A DNA stretch of 64,000 bases. Origin: Microglena sp. YARC (lineage: Eukaryota > Chlorophyta > Chlorophyceae > Chlamydomonadales > Chlamydomonadaceae). The translations under genes and the position numbers were made by a program. The stretch is taken from the NCBI GenBank assembly GCA_022414725.1, contig CM039464.1:23897532-23961531 (forward strand), in the 5' to 3' direction. Under the pieces are notes generated by a model. The model ran no database searches and had not been told where the DNA came from. It worked only from the letters and a program-made list of their open reading frames with translations. Below are positions 1-64,000 of the stretch, one piece after another. Position 1 is the first letter of the stretch. The number at the start of each line of letters is the position of its first letter.

Positions 1-101
1 GTTTTACACACTAATACAATCTTGGGGTTGGAAGATAATAGGGCAATACGATCAAGAATGTCATGGGGAAACGTTAGGAATGATCGCGTGTGCGAATGCA
101 T
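1..101 (-). CDS. F-box/ankyrin protein, N-terminal end only (copy 0)
   Basis: This is the start of a third copy of the F-box/ankyrin gene that is complete at 823-1833 and 2481-3491. The coding sequence leaves the window at base 1. The ATG at 99-101 is chosen because the sister copies share the MHSHTRSF beginning. The visible codons match the sisters' F-box-like start (FPHDILDRIALL). The repeated layout shows that the tandem array continues to the left of the window. Confidence 0.75.
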   Translation of the reverse strand, partial: MHSHTRSFLTFPHDILDRIALLSSNPKIVLVCK

Positions 102-179
102 GTTCGATGAACATGTGTGTACAAACAAGCTCACAGGATGGTATAAATAAACAATGAGTTGGGATAAACCCTATAAACC

Positions 180-326
180 CTTGGTTGCACTTGCCTGGCG
201 GTATCTGCAAGCGGTAAGCTGTAAGCGGCACTTGCCGGGAGGTATCTGAAAGCGGCAAGCGGAACTTGCCTGGAATGCAAGCGACAAGCGGCACTTGCCT
301 GGCGGTATCTGAAAGCGGTACAGAAT
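180..326. repeat. Minisatellite of CTTGCCTGGCGGTATCTG-like units
   Basis: Three to four degenerate copies of a unit built from CTTGCCTGGCGGTATCT, AAGCGG and ATGCAAGCG lie between the start of ankyrin copy 0 and the following MITE. Shorter versions sit at the same place in the later units (about 1928-1980, 3588-3640 and 6480-6510). The number of units varies between tandem copies, which explains why the first spacing is 1732 bp and the second 1658 bp. Confidence 0.7.
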
Positions 327-493
327 GGGTTTTCCTGCCTCCCGGCGATTTTTTTGAATTTTCAAAGCAGAAGTTAGAGCCGTACGAACGACTCACTCAC
401 TCGCCAACTAGATATTTAGATCTCCGCGGAATTGCGATTCCGACCAGACCAGGTTCGAAACCAGTCAAAATCCCTCCGGGAGGCAGGAACAAA
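323..493. mobile_element. MITE-like palindromic element, copy 1
   Basis: The ends are inverted copies of TTCCTGCCTCCCGG...GATTTT and AAAATC..CCGGGAGGCAGGAA. The interior (TTAGAGCC, ACGACTC, CACAATTCCG-like) is shared with copies at 1981-2154, 3639-3812, 7721-7886 and 16585-16741. There is no coding capacity. GTAC occurs on both sides and could be a target duplication. The class is inferred; no transposase of matching type is visible. Confidence 0.65.
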
Positions 494-822
494 TGTACTG
501 GTGCAAATTGTCTTACTTTCTTACATTAAGGAATTCAAGTTTCATCAAGTTTTACATCTTCAAAGTAGCCTGAAAAGTCAAAGTGCTGTCTCTCATCGTG
601 CGCATCAATAATCCATTTCATGCCTCATAATCCAAATATTTATGCTACATCTGGAATTATTGGGCACACGCAGCGATATTTTTGCTTGAGCAAACTGAAC
701 ACATTGCTGAAGAGTTTGAGGAGAGTGGATAAATACTTGCTCTACGGTGGCAATAAAGAAACGTGTCCTGCCTAACACAAGACACAGCTGCTGTCAAGTT
801 TCACAATGGCCCTGAACTCAAG
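494..822. other. Conserved noncoding 3' flank of the ankyrin genes
   Basis: No gene is seen. The stretch (for example AATATTTATGCTACATCTGG and GGGCACACGCAGCGATA) is repeated almost unchanged at about 2155-2480 and, diverged, at about 3930-4136, always just downstream of an ankyrin gene. It probably holds 3' untranslated and terminator sequence copied along with the gene. Confidence 0.5.
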
Positions 823-1833
823 TCAAGCCACCTCTGGATCCATCAGCAGCTTGCAGACATCTGCGTGACCTGCCTTAGAAGCCGCCCGCAAGGCCCTGCT
901 GTTGACAGAGTTCACCCTGGCCCTGAACTCAATTCCAGCCACCGCTGGATCCATCAGCAGCTTGCAGACATCTGCGTGACCTTCTTTGGCAGCCTCCCAC
1001 AATGCCCTGTTGTCGCTAGTGTTCGCCCTGGACCTGAACTCAAGTCCAGCCACCTCTGGATCCATTAGCAGCTTGCAGACATCTGCGTTACCTGGCCTGG
1101 CAGCCACCCTCAAGGCCTTGCTGTCGACAGAGTTCGCCCGGGCCCTGAACTCAATTCCAGCGACCTCTGGATCCATGAGCAGCTTGCAGACATCTGCGTG
1201 ACCTTCCTGTGCAGCCACCCGCAATGCCCAGCTGTCGTTAGAGTTCGCCCTGGCCCTGAACTCAATTCCAGCCACCGCTGGATCCATGAGCAGCTTGCAG
1301 ACATCTTCGTGACCTTCATTTGCAGCCTCCCACAATGCCCAGCTTTTCATATGGTTCGCACGGGCCCTATACTCAATTCCAGCCACCTCTGGATCCATGA
1401 GCAGCTTGCAGACATCTGCGTGACCTTCCCTTGCAGCCGACCACAAGGCCCAGCTGTCGTTAGAGTTCGCCGTGGCCCTGAACTCAATTCCAGCCACCGC
1501 TGGATCCATCAGCAGCTTGCAGACATCTGCGTGTCCGGCCTTCGCAGACACATAGAGAAGATGGCTGTCATTTTGGTTCGCCTTCAATTGTAGGGCCCCC
1601 TGTACAAGAGGATTGGACACCAAGCATACTTCTAGAAGATCGGCGCGCCCCCCTTTCGCCATCATCTCTCCAACTCGCTGTGGTGGTTGGATCAGTCCGG
1701 TAAGGGGCCATCCAGAAAATATTTTGTGCAGAGTTTTACACACTAATACAATCTTGGGGTTGGAAGATAATAGGGCAATACGATCAAGAATGCCATGGGG
1801 AAACGTTAGGAATGATCGCGTGTGCGAATGCAT
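823..1833 (-). CDS. F-box/ankyrin-repeat protein, copy 1
   Basis: The N terminus has an F-box-like segment (FPHGILDRIALL..VCKTLHKIF), followed by a linker (RVGEMMAKGGRADLLEVCLV) and about eight ankyrin-like repeats of 37 residues with the core GHADVCKLLMDP.VAG. F-box/ankyrin proteins of large DNA viruses typically recruit targets to host SCF ubiquitin ligases; that role is inferred here. The ATG at 1831-1833 is preferred to the longer GTG-initiated frame. The reading frame stops at a TGA where sister repeats have GGA (VAG to VA-stop), so the protein is truncated within a repeat. It is near identical to the gene at 2481-3491, and the two lie in a tandem duplication. Confidence 0.85.
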   Translation of the reverse strand: MHSHTRSFLTFPHGILDRIALLSSNPKIVLVCKTLHKIFSGWPLTGLIQPPQRVGEMMAKGGRADLLEVCLVSNPLVQGALQLKANQNDSHLLYVSAKAGHADVCKLLMDPAVAGIEFRATANSNDSWALWSAAREGHADVCKLLMDPEVAGIEYRARANHMKSWALWEAANEGHEDVCKLLMDPAVAGIEFRARANSNDSWALRVAAQEGHADVCKLLMDPEVAGIEFRARANSVDSKALRVAARPGNADVCKLLMDPEVAGLEFRSRANTSDNRALWEAAKEGHADVCKLLMDPAVAGIEFRARVNSVNSRALRAASKAGHADVCKLLMDPEVA

Positions 1834-1980
1834 GTTCGTTGAACATGTGTGTACAAACAAGCGCACAGGATGGTATAAATAAACAATGAGTTGGGATAAA
1901 CCCTATAAACCCTATAAACCCTTGGTTGCACTTGCCTGGCATGCAAGCGGCACTTGCCTGGCGGTATCTGCAAGCGGTAC

Positions 1981-2154
1981 AGAATGGGTGTTCCTGTCTC
2001 CCGGCTATTTTTTTGAATTTAAAAGCAGAAGTTAGAGCCGTACGAACGACTCACTCACTCGCCAACTAGATATTTAGATCTCCGCGGAATTGCGATTCCG
2101 ACCAGACCAGGCTCCGAAACCAGTCAAAATCCCTCCGGGAGGCAGGAACAAATG
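1981..2154. mobile_element. MITE-like palindromic element, copy 2
   Basis: Same family as 323-493, with left end AGAATGGGTGTTCCTG and right end CCGGGAGGCAGGAACAAAT. It is part of the 1658-bp tandem unit, so it was copied together with the ankyrin gene rather than inserted independently. Confidence 0.65.
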
Positions 2155-2480
2155 TACTGGTGCAAATTGTCTTACTTTCTTACATTAAGGATTCAAGTTT
2201 CATCAAGTTTTACATCTTCAAAGTAGCCTGAAAAGTCAAAGTGCTGTCTCTCATCGTGCGCATCAATAATCCATTTCATGCCTCATAATCCAAATATTTA
2301 TGCTACATCTGGAATTATTGGGCACACGCAGCGATATTTTTGCTTGAGCAAACTGAACACATTGCTGAAGAGTTTGAGGAGAGTGGATAAATACTTGCTC
2401 TACGGTGGCAATAAAGAAACGTGTCCTGCCTAACACAAGACACAGCTGCTGTCAAGTGTCACAATGGCCCTGAACTCAAG

Positions 2481-3491
2481 TCAAGCCACCTCTGGATCCA
2501 TCAGCAGCTTGCAGACATCTGCGTGACCTGCCTTAGAAGCCGCCCGCAAGGCCCTGCTGTTGACAGAGTTCGCCCTGGCCCTGAACTCAATTCCAGCCAC
2601 CGCTGGATCCATCAGCAGCTTGCAGACATCTGCGTGACCTTCTTTGGCAGCCTCCCACAATGCCCTGTTGTCGCTAGTGTTCGCCCTGGACCTGAACTCG
2701 GGGACAGCCACCTCTGGATCCATTAGCAGCTTGCAGACATCTGCGTGACCTGCCTTGGCAGCCACCCTCAAGGCCTTGCTGTCGACAGAGTTCGCCCGGG
2801 CCCTGAACTCAATTCCAGCGACCTCTGGATCCATGAGCAGCTTGCAGACATCTGCGTGACCTTCCTGTGCAGCCACCCGCAATGCCCAGCTGTCGTTAGA
2901 GTTCGCCCTGGCCCTGAACTCAATTCCAGCCACCGCTGGATCCATGAGCAGCTTGCAGACATCTTCGTGACCTTCATTTGCAGCCTCCCACAATGCCCAG
3001 CTTTTCATATGGTTCGCACGGGCCCTATACTCAATTCCAGCCACCTCTGGATCCATGAGCAGCTTGCAGACATCTGCGTGACCTTCCCTTGCAGCCGACC
3101 ACAAGGCCCAGCTGTCGTTAGAGTTCGCCGTGGCCCTGAACTCAATTCCAGCCACCGCTGGATCCATCAGCAGCTTGCAGACATCTGCGTGTCCGGCCTT
3201 CGCAGACACATAGAGAAGATGGCTGTCATTTTGGTTCGCCCTCAATTGTAGGGCCCCCTGTACAAGAGGATTGGACACCAAGCATACTTCTAGAAGATCG
3301 GCGCGCCCCCCTTTCGCCATCATCTCTCCAACTCGCTGTGGTGGTTGGATCAGTCCGATAAGGGGCCATCCAGAAAATATTTTGTGCAGAGTTTTACACA
3401 CTAATACAATCTTGGGGTTGGAAGATAATAGGGCAATACGATCAAGAATGTCATGGGGAAACGTTAGGAATGATCGCGTGTGCGAATGCAT
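2481..3491 (-). CDS. F-box/ankyrin-repeat protein, copy 2
   Basis: Tandem sister of the gene at 823-1833: the same F-box-like N terminus (FPHDILDRIALL), the same linker and about eight 37-residue repeats with the core GHADVCKLLMDP. It carries the same premature TGA after the last MDPEVA, so that change predates the duplication. One repeat differs (VAVPEFRSRAN against VAGLEFRSRAN). The ATG at 3489-3491 matches the sister copies. An ubiquitin-ligase adaptor role is inferred from the architecture only. Confidence 0.85.
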   Translation of the reverse strand: MHSHTRSFLTFPHDILDRIALLSSNPKIVLVCKTLHKIFSGWPLIGLIQPPQRVGEMMAKGGRADLLEVCLVSNPLVQGALQLRANQNDSHLLYVSAKAGHADVCKLLMDPAVAGIEFRATANSNDSWALWSAAREGHADVCKLLMDPEVAGIEYRARANHMKSWALWEAANEGHEDVCKLLMDPAVAGIEFRARANSNDSWALRVAAQEGHADVCKLLMDPEVAGIEFRARANSVDSKALRVAAKAGHADVCKLLMDPEVAVPEFRSRANTSDNRALWEAAKEGHADVCKLLMDPAVAGIEFRARANSVNSRALRAASKAGHADVCKLLMDPEVA

Positions 3492-3638
3492 GTTCGATGA
3501 ACATGTGTGTACAAACAAGCGCACAGGATGGTATAAATAAACAATGAGTTGGGATAAACCCTATAAACCCTATAAACCCTTGGTTGCACTTGCCTGGCAT
3601 GCAAGCGGCACTTGCCTGGCGGTATCTGCAAGCGGTAC

Positions 3639-3812
3639 AGAATGGGTGTTCCTGTCTCCCGGCGATATTTTTGAATTTTCCAAGCAGAAGTTAGAGCCGT
3701 ACGAACGACTCACTCACTCGCCAACCAGAGATTTAGCTCTCCGCGGAATTGCGATTCCGACCAGACAAGGCTCCGAAACCAGTCAAAATCCATCCGGGAG
3801 GCAGGAACAAAT
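3639..3812. mobile_element. MITE-like palindromic element, copy 3
   Basis: Left end AGAATGGGTGTTCCTG and right end GGGAGGCAGGAACAAAT match the family at 323-493. It sits at the end of the tandem array. The downstream sequence (3813-3930) differs from the other units and carries a 40-base stretch (GTAACCGATCTTGT...TGTCTTCAGG) that reappears at 19210-19248. Confidence 0.65.
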
Positions 3813-4136
3813 GTACTGGTGCAAATTGACAAGTTTCATCAAGTTTTGTAACCGATCTTGTCAATACAACAGATATTGTCTTCAGGAGAGAAACATTCAA
3901 GGACTGTAAAGACATAGAAGTTACATCTTCAAAGTAGCCTGAAAAGTCAAAGTGCTGGCTCATATCGTGCGAATCAATAATCATTTTTAAAGAGTTCCTG
4001 CCTCATAATCAAATATTTATCTGGAATAATTGGGCACACGCAGCGATATTTATTTTCGCTTGAGCAAACTGAACACATTGCTGAAAAGTTTGAGGAGAGT
4101 GGATAAATACTTGCTCTACGGTGGCAAGAAACGTGT

Positions 4137-6403
4137 CTACTCGGGGCCAGCCGCCTCTGGATCCATCAGCAGCTTGCAGACATCTGCGTGACCTTCCTTG
4201 GCACCCGCCCACAAAGCCCTGCTGTCGTTAGAGTTCGCCCGGGCCCTGAACTCAATTCCAGCCACCTCTGGATCCATCAGCAGCTTGCAGACATCTGCGT
4301 GACCTTCCTTTGCAGCCGCCCACAATGCCCGGCTGTCGAAAGTGTTCGCCCTGGCCATGAACTCAATTCCAGCCACCTCTGGATCCATGAGCCGCTTGCA
4401 AACATCTGCGTGACCTGCCTTGGCAGCCGCCCCCAAGGCTCTGCTGTTGATATGGTTCGCCCTGGCCCTGTACTTGAGTCCAGCCACCTCTGGATCCATC
4501 AGCAGCTTGCAGACATCTGCGTGGCCTTCTTTGGCAGCCGCCCACAAGGCCCAGCTGTCGCTAGCGTTCGCCCGGGCCCTGTACTTGAGTCCAGCCACTG
4601 CTGGATCCATCAGCAGCTTGCAGACATCTGCGTGGCCTGCATTGGCCGCAGCCGCCCCCAAGGCCCTGCTGTTGATATGGCTCGCCCTGGCCCTGTACTT
4701 GAGTCCAGACACTGCTGGATCCATCAGCAGCTTGCAGACATCTGAGTGACCTGCCTTGGCAGCCGCCACCAAGGCCCTGCTGTCGCTAGAGTTCGCCCGG
4801 GCCCTGAACTCAATTCCAGCCACTGCTGGATCCATCAGCAGCTTGCAGACATCTGCGTGACCTGCCTTGGCAGCCGCCCACAAAGCCCTGCTGTCGTTAG
4901 AGTTCGCCCGGGCCCTGAACTCAATTCCAGCCACCTCTGGATCCATCAGCAGCTTGCAGACATCTGCGTGACCTTCCTTTGCAGCCGCCCACAATGCCCG
5001 GCTGTCGAAAGTGTTCGCCCTGGCCATGAACTCAATTCCAGCCACCTCTGGATCCATGAGCCGCTTGCAAACATCTGCGTGACCTGCCTTGGCAGCCGCC
5101 CCCAAGGCTCTGCTGTTGATATGGTTCGCCCTGGCCCTGTACTTGAGTCCAGCCACTGCTGGATCCATCAGCAGCTTGCAGACATCTGCGTGGCCTTCTT
5201 TGGCAGCCGCCCACAAGGCCCAGCTGTCGCTAGCGTTCGCCCGGGCCCTGTACTTGAGTCCAGCCACTGCTGGATCCATCAGCAGCTTGCAGACATCTGC
5301 GTGGCCTGCATTGGCCGCAGCCGCCCCCAAGGCCCTGCTGTTGATATGGCTCGCCCTGGCCCTGTACTTGAGTCCAGACACTGCTGGATCCATCAGCAGC
5401 TTGCAGACATCTGAGTGACCTGCCTTGGCAGCCGCCACCAAGGCCCCGCTGTCGCTAGAGTTCGCCCGGGCCCTGAACTCAATTCCAGCCACTGCTGGAT
5501 CCATCAGCAGCTTGCAGACATCTGCGTGACCTGCCTTGGCAGCCGCCCCAAGGCCCTGCTGTCGCTAGAGTTCGCCCGGGCCCTGAACTCAATTCCAGCC
5601 ACAGCTGGATCCATCAGCAGCTTGCAGACATCTGCGTGACCTGCCTTGGCAGCCGCCCCCAAGGCCCGGCTGTCGAAAGTGTTCGCCCGGGCCCTGAACT
5701 CAATTCCAGCCACCTCTGGATCCATCAGCAGCATGCAGACATCTGCGTGACCTGCCTTGGTAGCCGCCCACAATGCCCAGCTGTCTCTAGAGGTCGCCCG
5801 GGCCCTGAACTCAAGTCCAGCGACCGCTGGATCCATGAGAAGCTTGCAGACATCTGCGTGACCTTCCTTGGCAGCCGCCCACAAGACCCAGCTGTCGCTA
5901 GTGTTCGCCCGGGCCCTATACTCAATTCCAGCCACCTCTGGATCCATCAGCATCTTGCAGACATCTGCGTGACCTTCGTTTGCAGCCGCCCACAATGCCC
6001 AGCTGTCGCCATAGTTCGCCTGGGCCCTGAACTGAGGTCCAGCCACCGCTGGATCCATCAGCAGCTTGCAGACATCTGCGTGACCTTCCTTGGCAGCCAC
6101 ATAGAGAAGCTTGTTTTCATTTTGGTTCGCCCTGAATTGTAGGGCCCCCTTAAGCTGTACAATAGGATTGGACACCAAGCATACTGCTAGAAGGTCGGCG
6201 CGCCCCCCTTTCGCCATCATCTCTCCAACTCGCTGCGGTGGTTGGATCAATCCGGTAAGGGGCCATCCCGAAAATCTGTTGTGCAGAGTTTTACACACTA
6301 ATACAATCTTTGGGTTGGAAGAGAATAGGGCAATACGATCAAGAATGTCATAGGGACACGTTAGGAGTGGAAACGATGATCGCGTGTGCGACTGCATGTT
6401 CAT
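4137..6403 (-). CDS. Long F-box/ankyrin-repeat protein, one frameshift
   Basis: A larger paralogue of the two upstream genes. It has an F-box-like start (CPYDILDRIALF..VCKTLHNRF) and then about 18-19 repeats of 37-38 residues with the core GHADVCKLLMDP.VAG. It falls into two frames that meet near 5545, where one C is missing from a GCCGCCCCCAAGG-type run found in the other repeats. One indel would join them into roughly 750 residues. The ATG at 6401-6403 (MNMQSHTRS) is chosen by comparison with the sisters. The terminal MDPEAAGPE precedes a clean stop at 4137. The frameshift may be a sequencing error in the C run. Confidence 0.8.
4188..5525. repeat. Internal 669-bp duplication of six ankyrin units
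   Basis: Bases 4188-4856 and 4857-5525 are almost identical. The unit equals six ankyrin repeats (five of 37 residues and one of 38 containing AAANAGH). Only a few positions differ, for example MDPEVAG against MDPAVAG. This is a recent repeat-array expansion. Confidence 0.85.
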
Positions 6404-6507
6404 AGAATGTGTGTACAATGCATGCAAGCGCACAGCACATAAATACTGAGTTGGGATAAACCCTATAAACCCTTGGTTGCACTTGCCTGGCGGTATCTGC
6501 AAGCGGT

Positions 6508-6545
6508 ACAGAATGTGTGTTCCTGCCTCACAGCGGATTTTTTGA
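6508..6545. mobile_element. Half MITE-like element
   Basis: AGAATGTGTGTTCCTGCCTC followed by a T-rich run matches the left end of the palindromic family, but no right end follows. It lies upstream of the long ankyrin gene at the position that holds complete copies in the other units. Confidence 0.4.
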
Positions 6546-6657
6546 ATGTTCTACTCAACTGAATTTAGATCCTCAGGCGGCACGCGGTTTCAAGATGTCT
6601 TTAGATGTTCGTAAACACAGAAGATTTTAACACACCCAAGTCAGCGACCATTCTTAA

Positions 6658-6732
6658 CGCCAATTTTCTAACGGCGATGTCGTACATTTATTTCCATCTG
6701 ATATATGTTTCATTTTACTGCTCCGCCGACTG
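6658..6732. mobile_element. Right-end remnant of the Fanzor/mariner element family
   Basis: This 75-bp block is the same as the right termini of the elements ending at 41691 and 45818, finishing TTTCATTTTACTGCTCCGCC then GACTG before a TA dinucleotide. No left end or internal gene is adjacent, so it is a solo terminus or deleted copy. 6736-6889 holds no recognisable gene. Confidence 0.75.
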
Positions 6733-6889
6733 TAGTCTACAGCGCCATCATCTTTTAATGGTATTCGTTTGGTGTTACGACACAAGTAATGAGGAGGAGC
6801 AGCTGTAGCGGAGTGAAACAATGCTTATTCCAATCATGATGCATTTTGTTTTTATACACCATCACCAAAAATATGCAACCAAAACCGCT

Positions 6890-7639
6890 CTATCTCCCAA
6901 GCATTGATCTCGTCAGCACGCAATTTATGATGAAGGGACGTCCACCAAGACAATGGCTTTTCTTGAGAAAGGCGCATGGCGTCCACAAGGTACTGCGCCC
7001 CCGCAGCGAACACATAACTGTCCACCTTACATTCGCATCCGAAGGCCTCAACCCAAACCGCTCAAGGTCCAGACGTTGAGGGTGCGAGAGCCCTCTCCGC
7101 ATGACACGCGACTCGCTCATCAGGTTGCAAAACAATGGCTCAGGGTTCGATGCCATCGGATGAGCGGTAGGCGCAAGCAATGCCACAAGCTTTGATGAAA
7201 ACACATCTAGATTCCTCTCCCTGCCACCATGCGGCGTCCCAAAATGGTCCCAAGGATCACCCTGCAAGAAGGCCACACGGTTCAGAGGCATGTCGCCAGC
7301 ACGCAAACGCGCCACCGTGTAATGCAACCACGTATCTGCCTCACGACCCACATTATCCAGATGCTCGAAAAAGACATCGACATCACTACACTTTGTACCC
7401 AAGACATTGAACAAACGTTGCTTTGCATCTTCGGCAGTACTACCCATGTGGAACACGAATATCCGGTACCGCTCGCCTGCAGGACGCTCCGAAAACGCAA
7501 AAGCCAGCGCGGATACCCATCGTTCCACCCCCGGTTCGTTGTACCAAGCAACCACAACGTCTGAGACCGAGCGAGAAGATGACGATGATAGCATGTCTTT
7601 CATTTCCATGGGAAATGTGTTCGTAATATTATGTCTCAT
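6890..7639 (-). CDS. DUF3431-family protein
   Basis: An intact 249-residue protein. It starts at an ATG (7637-7639), has a Ser-rich N terminus, and then VVVAWYNEPGVERWVSAL, a central NVGREADTWLHYTV and FLQGDPWDHF, all typical of the DUF3431 family. That family is found in fungi, algae and giant viruses and is thought to be glycosyltransferase-like. No signal peptide or membrane segment is evident. Its function in this context is unknown. It belongs to the well preserved 6.9-13.7 kb block. Confidence 0.75.
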   Translation of the reverse strand: MRHNITNTFPMEMKDMLSSSSSRSVSDVVVAWYNEPGVERWVSALAFAFSERPAGERYRIFVFHMGSTAEDAKQRLFNVLGTKCSDVDVFFEHLDNVGREADTWLHYTVARLRAGDMPLNRVAFLQGDPWDHFGTPHGGRERNLDVFSSKLVALLAPTAHPMASNPEPLFCNLMSESRVMRRGLSHPQRLDLERFGLRPSDANVRWTVMCSLRGRSTLWTPCAFLKKSHCLGGRPFIINCVLTRSMLGR

Positions 7640-7720
7640 TACTTTTCACATGTCGCACTCCGAACGCCCCACAAAAACAAACGAAAAAGTGGTCGAGTTC
7701 CCTGTTCTTCCATGCGGTGT

Positions 7721-7886
7721 AATGGGCGTTCCTGCCTCCCGGCCGATTTTTTTAAATTTCTAATCAGGATTTAGAGCCTCTTGAACGACTCGCTAGCTTG
7801 AGACATAAGCACCAAGGAATCACAATTCCGCTCCATACCATGTTTCGCAACCGGTCAAAATCGGCCGGGAGGCAGGAACGCCCATT
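7721..7886. mobile_element. MITE-like palindromic element with long inverted ends
   Basis: AATGGGCGTTCCTGCCTCCC GGCCGATTTT at the left is the exact inverse of the right end AAAATCGGCC GGGAGGCAGGAACGCCCATT: 30 bp of perfect inverted repeat in a 166-bp element. GTGT flanks both sides, consistent with a 4-bp target duplication. The right end abuts GTGTCCCACTTTATTTGAGAA, a terminus of another element family. Confidence 0.75.
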
Positions 7887-7945
7887 GTGTGTCCCACTTT
7901 ATTTGAGAAGTGTAAGGGAGAATGATGAAATAAATAAAACAGAAC

Positions 7946-8545
7946 ATGCTGACTCTTGCATATTTTTTGGAGGGGGGGGGAGACTTGTTTGAAACAGTGG
8001 CTGGGATAAATGACCCAGGTGTCATGATTTCATTTCACAATGCGCTCATCCATATCCGGGCTCACTTGATGGCTGCATCTGCTGCTGCTCTGCCTGGATG
8101 CAGTCACGACGATCTGTGCTACAACTTTCAGACCGGCACAGCGTTGCTTGTATCCTTGTTGGATGGAATTGCAGTGTACGTTGAGAAGAAGATGCAGGTA
8201 CTTCCTGATGCCGCCGATGTGTATTGGGCTCAGGACAGGACATTCTTGGATCCCAGATTTGCCGAGCTGCGGGTAATAAAGGAGCGCACAACTGAGTACA
8301 TTATCAAAGGGGGCGTGACGGCAAACACAGTACGCAATTTTGCCAAGCACTACATTCCATGGCTGATACTGTCTATCAAAACATCTGGACACTGGGACAT
8401 CAGCTTCCCTATGGATGCTACCACGAGAACTACAGGCCCCGTCCTGAGGGGCTTGCTTTTCCCGTTGTTCAATGACGCATGTGACGCATGTGATGAACTG
8501 GGTCGTCTGCTCAACCAGATACCAGAGGCTATTGAGAGATTATAG
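7946..8545 (+). CDS. Uncharacterised protein
   Basis: An open frame of 199 residues that I do not recognise. It has no obvious membrane segment and ends NQIPEAIERL. A run of nine to ten G residues near 7970-7980 lies just inside the start, giving GGG in the protein; an indel there could mean that the true start or N terminus differs. It lies between a MITE and a pseudogene. Confidence 0.5.
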   Translation: MLTLAYFLEGGGDLFETVAGINDPGVMISFHNALIHIRAHLMAASAAALPGCSHDDLCYNFQTGTALLVSLLDGIAVYVEKKMQVLPDAADVYWAQDRTFLDPRFAELRVIKERTTEYIIKGGVTANTVRNFAKHYIPWLILSIKTSGHWDISFPMDATTRTTGPVLRGLLFPLFNDACDACDELGRLLNQIPEAIERL

Positions 8546-8555
8546 AATGTGGCTC

Positions 8556-8796
8556 ACGTGTCCGTATTCGCATTCAATTTGCCTGTTACATTCACATTTC
8601 CGTTGGCGTTGATGTCTCTCGTGGACGTGGGACCGTTGAGTTGCGTAGCCCGGCAGCCAGACCCCCGTAGTATCCAGTCCCATCTTTATTGAATAGTCGC
8701 AACCAGTCGTCATTGCCATGCTTGTCACCCACGCCGCTTTAAGTCCACTTATCCCCAAGCTTGATCGTATTCGCATTCAAGTTGCCAGTTAGATTC
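8556..8796 (-). pseudogene. Broken partial copy of the fibre-like gene at 12 kb
   Basis: Read on the minus strand this matches about 12105-12340: LTGNLNAN, KLGDKWT, then SGVGDKHGNDDWLRLFN and YYGGLAAG. A TAA replaces the Leu codon after KWT, and about 21 bases encoding RLWSGG are missing. A further TGKLNAN unit follows. It is interrupted or bordered at 8797 by the element at 8798-9154. Confidence 0.85.
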
Positions 8797-8797
8797 T

Positions 8798-9154
8798 TTT
8801 TTTCTAAATCGCCTCGTGTACTGCACACCTTACCAAATGGTGTAGCAACCCACGGGGCAGTGGAACACCAATACGATTTTGAATCAACAAATTGCAGGAT
8901 GTTAACGAGAATATCGTGGTTCTTTTTTAGATCACGGCTCTCCATCCTGCAGACTCCGTATCGTTCTTTTGTCGGTACTTTAGAGAGTGTCAATTGAAGG
9001 ACAAGCCGCACTTAAGCGATCGCCTCTTCCCCAGTACCGTGGCCCAAAAGAACACGGGGTCTTTGTTGATGTGCAATGCGTCATGTCAGGAGGTTTCTTT
9101 GCCGGACGGGTCATTTTATAGGACCATCCACTCATTTTATTGTTCCGCCGACTG
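8798..9154. mobile_element. Deleted element of the Fanzor/mariner family (E1)
   Basis: The left side keeps the family's subterminal block (GTGTAGCAACCCACGGGGCA GTGGAACACC), and the right side ends TTTATTGTTCCGCCGACTG before TA. The interior carries a minus-strand coding-like remnant (YGVCRMESRDLKKNHDILV) shared with 33444-33750 and 47582-47943; I do not recognise that protein. The left terminal repeat is eroded. Confidence 0.7.
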
Positions 9155-9324
9155 TAGCCCGTGCATGCCGTTGTATCAATCATGATATACCAACAATGTT
9201 ATCGCTTTAACGCGCACAATGTGAGACAGCATGAGCGAAGACACTTCTGAACGGGTTTGATCGGTTACAAAGATTGATGGTCAACTTGTCAAAATCCCAA
9301 GGTGTCCATTTTCATCAGATCAAA

Positions 9325-9942
9325 TCACAAACGTAGCGGCTGTCGCGAAGGGGTGCCGATTGTACAGAACACACACTTGTATTGGCTTCTTTTCCAACAG
9401 TCTTCGCATCTTGCAGCTTTGCATTCCTTGCGAGCGCATGAAGACCCCTTCGTGCGCAGATTTGCGCATTGAGGGCAACACCATTTAGCACCCGCGGCAC
9501 CCTCATCTTCGTCATCATGCGTCAAGTCCACTTCCAATGCTCTCTGCCCACGTTTGGCACGTCGCACAGTCAGAGGCACAACACTAACACTACTAGGGCC
9601 AGCTATGGAGTCGCGGCAAAGAGGGCACGAATTAAGTCTTGGAAAGCAGTCTCCGCACATGAGGTGATCGCATGGAAGGGCGAGCGCTGCAACATGATTG
9701 TTTAGGCAGCAAGGACACTCCCACAAAGGGCGCTCGATCTCAACCACCTCGACCTCATCCTCAATGGGAATATTGGGAGCCTCCTCTTCATCTGTAGTCA
9801 CAGGAATAAAATTAAACCCGTGTCAGATGGAAATGTAAACCGACATCGCAGTTGTACATTATATTGAAAGCAAACAATTGCATGTACCTTCGTCCTCTGA
9901 CGACGACGATATATAGCCTCTCAAGTCCATGACATCTCCCAT
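9325..9942 (-). CDS. RING-finger protein with a predicted intron
   Basis: Exon 2 (9325-9791) encodes a C3HC4 RING, WECPCCLNNHVAALALPCDH continuing LMCGDCFPRLNSCPLC, then an acidic linker and a second Cys-rich segment near the C terminus (WCCPQCAN..CARKECKAARCEDC..CVFC). RING proteins usually act as E3 ubiquitin ligases. The frame has no ATG in exon 2. Joining at GT..AG (9887/9792) brings in an exon (9888-9942) starting MGDVMDLRGY and continuing the acidic run EDE|DEEEAPN in frame. Without splicing the start would be a GTG at 9801. The splicing is inferred, not shown. Confidence 0.8.
9792..9887 (-). other. Predicted 96-bp GT-AG intron
   Basis: On the minus strand the donor is GAAG|GTACATGC and the acceptor is TTTTATTCCTGTGACTACAG|ATG, with a pyrimidine-rich stretch before AG. 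It is phase 1: removal rebuilds a GAT codon inside an acidic run. The intron contains in-frame stops, so the two exons cannot be read through. Confidence 0.65.
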
Positions 9943-10163
9943 CAGAGATCGATTCCGACGACAGACAATATAGGAGACCTATCGTAAATTTAACAATAAA
10001 ACAAACAAATCACATTACTCGTACTCGATGCGCAAGCGGTACTCGATGCGCAAGCGGTACGAGCAGGTTCAAGGGTCACCGGTAGGGTGTCCCACAAATT
10101 GCGTCTCCGACTGTAAAATGTCCCTGTAGCTGTATTGTAGCTGTATGATTGACAAATCTGACG

Positions 10164-11731
10164 ATGGGCACTGTAGTCGCGGTTGTTTCGGAATCGCCTG
10201 AGCCCCCTGTGTCCCAAAAATGGTGGCACTCGCTTTTGTTTTCGGCTGCTCTCTTCCTGTTTTGGGGGGGGATGATCGCGTTCGGCACGGTCATGGATTT
10301 GAATGACGAAACCGACACCCATGATGCTTTCAATATCGTCGCGACAACGGGCGCCATGGTCGGGTCGGTGCACGTCGCGTGGATTGCAGGAAGGGTCGCG
10401 CGCAGAACTCTCGTAAGACGATGGGACTTTCTCGTCCTTTACTCCAAGGGCATACGTGGTGCGTGAGTTTTGCTGTGTTCAGCGCGGTGGCTTTCGCGTG
10501 CATCCAAGTGTCTGAGCGCATGTCCAGTAACCACTCTCCATTCGAGACGGTCACACGCGTATTTTACAGCGGCCTCGTGCTCACGGCGTGTTTTCTCGCG
10601 CTTCAGACGACTGGTATCTTGATTTTTACGTACGTCTTCTTCTCGCACCGCAAGAAGGTGTGGGGTACCTTCTCCGCCAATGAGGCGAGTATTATGGATC
10701 GCCCCGATATATCGCGTGCCTTCTCGTGCGCGGACGTGTGCTTGGGCATCTCGGAGAGCGCGCCCCTCGGCGAGTTCCTCCACAGATGGGTGGGCGTATC
10801 GGACGCAGCCATTATTATATCCATACCAACACAAGCTATCGGGCTCTTCAAAACTTTGTGCGCGATCATGCTCTCCCCCGCAGAGACGCCGATAAGAAAG
10901 GAGGAGTTCTTGCGCTTCATGGACACACGGTCTGTACACGAGGACGACGAGAGGATAGAGAACCTCTGGATGCTGCTGAGTAGTGGGAGGGATGACAAGG
11001 CGGGGACGACCATCACACCCTCGAGCGTGGAGAGGATGATGCACGACATGGCCTTCAGACGCAAACGGTTCGCGCATCAGGTCTTCACGGACCACAAGTG
11101 CGTCGACTGGATCATGATTGACATCGCGCTCCTCTCATACCCTTTTTGCGCGGTTGTCATCGCATCGATGTGGGGCTACCCGGCCTTCGGACAGGGATTC
11201 GACATGTTCAAAACCTACATGCTCGCGGCCTCTTTCCTGGTGTCGCAACTACAGGAGCGCATTCGCTTCATGGTGACCATGGCTACGCAGCGCCCGTTTG
11301 ACATAGGGGACATCCTTCTGTTGGACGGAGGCCCGTTCAGGGTGCGCGACTTCACGACGAACCACACGTACCTCGACGGTACCACGGCATTGACCGTGCG
11401 GAACAGCGTCCTCCTGGGCAACACGGTTCGGAACATGACCAGGGGGGCTGTCGAAGATAAAGTGGTAATGTCCTTACCTGTGACGACCTCCAACGACACC
11501 GTCGTGAAGGTGAGGGAAGCCCTTCAGGGGTACGCGAGGGAGAACCCAGACGAAGTCGAGGAGGGGTCGGTTAGGACGGGGTGGACATGCGTGGAGGGAG
11601 GAATCGCCAAGGTCATGTCCGTGCACTGGTCCTACACATTCGTGGTGCACGACGTGAACCGGTTTAATAGGGCGCGCACGACGGTCTTGTTTCGTGGTCG
11701 CGTCGCTCGGAATGGACGCTTGCCTGTCTAG
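10164..11731 (+). CDS. MscS-like mechanosensitive channel, plant MSL type, one frameshift
   Basis: The frame from 10378 to 11731 has hydrophobic segments near 10450-10500, 10560-10650, 11100-11180 and 11200-11290, then the MscS beta-domain signature QRPFDIGDILLLDGGPFRV and VRNSVLLGNTVRNMTRG. The upstream frame (ATG 10164, ending 10466) supplies two more hydrophobic segments and the WDFLVLYSKGIRG motif that precedes the third helix in plant MSL channels. One indel near 10455-10466 would join them into a protein of about 520 residues with six membrane spans. The family gates ions in response to membrane tension. It is unrelated in detail to the MscS remnant at 46.2-47.1 kb. Confidence 0.85.
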
Positions 11732-11995
11732 TATGGGGTACGCGTCGGCAGGGGGAGGAGCATTCAACGATTCCGTGGCCGTCAAAAAGTACATGGCGCA
11801 ATCGATGCTCGAAGTGAATTCGTGATCAAGTCTCTCTGGCACACGGACAAGCATTACGGATGTACAAAGAGCAGGCGTATTCCTACAGAATCGAAAATGT
11901 CTCCGCCAATAATAAAACTAAATAATACAAAGATCATGGTCGATGTGTAAACAGCCTTCGCAATTATTTTGTTAGCCATAATCGTTTTTGTATCC

Positions 11996-12928
11996 ATGAC
12001 GCCCCCGACAAGGGAGGGTCTCGTCGCAACCGACGAGTCCATGCGAAAAATGATCGTCGACACCTACAAAGTCGTAGACAACGGCATGCACGCGCTAGAA
12101 AAAATGAATCTGACTGGCAACTTGAATGCGAATAGGATCAAGCTTGGGGATAAGTGGACTTTGAGCGGTGTGGGTGACAAGCATGGCAATGACGACTGGT
12201 TGCGACTATTCAATAAAGATGGAACTGGGTACTACGGGGGGCTGGCTGCCGGGAGATTGTGGTCTGGAGGGGCTACGCACCTCAACGGGCCCACGTCCAC
12301 GAGAGACATCAACGCCAACGGAAATGTGAATGTAACCGGGGCAGTCAATGCCAGCGGGAACCTGTGCGTGCAGAACGAATGCCTCAAAAAAACGGATTTA
12401 CAACAGATGAAAACAAATAATGCGACGGTGAAAAAAGATTTCTCAACGGGACTGAATATTACAAATTTTGACCCAGGTCCACTGATTCAAAAAATGTACG
12501 GGACTAACCAGGCAGACCGGTATGGATTATCACAAGAACCTAATGGGACCTCTCATGTATATGCCGCCAACTCACACGGACCCAGCACAGTCAACTTGTC
12601 TTTCGCGACTGGTAAAAATAGTTACAATACGGTCCTCACAGCCCAAAAAAACGGGACAATCAATTTAACGGGAGCCGACGCCAAGCTCTGCATTGACGGG
12701 GTATGTCTTACCAAGGGCGACATCACCAATTTCAAGGCCGCGACGGATTCTATCGCTCAATTACAAAAGACACCGGCAGAGGCGCAAGCGCGTGCACAGG
12801 CACAGGCAACAAAAAGTTGTTACGGTGCCAAAACGGGCGATTGCAACACTTGCAGCGATGTCATAAATGCATACAAAGCCAGAGGATGGAGGTACAACCA
12901 GAATGTTTTTGATCAGTGCAAGGCATAG
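11996..12928 (+). CDS. Giant-virus fibre/virion-surface-like protein
   Basis: About 310 residues containing a repeat-type head LTGNLNAN.IKLGDKWTLSG, then DDWLRLFNKDGTGYYGGLAA and Asn/Gly-rich NVNVTG units. This arrangement is seen in virion or tail-fibre-like proteins of algal giant viruses. The C terminus has a Cys motif (KTGDCNTCSDVINAYKARGW ..FDQCK). The first ATG is at 11996; upstream in frame lies a hydrophobic stretch (AFAIILLAIIVFV) separated from an ATG at 11936 by an in-frame TAA, so a membrane anchor may be lost or hidden by an error. A broken copy lies at 8556-8796. Confidence 0.7.
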   Translation: MTPPTREGLVATDESMRKMIVDTYKVVDNGMHALEKMNLTGNLNANRIKLGDKWTLSGVGDKHGNDDWLRLFNKDGTGYYGGLAAGRLWSGGATHLNGPTSTRDINANGNVNVTGAVNASGNLCVQNECLKKTDLQQMKTNNATVKKDFSTGLNITNFDPGPLIQKMYGTNQADRYGLSQEPNGTSHVYAANSHGPSTVNLSFATGKNSYNTVLTAQKNGTINLTGADAKLCIDGVCLTKGDITNFKAATDSIAQLQKTPAEAQARAQAQATKSCYGAKTGDCNTCSDVINAYKARGWRYNQNVFDQCKA

Positions 12929-13067
12929 GCAGATGCGCAGGCGCGTGCAAGTACAGGCGGCACGTGGAGCACAGGCACTTGCGCAGGCGCGTGCAGCACA
13001 GGAACAAGCACAAGCGCAGGCGCGTGCAAACAGACGAGCAGAAATACCAACATTCCGTCGAGTGTAA
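12929..13067 (+). repeat. Gln/Ala-rich (QAQARA) repeat tail beyond the stop
   Basis: Downstream of the TAG at 12926-12928 the DNA continues as GCGCAGGCGCGTGC-like repeats. In another frame these encode AQARAAQEQAQAQARA, like the QARAQAQA segment inside the preceding protein. The coding tail may be expanded and cut off by a stop or frameshift. Confidence 0.4.
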
Positions 13068-13069
13068 TA

Positions 13070-13726
13070 TCAAGGGAAGCGAAGAGGGAACGCTGCTGCG
13101 ATCTCTGTGTAGACATCGATGACCCAGGCCTCCCAGTGGTGCTTGATGCGCAGGACTGGAAGCACTGACAATAGCTCCTTGCATCTCTCGACCTCCTCCT
13201 CCAGCAGTGGGCCGGTCTCCTGGTGAGCAACGCTGTTGTTGCGTCGATCCAGGAGATTGTCAAATCGCTCAGCAAACTCAGGAGGCGACAGGCTTGCCTT
13301 GGTGGCCAGCCATGTGACCTCTGGAGTTGAAACCTTGTTTGAAATACATGAGCTGCTGGTGGTTTCAAAGACAGCGCTAGTTGCAACCTTTATGACAGTT
13401 GCTGCACAGGCGCATAGATGAATTCTACCTGATTCCGTTGCTGCTTTCAGCAACAGCGCCAACTCGTCCGCTTGCTTCTCAACCTTGGCTGAAATAGCAG
13501 CTACGGCATCTGCCTTGGCAGTAGCAAACAACGGCTCCTTGGAAACACAACGTGTGGAGGTGAGATTCAGCAGGTCTCCTTGCGTGTTGCGAACCTCAAA
13601 GTCCCATGGCGGAGGCACATTTGAACTCGAAGCCATCATGTAGAGACTGTCCTGGAGATTGTCGATAGGCTTGAACGTCTGCTTGGCAAGCCGGATGCTG
13701 GATGTTGACAATACAATGGTGGTCAT
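13070..13726 (-). CDS. Uncharacterised protein
   Basis: An intact 218-residue frame from an ATG at 13724-13726. It is Ala/Ser-rich with likely helical stretches (AVAAISAKVEKQADELALLL and LLEEEVERCKELLSVL). No family is recognised. It overlaps the stop of the 80-residue frame upstream by ATGA, as in a translationally coupled pair, but an element terminus lies exactly at this junction. Confidence 0.5.
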   Translation of the reverse strand: MTTIVLSTSSIRLAKQTFKPIDNLQDSLYMMASSSNVPPPWDFEVRNTQGDLLNLTSTRCVSKEPLFATAKADAVAAISAKVEKQADELALLLKAATESGRIHLCACAATVIKVATSAVFETTSSSCISNKVSTPEVTWLATKASLSPPEFAERFDNLLDRRNNSVAHQETGPLLEEEVERCKELLSVLPVLRIKHHWEAWVIDVYTEIAAAFPLRFP

Positions 13727-13965
13727 TCTATACAGTTGTTCTCAAATAAAGTGGGACACACAATGGCCTCTAGCTTTTGCTGCAACCGTGCACGCTCCTC
13801 CTTCATAAGCTCTAACGCCGCCCGCAGATCGATGTCTTCTTCGCGAGCCTGATTTTCTGACCGACGCTGACACCGAAGCCGACTTGTATGGCCATCAAAT
13901 TCCGAAGGATGCTCCTCGCGCTCTGATGCCATGCTCTCGAATATAATCGATTGGTAGTTTGACAC
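13723..13965 (-). CDS. Small charged ORF reading into an element terminus
   Basis: Eighty residues, rich in Glu/Arg with a short coiled-coil-like run (LRAALELMKEERARLQQKLE). Its last codons (VCPTLFENNC) are encoded by the inverted-repeat terminus CAGTTGTTCTCAAATAAAGT, so the C terminus is element-derived. It could be chance coding. Confidence 0.3.
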   Translation of the reverse strand: MSNYQSIIFESMASEREEHPSEFDGHTSRLRCQRRSENQAREEDIDLRAALELMKEERARLQQKLEAIVCPTLFENNCIE

Positions 13966-14055
13966 ACCTTTTTATACTCGAAAAACTGCAGATCGTTGCG
14001 TTTTGGCAACGTTGGGGTGTGCATCAGGTTGTACTTTTACTTCTCCGCCCAACTG
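13733..14055. mobile_element. Possible TA-flanked element, second terminus family
   Basis: The left end is TA|CAGTTGTTCTCAAATAAAGT and the right end CTCCGCCCAACTG|TA; only CAGTTG/CAACTG matches as an inverted repeat. The left terminus recurs at 33261-33287 (inverted), 34829 and, mutated, 19083. The right terminus resembles the Fanzor family end. It may be a chimera of two termini. Confidence 0.4.
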
Positions 14056-14151
14056 TAGTGTGGCACCTATGAAAGTTGGTGGCATGGCAATGATGCAGGC
14101 GGCAACCTCACCTTGGCCAATAATTGCACTGCGCTTGGTGATGTGGTGGTA

Positions 14152-14222
14152 CACTCGACGGAATAATAAAATGAAACCGCTTTCTGGAGTGTACTGTACA
14201 CCTTATGGTGTCGACTGGTGCC
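14152..14222. mobile_element. Left-end remnant of the Fanzor/mariner family (E8)
   Basis: TA|CACTCGACGGAATAATAAAATG then AAACCGCTTTCTGGAGTGTA, followed by the hairpin TACACCTTATGGTGT. This matches the left terminus of the complete element at 38644, and the match stops after the hairpin. No partner end is close by in the expected orientation. Confidence 0.65.
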
Positions 14223-14234
14223 TGTAAAAATGTA

Positions 14235-16542
14235 TCAAGGACGCGTAATCATCGTCGTCGATGACTCTACCGTCCATGATTCGTACGCTCCCCCAGAGGA
14301 GACCAACGCCGAACTTGGCAACAACACACGGTTAGGGACATGCGAGTCCTTATTTAACCGTCGTCCACCGGCACCCAACAGATACACCAACTGCCAAGTA
14401 GATGGCATGACCGCGCTCGTAGACACTGACACCCCCCCCCCTACACCTTCCTCTCCTCCTTCCGAGTAATATAGGTTGTCCGCAACCTCTCCGTTGATGG
14501 ACGCCCCCAGAAAACCCGCCACAATGACGAGGAGAAGCGAAGAAGACAAGTCTAAGTCAGCCCCGAACCCCTCGTTGATAGATATGCACCCCCAAGCGTC
14601 ACGGAACTCGGAGAAAAACTCCCGAAGAGCAGAAACAAAACCGTCAATATTAGAAGGTCTTTGTTGCGCAATACGCGCACGCACGCGCATGCAAACACCA
14701 CAACAAGTTGCAAGCACGCCGCCTTTGCCTAGAGCGAGCTTCTGAAGGAGGCAAACGAGGCAATTCCACGACGTTATCCCATGACAAACGTGGAAACCAA
14801 TAATCGAATGTATCAGAAAGAACAGCGTCCACCTGAGATCCTACAGAACTGACAGCGACACGCAACGAAGGATGGCACAGAGGAAGCAACACATCCCCAA
14901 ATGTACGCAAATCGATAATATCAGAAGAAGAATTGTCAATTGAGAGAACCTGAGGAGGCACGCCGTCTAAAAAAGGCAAGAAGAGACCGTCGCAAACATC
15001 GGTCCATCAATAGCGACGAATGTCCGAAGGTGCTACAATGAGAGAAGCTTGTGAAGCAGCCCGCAAAGCAGTCACAGCTGAAGCAACGCTTAACACATGG
15101 TCCTCACCAGATAACTCCCCCCCGAACCCTTGTAACAACCCCGATGGAAGGTGGTATCTTATAAAGTACGGATACGTCGATTGAGCCTCCCCCACCTGAG
15201 CCATACTGCAAACCATATCAGCCACGTTGGACAACAAATGCCACACGCGCAAGCCAACCAGCGTCCCCCGATAGACGGTATGTATCCCAAAGGGACACCG
15301 CGTGCATACAACCAGCAAAGGGGCGCAAACCATCGCTCATTGGCAACAAAAACCTCGGAGCGCCCGTCGCAGGATCGGACCAACGCCCAATATCTGACCA
15401 TGGGACCATGTCCAGGTACAAAACCCGACAGTCCCAGCTCAGGAACACATCTTCATGCAGACGAGATAAAGGAACAACCTGACCACTATAAGTAGGCAAA
15501 AGCAGACTCGAAGCAATCGCCACATGCACACACGACGCCCCCGACGCAGAGGTTCCCGGAAGGTCCATTAATCCTCCACAAGAGGCGTGAAGCTGGTACA
15601 TTGCCATGCGCAGAGTGAAAAAGGTCACGCATGAATTCGGAAGTTTCCTCCTGCAACATCCTGCAGCCTTGGACACTATGTCAACCTTGACTGCCACAGA
15701 GCTTCCATGCCATGTCGTGACGCGAAACGAGACTGCTTGCGGACGTACCTGCGCGAAGCAACGCAAGCATGGACTCGCGCTTTCTTTCCTTCTGAACAAC
15801 AACACAGAATGTGCAACGTGAAAGACTCCGTTTCAGGAGGACACGCAAACGGACACGCGCCTCGCTTCCTGCGCCCTCTCTGGAATGACATTGAAACCCC
15901 TCGCAAGTCACCTCACCCAACCCCATGTAAGAAGCAGCGAGCATTCCACCACCACTAACGCAGTCCGAGGAAGCGGCGCTCAGTACGAAGTGCTGCGCCG
16001 CAGATGTGTTGTAAGGGAGCCGTCGAAGGTCCACGCTGCAGCACCATTACCATATGAACATGGTGCACGGACGAAATGGTCTATGAACAACGCTTTGTCT
16101 GACACGGCGCGGGTCACATCTAGAGTCTGCATTGCAACACAAGGAAGCGTCTGCAACACGCGCACCGTCCTAGTTTACAGAGCACACACTACACCGTCCA
16201 ACGCGTCAGAGCCGTCTCGATACCGAAAGAGATGCATGACGCAAAATCGAAGGAAATCCTGTTCACGTCGTGGCGCATCAGGAATCCCTCCTCGTCGGGA
16301 ACGTCCTCAGGAGTGAAGCGGATTCTCAGAAACTCGCACATATCCTCATCATATTCGTTGTTACGTCTCCCTGCGGCGACCGTGCGCCGGGACGAGAGAC
16401 CGTCCTCGGGTGTCACTATTGGCAAAAGAGCGAGCGATGAGCTGGAGAGAAGGGGGCATGCCAAGCGCGTGTAGGAAGTATGAGGGACCAAAGACGCACT
16501 CCAAGCGTCGTCGGATATATCGAGTTGTTGAGCGCCCTCCAT
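14235..16542 (-). pseudogene. Large uncharacterised gene, several frameshifts
   Basis: A chain of minus-strand frames starting at MEGAQQLDISDD (16542) can be followed with changes of frame near 16195, 15990, 15830, 15280, 15010 and 14740. The pieces are rich in Ser, Val and Cys, and near 14500 there is a hydrophobic segment (LLLVIVAGFLGASI) that could anchor the protein in a membrane. I recognise no family. The total would be about 750 residues. A virion protein is possible but unsupported. Treat the boundaries as approximate. Confidence 0.4.
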
Positions 16543-16584
16543 GTTTGATTGCTTTGCTTCTCTCGCAATCTTTTTTTAACCTGT

Positions 16585-16741
16585 AATGGGCGTTCCTGCC
16601 TCCCGGCCGATTTTTTTTAAATTTCTAATCAGGATTTAGAGCCTCGCTAGCTTGAGACATTAAGCACCAAGGAATCACAATTCCGATCCATACCATGTTT
16701 AGCAACCAGTCAAAATCAGCCGGGAGGCAGGAACGCCCATT
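16585..16741. mobile_element. MITE-like palindromic element with 4-bp flanking repeat
   Basis: The inverted ends AATGGGCGTTCCTGCCTCCC GGC and GCC GGGAGGCAGGAACGCCCATT bound 157 bp similar to the copy at 7721-7886. CTGT flanks both sides, a second case of an apparent 4-bp target duplication, with a different sequence from the GTGT at 7721-7886. It sits between two broken genes. Confidence 0.75.
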
Positions 16742-16754
16742 CTGTTGCAACATT

Positions 16755-18139
16755 TCAAATGAGCGTGCGGGATTTGTAAAGAGTAGTGAAGTCCGTCCCG
16801 TATACACGGTCGAACTCCGAAATACGATTCTTTGAAAACCCTAGCATCTCCACGACGACGAAGCGACGCAGGAAACGAGAAGACTCCTCGGCGGTGGTTT
16901 TGTCCGACCAGTACATCCGGATCTTTTCTAACACGGCATCTCCGGTCCCGCTGTGTACCATGTTCGTCGAAGTCCCCTTTGGAGTCTCGACATACCCGTT
17001 ACACACACGGAGTACCCTGTGCAAGGCAAAAGGTGGGATCATGATCTCCTCACGGAGAAATAGACACGGAAGGTTGTTCATCTTCCCCATGCTCTGCGAT
17101 GCCCTGGACAATATGAAAAGCTCAGGGATAAAGGATGTGGAAGGAACGGAACATGATGAGTGGAGGCAACACGTCGTCATCCTCAGCATTGTTTTTCAGA
17201 CGCTTTATGTTTTTTCGGGCAACTGTGAGGACTTCATTGTAGTATGTAAAATAGGCTCCCACACAAAGGAAAGTCCGAAAACGCCACAGTCTCCTACTCT
17301 GCACAGCGTCAAAGCGACCGACAGCAAGTGCGATGTTCAACTCAGTGAAGCGCGTCCACACTCGCGGCGTCTTCTTCAAACAGTCTAGGGTCTTAAAGGC
17401 GGTCGCAGAGGAGTAAATACCCTCCATAATTCCGACGTAACGATCGTTCAAGGCGTTCACATCAAACCGAAGCACTGACCCCCCACCCCCACGCGAAGGA
17501 ACGCGAATTAAGTCACACAAGGCGTCGCTCGTGTTATTCACAAAATGACGGTACGAAGGAACCTTAGGCAATAATATTACACTACTTTTACTATTTTTAG
17601 AATGCGCAGGACCCAATGCAAGCCAACGTGAGTACTCGATGTAATCGATCGGAATGTACTTTACAATAGTGGACATAAAGCGGCGCCATGTTGTCACACA
17701 CCTTTGCAGGGACGTTGATCATGTACCCCCAAACGTGTTTGCGCCCCGCAACGTCGAGGACCCACATCCGTTTACAGCTCCACAAACACACCGTATGATG
17801 ACAGTACGCCTTCCACCAAGGCCGGGAACAACCCCGCACCAGCAGTGTCGCCTATCGAAGGGTTCTCACACGTTGGGTAGGTACAAAGTTCGTGAACATT
17901 ACGAATGATGATGACTTTTCCAAAATTCTTCTTCTTGTAGGAATTGCCTTTCCGGAACTTCTTCCATCAAAAGAAAAGTTCTCACGGACATGGATTCCGC
18001 CGATGCGATCTGCACCCGGCGTGTGTAACAGACAACTCTCTAGCAACGAACGCGATACAGAAAGCATGGCTAATGCGTCATCATCATTCTCAGAGTGCCA
18101 GACAATGTCCACGCACACAGGGAAGTGGTGGGGACACAC
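16755..18139 (-). pseudogene. Uncharacterised gene, several frameshifts
   Basis: Minus-strand pieces follow one another: 17852-18139 (SENDDDALAMLSVSRSLLES), 17600-17839 (RPWWKAYCHHTVCLWSCKRM), 17122-17697 (VPSYRHFVNNTSDALCDLIR) and 16755-17189 (LPCLFLREEIMIPPFALHRV). Frame changes fall near 17850, 17690 and 17150. The pieces are ordinary globular-looking sequence without low complexity, which supports real coding origin. No family is recognised. Confidence 0.4.
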
Positions 18140-18279
18140 GTCAATAAAGGGGAATAACTATTTGCCCCGGATTGTGCCACAGGCCGGATGTAACTTGCAC
18201 GGTACAACTCTATGCTTACCCAACAAAGGTCAGAAACACCTCCGTCTTAGGGTCGTGGGGGTGTATCGTTCAGCATAAT

Positions 18280-19055
18280 CATTCCACATGTGCGAGATTG
18301 TCAGACAAAGCGGTACTATTCTTCCGAAATCACCGATGACCATGATCATTATCGAACCCTTTTTGCTCCGCCTCATCTATGATGTCGTCGCACAAACTCT
18401 GTATGATAGCACCTTTATGTTTGGGGTGTGTACGTCCGGGTTCGTAGCGGTCACCAAGCCCAACATTGTAAATCACGAGGCCGCCTCCATCATTGGGGCC
18501 TACCGGTCTGTACCATAACCTTTCGAAAACGCTTGGAGGATTTTTGAGGAACTAGCTGACAAACTTAATGTCGCGTGCCGAATACACACTCAAACCATCT
18601 ACCCACGCCTCTTATCATCAGACGGCAACAATGCCAACTTACTCAACATTTCGTCTATCTCGAATACCCAACGCGCACACGACCAACCCTTCCTGCCTTG
18701 CGAGTCGTGCTAACATTGCCACGAAGACGCACCGATGTACGCGCGCGTCAGCTCGACGATGGACTCCGGAAGGGGACCGAAGTCTGGAACAAGGCAACGT
18801 CGGGCTCCAGCATCGACAACAGATTTATAACTCTGTCAGGGAGGCAACGTAAAATCATATCACCTTTGTTGTCAAGGGGGGTAGGAGACGCGGGGATCTC
18901 CCAGCGACTCACGTTAAGAGAGCAAACTTCGGAAGGCCTGTCGACTTCGGATTGCACTCCACATCGGTCGATGGAAAATTAGTTGTTCCGCTTACCGAAA
19001 CAATATCACTTTTCACCGTATTGGATACGATGAAATTCTTAGGGGATTCATACAT
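18280..19055 (-). pseudogene. Uncharacterised coding remnant upstream of the 16.8-18.1 kb gene
   Basis: Short minus-strand frames read NTVKSDIVSVSGTTNFPSTD, then LDNKGDMILRCLPDRVINLL, and further on GLVIYNVGLGDRYEPGRTHP with KHKGAIIQSLCDDIIDEAEQ. They are probably the N-terminal half of the same broken gene as 16755-18139. No family is recognised, and the joins are uncertain. Confidence 0.3.
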
Positions 19056-19082
19056 TAATAATACCTGACTGACACTATATAA

Positions 19083-19150
19083 AGTAGTTCTCAAATAAAA
19101 TGGGACACCTGATAATCATCCAGACTGCAGATCGTTGCTTTTGGGAAATT
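19083..19150. repeat. Second terminus family, diverged copy
   Basis: GTAGTTCTCAAATAAAATGG followed by GACACCTGATAATCATCCAGACTGCAGATCG is a diverged copy, in inverted orientation, of 33216-33287. It marks an element end next to the gene remnant upstream. Confidence 0.55.
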
Positions 19151-19182
19151 TGATATTGGGACACCTTCTATTTTGGGGATTC

Positions 19183-19608
19183 TGAAAAGTTTACCAATTC
19201 AAGATTTTTGTAACCGATCTTGTAAAGAAATACAGATACTGTCTTCAGGTGATTGACAAAAAATCAAGGCTAAAGACACTCCAAGGCATGCTTCTTGGTT
19301 TGGAAGCCGTCTTCCCGTACAATCCTTGGTGTTCCGATCACATTACCCTCACAGGCAATATTGTAAGCAGTCTGTTCATTGAGGTGGATGACGAGATGAT
19401 CGATTGGGTGTCATCTGATGGATTCGTCAATCAGGAATGGGACTTTGTACAGCACATAGCGTGGTTGCGAGCGTGGTGCTCGGCGCGCAAGATCCAGCGC
19501 ATGTACCGCAAGTACATCGAGCACAAAAAGATCCAGCGCCAAAAGCGCCTCCTCATCACAATCCCCAGGATCGTGTCATTGCTCAAGGATTGCAAGGGTT
19601 GCGAATAA
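19183..19608 (+). CDS. Uncharacterised protein with an IQ-like motif
   Basis: The frame is open from 19183 and has no convenient ATG before residue 22 or so; a GTG at 19249 is one option, and the 5' end may be missing or spliced. Near the C terminus ARKIQRMYRKYIEHKKIQRQ resembles a calmodulin-binding IQ motif. The 5' part overlaps a 40-base repeat also found at 3848-3887. The function is unknown. Confidence 0.4.
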
Positions 19609-19715
19609 GTAATTATTCGAGAAACAACTGTTTTTTTTTTACCTTCGACGAGTTTAACACGGGCAACAACATCAGACGCGATTGATTCAATGAAGAAGTT
19701 CATAAGTTCCCGGAC

Positions 19716-21312
19716 ATGGAACAAAGCTCGAGCAACTTCATGGTCACTAATGTCGACTCATTCGGCGTGTCGGGATGCATGTCCATGAGCGCACGCGCAT
19801 TAACGTGGTTTCGTCGTCTCCCTGATATGGATAATCTTCATTTCAGAGGGTTAATATACAAATTTTATACACCGACCATCAATGGACACGCATCAGCATC
19901 TTCATTTTGTTTGGCATTATATCATTTTGTTCCTCATTAGCACTTTCTAATTCTTAAATACTCCCCTTCCCCTTGAGTTTCCATACGATATACCAATCGT
20001 TAAGATAACTAGAAAACATGAAAATATGTAGAACAAGCATGTTCGCGACGTTCGTTCGTGTACCATTAACTAACACAGTCCCTGCACGCATCCCTCTTCG
20101 CATTCTTATGTAAGAACACCTTGGTCGAAACGAGGAAACTCATCAACAAGACAAATACCTGATATCTCCAACCAAAACCCTACCACACCTGCAAGCTGGA
20201 TATCGCGTACCAGCGTAAGCAAAGCAGGGCGCGGTGCGAAGAAACATGAGAAGGAATTTAATCCTGACCCGATCGGACAACCATCTTCTCACACTTTTCC
20301 GCAATGTTCCAAGCCCAAAATTGGAACCAGACGGCATACGCCATGACGAAAAAGTAAAGGAACCACATGACCAAGGCAATCGTAGGTTAATCAATGCGAA
20401 TCGGAAATCCAGCATTTTTTTTACTACTCGTCATGCGGTCTTGATGATGTAGACCACAATACAGTTGTTTTCATTTTATTTTTTGAACCTGCGAATGTCA
20501 GCCACATTGGGACGCTCAGGGGGGGACGATCGCATCTTTGAAACCAGGTTTACATATTTTTTTGTCCTCCAAATGTAAACATTGTGTGTACATGATGCAA
20601 GCAACACTAACGAATACAGGCGGCGTTGTTCCACCACAAACAAATGCAAATTCTCCAGCAATGGTCGGTAAGGCTATGCCGAGCTGCATTGACAAGCAGT
20701 GCACAGATTCAAGCGCATATCACAGCGGAGCACGTAACATGTTCCTCTTGTCCGGTTTATTGGGTTTGCGCTAGCCGCATTCCTATTTGCGACCAAGGCA
20801 CAAGGAGCAACCGTCTCGTCATAGCTTCCTAATTGCGGCAATCATTGTCTTCAGCGCCACGTACGGAATGTGCGTATCACGATGGCACAGAGAAGCAGTC
20901 GCCATCCTCGATGCAGCGCTCGAGGTGGACGATGAGCTACCGGCACCCGTCTCGAGGATTTGCAGGAGACATGGTCCGACGCTCGTGGAGAAACGTGTGC
21001 ACGTTATATGCTGCAATAGAGATGATCGCACTCCTCGCTATATTGGTTGTCATCTTCTCAAGATGAAATTGATTGATTGCCCGCAAAAAATCATGAAGTC
21101 GAGGACGACTTAAAATGCGCACGAGCTCCGTCTTGCCGTCTGATAAAGTCCTAGCGACCACAAGAGGCAGCAAATCTAGGCGTCAGCTCTGCGCTTGCAA
21201 CCTCGCAAGCGTCAAAACGACGAGAACCATCATGGCGGGGGACGTCGATCAATGCGGGAGCACCCTAGCAATTTGTTCGGCGCGCATACGCGATTACTTG
21301 GGCGCTCGTAAG
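19716..21312. other. Region of short, broken ORFs; possible small membrane proteins
   Basis: No intact gene is seen. Pieces that look coding are a minus-strand hydrophobic run near 20350 (MWFLYFFVMAYAVWFQFWAW), a plus-strand piece at 20538-20774 with a CKHC motif (KPGLHIFLSSKCKHCVYMMQ), and plus-strand hydrophobic segments near 20830 (FLIAAIIVFSATYG) and 21030 (ALLAILVVIFSR) in different frames. They could be one or two membrane proteins broken by indels. Confidence 0.25.
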
Positions 21313-21509
21313 TAGTCAGGGAAGACGACAGAGTGACGAAAGAAGACATCAAATAAGCAGTAAAGGTAATTTCTCTCTGTGTCGATAGTTTTTTGCCTTT
21401 ATACAACTGTTTTCTTTACAACTTTTTTCCGTGCGGGGACAGCTTTCCGATTGCGAGACACCGACCTGAAACTGACAGATTCCTCTCTCCCACGACATAT
21501 CAAATGCAG

Positions 21510-22217
21510 TTACAACATCCTTAGGAGATCCGAGACAACATCCGTGGCAGCATCATTAGGAGAATCCGCGGCAACAACATCATTAGGAGAATCCGAGACA
21601 GTATCCGTGGCAGCATCCTTAGGAGAATCCTTGGCAGCATCCTTAGGAGAATCCTTGGCAGCATCCTTAGGAGAATCCTTGGCAGCATCCTTAGGAGAAT
21701 CCTTGGCAGCATCCTTAGGAGAATCCTTGGCAGCATCCTTAGGAGAATCCTTGGCAGCATCCTTAGGAGAATCCTTGGCAGCATCCTTAGGAGAATCCTT
21801 AGGAGAATCCGCGGTAGCATCCTTAGAAGAATCCACGGCAGCTGAGCGACCTCCACCTGCTTTCCAGAACGTGTCGCACCGTTCGCAAAAGTACAAGAAC
21901 TTCAGGTCGGCGTCCTACTTTATGAAGAGAACAGAGGAAGATCCCCCATCGTTGTTGCGGCTGCACGTGGGGCAAGGGATGTTGTGTGCCCGAGGCAGCG
22001 TCACGTCGTACCGGATGTTCTTCGACATGAACTGATCATAAGAATTCCGGTCGTCTGAGTGGTTGCTCTCGAAGATGCAGGCGTCCTTGACGGGAGCGAC
22101 GCTCTGGCAGTTGCGACATTCAAAGTACAAACGCTGCTCATCGTTCTGACCAGATGAAGACTGCGACGACGAGCGAATGAACATCATGTTGTCACAGGCA
22201 TCGCAAAAACGCATCAT
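21510..22217 (-). CDS. rpb9: RNA polymerase subunit RPB9-like, in-frame TAG and repeat tail
   Basis: The N-terminal zinc ribbon reads MRFCDACDNMMF..LYFECRNCQ, followed by YDVTLPRAHNIPCPTC and, after an in-frame TAG (21915-21917), DADLKFLYFCERCDTFWK, the second zinc ribbon. The order and Cys pairs match RPB9 of eukaryotes and giant viruses (transcription elongation and proofreading). The same frame runs on both sides of the stop, so one base change (probably from a Tyr codon) and not an indel explains it. After the ribbon the frame continues through about 10 repeats of KDSPKDAA, an unusual extension. The start is one of two adjacent ATGs (22212-22217). Confidence 0.88.
21596..21812. repeat. 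24-bp minisatellite in the RPB9-like tail
   Basis: About nine tandem copies of TTGGCAGCATCCTTAGGAGA ATCC, encoding KDSPKDAA on the minus strand. The copies are nearly perfect, whereas the flanking repeats (with ATCATTAG and GTATCCG variants) are older. Confidence 0.85.
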
Positions 22218-22274
22218 CGTGCAGACGCAAATCTTCAAATACGGTACATAAGGTATAGTAATCCTTTTGTTAAA

Positions 22275-23095
22275 ATGGAAGTCCCTTTACACTCAACTAA
22301 CGCAGACTTCATCAACGCAGTCTCAAGGCTTGCCAGCACCCAAAAATGCGCTACGGCCACGGAAACAATGTCTGACACAGGATCCTACTAGTACAAGAAT
22401 ACGCGGTCATGGACTGGAAAAACACCCAACCCGAAGTAGACATCGTGGAATGGGATAGATTGTGTAAACGCGCAGTGCCAAACATAGACAATAAAGGAGT
22501 ACTACAACTTGTCCCCGAGCACCCAACCAGTGCACAAAGTGATGCACTCACGATAATTTACCAAGGAATCTCCAAAAACAAAGAAATCGTGCGCATACCG
22601 AGTGAGGTTTTGTCGATAGCCTCCTGCTTCAGTACTCAACACGCATCGGACACAAGTTCGTGACCACGCTACAGAACATTGCCGCGAATTAACTCCAACA
22701 TGTTTTGCAGATTCGTGCTGACGTTCAATAAACCTACCACCAAACACACAAGCACAGAGGGAATCTCACTTCGCAACCGCATTCAAAAAACTCTTCCACG
22801 CCAACGAAGAACACTGCATCATTTGCATGCCCGATAACACGCACAAGACACAGCTGTTCCATCTGTCCGTTCTACTCAACAACAAATGAAATGATTCGGA
22901 CGACCAGAGACTGGAAGAGGCAGTCGGTTTTTGCACGCAACACAGTACGCAGGAGAAGCCGCAAAAACACAAGAAGTCGAACTGCGTCAAAGCGACAATA
23001 TTTGACCTCACGGTTATAGCGGCAATACACAAATCCGTTCAAGAAGAAGACGAGCATGACGATACTACTACAGTCGGAGACACAAATTGTGAATA
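22275..23095 (+). pseudogene. Uncharacterised gene broken by two frameshifts and a TGA
   Basis: Starts MEVPLHSTNADFINAVSRLA, changes frame near 22385 (MDWKNTQPEVDIVEWDRLCK, ending 22663), and returns to the first frame from about 22761 (FATAFKKLFHANEEHCIICM), running to NCE-stop at 23095 with one in-frame TGA at 22887. The third part has EHCIIC and later GFCTQH, a possible zinc site. It is divergent from RPB9, separated from it by about 57 bp. No family is recognised. Confidence 0.5.
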
Positions 23096-23733
23096 ATCGA
23101 GTAGAATGCGAACAATGACGAAGAATATTAATGTAAGTTGGAACGATATTGAGCTCGATTTCTCCTCCAGACTATACCTTCGGAAGTCTCTACATTAATA
23201 GGCTGATAATGGAATCTTACTTACGCAGTCTCCTTAGATATCGAACGTAAGCATTTTTGGCGTTGTCTTGGTAACGATGCCTGGCATTAGCGGTGAGGAA
23301 CATAACGACCGATCTGGAGGGGGAATCAATTAACTAGCTATTCAAATGAGAAAGCGATGATGAAAGAAAAGTATTTACTCTTAGACATTAATTTGTTTTA
23401 CAGTATTCCAGATTGTTGGGAGACATAAAATGGCAAATCAAAAAAGTGATATAGTTTTAATTATAAAAATGTGTGGTTAGGCTCCGTATATTAATCAACT
23501 TTAGTCATTCCATGTAGTAATCATCCTTACACATATGCCACTAATGATGTTGCTGTATTTATACATGCAGTGTATCCAGTGACACCAAATGATAAATCAA
23601 ATAATGCGTAACACATTAGAGCGTAGAACGTTGCAGTTAGCGCTGAGCACAAGATCCGCAAAGTGTCACGAAGTTATCAAAGCGGATTATTAGGTAGTAG
23701 TATTGTAAGCATCGCATAGGTGGAAACAAGTAG
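23096..23733. other. AT-rich stretch without a recognisable gene
   Basis: No frame with coding character and no known repeat were found. The composition is clearly more AT-rich than the neighbours, so it could be an intergenic or regulatory region. Confidence 0.4.
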
Positions 23734-24117
23734 ATGGGACGCAAATTTGCAAGAATCATGACTCTTTGGGGATGCAGGAGCGTGTCCAGCTCAGGATGTC
23801 TGCCTCTGCGGAATAGGGAAACGTGGCGCAAATCACCCGGCGTGAGCGGTACGCCTTATCAGAATTTTTTCATGCCCATTACAGTAGAACCAACTCCGAT
23901 CCATTTGCAACAGCAGGTTCGTGCCCCTTTTGAAGCTGAGACTTTCGATGGTACACCAGCACATCGCCATCGCACTCGACAACACGTCGGATATGAGCTT
24001 ACCGAAGGCCTGAGAGCTCGAATCGACAACGTTGGTTTCGATCAAGAAATGCAGGGGGCTGCTGTTATTCGTACCCGTCGCGACGGCGCTGTGGATCTCT
24101 CAGGCGCCGTACTCTAG
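23734..24117 (+). CDS. Uncharacterised ORF
   Basis: An open frame of 127 codons. The second half (TPYQNFFMPITVEPTPIHLQ to the stop) looks like ordinary protein, with a charged RIDNVGFDQEMQGAAVIRTR. The true start is uncertain; it may lie nearer 23870. No family is recognised. Confidence 0.35.
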   Translation: MGRKFARIMTLWGCRSVSSSGCLPLRNRETWRKSPGVSGTPYQNFFMPITVEPTPIHLQQQVRAPFEAETFDGTPAHRHRTRQHVGYELTEGLRARIDNVGFDQEMQGAAVIRTRRDGAVDLSGAVL

Positions 24118-24202
24118 CATCCGAAGAAACGGCCAGCGAACACTGGACAACTGTCTTAGCGGTACTGACTCGATACGGATCATAAATTGAGAAGAGGCAC
24201 CT

Positions 24203-24457
24203 GTGGAACCAGGTGGTAAGCACGATGCAGGGTCTCCGTCCTTCGGTCAGAGCGTGGCAGAAAGACAGGGAGTCCCGGAACGTGTCTTTGAAAAGGGGCG
24301 GAGAAAACTCGTGCCACCCGGTGAACCTCCGTTAACTGATAAGCAATCCAAATTCAGGAAGGTGTGGCATCATAAGAATTCATTTGCTAAGACTCTGAGA
24401 CTCGCAAGCGACGTGCGACATGTGTATCAGTTACCCGGCCTTCACCAGGCGGCGTAG
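24203..24457 (+). CDS. Uncharacterised ORF next to the scaffold gap
   Basis: An open frame of 84 codons, rich in Lys/Arg/Pro (FEKGRRKLVPPGEPPLTDKQ). No family is recognised. It may be part of a gene continuing into the gap. Confidence 0.25.
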   Translation: MEPGGKHDAGSPSFGQSVAERQGVPERVFEKGRRKLVPPGEPPLTDKQSKFRKVWHHKNSFAKTLRLASDVRHVYQLPGLHQAA

Positions 24458-24617
24458 GGCATGATGTTCATCGTAAGCCACTGGGAAGCAAAATCTTGTG
24501 GACTACGATTAAGTCTTGCACGCTAGAATAGAGGTATCTCGAGCTAACGACCGTTTTTCCACCCACAAAGGCAACGTATGATGCGAGCCACTTGGGTCGC
24601 GGCAAGCTCAAGGAGGA

Positions 24618-25617
24618 NNNNNNNNNNNNNNNNNNNNNNNNNNNNNNNNNNNNNNNNNNNNNNNNNNNNNNNNNNNNNNNNNNNNNNNNNNNNNNNNNNN
24701 NNNNNNNNNNNNNNNNNNNNNNNNNNNNNNNNNNNNNNNNNNNNNNNNNNNNNNNNNNNNNNNNNNNNNNNNNNNNNNNNNNNNNNNNNNNNNNNNNNNN
24801 NNNNNNNNNNNNNNNNNNNNNNNNNNNNNNNNNNNNNNNNNNNNNNNNNNNNNNNNNNNNNNNNNNNNNNNNNNNNNNNNNNNNNNNNNNNNNNNNNNNN
24901 NNNNNNNNNNNNNNNNNNNNNNNNNNNNNNNNNNNNNNNNNNNNNNNNNNNNNNNNNNNNNNNNNNNNNNNNNNNNNNNNNNNNNNNNNNNNNNNNNNNN
25001 NNNNNNNNNNNNNNNNNNNNNNNNNNNNNNNNNNNNNNNNNNNNNNNNNNNNNNNNNNNNNNNNNNNNNNNNNNNNNNNNNNNNNNNNNNNNNNNNNNNN
25101 NNNNNNNNNNNNNNNNNNNNNNNNNNNNNNNNNNNNNNNNNNNNNNNNNNNNNNNNNNNNNNNNNNNNNNNNNNNNNNNNNNNNNNNNNNNNNNNNNNNN
25201 NNNNNNNNNNNNNNNNNNNNNNNNNNNNNNNNNNNNNNNNNNNNNNNNNNNNNNNNNNNNNNNNNNNNNNNNNNNNNNNNNNNNNNNNNNNNNNNNNNNN
25301 NNNNNNNNNNNNNNNNNNNNNNNNNNNNNNNNNNNNNNNNNNNNNNNNNNNNNNNNNNNNNNNNNNNNNNNNNNNNNNNNNNNNNNNNNNNNNNNNNNNN
25401 NNNNNNNNNNNNNNNNNNNNNNNNNNNNNNNNNNNNNNNNNNNNNNNNNNNNNNNNNNNNNNNNNNNNNNNNNNNNNNNNNNNNNNNNNNNNNNNNNNNN
25501 NNNNNNNNNNNNNNNNNNNNNNNNNNNNNNNNNNNNNNNNNNNNNNNNNNNNNNNNNNNNNNNNNNNNNNNNNNNNNNNNNNNNNNNNNNNNNNNNNNNN
25601 NNNNNNNNNNNNNNNNN
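24618..25617. other. Scaffold gap of exactly 1000 N
   Basis: A run of N of a round length, which is a placeholder of unknown true size. Order and orientation across it depend on the assembler. Open frames running through it are meaningless. Confidence 0.98.
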
Positions 25618-25821
25618 GTTGATGGATTTTATTAAAATCGTATTGTGTAACACCATCGCACAGAGACGATTTCATTTATATATTCTGTTGAGTGTAAAGG
25701 ATATCATTCCTCGAATTCACCACCAGCGTGGGGGACAGCAACGTCCAGAGTTCAAAACTCAGAGAAGAGCTTATTAAACCCCAATAGCGGGCAAACAACA
25801 TTGAAATTGTCTTACTTGAAA

Positions 25822-26037
25822 ATGTCAAGGATTACAACCCATACAGATGCATTGAAATGCAACACTGACAAATGCACAGCCTGCAGGAACTGTTGGCAAA
25901 CACGGAATTTGCTCCTCGAAATTGACTTTACAGCCACCGTGATTGCCGAGACTGGCCGACTGTTATTGGATTTAGGCACATCCATCGTCATCCGTGATGG
26001 ATGGGCCGTAGAGCGTTTATTTTTCGCATCATTGTAG
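25822..26037 (+). CDS. Small uncharacterised protein
   Basis: Seventy-one residues from an ATG at 25822, with a Cys-rich start (CNTDKCTACRNCW) that could bind metal and a C-terminal hydrophobic stretch. Its stop codon is the first base triplet of a perfect hairpin at 26035-26068, which supports it as a real transcribed gene. Confidence 0.45.
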   Translation: MSRITTHTDALKCNTDKCTACRNCWQTRNLLLEIDFTATVIAETGRLLLDLGTSIVIRDGWAVERLFFASL

Positions 26038-26068
26038 AGAGCGGCAAGAAATTGTTGGCCGCTCTCTA
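26035..26068. terminator. Palindromic hairpin between convergent ORFs
   Basis: TAGAGAGCGGC, a 12-base loop, then GCCGCTCTCTA: a perfect 11-bp stem. It spans the stop codons of the plus-strand ORF ending at 26037 and the minus-strand ORF ending at 26066. Hairpins at gene ends direct 3'-end formation in mimiviruses and several other giant viruses, so a bidirectional terminator is likely. Confidence 0.7.
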
Positions 26069-26254
26069 CGATGCGGTTTTGCTCCGGTCCAGAACTCTTT
26101 CTTGAGATAAAAAACTATCTCCGATTCGAATGTGCTTCTTATATTCATCATCTCTTTGAATCAGTTGACAAGTGTCGGATGCCCTGTCCCTGACCAAAGC
26201 ATCTCTGGTAGAACGTACCAGTGTTTTGCGGCACACCTGTGTCGATGGATGCAT
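26066..26254 (-). CDS. Small uncharacterised ORF, convergent with 25822-26037
   Basis: Sixty-two residues, starting MHPSTQVCRK, charged, with no family recognised. Support comes only from the convergent arrangement around the hairpin at 26035-26068. Confidence 0.3.
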   Translation of the reverse strand: MHPSTQVCRKTLVRSTRDALVRDRASDTCQLIQRDDEYKKHIRIGDSFLSQERVLDRSKTAS

Positions 26255-26388
26255 GTTATCTACCGCCCCAATTTTTTTTATTACTATTATTATTATTCAA
26301 AAACTACACAATGCAACCTAGGACAAATACACAACAAAGTAAGCCACAACAACAACACCCTAAGACACAACAAATAAAGCAGAATGGC

Positions 26389-26739
26389 TCAGGTATGTTC
26401 TCAACCACTTGTGACCCCAAGGACGGTGCGAGAAGGAACTCGCAAAGATCCCCCCAGGCGACCTCATCAACCGCTGGAATATCAACATCAACACAAACCC
26501 CAAATCAAGAAGACCTCAACCCTAAAGAGCAGGAATGCAATCACAAAGCTCGTGCAGATCATCAGACAGCACTACGAAGCAGAAGGAGATTTCCGATAAG
26601 GCCCACACGCGACTTCTATATCTCTACGATAAGCTCAAGATTGCAAATCATGGAAGCGTGCGGCACCGGCCCCAAGTTGTGCAGCACCGTTAACAGCGCA
26701 ATCAAGACCCAGAAGAAAATAGGGAAGCTGAACTCGTAA
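26389..26739 (+). pseudogene. Small broken gene upstream of RPB2
   Basis: Coding-like pieces in two frames: Gln/Pro-rich, then SRNAITKLVQIIRQHYEAEG (to 26599) and SAIKTQKKIGKLNS (stop at 26739). One or two indels near 26595-26650 would join them. No family is recognised. It runs in the same direction as RPB2, 60 bp upstream of it. Confidence 0.35.
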
Positions 26740-26798
26740 ATTTCCCCGACAATAAAAAAACACACACAAAATGTAGACGCGACGCAAAAAAATACACT

Positions 26799-29700
26799 AT
26801 GCACTACACTCCCGACGCCGCAGCCGCACCCATCATGGACGCATTCTTCAAGGAACGCGAGAAACACTTCGCTACACAACATCACATCGACTCGTTCGAT
26901 GACCTACTAGGAACGCGTCTAAGAGCGATCGTACGCAGCATGAACCCAATCACAATGGTGCGCGAAGACCCCAACACAAAAAACAAACACACTGTGAAGG
27001 TGTACGTAGGAGGAGACAAAAAACTCCGCCCCGATCACGACGTGCACATAGGAGACCCAACCCCAACTCTACCATCACAAGCCCGTATAGCAAACCAAAC
27101 GTACGGTGCGACAATCTTCGCAGACGTCCACGTGGTCTATCCGGACGACAACGACGAGACACGAGACTTCGAACGCGTGCACATCGGATTCATGCCCATC
27201 ATGATCCACTCCAAAGCCTGCTCTCTAAAGGGCTAAAGCCGCACCAGTTACGAGCACGAGGAGAATGCCCATACGATATGGGCGGGATACTTTCGTAATA
27301 GACGGACGCGAAAAAGGTCATTGTGACACAAGAGGAACGCGTCCCGAACCGACTCTACACACGACGCGGAGAGAAAATAGAATACGACAAACTCATCCTA
27401 AAAGCATTCATCAGGTGCGTCTCCACAGACGCACGAGACGTGTTCCCACGCACAAGCGTTCTTCCGAGTCATGACATTCGGGTGAAATCACAGCCACGGT
27501 CACCCAACATCAACGAAGGAGCCGTGCCCGTCACAACTCTCTTCCGAGCACTCGGCATCGAAAGCGATCGCGCCATCCTCAAAACCATCTTCCACGAAGA
27601 TCCAGGAGAAGAGAGAAACCCAAGGTCAAAAAATCGAATTCATGCACGCATCCATAGCCTCAGGACACAAGTCCGGAGTAAGCAGCCAGAGAGGAGCCAT
27701 AGATTTCCTCATACCATGCACACGATTCAAGTCCCAACTCGACCTCAAAAGCGTCCTCACAGACGACCTCTTCCCAAATGTAGGACGCACGTTCGAAGCC
27801 AAAGCAATCGCCCTAGGAGAAGTCGTGAGACATCTCGTAAGAGCCGCTCTAGGAAAATAACCCATGTCGGAACTCGATCACTACGCCAACAAGAGACTCA
27901 TGTGCTCAGGTGCAATCACAGCCAATTCTCTTCAGAGACGCGTACCTCACTATCAATCGCCAACAACCCTGCGCACGCTCAACGAAGAGTTCCTCACCGG
28001 ACCATGGCGCGTCGCAAACGATATACACACGCTCGTCAACGAAGCCAACCTGAAAAATATATTCCAACCAAGAATCATCCGAGAAGCCCTTGTAAAAGCA
28101 CTCAAAGGATCGCGACGCGGCGATGACAATGCACGCGCGCCCGTCCAAGAACTCAGCAGAGTCTCATATCTAGGATACATTTCACACATGAGACGAGTAA
28201 ACAACCCCGTCGACAGGAACGTCAAGATAGCAGACACACACCGTCTAAGGCCGTCGCACTGGTGAGTCATCTGCCCAGTAGAGTTCACCAGACGGACCCA
28301 ACGTAGGCCTCCTCACGCACCTAGCCACGCTTGTCACCATATCACTTGCCATACCAGAACCCGTCGTACAAGAAACCATAAGACCCGCCATAGACAAATA
28401 CACGAGACATCTATCAAACAGCACACTATCCCCACAATCAACCGCGGTGCACTTTAACGAACAACATGGATAGCGGTCACAGACACACCCAAGGAACTAG
28501 TCGATGCCACTACGAAAAAATGAGGACGGAAGACACCAGACTGAACACACTCGGCGTCACATGGGACGTGTGGAGGAACGACGTGGCAATCGCACAGATG
28601 CAGGAAGATGCTGCAGACCACTAAGAAGAGTACAGGAAGGAAAGGTCGTACCAATCAACGGCGATCCGTCGTGGACCGAATTGATTACGCAGCGGAGCGA
28701 TCGAAATGATAGACGTCGAAGAAGTAGCTACATGTCTAGTGGCAATGAACGGAGGCAGACGTCAACAATCGAGACCCGATCCCAGGCAGATACACGCACG
28801 CAGAGATACACGCAGGAAGCACACTCTCAATGGTAAGCAACACCTACCCACTTCTTAACCACAACAACGGGGCGTACAACTCACTATGTCTAGCGCAATT
28901 TAAACAAGCGCTAGGCACGACCATGACATCCATCAGGGACCGGTTGATACGAAACACATTCCTACTACACCACGCCCAACGCCCTCTGGTAAGCACGAGC
29001 TTCGCAAACCGACTCTTCGGAGGACGTTTCGCGCACGGCGAGAACGTCGTAGTAGCAATTGCCACATACACAGGACACAACCAAGATGACGCCATCATCA
29101 TCAATCTAGACGCCGTGCAGCGCGGCCGACTAGCACTCACAGTATTCGAAACCATCCGGTACGAGGAGTCAGAGGAGGAACCAGAGACCCAAACATTCAA
29201 AAAAACAAAAAACCAAATTGTGTTTGCGAACCCACAGCGGCTAGTGTCACGCGGGTACGCCCTATCAACCACTACCAAAAACAACCACAAAAAGAATACA
29301 CAAACCTCGACGAACATGGAATGCCAAAGGATCAACAAAAATGCTAAGAGAAGGAGACGCAGTTGTAGGAATGTTCAAGGTACCATCGACCGCAGCAAAG
29401 GAAGACGTCTTCACGGACGCATCTCAAACGTCTACAATCCCGAGAATCTGACCTTCCCACGTATGTAGACGCGTCCACTTGCAAAAAATAGATCAGAACA
29501 CAGCAAAAGACAACGCACTACCACAACTTAGAGCATGCAAAGTACGTCTCCGCCAGATGCGCAGCCCCGAACTAGGAGACAAAACTAAGCTCGCGTTACG
29601 GCCAGAAAGGTGGTGGGAATGATTCTACCCGCCGTGGACATGCCGTTCTGCGCAGAGGACGGTATCGTACCCGACATCATCATCAACCCCAATGCATTCC

Positions 29701-30214
29701 CCAACCGTAGGACAGTCTCGCATATACTGGAAGCCGTGCTAGCGCGCGAGGAGCAGTCAAAGGAGCTCGCCATGAACGCCGACACATTCGGAGTGTGAAG
29801 ACATCGGAGCCGCGCTGACCCAACTGGGTCTGCGTGAAAACGGACACGGGAACATGCTCATGCACAACGGACGATCCGGAGAAGAGGCGAAAACACGCAT
29901 CTCTGTAGGCGTGAATTACTACGGTCGCTTGAAACACATGGTAGAGGACAAGTACCAGTCGCGTGCACGAGGAGCAAGTCGACGCCACAACACGTCAGCC
30001 AACGAAGTCCAAGGGACAGAGCGGAGGGCTGCGCATCGGAGAGATGGAGCAGAACGCACTCGTCGCACACGGACTCGCATCGTTCACACGCGAAGCGTTC
30101 ATGCAGCGCAGCGATCACCACTCAACTAAGGTCAATGCCACGACAGGAACGCCGGCGGAATGGTGGGCCGCAGCACGCGAAGACCCAGAAGGACCGACGA
30201 GAGGCGAATGTTGA
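26799..30214 (+). pseudogene. rpb2: RNA polymerase second-largest subunit (RPB2), multiple frameshifts
   Basis: The whole order of RPB2 can be followed across the frames: IVRSMNPI and PSQARIANQTYGA (26.9-27.1 kb), GECPYDMGG and VTQEERVPNRLY (27.27-27.36), TTLFRALGIESD (27.55), FPNVGRTFEAKA (27.78), DHYANKR and LSRVSYLGYISHMRR (27.87-28.2), TYTGHNQDDAIIIN (29.07-29.11), [18 protein letters not shown] (29.64) and RLKHMVEDK with RQPTKSKGQSGGLRIGEME (29.93-30.05). At 3.4 kb it has full-length size. At least eight frame changes and one in-frame TAA (27858) break it, yet motif residues are intact. The catalytic loop has GHNQDD where most homologues have GYNQED. This is the polymerase core subunit of a virus that makes its own transcripts. 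Confidence 0.93.
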
Positions 30215-30505
30215 AACACCTTACACGTTCACCCTCATGCAGCACGAACTCAGAGCATTGGGGGGTGGAGGGCGGCGCTTCTCACATTCCACTGATGAAT
30301 TTTATTTATAGCTCAGTGGCGTTGGGTTGTTTGAGTTTTTCCGTGTAAAATTCGTACAAATCAATGTCGAGCAGCTGCAACGCATTGTCGATCAAATTTC
30401 CGCTTTGATTGCCAGATAGAGGTATAAAGAATTTCCCAATTTATTCGATAACAACAAAAACTGCGAAGACCATAAGACCATAAGACCATCAGGAGTATCG
30501 GAGAG

Positions 30506-30973
30506 ATATGGAGTCTGAAAAAAACTGCTTGGACGGATGCCAACGTCGTCTCAGCCCCGCGAGGCATTTTTGCAATTGCAAGGTTTTTTTCCGGGTGGTC
30601 AAACTACGAAGACGCCAGGCTCGTGGCGTCTCTCAAAAACGCCAAAGTCGCTAGCGCAGATCAACGAGCTGGAGCGTACTTACATCGTGTACATGCAAGC
30701 ATTGAGCCCTTCCAACCCAAGCGTTCAGAGGTGGATGAGCAGAAGGAAAAAGCTCAGGAATGCGTCTCCGACTGTAAAATGTCCATGAATTTGTATATTA
30801 AGGGATTGATAGACAGCATGCCGGATGAAAAATATGTGCCCATGATGTACTTTGTGCCCCATTCAGGCACATACTGGGTCAAGGGCGTGCCGTTTGCCCG
30901 CGAACAGGCGGGCCGCGCCCGCGCCAACATGTTGGCATCTGAATCAGATGCCAATAAGGCACTCGTGTCCTAG
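30506..30973 (+). CDS. Uncharacterised protein, possible frameshift near the start
   Basis: The clear coding part runs to the stop at 30973 (YLHRVHASIEPFQP, SDCKMSMNLYIKGLIDSMPD, VPMMYFVPHSGTYWVKGVPF). An ATG at 30506 reads MESEKNCLDG in another frame, and an indel in the run of T near 30587 would join it. The downstream frame alone could start at 30623. No family is recognised; a soluble protein of about 150 residues. Confidence 0.45.
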   Translation: MWSLKKTAWTDANVVSAPRGIFAIARFFSGWSNYEDARLVASLKNAKVASADQRAGAYLHRVHASIEPFQPKRSEVDEQKEKAQECVSDCKMSMNLYIKGLIDSMPDEKYVPMMYFVPHSGTYWVKGVPFAREQAGRARANMLASESDANKALVS

Positions 30974-31079
30974 TATTTAATGGGGGACCGTTGTTGTATT
31001 TGTTGCCGTTGTTGCTGCATTTATCTACAAAAAGTTCTTTCAAATTAAGTATGAAGTCTGAAGTGTACAGAAATGAATT

Positions 31080-31746
31080 GGTGATCCGTGAATTCTGAAT
31101 TCTGAATTCTGAATTGGGCCATTTGTAAATGGAATGGTGCGTAAAAAAAACGGTAATCTACTACATTGTACGTTGAATCTAACAGTTTCGTCTTTTCAAG
31201 ATGAAGTTATAGATATGTGTCATTGGTTTCTCAATGCGAACATGCAAAAAAAAAAACTTGACGGTAAGTACTACATTGTACGTTGAATCTAACAGTTTCG
31301 TCTTTTCAAGATGAAGTTATAGATGTGTGTCATTGGTTTCTCAATGCCTTCGAGAGTTTTTTCTGCCAATTGGTTAACGGCGAGAATTCAGATTGGAGCT
31401 CGGATAAGAACAGTCGATTCTGAATTGGGCCATTTGTAAATGGTGCGGAAAAAAAACAGTAATCTACTACGTTGAATCTAACAGTGTTGTCTTTTCAAGA
31501 TGAAGTTATAGATATGTGTCATTGGTTTCTCAATGCGAACATGCCAAAAAAAAAACTTAACGGTAAGTACTACATTGTACGTTGAATCTAACAGTTTCGT
31601 CTTTTCAAGATGAAGTTATAGATATGTGTCATTGGTTTCTCAATGCCTTCGAGAGTTCAGATTGGAGCTCAGATAAGAACAGTCGATTCTGAATTGGGCC
31701 ATTTGTAAATGGTGCAGAAAAAAAACAGTAATCTACTACGTTGAAT
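31080..31746. repeat. Decayed tandem copies of the 3' end of the gene at 31747
   Basis: Four to five partial copies of a module containing TACGTTGAATCTAACAGT, TCTTTTCAAGATGAAGTTAT and CCTTCGAGAGTTTTTTCTG occur here. The same sequences are found at 31730-31830, the 3' end of the neighbouring gene. They alternate with TGAATTGGGCCATTTGTAAA TGG and A-runs. No open frame remains. Confidence 0.8.
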
Positions 31747-32946
31747 CTAACAGTGTTGTCTTTTCAAGATGAAATTAGAGATATCGGTGGGGGTCTCAGG
31801 TGTATCAATTCCTTCGAGAGTTTTTTCTGACAGTTGGACAACGGCAATGTCCTGATTCTTCTTGATACTTTGAACCAACAGACAGAAGTTTGTCGAGCCC
31901 TTCTCAAGCGGTAGAATTACAATCGATAATGTAGATTGGAGCTCAGATAAGAATATGTCCGCAATTTCAGAGTTGAATCTGAAAGATTTTCTCGTTCCAG
32001 ATTCCATCCCAATGTTGATTCGGCATTTCCGTGCGTATCCAGCCCTGTTTTGGTCATGTCCGCCAAGTATCTTGTAGAGATTGGACGGAATAAACCATGC
32101 ATCCGCCTTTCCATCATCCATACTGTTCAGGGTGACGTACATGGTAATGTACACCACAATCGACTTGATCCACTTTCCATAAGGAGCAGGAGAAGCAGGA
32201 GGAGAAGCAGGAGGAGAAGCAGGAGCATCATCATAAGCAGCATCGTGCGCAGCTTGAGCATCGTGCGCAGCTTGCGCAGATTGAGAAGCATCATCATCAA
32301 AGATTGAGAAATCGAATTCATAAGCATCAGCATCGTGCGCAGCTTGAGCAGCTTGAGAAGCTTGAGCAGCTTGAGCATCGTGCGCAGCTTGAGCATCGTG
32401 CGCAGCTTGCGCAGATTGAGAAGCATCATCATCAAAGATCGAGAAATCGAATTCATAAGCATCAGCATTGTGCGCAGCTTGCGCAGCTTGAGCATCTTGC
32501 GCAGCTTGAGCAGCTTGAGCATCGTGCGCATCGTGCGCAGCTTGAGCATCGTGCGCATCTTGCGCAGCTTGAGCAGCTTGAGCATCGTGCGCATCGTGCG
32601 CAGCTTGAGCAGCTTGCGCATCTTGCGCAGCTTGAGCAGCTTTATCAGCACACAGTTTACTTAGTAAATGGTTCACATTGTAAGGATCATCAGCATCAGG
32701 AACTTGAGCATCGTGAGAATCAAGATCAGGAACATACATGTCCGGTTGGTGGTTCTGAACAGGGGACCTTGATCTTGATCTTCTTGCGCTTTGAGCTTCT
32801 TCTAAATTGGTGGCTTCTTCGAAGTTGTAGGGGCTTCCAGAACTGCGTAGGTTTCTAATAGTGCCTGGGCCTAGGCTTCCAAAACTGTATCGGATTGACA
32901 AACTGTCTGGGTTTTCGAGATTTAATAATAACGAATAGTCAGACAT
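31747..32946 (-). CDS. Ala/Gln/Asp-repeat protein with a folded C-terminal domain
   Basis: An intact 399-residue protein. N-terminal part: Ser/Arg-rich (QSARRSRSRSP). Middle, residues about 100-245: repeats of AAQAAHDAHDAQ type, containing two copies of a DAYEFDFSIFDDDASQSAQA block. C-terminal 150 residues: WIKSIVVYITMYVTLNSMDD and AWFIPSNLYKILGGHDQNRA, a globular domain that faintly recalls viral BRO/KilA-type DNA-binding regions; I cannot confirm that. The 3' end has been copied several times downstream (31080-31746). Confidence 0.7.
   Translation of the reverse strand: MSDYSLLLNLENPDSLSIRYSFGSLGPGTIRNLRSSGSPYNFEEATNLEEAQSARRSRSRSPVQNHQPDMYVPDLDSHDAQVPDADDPYNVNHLLSKLCADKAAQAAQDAQAAQAAHDAHDAQAAQAAQDAHDAQAAHDAHDAQAAQAAQDAQAAQAAHNADAYEFDFSIFDDDASQSAQAAHDAQAAHDAQAAQASQAAQAAHDADAYEFDFSIFDDDASQSAQAAHDAQAAHDAAYDDAPASPPASPPASPAPYGKWIKSIVVYITMYVTLNSMDDGKADAWFIPSNLYKILGGHDQNRAGYARKCRINIGMESGTRKSFRFNSEIADIFLSELQSTLSIVILPLEKGSTNFCLLVQSIKKNQDIAVVQLSEKTLEGIDTPETPTDISNFILKRQHC
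32190..32645. repeat. Coding minisatellite (GCAGCTTGAGCATCGTGC units)
   Basis: Irregular repeats of 9-, 18- and 24-base units made from GCAGCTTGAGCA and TCGTGC. They encode the AAQ/AHD tracts of the gene at 31747-32946. Two 120-base blocks (around 32280 and 32410) are near-identical duplicates. Confidence 0.8.
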
Positions 32947-33215
32947 TGTTGTTGTAGAGTTGTCATTTGGAGACTACCGATTTTCATTCAATTTTTTACA
33001 TCATGTAAACGTCAAGTTTCTGCACTACACCAAGATATACCAACGAAAAAGCCGCACGGGACAGTACTCGTCCTTAGAAATGATGCACGTAGTAGCAAAA
33101 TCGTACATACAACTCAGCGTCAAACTGACGTTTGGAACCTCGAAACGGCTGATATCTTCCGGATGTCATTCCGGATAGAGACTCTCCGATGTCTCAACAG
33201 ATTGGGGCGTACGCC

Positions 33216-33287
33216 AGATTGCCCAAACGCAACGATCTGCAGTCTGGATGATTATAAGGTGTGTCCCACTTTATTTGAGAACAACTG
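33216..33287. repeat. Second terminus family, well preserved copy
   Basis: Reading outward: CAACGATCTGCAGTCTGGAT GATTATAAGGTGTGTCCCAC TTTATTTGAGAACAACTG, followed by TA. It is the inverted counterpart of 19083-19150 and shares its last 30 bases with 13733-13762 and, in part, 7884-7905 and 34829-34858. The CAGTTG..TA end resembles Tc1/mariner termini. Confidence 0.6.
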
Positions 33288-33443
33288 TACAACATGGAAA
33301 TGCCGGATATCTCAAGACAATGCGGAGGCGGAACAATATCATTCTGCAAAAGCCTTTCTTTACCGAAGTATGTGGATGAGCTAGGAATTTCGAGATGTTC
33401 TGTCTGCAAATGCAGAGGCCCGATGATTGACTATTCGCAACAA

Positions 33444-33750
33444 TTACAAGTCATACTAAAATGAAACCGCTTCGTGTACGTCACACCTTACGGTGTAACC
33501 TAATGGTGTAGCAACCCACGGGGCAGTGGAACACCAATACGATTTTGAATCAACAAATTAACGAGAATATCGTGGTTCTTTTTTAGATCACGGCTCTCCA
33601 TCCTGCAGACTCCGTATTGTTCTTTTGTCGGTACTTTCGAGAGTGTCCATTGAAGGACCAGCCAGCCGCACTTAAGCGATCGCCTCTTCCCCGGTACGTG
33701 GCCCAAAAGAACACGGGGTCTTTGTTTGATGTGCAATGCGTCATGAAAGG
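33444..33750. mobile_element. Deleted element of the Fanzor/mariner family (E2)
   Basis: The left end is eroded (TACTAAAATGAAACCGCTTC), followed by the hairpin CACACCTTACGGTGT and the conserved TAGCAACCCACGGGGCAGTG. The interior is the same minus-strand remnant as in E1 and E3. The right end is missing; similarity stops near 33750. Confidence 0.7.
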
Positions 33751-33766
33751 TAAAATTCCTGCTTGG

Positions 33767-34234
33767 TTATTCGTGCGGGAAGCTCTTGGTAGGATCGAAT
33801 TCCACGTAGATCCGATCAACAGTCCATGTGATTCCGCTCATGTATTTTCCATTACACTCATATCCCCATGCGGAGGTCAAACGCCCAATGAGTTGTAAAG
33901 TGCATTTCTGAGATACGTGGATTGTATTGTCCCATGCCATATTGAAAATTGCTCCGTTTATTGTCACCAATTGTTCAGGCAGGTGCCCTACGTTGATGGT
34001 GCGATCAGTGGGAGAAGGTGCAATGTGGGTAAAATCAGGGATGGCAAATTTAAGCAACATATTCTCAGCGGCTCGGATCTCTGATAATTGTCCATCATCA
34101 ATCACCGATGCAGTGCTCCTGTTATCCGATGCAGTGCCCCTGTTCAAGTTCTCTACATCAACCACTGCAACAACAATTGAAAAATGCCAATGAAGCAAAT
34201 CCGGTCTATCATTTAAGATGTATACGCTTTTCAT
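33767..34234 (-). CDS. Uncharacterised protein
   Basis: The ATG at 34232-34234 (MKSVYILNDRPDLLHWHFSI) gives 155 residues. A longer frame back to 34438 would cross an element terminus at 34319-34347 and is less likely. The C-terminal half (TLQLIGRLTSAWGYECNGKY) looks globular. No family is recognised. Its end lies 17 bp from E2. Confidence 0.45.
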   Translation of the reverse strand: MKSVYILNDRPDLLHWHFSIVVAVVDVENLNRGTASDNRSTASVIDDGQLSEIRAAENMLLKFAIPDFTHIAPSPTDRTINVGHLPEQLVTINGAIFNMAWDNTIHVSQKCTLQLIGRLTSAWGYECNGKYMSGITWTVDRIYVEFDPTKSFPHE

Positions 34235-34407
34235 TTTACAATTAAAAATAAAAAATAAAATAGCATTTAAACGATCATGGGCGGCTTTGAGAACTGAAGG
34301 AGAATAAAATGAGCCTCGATATTCTCTCATTATTCCGTCGTCAACTGTAGCCGGATGTTGAGCATTTTGGTTCGAACCCACTTTATTTCCCACTTTAATT
34401 GATAACA

Positions 34408-34725
34408 ATGACAAGGTGTAACAACAACAACCTCGCATCTAATGGGTACATGAAGGACGCTTTAGCGGTTGTCGCGTTCCTTATCGCATTGGTTGTGATC
34501 GTTGGGAGACCTTGCTCATGGTGGTGTTCGCCCTCACAGAGAAACTTGATCATCCTCGTGCTCGTCTTGTGCGGGTCCATAGACCTTCTCTTCACACTGA
34601 ACCCAGAGTGGCACAACCGACCGTTCACGGGGGCCGACGCACCAAGCGCGTGCATCTGTTTCCAGGCCATATCTATGATAGCAGGTATAGTGTACGCCGT
34701 ATTAAGTGTTGACCCTAAACCCTAA
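34408..34725 (+). CDS. Small membrane protein running into a telomere-like array
   Basis: The ATG at 34408 gives 105 residues with three hydrophobic segments (ALAVVAFLIALVVIVG, LIILVLVLCGSIDLLF and MIAGIVYAVLSV). The last codons (DPKP-stop) come from the CCCTAAA array that begins at 34714, so the original C terminus may have been replaced. No family is recognised. Confidence 0.5.
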   Translation: MTRCNNNNLASNGYMKDALAVVAFLIALVVIVGRPCSWWCSPSQRNLIILVLVLCGSIDLLFTLNPEWHNRPFTGADAPSACICFQAISMIAGIVYAVLSVDPKP

Positions 34726-34804
34726 AACCCTAAACTTAAACCCTAAACCCTAAACCCTAAACCCTAAACCCTAAACCCTAAACCCTAAACCCTAAACCCT
34801 AAAC
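34714..34804. repeat. Interstitial telomere-like array (CCCTAAA)n
   Basis: About twelve copies of CCCTAAA, with two imperfect units near the left edge. This is the plant/algal-type telomere repeat, here internal to the scaffold and followed directly by an element terminus (34829). A shorter match (ACTAAACCCTAAACC) precedes the satellite at 53954. Confidence 0.95.
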
Positions 34805-34828
34805 CGGTAGTTTGTCGAATATTTATTA

Positions 34829-34862
34829 CAGTTGTTTTCAAATAAAGTGGGAAATTTAAATG
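34829..34862. repeat. Second terminus family, copy next to telomere repeats
   Basis: TA|CAGTTGTTTTCAAATAAAGT GGGAAATTTAAA resembles the terminus at 13733. It starts 25 bases after the telomere-like array. Confidence 0.5.
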
Positions 34863-34964
34863 TCGAAAAGCTTTTCGCATGTTTCATCTTGTCAAATCAT
34901 CTTTATCCCCGTTCAACCGTGCCGAAATCGTCGACAACCTCCACGTACGTGCGGTAGTCCTTGT

Positions 34965-35860
34965 TCAAGTAAGCGTACTTGCGGAGCGTCCGACCCTCTG
35001 CGGCGACCGAGGCGCGGAACAGCTCAGAGTCCTGCTACCGCGCACTCCCCCATGTCGCGTCATGAGGACGTACAAGTCCCGATGGAACCACCCGTTCAAC
35101 ACTTTAACTGCAAGGTAGTCCATGACCTTCCCCTCATTGTCGTACTTGGCAAGGAAGCAGTTGGCATGGGCCGACCCGAAAAGGCCAATACTGCATACGT
35201 GCTTCAGCAGGACGAGATGTGTGTCCGCGAGGTGCCCGACGATCTTCTCGTAAACATCGATTTCTCGCCCGTGCGGCTCAACGTCAATGATCACCAAGTC
35301 GAATCTGTTGCTGCTCCTGCTTACGAGGTCCGTCGTCGTCGTCTCATCAAAGACGTCGCCGAGGATCTCGGTCATGCCGACGCCACACACGCGAGCTTCA
35401 GCGACCTAGCCGCGAAACCGCACGTCTCCGGCATGGCCTTGTCGATGCAGGTGTACTCGGCAGAAGCCGCAGGAATCAGAGAGGCGATCTGTCCTGCGCT
35501 TGTCCTGCGACCGCAGCCCACGTCGATGATGCGCAGTGGCTTGCGGTCGCTAGACGCAGCAAGCCCCACCTGGTTCATGAGGGCGCTACTGAACGCACTG
35601 TCTCCCTCGTTCTTGCTGTACGACGCGATATTTTCTTCCAAAGTTGGAGGCTTCTTCGAGAACGCCTCGATGACGCGGGACGTCGCGATGTACAGGACAG
35701 ACTCCATGTTGCACGAGGCATGTTTCTTGACCCCACAAATTGCTCGCCCAGGTGCACACTCCTCATCCTCATCCCCTTCATAATCGACAAGTTCTGCAAC
35801 GTCATCATGTTGGTCAGCCTCATGTTCATGTACAAACGAATGATGACTCGACGACCCCAT
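34965..35860 (-). CDS. SAM-dependent methyltransferase-like protein, one or two frameshifts
   Basis: It starts at an ATG (35858-35860) with an acidic N-terminal tail (DYEGDEDEE). Motif I is RIIDVGCGRRTSAGQIA, followed by a beta-strand/acidic end YTCIDKAMP. A frame change near 35385 leads to RFDLVIIDVEPHG (a motif IV-like strand) and HLVLLKHVC, then YLAVKVLNGWFHRDLYVLMT. This order fits a Rossmann-fold methyltransferase; the substrate is unknown (RNA cap or protein both possible). The last codons before 34965 may be out of frame. Confidence 0.6.
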
Positions 35861-35949
35861 TCTCCATCACAAATTGTACCCCGAAAAAGTTTTAGGGTTG
35901 AACATTCCTAACACAATCTCCCGTGTACTTTATACCACATTTCTAGAAA

Positions 35950-36077
35950 TTGCCATTCGAACCCGTCGTACAAGAAAGACAAAGACACGAGACATCTCTC
36001 AAACAACACACTATCCGCACAAGCAACCGCGGTGCAATTGAACGACGCATGGATACAAGCGATCACAGACACAATCG
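35950..36077 (+). pseudogene. Fragment of a second RPB2 copy
   Basis: Bases such as GAACCCGTCGTACAAGAA, ACACGAGACATCT and CAACCGCGGTGCA match, in order, 28361-28484 inside RPB2, with an internal deletion and about 10 percent differences. Nothing of RPB2 is visible on either side. It is a partial duplication. Confidence 0.8.
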
Positions 36078-36178
36078 ACCGTCGGTCAAAGTTGTACATT
36101 AAGAATTGATTACATACACAGTAAAGTTGTACATTGATTGGAACATACCAGTATTGACCGGTCTGAGTGCAACAAATC

Positions 36179-37134
36179 ATGGAACTTCTCCCTGCAGGCC
36201 CACTCCACATCATCGCGTTGCATTTATCAAAAAGTGATGATAAGTACCATCGATTATGCGACGTCTCAGAGGACGCCGCGAACCTCATGTTGGTGGGAAA
36301 CGTAGCGTTCACCCGAGCTTAGTATTGCGGTGCAAGAGAAGCTGGAGCCTGGTGTTTCGCCTCGTGAACGATGCAAGTGTTCGAGAGGATGCGTATTCAC
36401 GAGGGTCTTTCAGAGGCAAGCAAAGCGGATGTTCTAAAAGAAGGCGTGTCGAGATCGTGGACTGATGGTTTCTGGTTTCAAAAGCCGCATTGTGGAGGAG
36501 GCTGATGGAGGCGGAAGTGTCGCTCGCACCCCCTAAGAGTGTGCATCCTGTCTGCAAAATTCCGTTCAGAAATGAGGGGCTATGCGCTCAGCACGCATGT
36601 GTGTGTCAACGGTCAAGTTAGAGTATCGCTTGACCGAGAGGGATCTCACGACCCTGAGTTGCGAACTCAAACGAAATCCGATGTATCGGTCAGCAGCACC
36701 GATGCGTTTATATCTTATCCGCGACGTGGCTGGGGTTGCGCTTAAGAAGCATGCATCATCATCCCATACACGTATTCGAGTCCCCGCCATCTCTGCGGAT
36801 GAGCGACGTACCTCTCGGGAGACGTTGCTTTCCAAGAAGCTTGGTGACATGACGTTGGATTCCAGGATATTCTCCCGTTTCGGAATCCGCATGCAGGGCC
36901 AGAGATTTGTACGTGAATTCTGGAAGAGGGGGGGGTGCTGTGAAAGTTGCTGCAGACATCATTGCTACAAATACTCGCCTTCACATTTTGGAGAGGGCTC
37001 TCGAGGATCGAGGGTGTGAACTTCGCAGTGACTCTCGTTTGTGCACAGGTTTTATTGACAACGACGACGGAGATCCAGAGGACATCGCTGTATCGATGCT
37101 TGAGATGAAATTCTTTCACAACCACACTGAGTAA
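36179..37134 (+). pseudogene. F-box-like protein gene, frameshifted
   Basis: It starts MELLPAGPLHIIALHLSKSD, an F-box-like N terminus, then changes frame several times: SEASKADVLKEGVSRSW near 36410, RLTERDLTTLSCELKRNPMY (36630-36690), RETLLSKKLGDMTLDSRIFS (36820-36880) and finally LERALEDRGCELRSDSRLC with a clean stop at 37134. About 310 residues if joined. F-box proteins recruit substrates for ubiquitination. The C-terminal part is not recognised. Confidence 0.5.
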
Positions 37135-37149
37135 GCTTCAATTCTAGAC

Positions 37150-37932
37150 GATCTTTTGGGAAGATGCCAGACGCGAGCGTGATTACATCGACGAGTACGA
37201 GTACGACAATTACCACCACATCGATCCTCATGAGCTGAGTTCGTCTGCCAAGTCGGAAGCCATGAAGCAGTGGGCTGATACACACGATCTTGACGATGTC
37301 CTTGACATACCTGAAAGCCTGCGATCATCTGTCTTTCATCTGAAGGCAGAGTGTATAGTTTCCCGACACAAGGAAAGCGTGGCGTGCTCGCCAGCCTCGA
37401 ATTCCTGTCCAAGTCCTCAATAATATCGAGACGGTATTCTACCAGATCCACAAGCGCACTCGCGACGCAGAGTCCCTGGCATCCCTGCGATCCACACTCG
37501 AAGATGCAGAGAGTGGACTGTCTGCGCGTGTGGATGCCGTTTCTGTGATGTGGGATAAGATCCGTGAGTGGCCACATGCGATTCCCGGTGCGACCGTGAT
37601 ATTCGATACCGAGTTCAAGATTCTCAACGCGACCCATGCTACATACATCGCTTCCGCGGAGAAGTTTCGTATCGAGAAGGAGGAGAAGGCCCGTCTCAAG
37701 AAAGAGAGAGAGGATAAGGTTCGTATCGAGAAGGAGGAGAAGGACCGTCTCAAATATATCGAGAAGGCCCGTCTCAATAAAGAGAGAGTGGAGAAGTGTC
37801 TTATCGACCGAGAGAGAGTGGAGAAAGTATCTTATCGATAAAGAGAGTTGTGTTTGTCCGGTTTGCAAAAAGACGTGCAAGACCCCAGATGGTGTAAGTA
37901 GACACTTGCTTGACAAAGACATCAACATCTGA
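37150..37932 (+). pseudogene. Coiled-coil protein with a C-terminal zinc-finger-like motif, frameshifted
   Basis: Frames in order: DYIDEYEYDNYHHIDPHELS (37170-37230), then 37530-37841 with DAVSVMWDKIREWPHAIPG and a long charged helix (RIEKEEKARLKKEREDKV and repeats of it), then after a change near 37830 ESCVCPVCKKTCKTPDGVSR ending HLLDKDINI. The last piece is a C2H-type zinc-finger-like end. The helix repeats suggest a rod-like structure. A 70-base piece of this gene is duplicated at 44068-44140. Confidence 0.5.
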
Positions 37933-37959
37933 TGTAAGCGCTCATCTGCTCTCACAATC

Positions 37960-38146
37960 GCAAGGCTTCATTCATTGCATGGAACTGTTGGGTCAAGGGA
38001 GACCGCTTCCATTTTGCAGGGATGCGTGTTGTTGATGGGCTACAAAAAAACATGATGGTGTTCCACTGCAAAGTGGGTTGCTACACCACTTTAAGGTGTA
38101 CCCCGTACACTCCAGAAAGCGGTTCATTTAAGTATTCCGTCGAGTG
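37960..38146. mobile_element. Inverted end fragment of the Fanzor/mariner family (E6)
   Basis: In the opposite orientation to the complete element: the Fanzor 3' end (GGAACTGTTGGGTCAAGGGA GACC), the noncoding block (TGGTGTTCCACTGC..GGGTTGCTACACC), the hairpin, and the terminal GTATTCCGTCGAGTG before TA at 38147. It faces the left terminus of the element at 38644, 500 bp away. Confidence 0.75.
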
Positions 38147-38159
38147 TACACCTGATTAT

Positions 38160-38517
38160 CGTGATGGGCCAACGCTACATTGTAGTGCTTCAGTTCAAAT
38201 ACATACTCGCGCCTGCGAGAAACCAGGGCATTCTCCACAAGATTGAATGTGCGGCCGCCACTAGTAGGCAAGTAAACAATTACTGTCAAGTAGGCCTTGG
38301 TTGAATGAGACTGTAGCGTGCGCAGTCATCCCATTGCCAAGGGCAGACCGGTGCACCTTTCTGCGTTTGAATCTATTCTACGCCTTTCAAGAACGCGTTG
38401 ATTGTTCAGGGTGACAACTGGATTTCCAGCAACTGGCCTGTCTGATTCGTCACGTGAATTGCCCCAGAAATGAGAACCCTCCATGTGCACCGCACTGTAG
38501 CGAATCCCATGTTCCAC
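38160..38517 (-). pseudogene. Uncharacterised ORF between two element ends
   Basis: It starts MEHGIRYSAVHMEGSHFWGN and runs to a stop at 38326; the adjacent frame then continues with AYLTVIVYLPTSGGRTFNLV and YVFELKHYNVALAHHDNQVY. One indel near 38335 would join them into about 120 residues. No family is recognised. It is bounded by E6 and by the full element. Confidence 0.4.
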
Positions 38518-38643
38518 CGAATGTAGTAAGCCGCCTACAAACCATTTATACTCAATCTGAGAAAGTTGGACATGCCATGCGATTCTCAGTTTTGCAAACA
38601 GTGTATTTGAGATGTCAACGCAAATTAAGTGTACCGCTTGTTA

Positions 38644-38760
38644 CACTCGACGGAATACTAAAATGAAACCGCTTTCTTGAGTGTACGGTACACCTTATGG
38701 TGTACCTTATGTGTAGCAACCCACGGGGCAGTGGAACACCTTCATGTTTTTTGTAGCCCA
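38644..38760 (-). ncRNA. Candidate guide-RNA (omega RNA) scaffold at the element end
   Basis: Between the Fanzor stop and the terminal repeat lies a noncoding block with the hairpin GGTACACC-TTAT-GGTGTACC and the stretch TAGCAACCCACGGGGCAGTG GAACACC. The same block is kept in E1, E2, E3 and, inverted, E6, even where the Fanzor gene is gone. TnpB and Fanzor guide RNAs are transcribed from the 3' part of the element through its end. An RNA role here is inferred from position and conservation. Confidence 0.4.
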
Positions 38761-41110
38761 TCAACAACACGCATCCCTGCAAAATGGAAGCGGTCTCCCT
38801 TGACCCAACAGTTCCATGCAGTGCAGCCTTGCGATTGTGAGAGCAGAGGAGCGGTCCCGGTCCGAGTAAGTGCTGGTTTCTGGAGAGAATCGCAGTCCTC
38901 GTACCTCAGGGTACCGCTTGATCGAGTTGTTGTCGACAAGAGAGGGGGCTAAGCCACCCCTCCTGTGTTTTTTCTTGGATTTTTTACGTGTGCAGTACAC
39001 CCTCACCGCCAAACTGGTCGCGATAAGAGACCTTTGGAGTCTCCTTCAATTGGGTGTGACCCAACAACTCGTAACCTAGACGAATCTGCCCTTCCGTGGT
39101 ATTTGGACACTTGGAATTTTGTAAACACATTCCTTCTTGGCACCGGTTTCCCAAGACATGAGAGTCGTCTTGAACTCATCTGTCACATGAACCTCCTCTT
39201 TGAAGAGGCGCTTGCAGGAAGCAAACATAGATCCCGTAGGCACAGCTACCTCTCCTGTCCGGTAGCCTTCAGAGTCGTGATTGCAGAACCATATGCTACG
39301 CGAACCCTCAGGCAGGATGATCCAACTTCATGTTGCGCTTGATCCCTGCCCAAAATGAGTCCATAGCCTTGCGCTTGCCAATGTCCCTCTGAAAGTTGTC
39401 TCGGGATTCTCTGCGACGGAGTGCCATCCTCCACCACTCGTCGGAAAACGTAGCGTAATTTTTCAAGTAAGCCGAGATATCATCCTTTCTGGATGTTACT
39501 CAACGCTGCTCCATTTTCACGAAGAGACTCCCATCTAGGAATCATGTCTGAGAAACGTTTTTCTTGCTGTTTTTTCTGTTTCTTGATACCAGACTTGTAG
39601 TAAAAAGCTCCGTGTGTAAGCTTCCATGTCTTGCTTTTGTCGTCTGCCAGATACGTGACTGTAGCGATGTTGCTCCTACCAGGATCCACACCCAGAACGA
39701 CGATACCCATATCGGGCAATGTCGTTTTGAGTTTATGGTCATACTGTTCTGAGACGCTCATACCTTCATCGTCACGAGACCTCTTACTTGTCTTCTTCAG
39801 ATCGGATACACGAAACCTGCTACTGTCTTGCTTGTACTGCAATGCTCAATGAGACTCCGTCAGTACAGATGCTACAATCGAACACCCACCCCGTCTTGAC
39901 AGTGGTTTCTTGAAGAAGGAACCTGCGACTGTTTTTCGGGCGTTCACGAGCGTGTCATACCTACCCTTGCATGTCTGTACTCGTCAGTAGCCTTGATATC
40001 ATTAACGTCAGTATCGTACTTCTGTTGGGCCAACTTGTATGCCTCCCATTCACCAGGACCACATGATTTTTTCTTCTTAACTGCAGGCTCAGAGGCAACA
40101 TGAAGCGGTCGGGATCCTTTACATTTTTCCACTTTGAAAGCTCGACGATGTTTGGGTCTTTGGGGAACACGTGCCTGAATAAGTTCACGAGGGTCTTCAT
40201 GTCAAGGCGGACATGCGCCCGTTGGACATTAAAGATGGGCATCAACCGGATACGACGTGCACCAATAGCCTCCAACCGTGTCTGCATCCAATAATTGAAC
40301 CGGACCATGGTCGGGAAGTCCATGTCTTTGCCATAGTCATCATAAAGTCGACTTCCATCTGGAACTTTCAGCCTGACTCGAACTTCACGGACATACTCCT
40401 GAACAGACTCTGGCCAAGATTCCATCTCCTGTATTTCTTGTTGGATAACCCTCATCACGTCGTACACACGGATGGTCTTCGGAGCTCCCAGTGCATTCAA
40501 AGTAGCCTTAGTGAGGCGGGTCAGACGAGGTACCAAAGGAACCCATGCGTTGTTCGACACGACAGTGCTCAATGTGTGACCGGCATAGTTCAAAAACCTG
40601 GTCGAAATAGATAGGTAGGAGTTGATGTAGTCAGGGCCATCGCTACCAAGCACCTTTCCGATTACGTCTTTCACGGATTCGTATGATATTCTACTCTCTT
40701 CATCTGGAAAGACGCCGTCAACTCCGATCCTTAGCCAATCCTTCCAGTAGGTATCCTTCATATCGTACATATTAGGAATCGGCAGGTCGCCCTCCATGAG
40801 CCTCGTGACATGGAAAGTCAGCAACAGACTGGAACGCCGCAACATGCGGCTCACCACATTGACGAGCTGATCCACATGCCCCCTGAAACTTACCGAATTC
40901 TTCATTGTCAAGACTCATTGCCTTCTTCAAGGCGCATTTCACAACGCACATCTTTTCCACCGTCTTGTACTCTGGAGGGGGTCTGGCGATGAGACCATTG
41001 TCTTCGCATAAACGGACAATATCGTCCTTCTTGTCCTTTGAGGAGTATGCTACTTCGGCCAATTTTAGTAGCTCCTTCAATTTCGCGACTGTCGGAGGTT
41101 TCGTTGCCAT
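38761..41110 (-). pseudogene. Fanzor (TnpB-like RNA-guided nuclease), frameshifted
   Basis: The ATG at 41108-41110 starts a small SAP-like region (TVAKLKELLK..KKDDIVRLCEDNGL). Next, LLTFHVTRLMEGDLPIPNMY and FNYWMQTRLEAIGARRIRLM with HVRLDMKTLVNLF match the N-terminal half of Fanzors. TDGVSLSI lies near 39860. RuvC-I is VVLGVDPGRSNIATV (Asp at 39684-39686), the RuvC-II acid lies in VTDEFKTT (Glu at 39175-39177), and RuvC-III is RGLRF..SDRDRSSALTIARL (Asp near 38860). At least six frame changes break it. All three catalytic acids are present in the pieces. The related TnpB and Fanzor proteins cut DNA guided by an element-derived RNA. Confidence 0.85.
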
Positions 41111-41169
41111 CTTACATAATTTGTACATCACAGAACTCTTTATACAAACATTCACATACGTGTTCCATA

Positions 41170-41620
41170 CGTGTTCCATACGTGGTCACCTTAGCGAAGC
41201 ACAGCTCAATAGCATTGAATTCTGGACTGTAAGGAGGAGTGTAACAAAATATTTACGGGGCTTCTGAGGACCAAGTTCTTATGGATACTGGCGTTGTCCA
41301 TTATTACTACTGAATTATTGCACAAAACTCAATGAGTCAATAAATGCAGCGAAGTCCGTCTTCTTCACAGATCCTTTCTTCACAACGAACTCCTTCCTAC
41401 CATCTGAAAAAACTGCCATCAACAAACTATGGTGTACCCACCCACCAGTAGTTTTAACGATAACAGGTTTTCCTACAGGGGAATACCCATAATGTGGCTT
41501 GAGACTCTCACTAAACCCACATTCGTCAAATGATACTACAATTTTCCCAGCATTGATTGTATCCTTGTATCTACTACAAAATTCAGTGACAAGTGAAACT
41601 AAGTCCCCTTTACACTGTCC
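41170..41620 (-). pseudogene. Tc1/mariner (IS630-like) DDE transposase, C-terminal part
   Basis: Minus strand: KIVVSFDECGFSESLKPHYG (first Asp), PVGKPVIVKTTGGWVHHSLL, then after one frame change VVIMDNASIHKN (second Asp) and after another TPPYSPEFNAIELCFAKV (final Glu). The spacing of about 32 residues between the second Asp and the Glu fits the DD34E type. The N-terminal DNA-binding domain is missing, since only 70 bp separate the remnant from the terminal repeat. A piece of the same gene recurs at 50195-50235. Confidence 0.88.
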
Positions 41621-41765
41621 AATTTTCTAACGGCGATGTCGTACATTTATTTCCATCTGATATATGTTTCATTTTACTGTTTCGCCGACTGTAGATACCG
41701 CCAACAAAACACAGGCTAGTGGAAAACCCTGAACCCACGTACTATATCATCTTCTCGCTTGCATT

Positions 41766-43200
41766 ATGTCTGTCCATCAAGATGCATTCTCTCACGCGTC
41801 CATCATCATCATCATTCTTCGTCGTCGTTTCCTGTGCTGACGACGTCGTTGCCACGTGAAATTATGTTTCAAATCGCCATTTGTCTTCGACCCCCCGGAT
41901 CGTCCTACTGTGCAAAACCCTGCGCAACGGATTCCCGGGAGCGGCCCTCGCCCAACTGATCAGTCCGCCGCATAGAGCAGGAGAGATGATGGCGAAGGGG
42001 GGCGTGCCGACCTCCTAAAAGTATGCTTGGAGTCAGATCCCCTGCGCATCAAAGGTAAAGAAGGCAGACGCCGCAGGCACCCACCCATACCACCAAAATT
42101 TAGGGCGAACGCAATCAACAGCAGGCCCTGTGGGCGGCGGCCAAGGCAGGCCACGCAGACGTGTGCAGACTACTAATGGACCCAACGGTGGCTGGACGTG
42201 CGTTCCGGGGCACGCCGCGAACGCCGTCAACAGCAGGGCCCTGTGGGATGCAGCCAAGGCGGGACACGCAAGTGTCTGCAGCTGCTGATGGACCCCGCGG
42301 TGGCTGCCATGCGTCCAGGGCCCGCGCGAACGCCGTTCAACAGCAGGGCCATGTTTGAGGCGGCCAGGGCAGGCCACGTAGACGTGTGCAGACTACTAAT
42401 GGACCCCACGACGGCCGGCGGCCACTCGTCCAGGGCCCGGGCGAACGATGACAACAGCAGGGCCCTGTGGCGGCGCCGCGGCAGGCCTCGCTGACGTTTG
42501 CAAGCTGCTGATGACCCGGTGGTGGGCGGGCCCCGGGTTCAGGCGCGTGCGAACTACGGCGACAGCTGGGCATTGAGATTGGCTGCCCAAACGGACACGC
42601 GGACGTCTGCAAGCTGCTGATGGATCCAGCGGTGCTGGAATTGAGTTCAGGGCCAGGCGAAGGCTTGCAACAGCTGGCATTGAGATTGGCTGCCCAGAAC
42701 GGACACGCAGATGTGTGCAGACTACTAATGGACCCCACGGCGGCAGGTGCCCCGAGTTCCGGTCCTGGGCGAAGCTACGGCGACAGCTGGATCTTGTGTG
42801 CGGCCGCCAGGGAAGGCCATGCGGACGTCTGCAAGCTGCTGATGGCGGCCCCCGGTTCCCGGCACGCGGGAACGCCGCCAACAGCAGGGCCCTGTGGGTG
42901 GCGGCCGCTGCAGGCCACACGGACGTGTGCAGACTACTAATGGACCCCGTCGTTGCAGGAGGCCACGAGTTCCGGGCCCGGGCGAACGCCGTCGACAGCA
43001 GGGCCTTTTGTGAGGCTGCCAAGGCAGGCCACGCGGACGTGTGCAGACTACAAATGGACCCCGTGGTGGCGGGCGACGAGTTCCGGCCCGCGCGAACGCC
43101 TCAAACAGCATGGCCTTGTGCGAGGTGGCCAAGACAGGCTACGTGGAAGTCTGCAAGGTGCTGATGGATCTAGTAATGGTGGAGGCAGGCAGGCCATGAG
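41766..43200 (+). pseudogene. GC-rich F-box/ankyrin paralogue, frameshifted
   Basis: An F-box-like start (SLPREIMFQIAICLRPP, 41850-41900) and the linker GEMMAKGG match the genes at 0.8-6.4 kb. About nine repeats follow with GHADVCRLLMDP and GHADVCKLLM cores, spread over all three frames. It is on the opposite strand to the first cluster and clearly more GC-rich (GCGGCC-type codons). If intact it would encode about 450 residues. Many one-base indels are seen, several in G or C runs. Confidence 0.7.
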
Positions 43201-43401
43201 TTCACGGAACGGTCGGTTCCTCCTCCATCGTGTATTGTATGTGGTGTCCGCAAGGTTTCTACAGAAGTAGTTCAATCTACGAAAGTCCTTCTTCTTCACC
43301 TTAGCGAAAACCTTGCAGCATCTGGATGAGAATCGTTGGAATCTATCCGAATCTACAAATTAGTATGAGAATAATTTCATGTTTGAGACTAAATAGTGAA
43401 T

Positions 43402-43722
43402 ATGGCTACTATTTCATTGTACCATTTGAATATAATGATAGTTTCGTTGGTTTGCGATGCCAGTGTGCTAGAGAGCACTGATTGGATAGAATGGATTAAT
43501 CGTATATCCCGTATATACAATCATAAAATACCAAAGTCGTTGATCGAGTCTCTTGCAAAATTCAGCATACCAGAGCTTGACGAGTTTGTCAAATCTCAAC
43601 GGTGCGTGATGACAGAAAACAATAAAAAGAAAGCCAAACAGATTGCAGAAGTCGAAGCTAGGTACGCGCAATGGATACATAGACGTGATTCTGGAAACAA
43701 CGAGTTCACAGAGAAAGATTAG
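43402..43722 (+). CDS. Uncharacterised protein, frame probably continues after an indel
   Basis: The ATG at 43402 gives 106 residues: a hydrophobic start (ISLYHLNIMIVSLVCDASVL), then IPKSLIESLAKFSIPELDEF and a Lys-rich helix. After the stop the next frame continues LDKIQRELDEAREKAKCAHD, so an A-run indel near 43715 has probably cut a coiled coil. No family is recognised. Confidence 0.4.
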   Translation: MATISLYHLNIMIVSLVCDASVLESTDWIEWINRISRIYNHKIPKSLIESLAKFSIPELDEFVKSQRCVMTENNKKKAKQIAEVEARYAQWIHRRDSGNNEFTEKD

Positions 43723-44067
43723 ACAAGATCCAGCGTGAACTTGACGAGGCTCGCGAAAAGGCAAAATGTGCACACGATGCATATGTTTCAAAAAAATGGC
43801 TCCGGAGTGGGATCGGGCGATTAGTTGTTTTGTGAAACAAAGGGAGACGGACAGACTTAAGTGGATGGGGTTGTAATGTTCAGCGGTCTGACAGACTGTG
43901 TGAAATTCATTAGAAATTGTTGGAGTTTAGGTTTTAATCCTCACAGCGGAGCGACCGAGCCACTCGTGGATGTAGCCGGTCTCCACATATGGACTGTGAC
44001 AAACAGGCGGGAAAGCGTGAGAGAAGAAGGGGGATGTCACGGCGGTAAGCTTGTCCACTCCTATCTT

Positions 44068-44140
44068 CCACATGCGAATTCCCGGTGCGACCGTGATATT
44101 CGATACCGAGTTCAAGATTCTCAACGCGACCCATGCTACA
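44068..44140 (+). repeat. Duplicate of part of the coiled-coil gene at 37.6 kb
   Basis: ATTCCCGGTGCGACCGTGAT followed by ATTCGATACCGAGTTCAAGATTCTCAACGCGACC is identical to 37576-37640. Neither flank matches. It is a short, recent segmental copy; 43860-44260 otherwise holds no convincing gene. Confidence 0.85.
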
Positions 44141-44269
44141 TGGTATTTGCAGATCCAATGGCATAAAGAAAGTCGTTGTAATACGTAGGTAGCACAAATG
44201 TCTAAACTTCAATATGAAACTATGTGCACAAAGTATACTGGGGAAACTAAGTTTTAGTCGAATCATTGC

Positions 44270-44778
44270 TACATGCTGGGGCTGAGCCGTTCACCACTGT
44301 TGGAGGCTGTGGGCATTGTGTCACGCAGCATTCCACGGGCACAAGAAGGTAGTGCTAAAGATTGTCTGTTATTGGTCAGCATTTACAGACCTGGGAATCT
44401 ACAGAGAAACAAATGTTGCAGAGATGATTGAGCTTGCATTATTCCTTGCTCAACGTAAAAATGAATCCTTTATTGCAAACTATTTAAATCAGATTTACAC
44501 ACTTGGATGTAAGTCTATCTCACACCAAGACGTACAATGGATAGTCAAAAGAAACTAAATTTTAACTCGTGCTTCAATGCGGACAAGGAGACATAACGGA
44601 AGTTCAACGGCTACTCAAGGAGGGTGCGAATCCGTGCTATAAGCAGGGAACTCCATTGATGTTTGCCATAGCAAATGGGCATTGTGCCATTGTAAGTTTC
44701 TTGATAAAACATGATGCTTATTATGCTAACCAAACATTTCTAGAGATGGCATTGCATTTGGCAAAACAGTTTGGATAA
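44270..44778 (+). pseudogene. Ankyrin-repeat protein (canonical type), frameshifted
   Basis: The last frame (44569-44778) reads CGQGDITEVQRLLKEGANP and TPLMFAIANGHCAIVSFLIK, two classical ankyrin repeats. The frame before it (44316-44558) has AAFHGHKKVVLKIVCYWSAF and ELALFLAQRKNESFIANYLN. A short upstream piece (LLHAGAEPFTTVGG) lies near 44265. The repeat consensus differs from the DVCKLLMDP family, so it has a separate origin. Confidence 0.65.
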
Positions 44779-44875
44779 TGTGAGACTTAGTAATTACATC
44801 GAAAAAATCATCAAGAACGGACAATCATGGGCAAAAGTGAAAATGCATGATCGAAGACGCACCATATTTCCTTTA

Positions 44876-45818
44876 CAGTCAACGAATACTTAAATGAAAC
44901 CGCTTCGTGTACGGCACACCTTGCGGTGTAACCTAATGTTGTCGCGACCACCGGAGGGGGACCGAGTGGTGTCTACAACAATACGAGTTTTTATTCATCA
45001 ACAACAACAGAGCTGCTGTGGGCAAATGGAAGAGGTCGTCCTTAGACCATCAATTCCATGCAGTGCAGCCTTGCGATTGTTGAGAGCAGAAGAGCGATCC
45101 GGTCCGAGTAAATGCATGTTTCTGGAGAGAATCGCAGTCCTCGTACCTCTGGGTACCGCTCGATCGATTTTTGAGAATCGACAAGGGAAGTGGCGAAGCC
45201 ACCCCTCCTGTGCTTCTCTTGTGCGCCTTTACGTTTATTGTACAACCTTACCCTAAGTGGTCGCAATCAGCCGACCTTTGGCATAGTTTTCGATTTCGTG
45301 TGACCAAAAACGTTCACCACCAACCTAAGCTTCACGTCTGCTGAACAAACGCTTGGGATCTTGTAAACACGTTCTTTTTCTTTACCCGCCTCCCACGACA
45401 TAAGAGTCGTTTTGAACTCATCTGTCACAGAAACGTCCTCTTTGAAAATTCTTTTACACGATGCGAACATGGCCCAGTGGGAACTGCAACTTCTCCCGGT
45501 CCAGTAGGCTTCAGTTTCGTGATGGCAGATCCGTAGCCACGCAACCTTCATAGCAGGAAGTTCTTTCATCATGCACCGCTTGATACCCGCCCAGAAAGAG
45601 TCTTTGAACCTTTCGTTTTCCGATGTAACGCTGCAAGTTGTCACGGATTCTCGGCGTCGCAAAGCCAATCTCCACCACTCGTCAGAAAACTTAGCGTAAT
45701 TTGACAAGTACGCCGAGATCTTATCCGTCCTCGATGTACTCAAAGCCAATTTTCTAACGGCGATGTCGTACATTTATTTCCATCTGATATATGTTTCATT
45801 TTACTGTTCCGCCGACTG
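44876..45818. mobile_element. Deleted Fanzor/mariner element (E5)
   Basis: The left end TA|CAGTCAACGAATACTTAAAT G and the right end TTTCATTTTACTGTTCCGCC GACTG|TA define a 943-bp element. The 75 bp at the right end are nearly identical to those of E4. Only the C-terminal part of a Fanzor lies inside; the transposase and the Fanzor N-terminal half are gone. The element has inserted at the 3' end of the gene at 45830-46255. Confidence 0.85.
45000..45745 (-). pseudogene. Fanzor C-terminal fragment (copy B)
   Basis: Minus strand: ISAYLSNYAKFSDEWWRLAL, DSFWAGIKRCMMKELPAMKV, VTDEFKTTLMSWE (RuvC-II acid, Glu at 45417-45419), then after one frame change EVRGLRFSPETCIYSDR and TIARLHCMELMV. In copy A the last part reads SDRDRSSAL; here the second Asp-containing triplet is altered by an indel. 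The RuvC-I part is absent, so it cannot encode a nuclease. It differs from copy A at many positions, so the two diverged some time ago. Confidence 0.8.
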
Positions 45819-45829
45819 TAGACACGAAA

Positions 45830-46255
45830 GGGGCGCTGCAGCTCAGCACAGAATAGATGCAAGTACCTCCACGGAACGTGGGCGTACTTGCGCATCAAGA
45901 CTTCTCGAATGAATATATTTGGCGACCAGTCGAGAGACCGTCTTCTCTCGCTCCTTCTTGCGCTCAACAACGCGGAAAGATGGGTGCACGTCCTCAGTGC
46001 CGCAATCAGGCTGTCGACGCCAAGACCTGTCCACACGTACTGGAAGACGACATCGGCCATCTCCCGAAAGACGGCACCTGAATTACCCGCGTCAAGTTGG
46101 TAGTACTCGTATCCAACGTCGCGACGGGGCTTGAATCGAGGGTCTCCGAAAACCAGAAAAGCGTGTGCTTTATTGAGAAATACTGTATCTATCCTTGAAG
46201 GCGAGACGACATTGTGGTCGGAGAGGATCTGTCGCACTCGGGTGTTAAGTCGCAT
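45830..46255 (-). CDS. Uncharacterised protein, 3' end replaced by element E5
   Basis: It starts at an ATG (46253-46255), MRLNTRVRQILSDHNVVSPS, and continues with AHAFLVFGDPRFKPRRDVGY. The open frame runs past 45820 into the terminal repeat of E5, which supplies the last 25 or so codons, so the original C terminus is lost. The start overlaps the end of the MscS-like gene by 11 bp. No family is recognised. Confidence 0.45.
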
Positions 46256-47059
46256 CTGCGCGGTAGAAAGTGCTAGGCTTAACGACAGGATATACTATCC
46301 TCACGTCTGTCCCGAAGTTGGTCATGTCGAACACAACCACCTGCACTCCACCCGCTCCATTCTCCTTGTACTTCCCTAGAATATCGGGCTTAATGCGTGG
46401 TGAAGTCGACATCCGGTAGTTATCTTTTTTAGTGGGATTAAGAAGGTCGTTGATTATGATACGACGCACGAAGGATACGTCGGGCACGTCTTCCAAGCCC
46501 CCCCGAGAGAGACGTTAGTGAGCTTGACATTCACATGCATCCACTTGTTTGTAGCGAGCGAGAGATTGTCGTAACATTGTTGTATATCTGTTGTTGGGGA
46601 TGGTGATGTACGCATAGTGTGGAAGTCCCCGAACTACCGTGTGTAGCAGACGGAAGTCAACCACAATACCAATTACGTCTTTGACCTGTATGGTGTCGCC
46701 GATGCGGTAGATTGCAAAAGGTTGCAAATCAGCACACCCGATAAGAAGTCGCCAAGCACTCCCTGCATTGCCAGACCAATGGTTAAACCGAAAGCGGTAA
46801 TAATCGCAACCACACCCGTTGTGTGCAGCCCCACGGCCTGCATTGTCACAAACACACCCAGAATTATAACGACCCAGAACGCCATCAAGGCGATCAGCCT
46901 GGTGAGCACGCTCCGCTTGTCATCTGTCTTAATGTCCCCTAACTCCTTTCCTGCATCGTCTGATTGTTGTAGGGTCACGGCGACGATGTCACGGTCCTTG
47001 GCCAGGACGAGTCCCCGAATACCGACCGCGATTGCAATGGTCACCACAATCATGACCAT
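46245..47059 (-). pseudogene. MscS-type mechanosensitive channel, frameshifted
   Basis: The ATG at 47057-47059 is followed by a hydrophobic helix (MVMIVVTIAIAVGIRGLVLA), a second (LIALMAFWVVIILGVFVTM) and the pore helix AFGLTIGLAMQGVLGDFLSG, very close to the MscS TM3 pattern. A frame change near 46725 leads to QPFAIYRIGDTIQVKDVIG and YITIPNNRY, the beta domain. A second change near 46510 leads to SFVRRIIINDLLNPTKK and VQVVVFDMTNFGTDVRIVYP, the alpha-beta end. It has about 270 residues, the size of bacterial MscS. This is a different subfamily from the channel at 10-11.7 kb. Confidence 0.85.
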
Positions 47060-47229
47060 CGCAATCCCTCGCGGGTCAATATGCCGCGACTAGAAAGATC
47101 CCAAATGTTCGATTCTTGTTGTTTTACCCCCCCTTTGCCCTTAACGGAATATTTTGTCAAACGACTCAAAGTTTTTGAGGCGGCCAACATTCTTATAAAG
47201 TAAATATCTTAAATTTAGATGGTGCATAA

Positions 47230-47400
47230 ATTGTGGGACGTAGGTTGGCAATGGCAGTCCGTCGAACTTGGGACAATCGCCTTCGTTGAAGACAAGAACA
47301 ACGCCAGCCTGCCACATGAAGTCGGACGAGTTCCACGTGTTACACCCACAATGCGTTTGATAAACGCCTTCGTCCAGTGAGAAAAGTAGTGCCCTTTTTT
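47230..47400 (-). pseudogene. Fragment of the D5 helicase
   Basis: SSDFMWQAGVVLVFNEGDCP KFDG matches the helicase core of the copies at 48.5 and 50.8 kb and is flanked by unrelated sequence. It is a third, very short copy, directly to the left of element E3. Confidence 0.75.
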
Positions 47401-47581
47401 GCAAAGTCACGGGAATATATAGGCACGATGATGAGCGAAGTGCAGAGGAATGTTTACATTGATAATGTGGCTTTTCAATATAATTATTTGCTTTGTCCTG
47501 CTTGAATACTTGAAAGTCAAAGAACATTGACAAACCGGTCGAGGATATAATCACTCTTGGGATGATGGGTCGTCTACAGTA

Positions 47582-47943
47582 CAGCCAACGGAATACTAAA
47601 ATGAAACCGCTTCGTGTACGGCACACCTTTATGGTGTAACGCTAATAGTGTAGCAACCCACGGGGCAGTGGAACACCAATTACGATTTGAATCAACAAAT
47701 TGCAGGATGTTAACGAGAATATCGTGGTTATTTTTTAGATAACGGCTCTCCATCATGCAGACTCCATATCGTTCTTTTGTCGGTACGTTCGAGAGTGTCC
47801 ATTGAAGGACCAGCCGCACTTAAGCGATCGCCTCTTCACCGGTACCGTGGCCCAAAAGAACACGGGGTCTTTGTTGATGTGCAATGCGTCATGAAAGGAG
47901 GTTTCTTTGCTGGACGGGCCATTTTGTAGGACCATCCACTCAT
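47582..47943. mobile_element. Deleted element of the Fanzor/mariner family (E3)
   Basis: TA|CAGCCAACGGAATACTAAAA TG begins the left terminus, followed by the hairpin CACACCTTTATGGTGT and GTGTAGCAACCCACGGGGCA GTGG. The interior equals that of E1 (minus-strand FHDALHINKDPVFFWA-type remnant). The right terminus is missing; similarity stops near 47943, 40 bp from the 3' end of D5 copy 1. Confidence 0.75.
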
Positions 47944-47982
47944 ACAATATGATTGTCACCAGGAAGTAATTCATATTGCAAT

Positions 47983-49922
47983 TTAGCTGGCCCCCACTAA
48001 CTTGATGCCTCGAATGACCCTCCGCTTCACAACCTTCTTCTTCTCTTCCTCCATAGAGATTGCCACCTGCGATGTCTCTTTCCACTCTGTTCCCTGTTTG
48101 CCCGAAAAGAACGCCTTTACCAACTTGGTGCTGAAGGATGCATCGTGTCCATAGTGGGACTCTTTCCAACGGATCTTGAGGTCCCGATCCACACCGCGTC
48201 CGAAGACGCCCCCGTCACCTCAACCACCTCCTCTAGCCACTCGGTCAGGGGGTTGGCGGCTGTCCGCAATACCAGACCCCCACTCGGTCATCGAGACGGC
48301 AGGTTGTCGAAGAATGCTGGAGCGCCCCGGTCGACGAAAGTGCTCGATGAGCAGCTGCGCGCCAGCGCAGACCTCCATGTTGTAGGATGTCGGCTAGGTC
48401 GTCGCGGCGCTCAAACTCGTGCTTGCGCTCAGGGTGTAGCCACAAAGTTTGATCGCATGGGTACCGACCATCCGCTGACGAAGACGCTGTCTCCTCCGTC
48501 GAACTTTGGACAATCGCCTTCGTTGAAGACAAGAACAACGCCAGCCTGCCACATGAAGTCGGACGAGTTTCCCCGTGCCCACATGAGCGCCCTTCGATAC
48601 GCACACCCTCTCCCCCCGCAAATGCGTTTGATTAAACGCATCGTCCAGTGAGATACCGGGTTTCATTTCTTCTGACACCAGGAGCCTCACGCCCTTCATT
48701 GACTTGAGTCCCGCGTCGTGGTCATCACAACTCCTTGCAAACAACCCCGTTGTCAGGAGCTTGTTTCATCAAAGCTCCCTGTACTCGTCAAAAAGCTACG
48801 AAAAGGGCCAAAACGTACTCTTTTCCGTTGTCACCAGATGTCTTATCGGTGACAGCTAGGGAATTTCTTCACCTTGCGGCGGCCGGACAGAAGTCCCGCG
48901 AAAATATGCGAGCACGACGTCACGCTCCTCGTCAACCGGCATGACTTTCCGCAAAAAGTCATCGAGTTCATCCCTGCATCGCTGAGGTGGTTGTTGTCCA
49001 TCTCCCTGGTAATCCACTTTGCGCAGCTACTAATGTTGTCGTCATCTCGACTTTTCGGAACACTACTGTGTCCCTCGACGAGCTGTCGAAACGCCGTTGT
49101 TGACTGCAAAGAGATCCGGGTGTTGATTCGAGGTTATCGGCGAATGTCTCTGTCAAGGACGAGAGATGCAGCGGATTGAAGGAACGCAGAACGTCCCCGA
49201 CCCGTGTCGACAAAACCACCGAAAGCTTCTCATCGTCTTTTCTTCTTCTCAGCAGAGAATTGGATTTTGAACTCAGTTGCGATTACGTTAATTATCCTCA
49301 TGTTGCTGCAGTTCGACCATCGATTCGGTAGCAGGGTTGCAGTAATACATGTCGCCGACACATTTCATTCCTTCTTTAAGTCTGGCACAAACTTGATTCG
49401 GCTGAAGAATTCGGGTGAGGCCTCCATGAAATTCTCCGCCAGAGCATCCACAGTGATTGAGGACGACGACAACGAGTCATCATTTCATCGTCCGCTGTCC
49501 CATTTCCCCCACCCAACCATGATGATGTTCAAGCCTTGCCTCGAACGTCTCGTCCCTCAGCATAGAGCCTGCGAATGCCATCACGTTTGTCACTCCGCGA
49601 TGAGACCTTGTGTACCGGATCAGCCTTAAAACTTCCCTTCTCTTCAAATCCAGGTCCGCTACCATCATAGAGGTTGATATCCAGGCGTCCACATCCCTCA
49701 ACGCCGCCTCCATGCCTCGGCCGCCACGCTCTTCACCCTCCCTTCATCCACCTTGACCATTGGCACGTGTCCTCCTCGAATATGTGTAACCCCGCTGCCA
49801 CCCCCAGTCTTCTTCACGGACCCTTTCAACAAGAAGTGCGCGACCTGGCCCAGACCGTAGTCTCCCTCGTTACCAATTGTCTTTATTACGTCTGGAATGA
49901 GCATCGCGTCCTCTGACGCCAA
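47983..49922 (-). pseudogene. D5-type helicase, copy 1 (lacks the primase part), frameshifted
   Basis: Minus strand, in order: DLDLKRREVLRLIRYTRSHR and RDETFEARLEHHH (near 49.5-49.6 kb), ENFMEASPEFFSRIKFV (49.4), DVLRSFNPLHLSSL and NPGLFAVNNGVF-like pieces (49.1), the Walker A GDNGK.ST with one extra A (48.82), SSDFMWQAGVVLVFNEGDCP KFDGGD and VPMRSNF (48.45-48.55), then DLKIRWKESHYGHDASFSTK near the C terminus. This is the SF3 helicase of NCLDV D5 proteins, which unwind DNA at the replication fork. It is broken by many indels and has no primase part. Confidence 0.8.
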
Positions 49923-50194
49923 ACTTGAACAATAAAGAAGTGGTGTCGGTGAAGTGTGCTGGTAATGAAGAAGCAGCTTTGTTTTTTACACTTCATTCGA
50001 GCGAATGGACGATGCAGGCGCAAATGAATGCGAAAAGCTTCCGCGGCATGTGTGAGAACTGGGGACAAACAGCAACAACACTCGTACTGTATGCTAAATA
50101 TGCGAAAGCAAGAACCCAAACGATTGGATCATCAAGTCGATTAACAGGGTTTAGCATCAGTTAGACCAATGTGGTTAGTGAGCGTCTCAGCCAC
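49923..50194. other. Spacer between the two D5 copies
   Basis: A plus-strand open frame of 79 codons (49925-50164) without an ATG start contains EEAALFFTLHSSEWTMQAQM. It is not recognised and may be chance or a remnant. Nothing else is seen. Confidence 0.25.
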
Positions 50195-50285
50195 ATTAGG
50201 TATTCCCCTGTAGGAAAACCTGTTATCGTTAAGGTGTAGACCGTACACTCCAGAAAGCGATTTCATTTTAGTATTCCGCTCGAAT
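50195..50285. mobile_element. Fanzor/mariner family fragment with a transposase piece (E7)
   Basis: Bases 50200-50235 (GGTATTCCCCTGTAGGAAAA CCTGTTATCGTTAA) are the YSPVGKPVIV part of the transposase at 41461-41497, in the opposite orientation. They are joined to AAGGTGTAGACCGTACACTC and the terminal TTTCATTTTAGTATTCCGCTCGA. Everything between transposase and terminus, including the Fanzor, has been deleted. The 3' end of D5 copy 2 follows at 50286. Confidence 0.8.
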
Positions 50286-53200
50286 TTAATAAACAATAAT
50301 TTTACACCCCTTAATACTCCTTTTTTTTACTTTAGTCTTCCATTCTTGCAGTCTCTTCCACTCTTGTTCCCTGCTTGACCCGAAAAGAACGCCTTGACCA
50401 ACTTGGGTGCTGAAGATGCATGTGTCCATAGTGGACTCTTTCCAACGGATCTTAAGGTCCCCGATCCACACTTGCGTCGAAGACACCCGTCACCTCAACA
50501 CCTCCTCTAGCCACTCGGTCAGGGTTGGCGCTGTCCGCAATACCAGACTTCCACTCGGGTCATCGAGACCGGTAGGTTGTCGAAGATGCTGGAGATCCCT
50601 GGTCGACGAAAGTGCTCGATGAGCAGCTGCGCCAGCGCAGACCTCCATGTTGGTAGGATGTTGGCTAGGTCGTCGCGGCGCCTCCAAACTCTGCTCGCGC
50701 TGTGTGTCGGGGTGTATCAAGAAATTTGAGCGCATAGGACAACAACCATTCTCTTGACGAATGCGTTGTCTCCTCCGTCGAACTTGGGACAATCGCCTTC
50801 GTGAAGATCATTACTACACCAGCCTGCCCACATGAAGTCGAAAGAGTTCCGGTGCCACACGAGCGCCCGCGCAAACACGCACACCTTCCCCCCCCGCAAT
50901 GCGCTTGATCAACGCCTTGTCCAACGCGATGTTGGTTTCATTTCTTCGCCACCAGTAGCCTCACGCCCTTCATTGGCTTGAGACCGCGTCATGGTCATCA
51001 ACGTCCCCTTGCAAACACCCCTTGTCAAAAACTTTGTGCCATTGCTGCTCCCGTTACTCCCCAAAAAAGTACCCATAAGGGCCATGAGAGTGCTCTTTGC
51101 CGTTGTCCCCGGATGCTTATCGGTGAAGGCTAGGAATTTCTTCTCCTTGCGTTCGACCTGATAGGAGCCCCGCAAAGAAGGCAAGCACGACGTCACGCTC
51201 ATCGTCAACAAGCATTACCTTCCGCAAGAAATCATCGAGTTCATCCCTGCATCGCTTGAGGTGGTTGTTATCCTCTCCCTGTAATCCCACTTTGCGCAGC
51301 TACTAATGTGTCGGTCATCTCGACTTTCGGAACACTACTGTGTCCCCTCGACGAGCTGTCGAAGACGCCGTTGTTGACTGCAAAGAGATCCGGGTTGATA
51401 TCGAGGTTATCGGCGAATGTCTCGTCAAGGAACGAGAGATGCAACGGATTGAAGGAACGCAGAACGTCCCTAACGTGTCGACAAACCACCGAAGCTCTCA
51501 TTCGTCTTGTTCCTTCTTATCAACCTGGGAACGTGGATGTGAATGATATTTTATCTACTTTGCTGATCCTCATGTTCGAACAGTTTGACCAGCGATTGTT
51601 AGCAAGATCGCAGTAATAACATGTTCGCCGGCACATTCCTTCTTCTTGATTTCTGCACAAACTTGATTCGGCTGAAGAATTCGGGTGAGCCTCCATGAAC
51701 TTCTCCGCCAGCACATCCTCAGTGATGAGGACGACGACAACGAGTCAACATCTCCCCCCCCTATGTGGATGTTGATCGGTGTTTGTTGACCCGGAAAGAT
51801 GTTCTGCGTGATGCCATACATGTTCTTCGCGTGGGACTCTTGAGCCTTGAATATCATGTTATGGATTGTGTTTGATGACCTGCTTGTCTCGGATCTTGCA
51901 TGCGTTGCACGTGATGGATTGCACATTTACATATTGGCTTTCACTTCCCATATTCATTAATGCGATATTGCACGTCGGTGCTCTTCACAATGGCACTGCT
52001 AATTGTTTAAGCCATCCATGGTCCGCAGCTCGCATTCGTAGGGTCCTTTGTCACTAGGCACGTTCTTCATGAACCCGGTCTTCGTGGATCGGAACTTGTC
52101 GATCAGCGATCCATAATATTTGTCATCGACCTCCACCATGTATTGTTCTTATGGATGGCTCCTTTCGCTCCGTTTTCCATATTGAACTCGATGCTATCGT
52201 GTACGACATCCGATAATATCATGTTATCAATGTTCAAGTTGATTAGCTTTACCTTCAGGTCCTTGATGATGCGATCCTTGTCGAGTTTCACACCCAGTTT
52301 GTTGTCGTTGGTGTCCCATTGTCGATCCATTCAGCGTACCCGCATCGGGTCATCCTCCTTGGCAAGAAGCAGAGGTCCCTAGAGTGATCTTTGCGGCTTA
52401 AGATTGGCCCACACCTTTCGTGATTGGTGTCAGAGAACTTGAGGGCATTTTTTTGCAAAAAGCCTTCCAGATCTCGAGGCGCTGAGTGTCGGTGCCCGTG
52501 TCCACTGTGTTCTTTAACGCCATCCCGAATCTTCAGCATGAATCGTATCCACTGGCTCTATGTGCATCGAGTATTGTCCACGAGATTGTAGAGGGATTCC
52601 ACATCCATTCCATGATGCGAGTCGAAAGTCTTCTTAGGCTCGACAAGTTGTCGTCACCCACGGATCACCATTTCCTCCTGGCCGTGTTTGGTGTATGGGC
52701 TGTGGCCCCCTCTTCGGATGCACACGGATGCTCAGAATTCTGCACGAGTGTATCGAGATCCATTTGCTGTACGTCACGTTTCGCGAACGAGCCTGCGGCA
52801 ATATCGAATTGGTACCAGGCAGTGACATTCCACGGTGGGCCTCATCTGGTTTCTTCGATCCGTACAAGAACCACTGCCGCCCCGTTTTATCACGCTTTCT
52901 TCATATATCTTCCCGGATCCATTCGGCCAGTCCAGGAATGCAAATGGTGCTCGAGAACGCCATGTGTTCGGTCACATCGTTGACGAAGTGCTCTCTAATG
53001 GCGAGTTGGATCTCTGGTGTGTGATGACATTTGGCATGAACACGTGTAGACCATCTTTGTACACCCCTAGGTGTTTCTTGTCGAGTCTTGGATTTGGCTT
53101 CTCGAGGATCACGACGTCCATGTGTTGCTGTCGACAAAGTACTTGGTGGCCGCCACGAGCGCGTCCATGAAATTCTCGATGTGCTTCTGTGTGTGTAGAT

Positions 53201-53420
53201 GCGCTCTGGGGTCGTCTGTCGCATGTCCAGATCAACGATGACGGGCGAGGTGTCTGTGTGGGCCTCGACGATAGACATGGGTCGACCTCATCCCTGAGCG
53301 GTGCATGTAGCCTCTCGGAACGCCTGTGCCTGAGGTCCACCATCAGGGATCGCGAACGAACCGAACATGGGGTCCCCATGGCACCGTGGGTGCCTCTGTG
53401 TGGGCAGGGAAGTTATTGAC
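50286..53420 (-). pseudogene. D5-type primase-helicase, copy 2 (longest), frameshifted
   Basis: N-terminal archaeo-eukaryotic primase part: TSPVIVDLDMRQT (catalytic Asp pair near 53.22-53.24 kb), HIENFMDALVAATKYFVD, then VVILEKPNPRLDKKHLGVYK DGLHVFMPNVITH (53.03-53.12). Middle: DTNDNKLGVKLDKDRIIKDL (52.2-52.3). Helicase: FADNLDINPDLFAVNNGVFD (51.35-51.4), Walker A in KSTLMALMGTFLG (51.06-51.1), FNEGDCPKFDGGDNAFVKRM (50.75-50.8) and LKIRWKEST near the end. At 3.1 kb it is roughly the full D5 length (900-1000 residues). The protein primes and unwinds DNA in NCLDV replication. At least ten frame changes are needed, several in homopolymers. Confidence 0.88.
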
Positions 53421-53464
53421 ATGTGCGCCAACAGAAGAGCATCGAGGGATGACATATAGAGTGT

Positions 53465-53743
53465 TTAATAAACATCATGTGACTCGTCTTTAAGCTTTAA
53501 CGAACCAATTGTTGCAAGATCTTTGATGGCAATATTTCTGTTTCTGTGGTATTCGCACTGTTTTGCCTTGTCCCTTGCTCCATACGTAGGTCCCTCAGGA
53601 TCAAACTGCATAATTTCTCTGAATTCTGTGAGGAGCCTGGATAAGAGGACCCAGTCGTTTTCTTCTTTGCTGTCTCCGATCTCCTTGAATTTTCTTCGAT
53701 CTGTCAGTACCGCCTCTTGGAAGCATGGACTGCCCCTTTTCAT
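53465..53743 (-). CDS. Small uncharacterised protein next to the satellite
   Basis: Ninety-two residues from an ATG (53741-53743), charged, with DRRKFKEIGDSKEENDWVLL and REIMQFDPEGPTYGARDKAK. No family is recognised. It is the last convincing ORF before the satellite; 53744-53950 holds nothing recognisable. Confidence 0.4.
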   Translation of the reverse strand: MKRGSPCFQEAVLTDRRKFKEIGDSKEENDWVLLSRLLTEFREIMQFDPEGPTYGARDKAKQCEYHRNRNIAIKDLATIGSLKLKDESHDVY

Positions 53744-53950
53744 GGGGCGTCAGCAGAATAGTTGCAGAAGTCAACGACCCTCCATTATCTTCAGAATGAG
53801 TGCCATAATACCGATTTGTCTCGGTGCTGATGTAGTAGTAGTAATAATAATGCCGTTATCGTTTTCACTTTATACCGAATAGATTGAATCGCCCTTCACG
53901 TAGCTCACTCCCCTGCACATCAAATCACACCCCCACCAGAGGAAAAATAA

Positions 53951-53975
53951 GGACACTAAACCCTAAACCAGCATT
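53951..53975. repeat. Short telomere-like motif before the satellite
   Basis: GACACTAAACCCTAAACC contains one and a half to two CCCTAAA units, 10-20 bases before the first satellite unit. It is too short to call an array and may be chance, but the position is suggestive of a subtelomere. Confidence 0.4.
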
Positions 53976-53984
53976 TGAATACTC

Positions 53985-56900
53985 AGCCTAATCAATTGTA
54001 ACTGTAAACCATTGTAACCACTGAGAAAATGAGATTATTTGTTTGTCACATGGTCAATTGAGAAAATGAGAAAATGAGAAAATGTGATTCTTTGTTTTCA
54101 CATGGTTACAAGTTACTCAGTTACACACACATTGATTGAATCAAAAAATGAAAATAAAGTCCTACTTAACGCATGAAGTGTTTTTCATTGAGCAGGAGTC
54201 TGCTTGATCCCTATGTCCTTCTCCCCACCCTTAATAAATCCAATTGTAACTGTAAACCATTGTAACCACTGAGAAAAATGAGATTATTTGTTTGTCACAT
54301 GGTCAATTGAGAAAATGAGAAAATGAGAAAATGAGAAAATGTGATTCTTTGTTTTCACATGGTTACAAGTTACTCAGTTACACACACATTGATTGAATCC
54401 GAAAATGAAAATAAAGTACCTTAAACGCAATGAAGTGTTTTTCATTGAGCAGGAGTCTGCTTTGATCCCTATGTCTTCTCCCCACCTTAATAAATCAATT
54501 AACTGTAAACCATGTAACCACTGAGAAAAATGAGATTATTCAGGTGAGAAAATGAGAAATGAGAAAATGTGATTCTTTGTTTTCACATGGTTACAAGTTA
54601 CTCAGTTTCACACACATTGATTGAATCAAAAATGAAAATAAAGTCCTACTTAACCTGAAGTGTTTTCATCAGGAGTCTGCTTGATCCTATGTCCACCCTA
54701 ATAAATCCAATTGTATGTAAACCATTGTAAATGAGAAAAATGAGATTATTTGTTTGTCATGGTCCCCATTGAGAAAATTGAGAAAAAATGAGAAAATGTG
54801 ATTCCTTGTTTTTCCACATGTTACAAGTTACTCAGTTACCACACATTGATTGAATCCGAAATGAAAATAAAGTCCTGCATAGTTTCAAACACATGAACTG
54901 TCTGTTATTTGTCATTGTAGCATCACACATTGAAAATGAGGGAAATGAGAAGCTGTTTGATCTTATTGTTTTTCTATGATCTTCTTCCCCACAATAAATC
55001 CAATTGTAACTGTAATTGTAACCACTGAGAAAATGAGATTATTTGTTTGTCACATGGTCAATTGAGAAAATGAGAAAATGAGAAAATGTGATTCTTTGTT
55101 TTCACATGGTTACAAGTTACTCAGTTACACACACATTGATTGAATCAAAAAATGAAAATAAAGTCCTACTTAAAACGCATGAAGTGTTTTTCATTGAGCA
55201 GGAGTCTGCTTGATCCCTATGTCCTTCTCCCCACCCTTAATAAATCCAATTGTAACTGTAAACCATTGTAACCACTGAGAAAAATGAGATATTTGTTTGT
55301 CACATGGTCAAATTGAGAAAATGAGAAAATGAGAAAATGTGATCTTTGTTTTTTCACATGGTTACAAGTTACTCAGTTACACACACATTGATTGAATCCG
55401 AAAATGAAAATAAAGTCCTACTTAACGCATGAAGTGTTTTTCATTGAGCAGGAGTCTGCTTGATCCCTATGTCCTTCTCCCACCCTTAATAAATCCAATT
55501 GTAACTGTAAACCATTGTAACCACTGAGAAAAATGAGATTATTTGTTTGTCACATGGTCAAATTGAGAAAATGAGAAAATGAGAAAATGTGATTCTTTGT
55601 TTTTCACATGGTTACAAGTTACTCAGTTACACACACATTGATTGAATCCGAAAATGAAAATAAAGTCCAACCAAACGCCATGAAGTGTTTTTTTCACATG
55701 ATGCATCCCTATGTCCAATTGTAACTGTAAACCATGTACCATAGAAAAAATGAGATATTTGTTTGTCACATGGTCAAAGTAGAAAATGAGAAAATGAGAA
55801 AATGAGAAAATGATAATTACTCACACATTGATTGAATCAAAATGAAAATAAAGTGATTTTTCATTAGCAGAGTCTGCTTGATCCCTATGTTTCTCCCCAC
55901 CCTTAATAAATCCAATTGTAACTGTAAACCATTGTAACCACTGAGAAAAATGAGATTATTTGTTGTCACATGGTCAAATGAGAAAATGAGAAAATGAGAA
56001 AATGTGATTCTTTGTTTTCACATGGTTACAAGTTACTCAGTTACACACACATTGATTGAATCAAAAAATGAAAATAAAGTCCTACTTAACGCATGAAGTG
56101 TTTTTCATTGAGCAGGAAGTCTGCTTGATCCCTATGTCCTTCTCCCCACCTTAATAAATCCAATTGTAACTGTAAACCATTGTAACCACTGAGAAAAATG
56201 AGATTATTTGTTTGTCACATGTCAATTGAGAAAATGAGAAAATGAGAAAATGTGATTCTTTGTTTTCACATGGTTACAAGTTACTCAGTTACACACACAT
56301 TGATTGAATCCGAAAATGAAAATAAAGTCCTACTTAACGCATGAAGTGTTTTTCATTGAGCAGGAGTCTGCTTGATCCCTATGTCCTTCTCCCCACCCTT
56401 AATAAATCAATTGTAACTGTAAACCATTGTAACCACTGAGAAAAATGAGATTATTTGTTTGTCACATGTCAATTGAGAAAATGAAATGAAAATGAGAAAA
56501 TGTGATTCTTTGTTTTCACATGGTTTACAAGTTAAACTCAGTTACACACACATTGATTGAAAATCCGAAAGTGTTTTTCATTGAAAGTTGATTAAAGTCC
56601 TACCAAACGCATGAAGTGTTTTTCATTGAGCAGGAGTCTGCTTGATTGATCCCTATGTGTTTTTCATTGAGCTTCTCCCCCACCTTAATAAATCCAATTG
56701 TAACTGTAAAACCATTGTAACCACTGAGAAAAAATGAGATTATTTGTTTGTCACATGGTCAAATGAGAAAATGAGAAAATGAGAAAATGTGATTCTTTGT
56801 TTTCACATGGTTACAAGTTACTCAGTTACACACACATTGATTGAATCCGAAAAAATGAAAATAAAGTCCTACCTTAACGCATGAAGTGTTTTTCATTGAG

Positions 56901-59900
56901 CAGGAGTCTGCTTGATCCCTATGTCCTTCTCCCCACCCTTAATAAATCCAATTGTAACTGTAAACCATTGTAACCACTGAGAAAAATGAGATTATTTGTT
57001 TGTCACATGGTCAATTTGAGAAAATGAGAAAATGAGAAAATGTGATTCTTGTTTTCACATGGTTACAAGTTACTCAGTTACACACACATTGATTGAATCA
57101 AAAATGAAAATAAAGTCTACTTAACGCATGAAGTGTTTTTCATTGAGCAGGAGTCTGCTTGATCCCTATGTCCTTCTCCCCACCCCTTAATAAATCCAAT
57201 TGTAACTGTAAACCATTGTAACCACTGAGAAAAATGAGATTATTTGTTTGTCACATGGTCAATTGAGAAAATGAGAAAATGAGAAAATGTGATTCTTTGT
57301 TTTTCACATGGTTACAAGTTACTCAGTTAACACACATTGATTGAATCCGAAAAATGAAAATAAAGTCCTACTTACAAACGCATGAAGTGTTTTTCATTGA
57401 GCAGGAGTCTGCTTGATCCCTATGTCCTTCTCCCCACCCTTAATAAATCCAATTGCTAACTGTAAACCATTGTAACACTGAGAAAAATGAGATTATTTGT
57501 TTGTTCACATGGTCAAATGAGAAAAATGGAGAAAATGAGAAAATGTGATTCTTTGTTTTCACATGGTTACAAGTTACTCAGTTACACACACATTGATTGA
57601 ATCAAAAAAATGAAAATAAAGTCCTACTTAACGCATGAAGTGTTTTTCATTGAGCAGGAGTCTGCTTGATCCCTATGTCCTTCTCCCCACCTTAATAAAT
57701 CCAATTGTAACTGTAAACCATTGTAACACTGAGAAAAATGAGATTATTTGTTTTGCACATGGTCAAATGAGAAAATGAGAAAATGAGAAAATGTGATTCT
57801 TTGTTTTCACATGGTTACAAGTTACTCAGTACACACACATTGATTGAATCCGAAAATGAAAAATAAAGTCCTATATAAACGCATGAAGTGTTTTTCATTG
57901 AGCAGGAGTCTGCTTGATCCCTATGTCCTTCTCCCCACCCTTAATAAATCCAATTGTAAACTGTAAAAACCATTGTAACCACTGAGAAAAAATGAGATTA
58001 TTTGTTTGTCACATGTAAATGAGAAAGAAAAATGAGAAAAATGAGAAAATGAATTCTTTGTTTTTCACATGTTACAAGTTACTCAGTAACACACACATTG
58101 ATTGAATCGAAAATGAAAAATCCTACCAAACGCATGAAAGTGTTTTTCATTGAGCCAGGAGTCTGCTTGATCCCTATGTCCTTCTCCCCACCCTTAATAA
58201 ATCCAATTGTAACTGTAAAACCATTGTAACACTGAGAAAAATGAGATTATTGTTTGTTTGTCACATGGTCAATGAGAAAATGAGAAAATGTGATCACATG
58301 GTTACAAGGTTACTCAGTTACACACACATTGATTGAATTCCGAAAATGAGCATGAAGTTTTTATTCATTGATGTCCTTCTCCCCACAATAAATCCAATTG
58401 TAACTGTAAACCATGTAAACCACTGAAAAAATGAGAAACATGTCAATTGACTTTGTTTTCACTATGGTTACAAGTTACTCAGTTACACACACATTGATTG
58501 AATCCGAAAATGAAAATAAAGTCCTACCAAACGCATGAAGTGTTTTTCATTGAGCAGGAGTCTGCTTGATCCCTATGTCCTTTCCCCACCCTTAATAAAT
58601 CCAATTGTAACTGTAAACCATTGTAACCACTGAGAAAAATGAGATTATTTGTTTGTCACATGGTCAATTGAGAAAATGAGAAAATGAGAAAATGTGATTC
58701 TTTGTTTTCACATGGTTACAAGTTACTCAGTTACACACACATTGATTGAATCCGAAAATGAAAATAAAGTCCTACTTAAACGCATGAAGTGTTTTCATTG
58801 AGCAGGAGTCTGTTGATCCCTATGTCCTTCTCCCCACCCTTAATAAATCCAATTGTAACTGTAAACCATTGTAACCACTGAGAAAAATGAGATTATTTGT
58901 TTGTCACATGGTCAATGAAGAAAAATGAGAAAATGAGAAAATGTGATTCTTGTTTTTCACATGGTTACAAGTTACTCAGTTACACACACATTGATTGAAT
59001 CCGAAAAATGAAAATAAATCCTACCAAACGCATGAAGTGTTTTTCATTGAGCAGGAGTCTGCTGATCCCTATGTCCTTCTCCCCACCCTTAATAAATCCA
59101 ATTGTAACTGTAAACCATTGTAACCACTGAGAAAATGAGATTATTTGTTTGTCACATGGTCAAATGAGAAAAATGAGAAAATGAGAAAATGTGATTCTTT
59201 TGTTTTTCACATGGTTACAAGTTACTCAGTTACACACACATTGATTGAATCCGAAAATGAAATAAAAGTCCTAGAAAGGAGTCAAACGCATGAAGTGTTT
59301 TTCATTGAGCAGGAGTCTGCTTGATCCCTATGTCCTTCTCCCCACCCTTAATAAATCCAATTGTAACTGTAAACCATTGTAACCACTGAGAAAAAAATGA
59401 GATTATTTGTTTGTCACATGGTCAAATGAGAAAATGAGAAAATGAGAAAAAGTGAATCAAGAAAAAAAGTGTTTTTCATGATGAAAATTGTCACATGAGT
59501 TTACAAGTTACTCAGTTACACACACATTGATTGAATCGAAAATGAAAATAAAGTCCTACTTTAACGCATGAAGTGTTTTTCATTGAGCAGGAGTCTGCTT
59601 GATCCCTATGTCCTTCTCCCCACCCTTAATAAATCCAAATTGTAACTGTAAACCATTGTAACACTGAGAAAAATGAGATTAATTTGTTTGTCACATGGTC
59701 AAAATGAGAAAATGAGAAAATGAGAAAATGTGATTCTTTGTTTTTCACATGGTTACAAGTTACTCAGTTACACACACATTGATTGAATCCGAAAATGAAA
59801 AAATAAAGTCCTACTTACAAACGCATGAAGTGTTTTTCATTGAGCAGGAGTCTGCTTGATCCCTATGTCCTTCTCCCCACCCTTAATAAATCCAATTGTA

Positions 59901-62900
59901 ACTGTAAAACCATTGTAACCACTGAGAAAAATGAGATTATTTGTTTGTCACATGGTCAATTGAGAAAATGAGAAAATGAGAAAAGAAAATGTGATTCTTT
60001 GTTTTCACATGGTTACAAGTTACTCAGTACACACACATTGATTGAATCAAAAATGAAAAGAAATAAAGTCCTAAAACCATGAAGTGTTTTTCATTGAGCA
60101 GGAGTCTGCTTGATCCCCTATGTCTTCTCCCCACCTTAATAAATCCAATTGTAACTGTAAACCATTGTAACCACTGAGAAAATGAGATTATTGTTTGTCA
60201 CATGGTCAATTGAGAAAATGAGAAAATGAGAAAATGTGATTCTTTGTTTTCACATGGTTACAAGTTACTCAGTTACACACACATTGATTGAATCCGAAAA
60301 TGAAAATAAAGTCTACTTAACGCATGAAGTGTTTTTTTCATTGAGCAGGAGTCTGCTTGATCCCTATGTCCTTCTCCCCACCCTTAATAAATCCAATTGT
60401 AACTGTAAACCATTGTAACACTGAGAAAAATGAGATTATTTGTTTGTCACATGGTCAATTGAGAAAATTGAGAAAATGAGAAATGAGAAAATGTGATTCT
60501 TGTTTTTCACATGGTTACAAGTTACTCAGTTACACACACATTGATTGAATCCGAAAATGAAAATAAAGTCCCATAATGATGTGTTTTCATTGAGCAGGAG
60601 TCTGCTTGATCCTATGTCCTTCTCCCCACCCTTAATAAATCCAATTGTAACTGTAAAATTGTAACCACTGAGAAAAATGAGATTATTTGTTTGTCACATG
60701 GTCAATGAGAAAATGAGAAAATGAGAAAATGTGATTATTTGTTTTTCACATGGTTACAAGTTACTCAGTTACACACACATTGATTGAATCCGAAAATGAA
60801 AATAAAGTCCTACCAGCATGAAGTGTTTTTCATTGAGCAGTGAGTACTGCTTGATCCCTATGTCCTTCTCCCCACCCTTAATAAATCCAATTGTAACTGA
60901 AACCATTGTAACCACTGAGAAAAATGAGATTATTTGTTTGTCACATGGTCAAATGAGAAAATGAGAAAATGAGAAAATGTGATTCTTTGTTTTTTCACAT
61001 GGTTTACAAGTTACTCAGTTACACACACATTGATTGAATCAAAATGAAAATAAAGTCCTACCAAACGCATGAAGTGTTTTTCATTGAGCAGAGTCTGCTT
61101 GATCCCTATGTCCTTCTCCCCACCCTTAATAAATCCAATTGTAACTGTAAACCATTGTAACCACTGAGAAAAATGAGATTATTTGTTTGTCACATGGTCA
61201 ATTGAGAAAATGAGAAAATGAGAAAATGTGATTCTTTGTTTTTCACATGGTTACAAGTTACTCAGTTACACACACATTGATTGAATCCGAAAATGAAAAT
61301 GAAGTCCTACCAACGCATGAAGTGTTTTTCATTGAGCAGGAGTCTGCTTGATCCTATGTCCTTCTCCCCACCCTTAATAAATCCAATTGTAACTGTAAAC
61401 CATTGTAACCACTGAGAAAAAATGAGATTATTTGTTTGTCAACATGGTCAAATTGAGAAAATGAGAAAATGAAAAATGTGATTCTTTGTTTTCACATGGT
61501 TACAAGTACTCAGTTACACACACATTGATTGAATCCGAAAAATGAAAATAAAGTCCTACTTAAAACGCATGAAGTGTTTTCATTGAGCAGGAGTCTGCTT
61601 GATCACTATGTCCTTCTCCCCACCCTTAATAAATCCAATTGTAACTGTAAAACCATTGTAACCACTGAGAAAAAATGAGATTATTTGTTTGTCACATGGT
61701 CAATTGAGAAATTGAGAAAAAATGAATGATTCTTTGTTTTCACATGGTTACAAGTTACTCAGTTACACACACATTGATTGAATCAAAAATTGAAAATAAA
61801 GTCGAAAATGAAAATAAATTCCATACTGCTAAACGCATGAAGTGTTTTTTCATTGAGCAGGAGTGCTCTGCTTTGATCCTATGTTTCTTTATGTCTTCTC
61901 CCCACCCTTAATAAATCCAATTGTAACTGTAAACCATTGTAACCACTGAGAAAAATGAGATTATTTGTTTGTCACATGGTCAATTGAGAAAAATGAGAAA
62001 ATGAGAAAATGTGATTCTTTGTTTTCACATGGTTACAAGTTACACAGTTTAATCACACACATTGATTGAATCAAAAATGAAAATAAAAGTCCTACTTAAC
62101 GCATGAAGTGTTTTTCATTGAGCAGGAGTCTGCTTGATCCCTATGTCTTCTCCCCACCTTAATAAATCCAATTGTAACTGTAAACCATTGTAACCACTGA
62201 GAAAATGAGATTATTTGTTTGTCACATGGTCAAATGAGAAAATGAGAAAATGAGAAATGTGATTCTTTGTTTTCACATGGTTACAAGTTACTCAGTTACA
62301 CACACATTGATTGAATCAAAATGAAAAATAAGTCCTACTAAACGCATGAAAGTGTTTTATTGAGCAGGAGTCTGCTTGATCCCTATTGTCCTTCTCCCCA
62401 CCCTTAATAAATCCAATTGTAACTGTAAACATTGTAACCACTGAGAAAAATGAGATTATTTGTTTGTCACATGGTCAATTGAGAAAATGAGAAGAGAAAA
62501 GAAAATGTGATTCTTTGTTTTTTCACCCATGGTTACAAGTTACTCAGTACACACATTGATTGAAATCCGAAAATGAAAATAAAGTCCTACTTAACGCATG
62601 AAGTGTTTCATGTGAGCAGATGAGTCTGCTTGATCCCTATGTCCTTCTCCCCACCCTTAATAATAATCCAATTGTAACTGTAAACCATTGTAACCACTGA
62701 GAAAAATGAGATTATTTGTTTGTCACATGGTCAATTGAGAAAATGAGAAAATGAGAAAATGTGATTCTTTGTTTTCACATGGTTACAAGTTACTCAGTTA
62801 CACACACATTGATTGAATCAAAAAATGAAAATAAAGTCCTACCAAACGCATGAAGTGTTTTTTCATTGAGCAGGAGTGCTGCTTGATCCCTATGTCCTTC

Positions 62901-64000
62901 TCCCCACCCTTAATAAATCCAATTGTAACTGTAACCATTGTAACCACTGAGAAAAATGAGATTATTTGTTTGTCACATGGTCAATTGAGAAAATGAGAAA
63001 ATGAGAAAATGTGATTCTTTGTTTTCACATGGTTACAAGTTACTCAGTTACACACACATTGATTGAATCGAAAAATGAAAATAAAGTCCTACTTAAACGC
63101 ATGAAGTGTTTTTTCATTGAGCAGGAGTCTGCTTGATCCCTATGTCCTTCTCCCCACCCTTAATAAATCCAATTGTAACTGTAAACCATTTGTAACCACT
63201 GAGAAAAATGAGATTATTTGTTTGTCACATGGTCAATTGAGAAAATGAGAAAATGAGAAAATGTGATTCTTTGTTTTCACATGGTTACAAGTTACTCAGT
63301 TACACACACATTGATTGAATCAAAAAATGAAAATAAAGTCCTACTTAACGCATGAAGTGTTTCATTAGCAGGAGTCTGCTTGATCCCTATGTCCTTCTCC
63401 CCACCCTTAATTAAATCCAATTGTAACTGTAAACCATTGTAACACTGAGAAAAATGAGATTATTTTGTTGAGAAAATGTCACCATGGTTCAAATTGAGAA
63501 AAGAGAAAATGAGAATGTGATTCCACTTTTGTTTTCACGGATGGTTACAAGTTACTCAGTTACACACACATTGATTGAATCGAAAATGAAAATAAAGTCC
63601 TACCAAACGCATGAAGTGTTCATTGAGCAGGAGTCTGCTTGATCCCATATGTCCTTCTCCCCACCTTAATAAAATCCAATTGTAACTGTAAACATTGTTA
63701 ACCACTGAGAAAAATGAGAATTATTTGTTTGTCACATGGTCAAAGAGAAAATAGAAAATGAAACCTAATGTGATTCTTTGTTTTCACATGGTTACAAAGT
63801 TACTCAGTTACACACACATTGATTGAATCCGAAAATGAAAATAAAGTCCTACCAAACGCATGAAGTGTTTTTCATTGAGCAGGAGTCTGCTTGATCCCTA
63901 TGTCCTTCTCCCCACCTTAATAAATCCAATTTGTAACATGTAAACCATTGTAACACTGAGAAAAATGAGATTATTAGTTTGACCACATGGTCAAAATGAA
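53985..64000. repeat. Satellite DNA, about 40 tandem units of about 249 bp
   Basis: Each unit contains, in order, AATAAATCCAATTGTAACTG, TAACCACTGAGAAAAATGAG, TCACATGGTCAATTGAGAAA, two to three copies of AGAAAATG, TTTCACATGGTTACAAGTTA, ACACACATTGATTGAATCC, ATGAAGTGTTTTTCATTGAG and GATCCCTATGTCCTTCTCCC. Spacing between equivalent points is mostly 245-261 bp. Differences are mainly indels in A, T and C runs; larger deletions lie near 54.5-54.9, 55.7-55.9 and 58.3-58.5 kb. The array leaves the window at 64000. There is no coding capacity; the short ORFs in it are accidental. Confidence 0.97.

Follow-up and report, generated by a model that had tools for sequence, protein, structure and literature searches.

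The window analysed here, a 64-kb stretch of Microglena DNA, lies on a contig of 63 Mb in a genome of 568 Mb (2,390 contigs) and contains a decayed transposable element in which a Fanzor1-type gene lies beside the remnant of a transposase gene. The element, its parts and its relatives nearby are located as follows, in coordinates of the window.

38642-41693, no strand assigned: decayed Fanzor-bearing copy of IS630/Tc1/mariner type, both TA duplications included, delimited by its repeats and by family alignment
38642-38669, plus strand: left terminal repeat with TA, on the 3' side of the Fanzor gene, from end comparison
41666-41693, minus strand: right terminal repeat with TA, on the transposase side, from end comparison
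38761-41110, minus strand: Fanzor1-type gene with a broken frame, approximate bounds inferred from the open frame of copy L019 and the start common to relatives
41140-41646, minus strand: DDE transposase remnant, approximate bounds, with two larger gaps relative to full copies; family assigned from the open frame of L019
38642-38746, minus strand: final 105 nt or so on the 3' side of the Fanzor gene, also present in ghost copies, a predicted omega-RNA scaffold by analogy with SpuFz1 as described in PMC10432273
41694, plus strand: G after the right-end TA, as at every one of the 33 right ends examined; read on the Fanzor strand, this base is the C in the predicted motif 5'-CTA
37939-38148, minus strand: left-end fragment of this family in inverted orientation, 493 nt away from the element, from end comparison
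44874-45820, minus strand: related-subfamily copy with an internal deletion, retaining part of a Fanzor at 45270-45773 (likeness to protein P0003 judged by eye)

The terminal repeats are 28 nt long, inverted, 82% complementary and provided with TA at each end, and the ends of the element are identical in position to those of other copies, so the bounds of 38644 to 41691 proposed in the initial annotation were correct to within the TA. The repeats can also be accepted as real and not as chance similarity, because other copies align with the element at 95-98% in their main pieces and because clean empty TA sites were found for 5 of 22 units of the family. The window copy mismatches L019 at 101 of 3,038 aligned positions, with a further 20 small indels and two larger gaps; the gaps shorten the transposase, which is indeed a remnant. 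The Fanzor gene had been described as full-length, and this holds for its extent but not for its integrity, the longest open piece being 317 codons (39964-40914); with its frame broken, the claim of a working Fanzor in this copy was not upheld. Judged from its sequence, the window copy is a dead copy of a cut-and-paste IS630/Tc1/mariner DNA transposon that also encodes a Fanzor1-type nuclease.

Searching the genome with the DNA of the element gave at least 87 matching pieces from the best 40 of 2,139 candidates scored, and searching with the Fanzor protein gave at least 57 matches from 56 of 2,057 candidates; both figures give a minimum for the number of copies, and a candidate need not be a copy. 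Twenty copies were retrieved with their flanks for comparison, 14 of which exceed 3,400 bp (3,430-3,469 bp) and differ from each other by a median of 1.04% (pairwise range 0.23-1.85%). Both frames are open at full length in four of the 20 (L013, L019, L023 and L026), while L027 retains only the Fanzor frame and L021 only the transposase frame. By these comparisons the family is young, recently active and present in many copies. The two genes lie on one strand with the transposase first, and in L019 the first ATG of the Fanzor frame overlaps the transposase by 28 nt, the start common to relatives being located downstream of the transposase stop.

The transposase encoded by the open frame of L019 scores over the cut-off of the NCBIfam IS630 equivalog model, and the DDE/D catalytic triad is present in all 53 aligned transposases. 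The second spacing of the triad is 29 in this protein and in 31 of the 53, and 34 in five. Named subfamilies of IS630/Tc1/mariner elements are defined by spacing as DD34E, DD34D and DD37D; a spacing of 29 matches none of them, and the name DD29E was not found in the open-access literature searched. No PDB sequence was hit by this transposase up to E 1. Although it passes the same equivalog model as IS630 transposases, the Microglena element differs from IS630 in residing in a eukaryotic genome, in carrying a Fanzor alongside and in its second spacing of 29.

The three RuvC acids claimed for the Fanzor gene are present in the window copy (GVDPG near 39680, DEF and DRD), and the D-E-D triad is invariant in 40 of 40 aligned proteins. 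All 40 share the DPG motif of RuvC I, the Glu of RuvC II followed shortly by T or S and then T, and the D of RuvC III, next to which R is found in 39. The E of RuvC II and the D of RuvC III are 94-141 residues apart, and in this interval, where Bao and Jurka (PMC3627910) describe a C4 zinc finger as a Fanzor1 motif that a later paper attributes to 'many' Fanzor1 proteins, CxxC occurs in none of the 40. In a profile search the protein matches Fanzor1. A structure model was built of P0003, which is 79% identical to P0001, and its seven best solved matches were all Fanzors (PpFz is presumably a Fanzor1), with Fanzor2 and TnpB entries at Z 10.5 and 9.6, below the Fanzor1 entries; profile and fold searches group the protein with Fanzor1 and not outside the TnpB/Fanzor clade. 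The model also predicts the same fold as that of SpuFz1 of Spizellomyces punctatus, whose PDB entry is named as an OrfB_Zn_ribbon protein. By motifs, profile and modelled fold the protein is of Fanzor1 type, and its guiding by RNA is a prediction. The best phmmer hit in the PDB, a Ni-superoxide dismutase (E 7.6e-4), was rejected as a homologue and is taken as chance, since the match extends over some 80 residues and does not recur in the profile search.

Evidence of insertion was obtained by comparing the joined flanks of 22 element-like units with sequence that might represent empty sites. A match spanning the junction was found for eight units, comprising five clean empty sites, one ghost site, one for L010 and one with a deletion; for the other 14 the joined flanks gave no such match. 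The clean sites belong to the full elements of L013, L014, L016 and L026 and to a 427-nt ghost of L013, are 94-99% identical to the flanks and read TA then G in all five cases; for the copy in the window no such site turned up. The insertion in L010 lies in a dispersed repeat, with matches of 80-86%, six of seven of which read TA then G. Two sites vacant of other units lie in the window itself.

35038-35197, plus strand: empty site of the full element of L014, with a single TA followed by G, from joined-flank comparison
35974-36138, plus strand: site of a 383-nt ghost that is present in L014; the window has 3 bases more here, interpreted as a scar left by excision

About 230 nt from an empty element site there is an internal array of about 13 ACCCTAA units (34712-34805), which we take to be the plant-type telomere repeat.

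Ghost copies are short and retain the ends and the 3' segment, their inner parts being different. One pair of loci is of a different kind: L025 and L028 occupy the same insertion site. The 60 nt next to each end are the same in both, the right flanks diverge by about 2% along 1.3 kb, and yet their elements differ by 30 bases while those of L028 and L023 differ by only 12. Conversion of one element by another, separate occupation of one site or an assembly fault would explain this pattern; simple homing between these two loci does not predict that their elements are not nearest kin.

The insertions follow a one-sided rule. A G follows the right-end TA at all 33 right ends examined (two of which share a flank), whereas 18.8% of TA in the same loci precede G, and no bias is seen in the base preceding the left-end TA (37 left ends). 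Empty sites also read TA-G, which makes the G part of the target. Seen from the Fanzor strand, 5'-C-TA precedes the element and the guide side follows it; by analogy with characterized Fanzors 5'-CTA is read as the predicted target-adjacent motif (TAM). A 44% relative, L042 (3,175 bp), has perfect 31-nt repeats with no transposase between them, a Fanzor in two frames, about 113 nt from stop to final TA, and C-TA at its 5' end; as a single case this C would be expected by chance one time in four. The Bacteroidetes-labelled bin of L042 is read as mis-binning. For a second relative, L043, whose sequence ends at a contig edge, no repeat like that of L042 was found.

The TA-G rule could instead express a preference of the transposase, the Fanzor being a passenger that is not guided by the 3' flank and takes no part in spreading. 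IS630, whose model the transposase passes, prefers CTAG, ghosts lacking either full gene follow the same rule, and no covariation stands behind an RNA. On the other hand, such a preference should make both ends look alike, yet the left-end neighbour is unbiased, and amino-acid changes are under-represented in the open Fanzor frames. Moreover, elements and ghost loci of SpuFz1 in S. punctatus have a conserved CA before the 5' repeat, which together with TA gives the TAM CATA found by cleavage, as described in PMC10432273. The passenger explanation is considered unlikely.

The prediction of a guide RNA concerns the DNA behind the Fanzor gene. In L019, 120 nt separate the Fanzor stop from the TA, and the last 105 or so are common to full and ghost copies. 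The segment folds in four copies into similar hairpins (z -0.7 to -2.1; the opposite element end, used as control, gave -0.02). Structure by covariation was unsupported, with 0 of 22 consensus pairs changed on both sides and a covariation term of +0.79, and an Rfam search with one full copy gave no match up to E 1. An omega-RNA is therefore a prediction from position, not from covariation. The absence of compensatory change, the modest fold, the lack of an Rfam match and the missing C4 zinc finger count against the account of movement given below, as do the possible origin of the TA-G rule in the transposase and the lack of close kinship between the elements of L025 and L028.

Comparable organization is known from Spu-1, the SpuFz1 element, which likewise has a TA duplication, repeats of about 30 nt and ghost loci, and in whose published descriptions (PMC10432273; PMC3627910) no transposase was found and the TAM is CATA; its 3' RNA segment consists of a 75-nt scaffold and a guide of 14-15 nt (PMC10432273).

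The initial annotation had placed the element next to viral genes for RPB2 and D5. The surroundings contain the following candidates.

26694-30211, plus strand: divergent RPB2 in separate open pieces with domains 1, 2, 3, 6 and 7, from Pfam
21918-22286, minus strand: open reading frame with an RPB9-like zinc ribbon, at 24.0 bits just under the cut-off of 25.2

An RPB2 next to the element is borne out in pieces, domains 1, 6 and 7 scoring over the Pfam cut-off and domains 2 and 3 just under it. Among solved structures the domain-6 piece matches Pol II RPB2 best, but with only 71.7 bits across 140 residues, and the RPB2s of poxviruses and other viruses score lower still; from this score the gene is read as showing viral-type divergence and not as the host's own. 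Two of the RPB2 pieces had no relative confirmed in IMG/VR. In one scan of 125 window ORFs, two matched the AEP domain known from viral proteins of C962R type (best E 4.2e-5); two later scans of 10 selected ORFs each did not recover them. As for the D5 gene, no D5_N match at E 0.01 was present among the window ORFs scanned with Pfam, and no capsid protein was matched among the ORFs scanned; phage records gave no match to the DNA. The mariner-type unit, the Fanzor-type nuclease and surroundings that appear giant-virus-like are supported.

Several other features were recorded in the window: a weak XPA C-terminal match at 36576-37016 (E 1.2e-4, under its cut-off), a probable piece of a mechanosensitive channel at 46518-47089 (MS_channel_2nd, 1 of 125 ORFs; position by eye), and ankyrin-repeat genes with units of about 111 nt at 807-6098 and 42105-43155, which also occur beside L011, L013 and L016. 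An AT-rich satellite array with a unit of about 250 nt (53993-63994) adjoins the viral-like part. GC content was rejected as a viral marker because the AT-rich end of the window is this satellite and because eight random 4-kb stretches have a GC of 0.45-0.54, like the viral-like part.

Genome-wide, 59 matches to major capsid protein were found, 57 of them over the cut-off, against none in 14 control genomes; they correspond to about 49 places, and 42 of the 59 are free of inner stops. D5_N gave at least 150 matches, all over the cut-off (150 of 614 candidates scored), and was matched in three of the 14 controls too. The genome is thus, on the strength of these matches, one that carries a heavy load of endogenous large DNA viruses, and Polinton-like viruses may be among the D5_N matches. 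In L027 the element lies 1.8 kb from a capsid gene whose protein shares 98-99% identity with EukProt entries and 63% with a protein of Tetrabaena socialis. From the flanks of the copies, 93 ORFs of at least 170 residues were obtained and 70 scanned; among the matches listed (the best 25 of 55 matching families) there were one capsid protein, one TFIIS-like and one RFC1-like protein, and five ORFs with ankyrin repeats.

Placement was evaluated for 70 copies on contigs C1 to C5 against 42 capsid places by uniform random placement, under which a repeat-rich compartment would give enrichment too. Six of the 70 copies have a capsid place within 100 kb, against an expectation of 1.18, a number reached in none of 2,000 placements in one run and equal to the maximum of another run of 1,000; 30 of the 70 have a listed D5_N match no more than 200 kb away, where 6.5 would be expected and the highest count in 1,000 placements was 15. 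At 10 kb no signal was seen, the single copy there being equalled in 241 of 2,000 placements. The median distance from a copy to a capsid place is 2.0 Mb, versus 4.2 Mb for random points.

These data bear on how the family came to lie beside viral genes. Giant viruses may have introduced the element, which would still reside mainly in viral DNA; the two enrichments, the L027 copy near its capsid gene and a 74% relative on a contig of up to 148 kb speak for this, and there are precedents in print (PMC3627910, PMC13236599). However, the median copy is 2.0 Mb from any capsid place, the enrichments share the limits of uniform placement and of a D5_N set that may include Polinton-like viruses, and no Fanzor relative was confirmed in IMG/VR by two scans. 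Viral introduction is regarded as possible but somewhat doubtful. An ordinary host transposon that landed by chance in decaying viral DNA would account for the spread of copies over C1 to C5 and small contigs, for the nesting of some of them with ghost copies, and for empty sites in 94-99% identical segments, which fit insertion after the segments split. This explanation has to contend with the enrichment near viral genes and with the 12 element end hits in the 64-kb window, itself chosen for the element, versus none in eight random 4-kb stretches, and we see it as evenly poised between right and wrong. In any case, one copy of a high-copy family on a chromosome-scale contig is, by its place beside viral genes, no proof of viral carriage.

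The link between mariner-type Fanzor elements and giant viruses, presented at the outset as a concrete one, is not new, having been in print since 2013 (PMC3627910) and again in 2026 (PMC13236599). Bao and Jurka described Fanzor1 in Tc/mariner elements, one of them in a Phaeocystis virus, and suggested that viruses spread Fanzors (PMC3627910). Their PGv-1 of Phaeocystis globosa virus likewise combines a Mariner transposase with Fanzor1 between TA in giant-virus DNA; by its published description it is a single copy with a third gene, a GIY-YIG nuclease, whereas the Microglena family has two genes, high copy number, ghost copies and no C4 zinc finger. In Ectocarpus, endogenous viruses carry a Fanzor transposon with likewise polymorphic insertions (Nat Microbiol 2026, PMC13236599), described there as of the IS4 family, with an 8-nt duplication and restricted to viral elements; the Microglena family is of IS630/mariner type, uses TA and has many copies across the genome. 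A 2025 Euglena paper deals with transposons in endogenous giant viruses, the word Fanzor being absent from its accessible text. To these accounts the present family adds a Fanzor lacking the zinc finger, a transposase with DD29E spacing, a target rule that holds on one side, and a series of empty sites.

The inverted-repeat ends, the TA duplication, the young copies, the empty sites and the scar-like site are read directly from the DNA, while the steps of movement are conditional. The transposase would excise the element and insert it at a TA; an omega-RNA would arise from the terminal part of the Fanzor strand, with the DNA just past that end as its guide; the guided Fanzor would then cut a vacated or still-empty homologous site beside 5'-CTA, and repair from the filled homologous copy would bring the element back. 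Ghost copies, having the ends and the 3' segment, would use transposase and Fanzor in trans. Taken whole, this account of a transposon with a DD29E transposase and a Fanzor1-type nuclease, with omega-RNA-guided cutting of sites and ghosts served in trans, is considered probable. A bolder version, which we hold to be rather improbable, assigns the family two engines: the DD29E transposase would carry the element to new sites, and the zinc-finger-free Fanzor, guided by the 3' flank at 5'-CTA, would home it into empty homologous sites of repeated endogenous giant-virus segments, with ghosts again moving in trans. If this were true, the many near-identical viral segments of this genome would be the setting that makes RNA-guided homing advantageous.

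How a Fanzor serves the element encoding it is a question for which this family offers a natural test: a single young element can have both its transposase and its Fanzor frame open. The family also includes ghosts, some of its filled sites have exact empty counterparts within the same genome, and its sharply one-sided target rule yields a predicted TAM. In addition, a Fanzor1-type clade without the zinc finger would show that the zinc finger is dispensable in this group.
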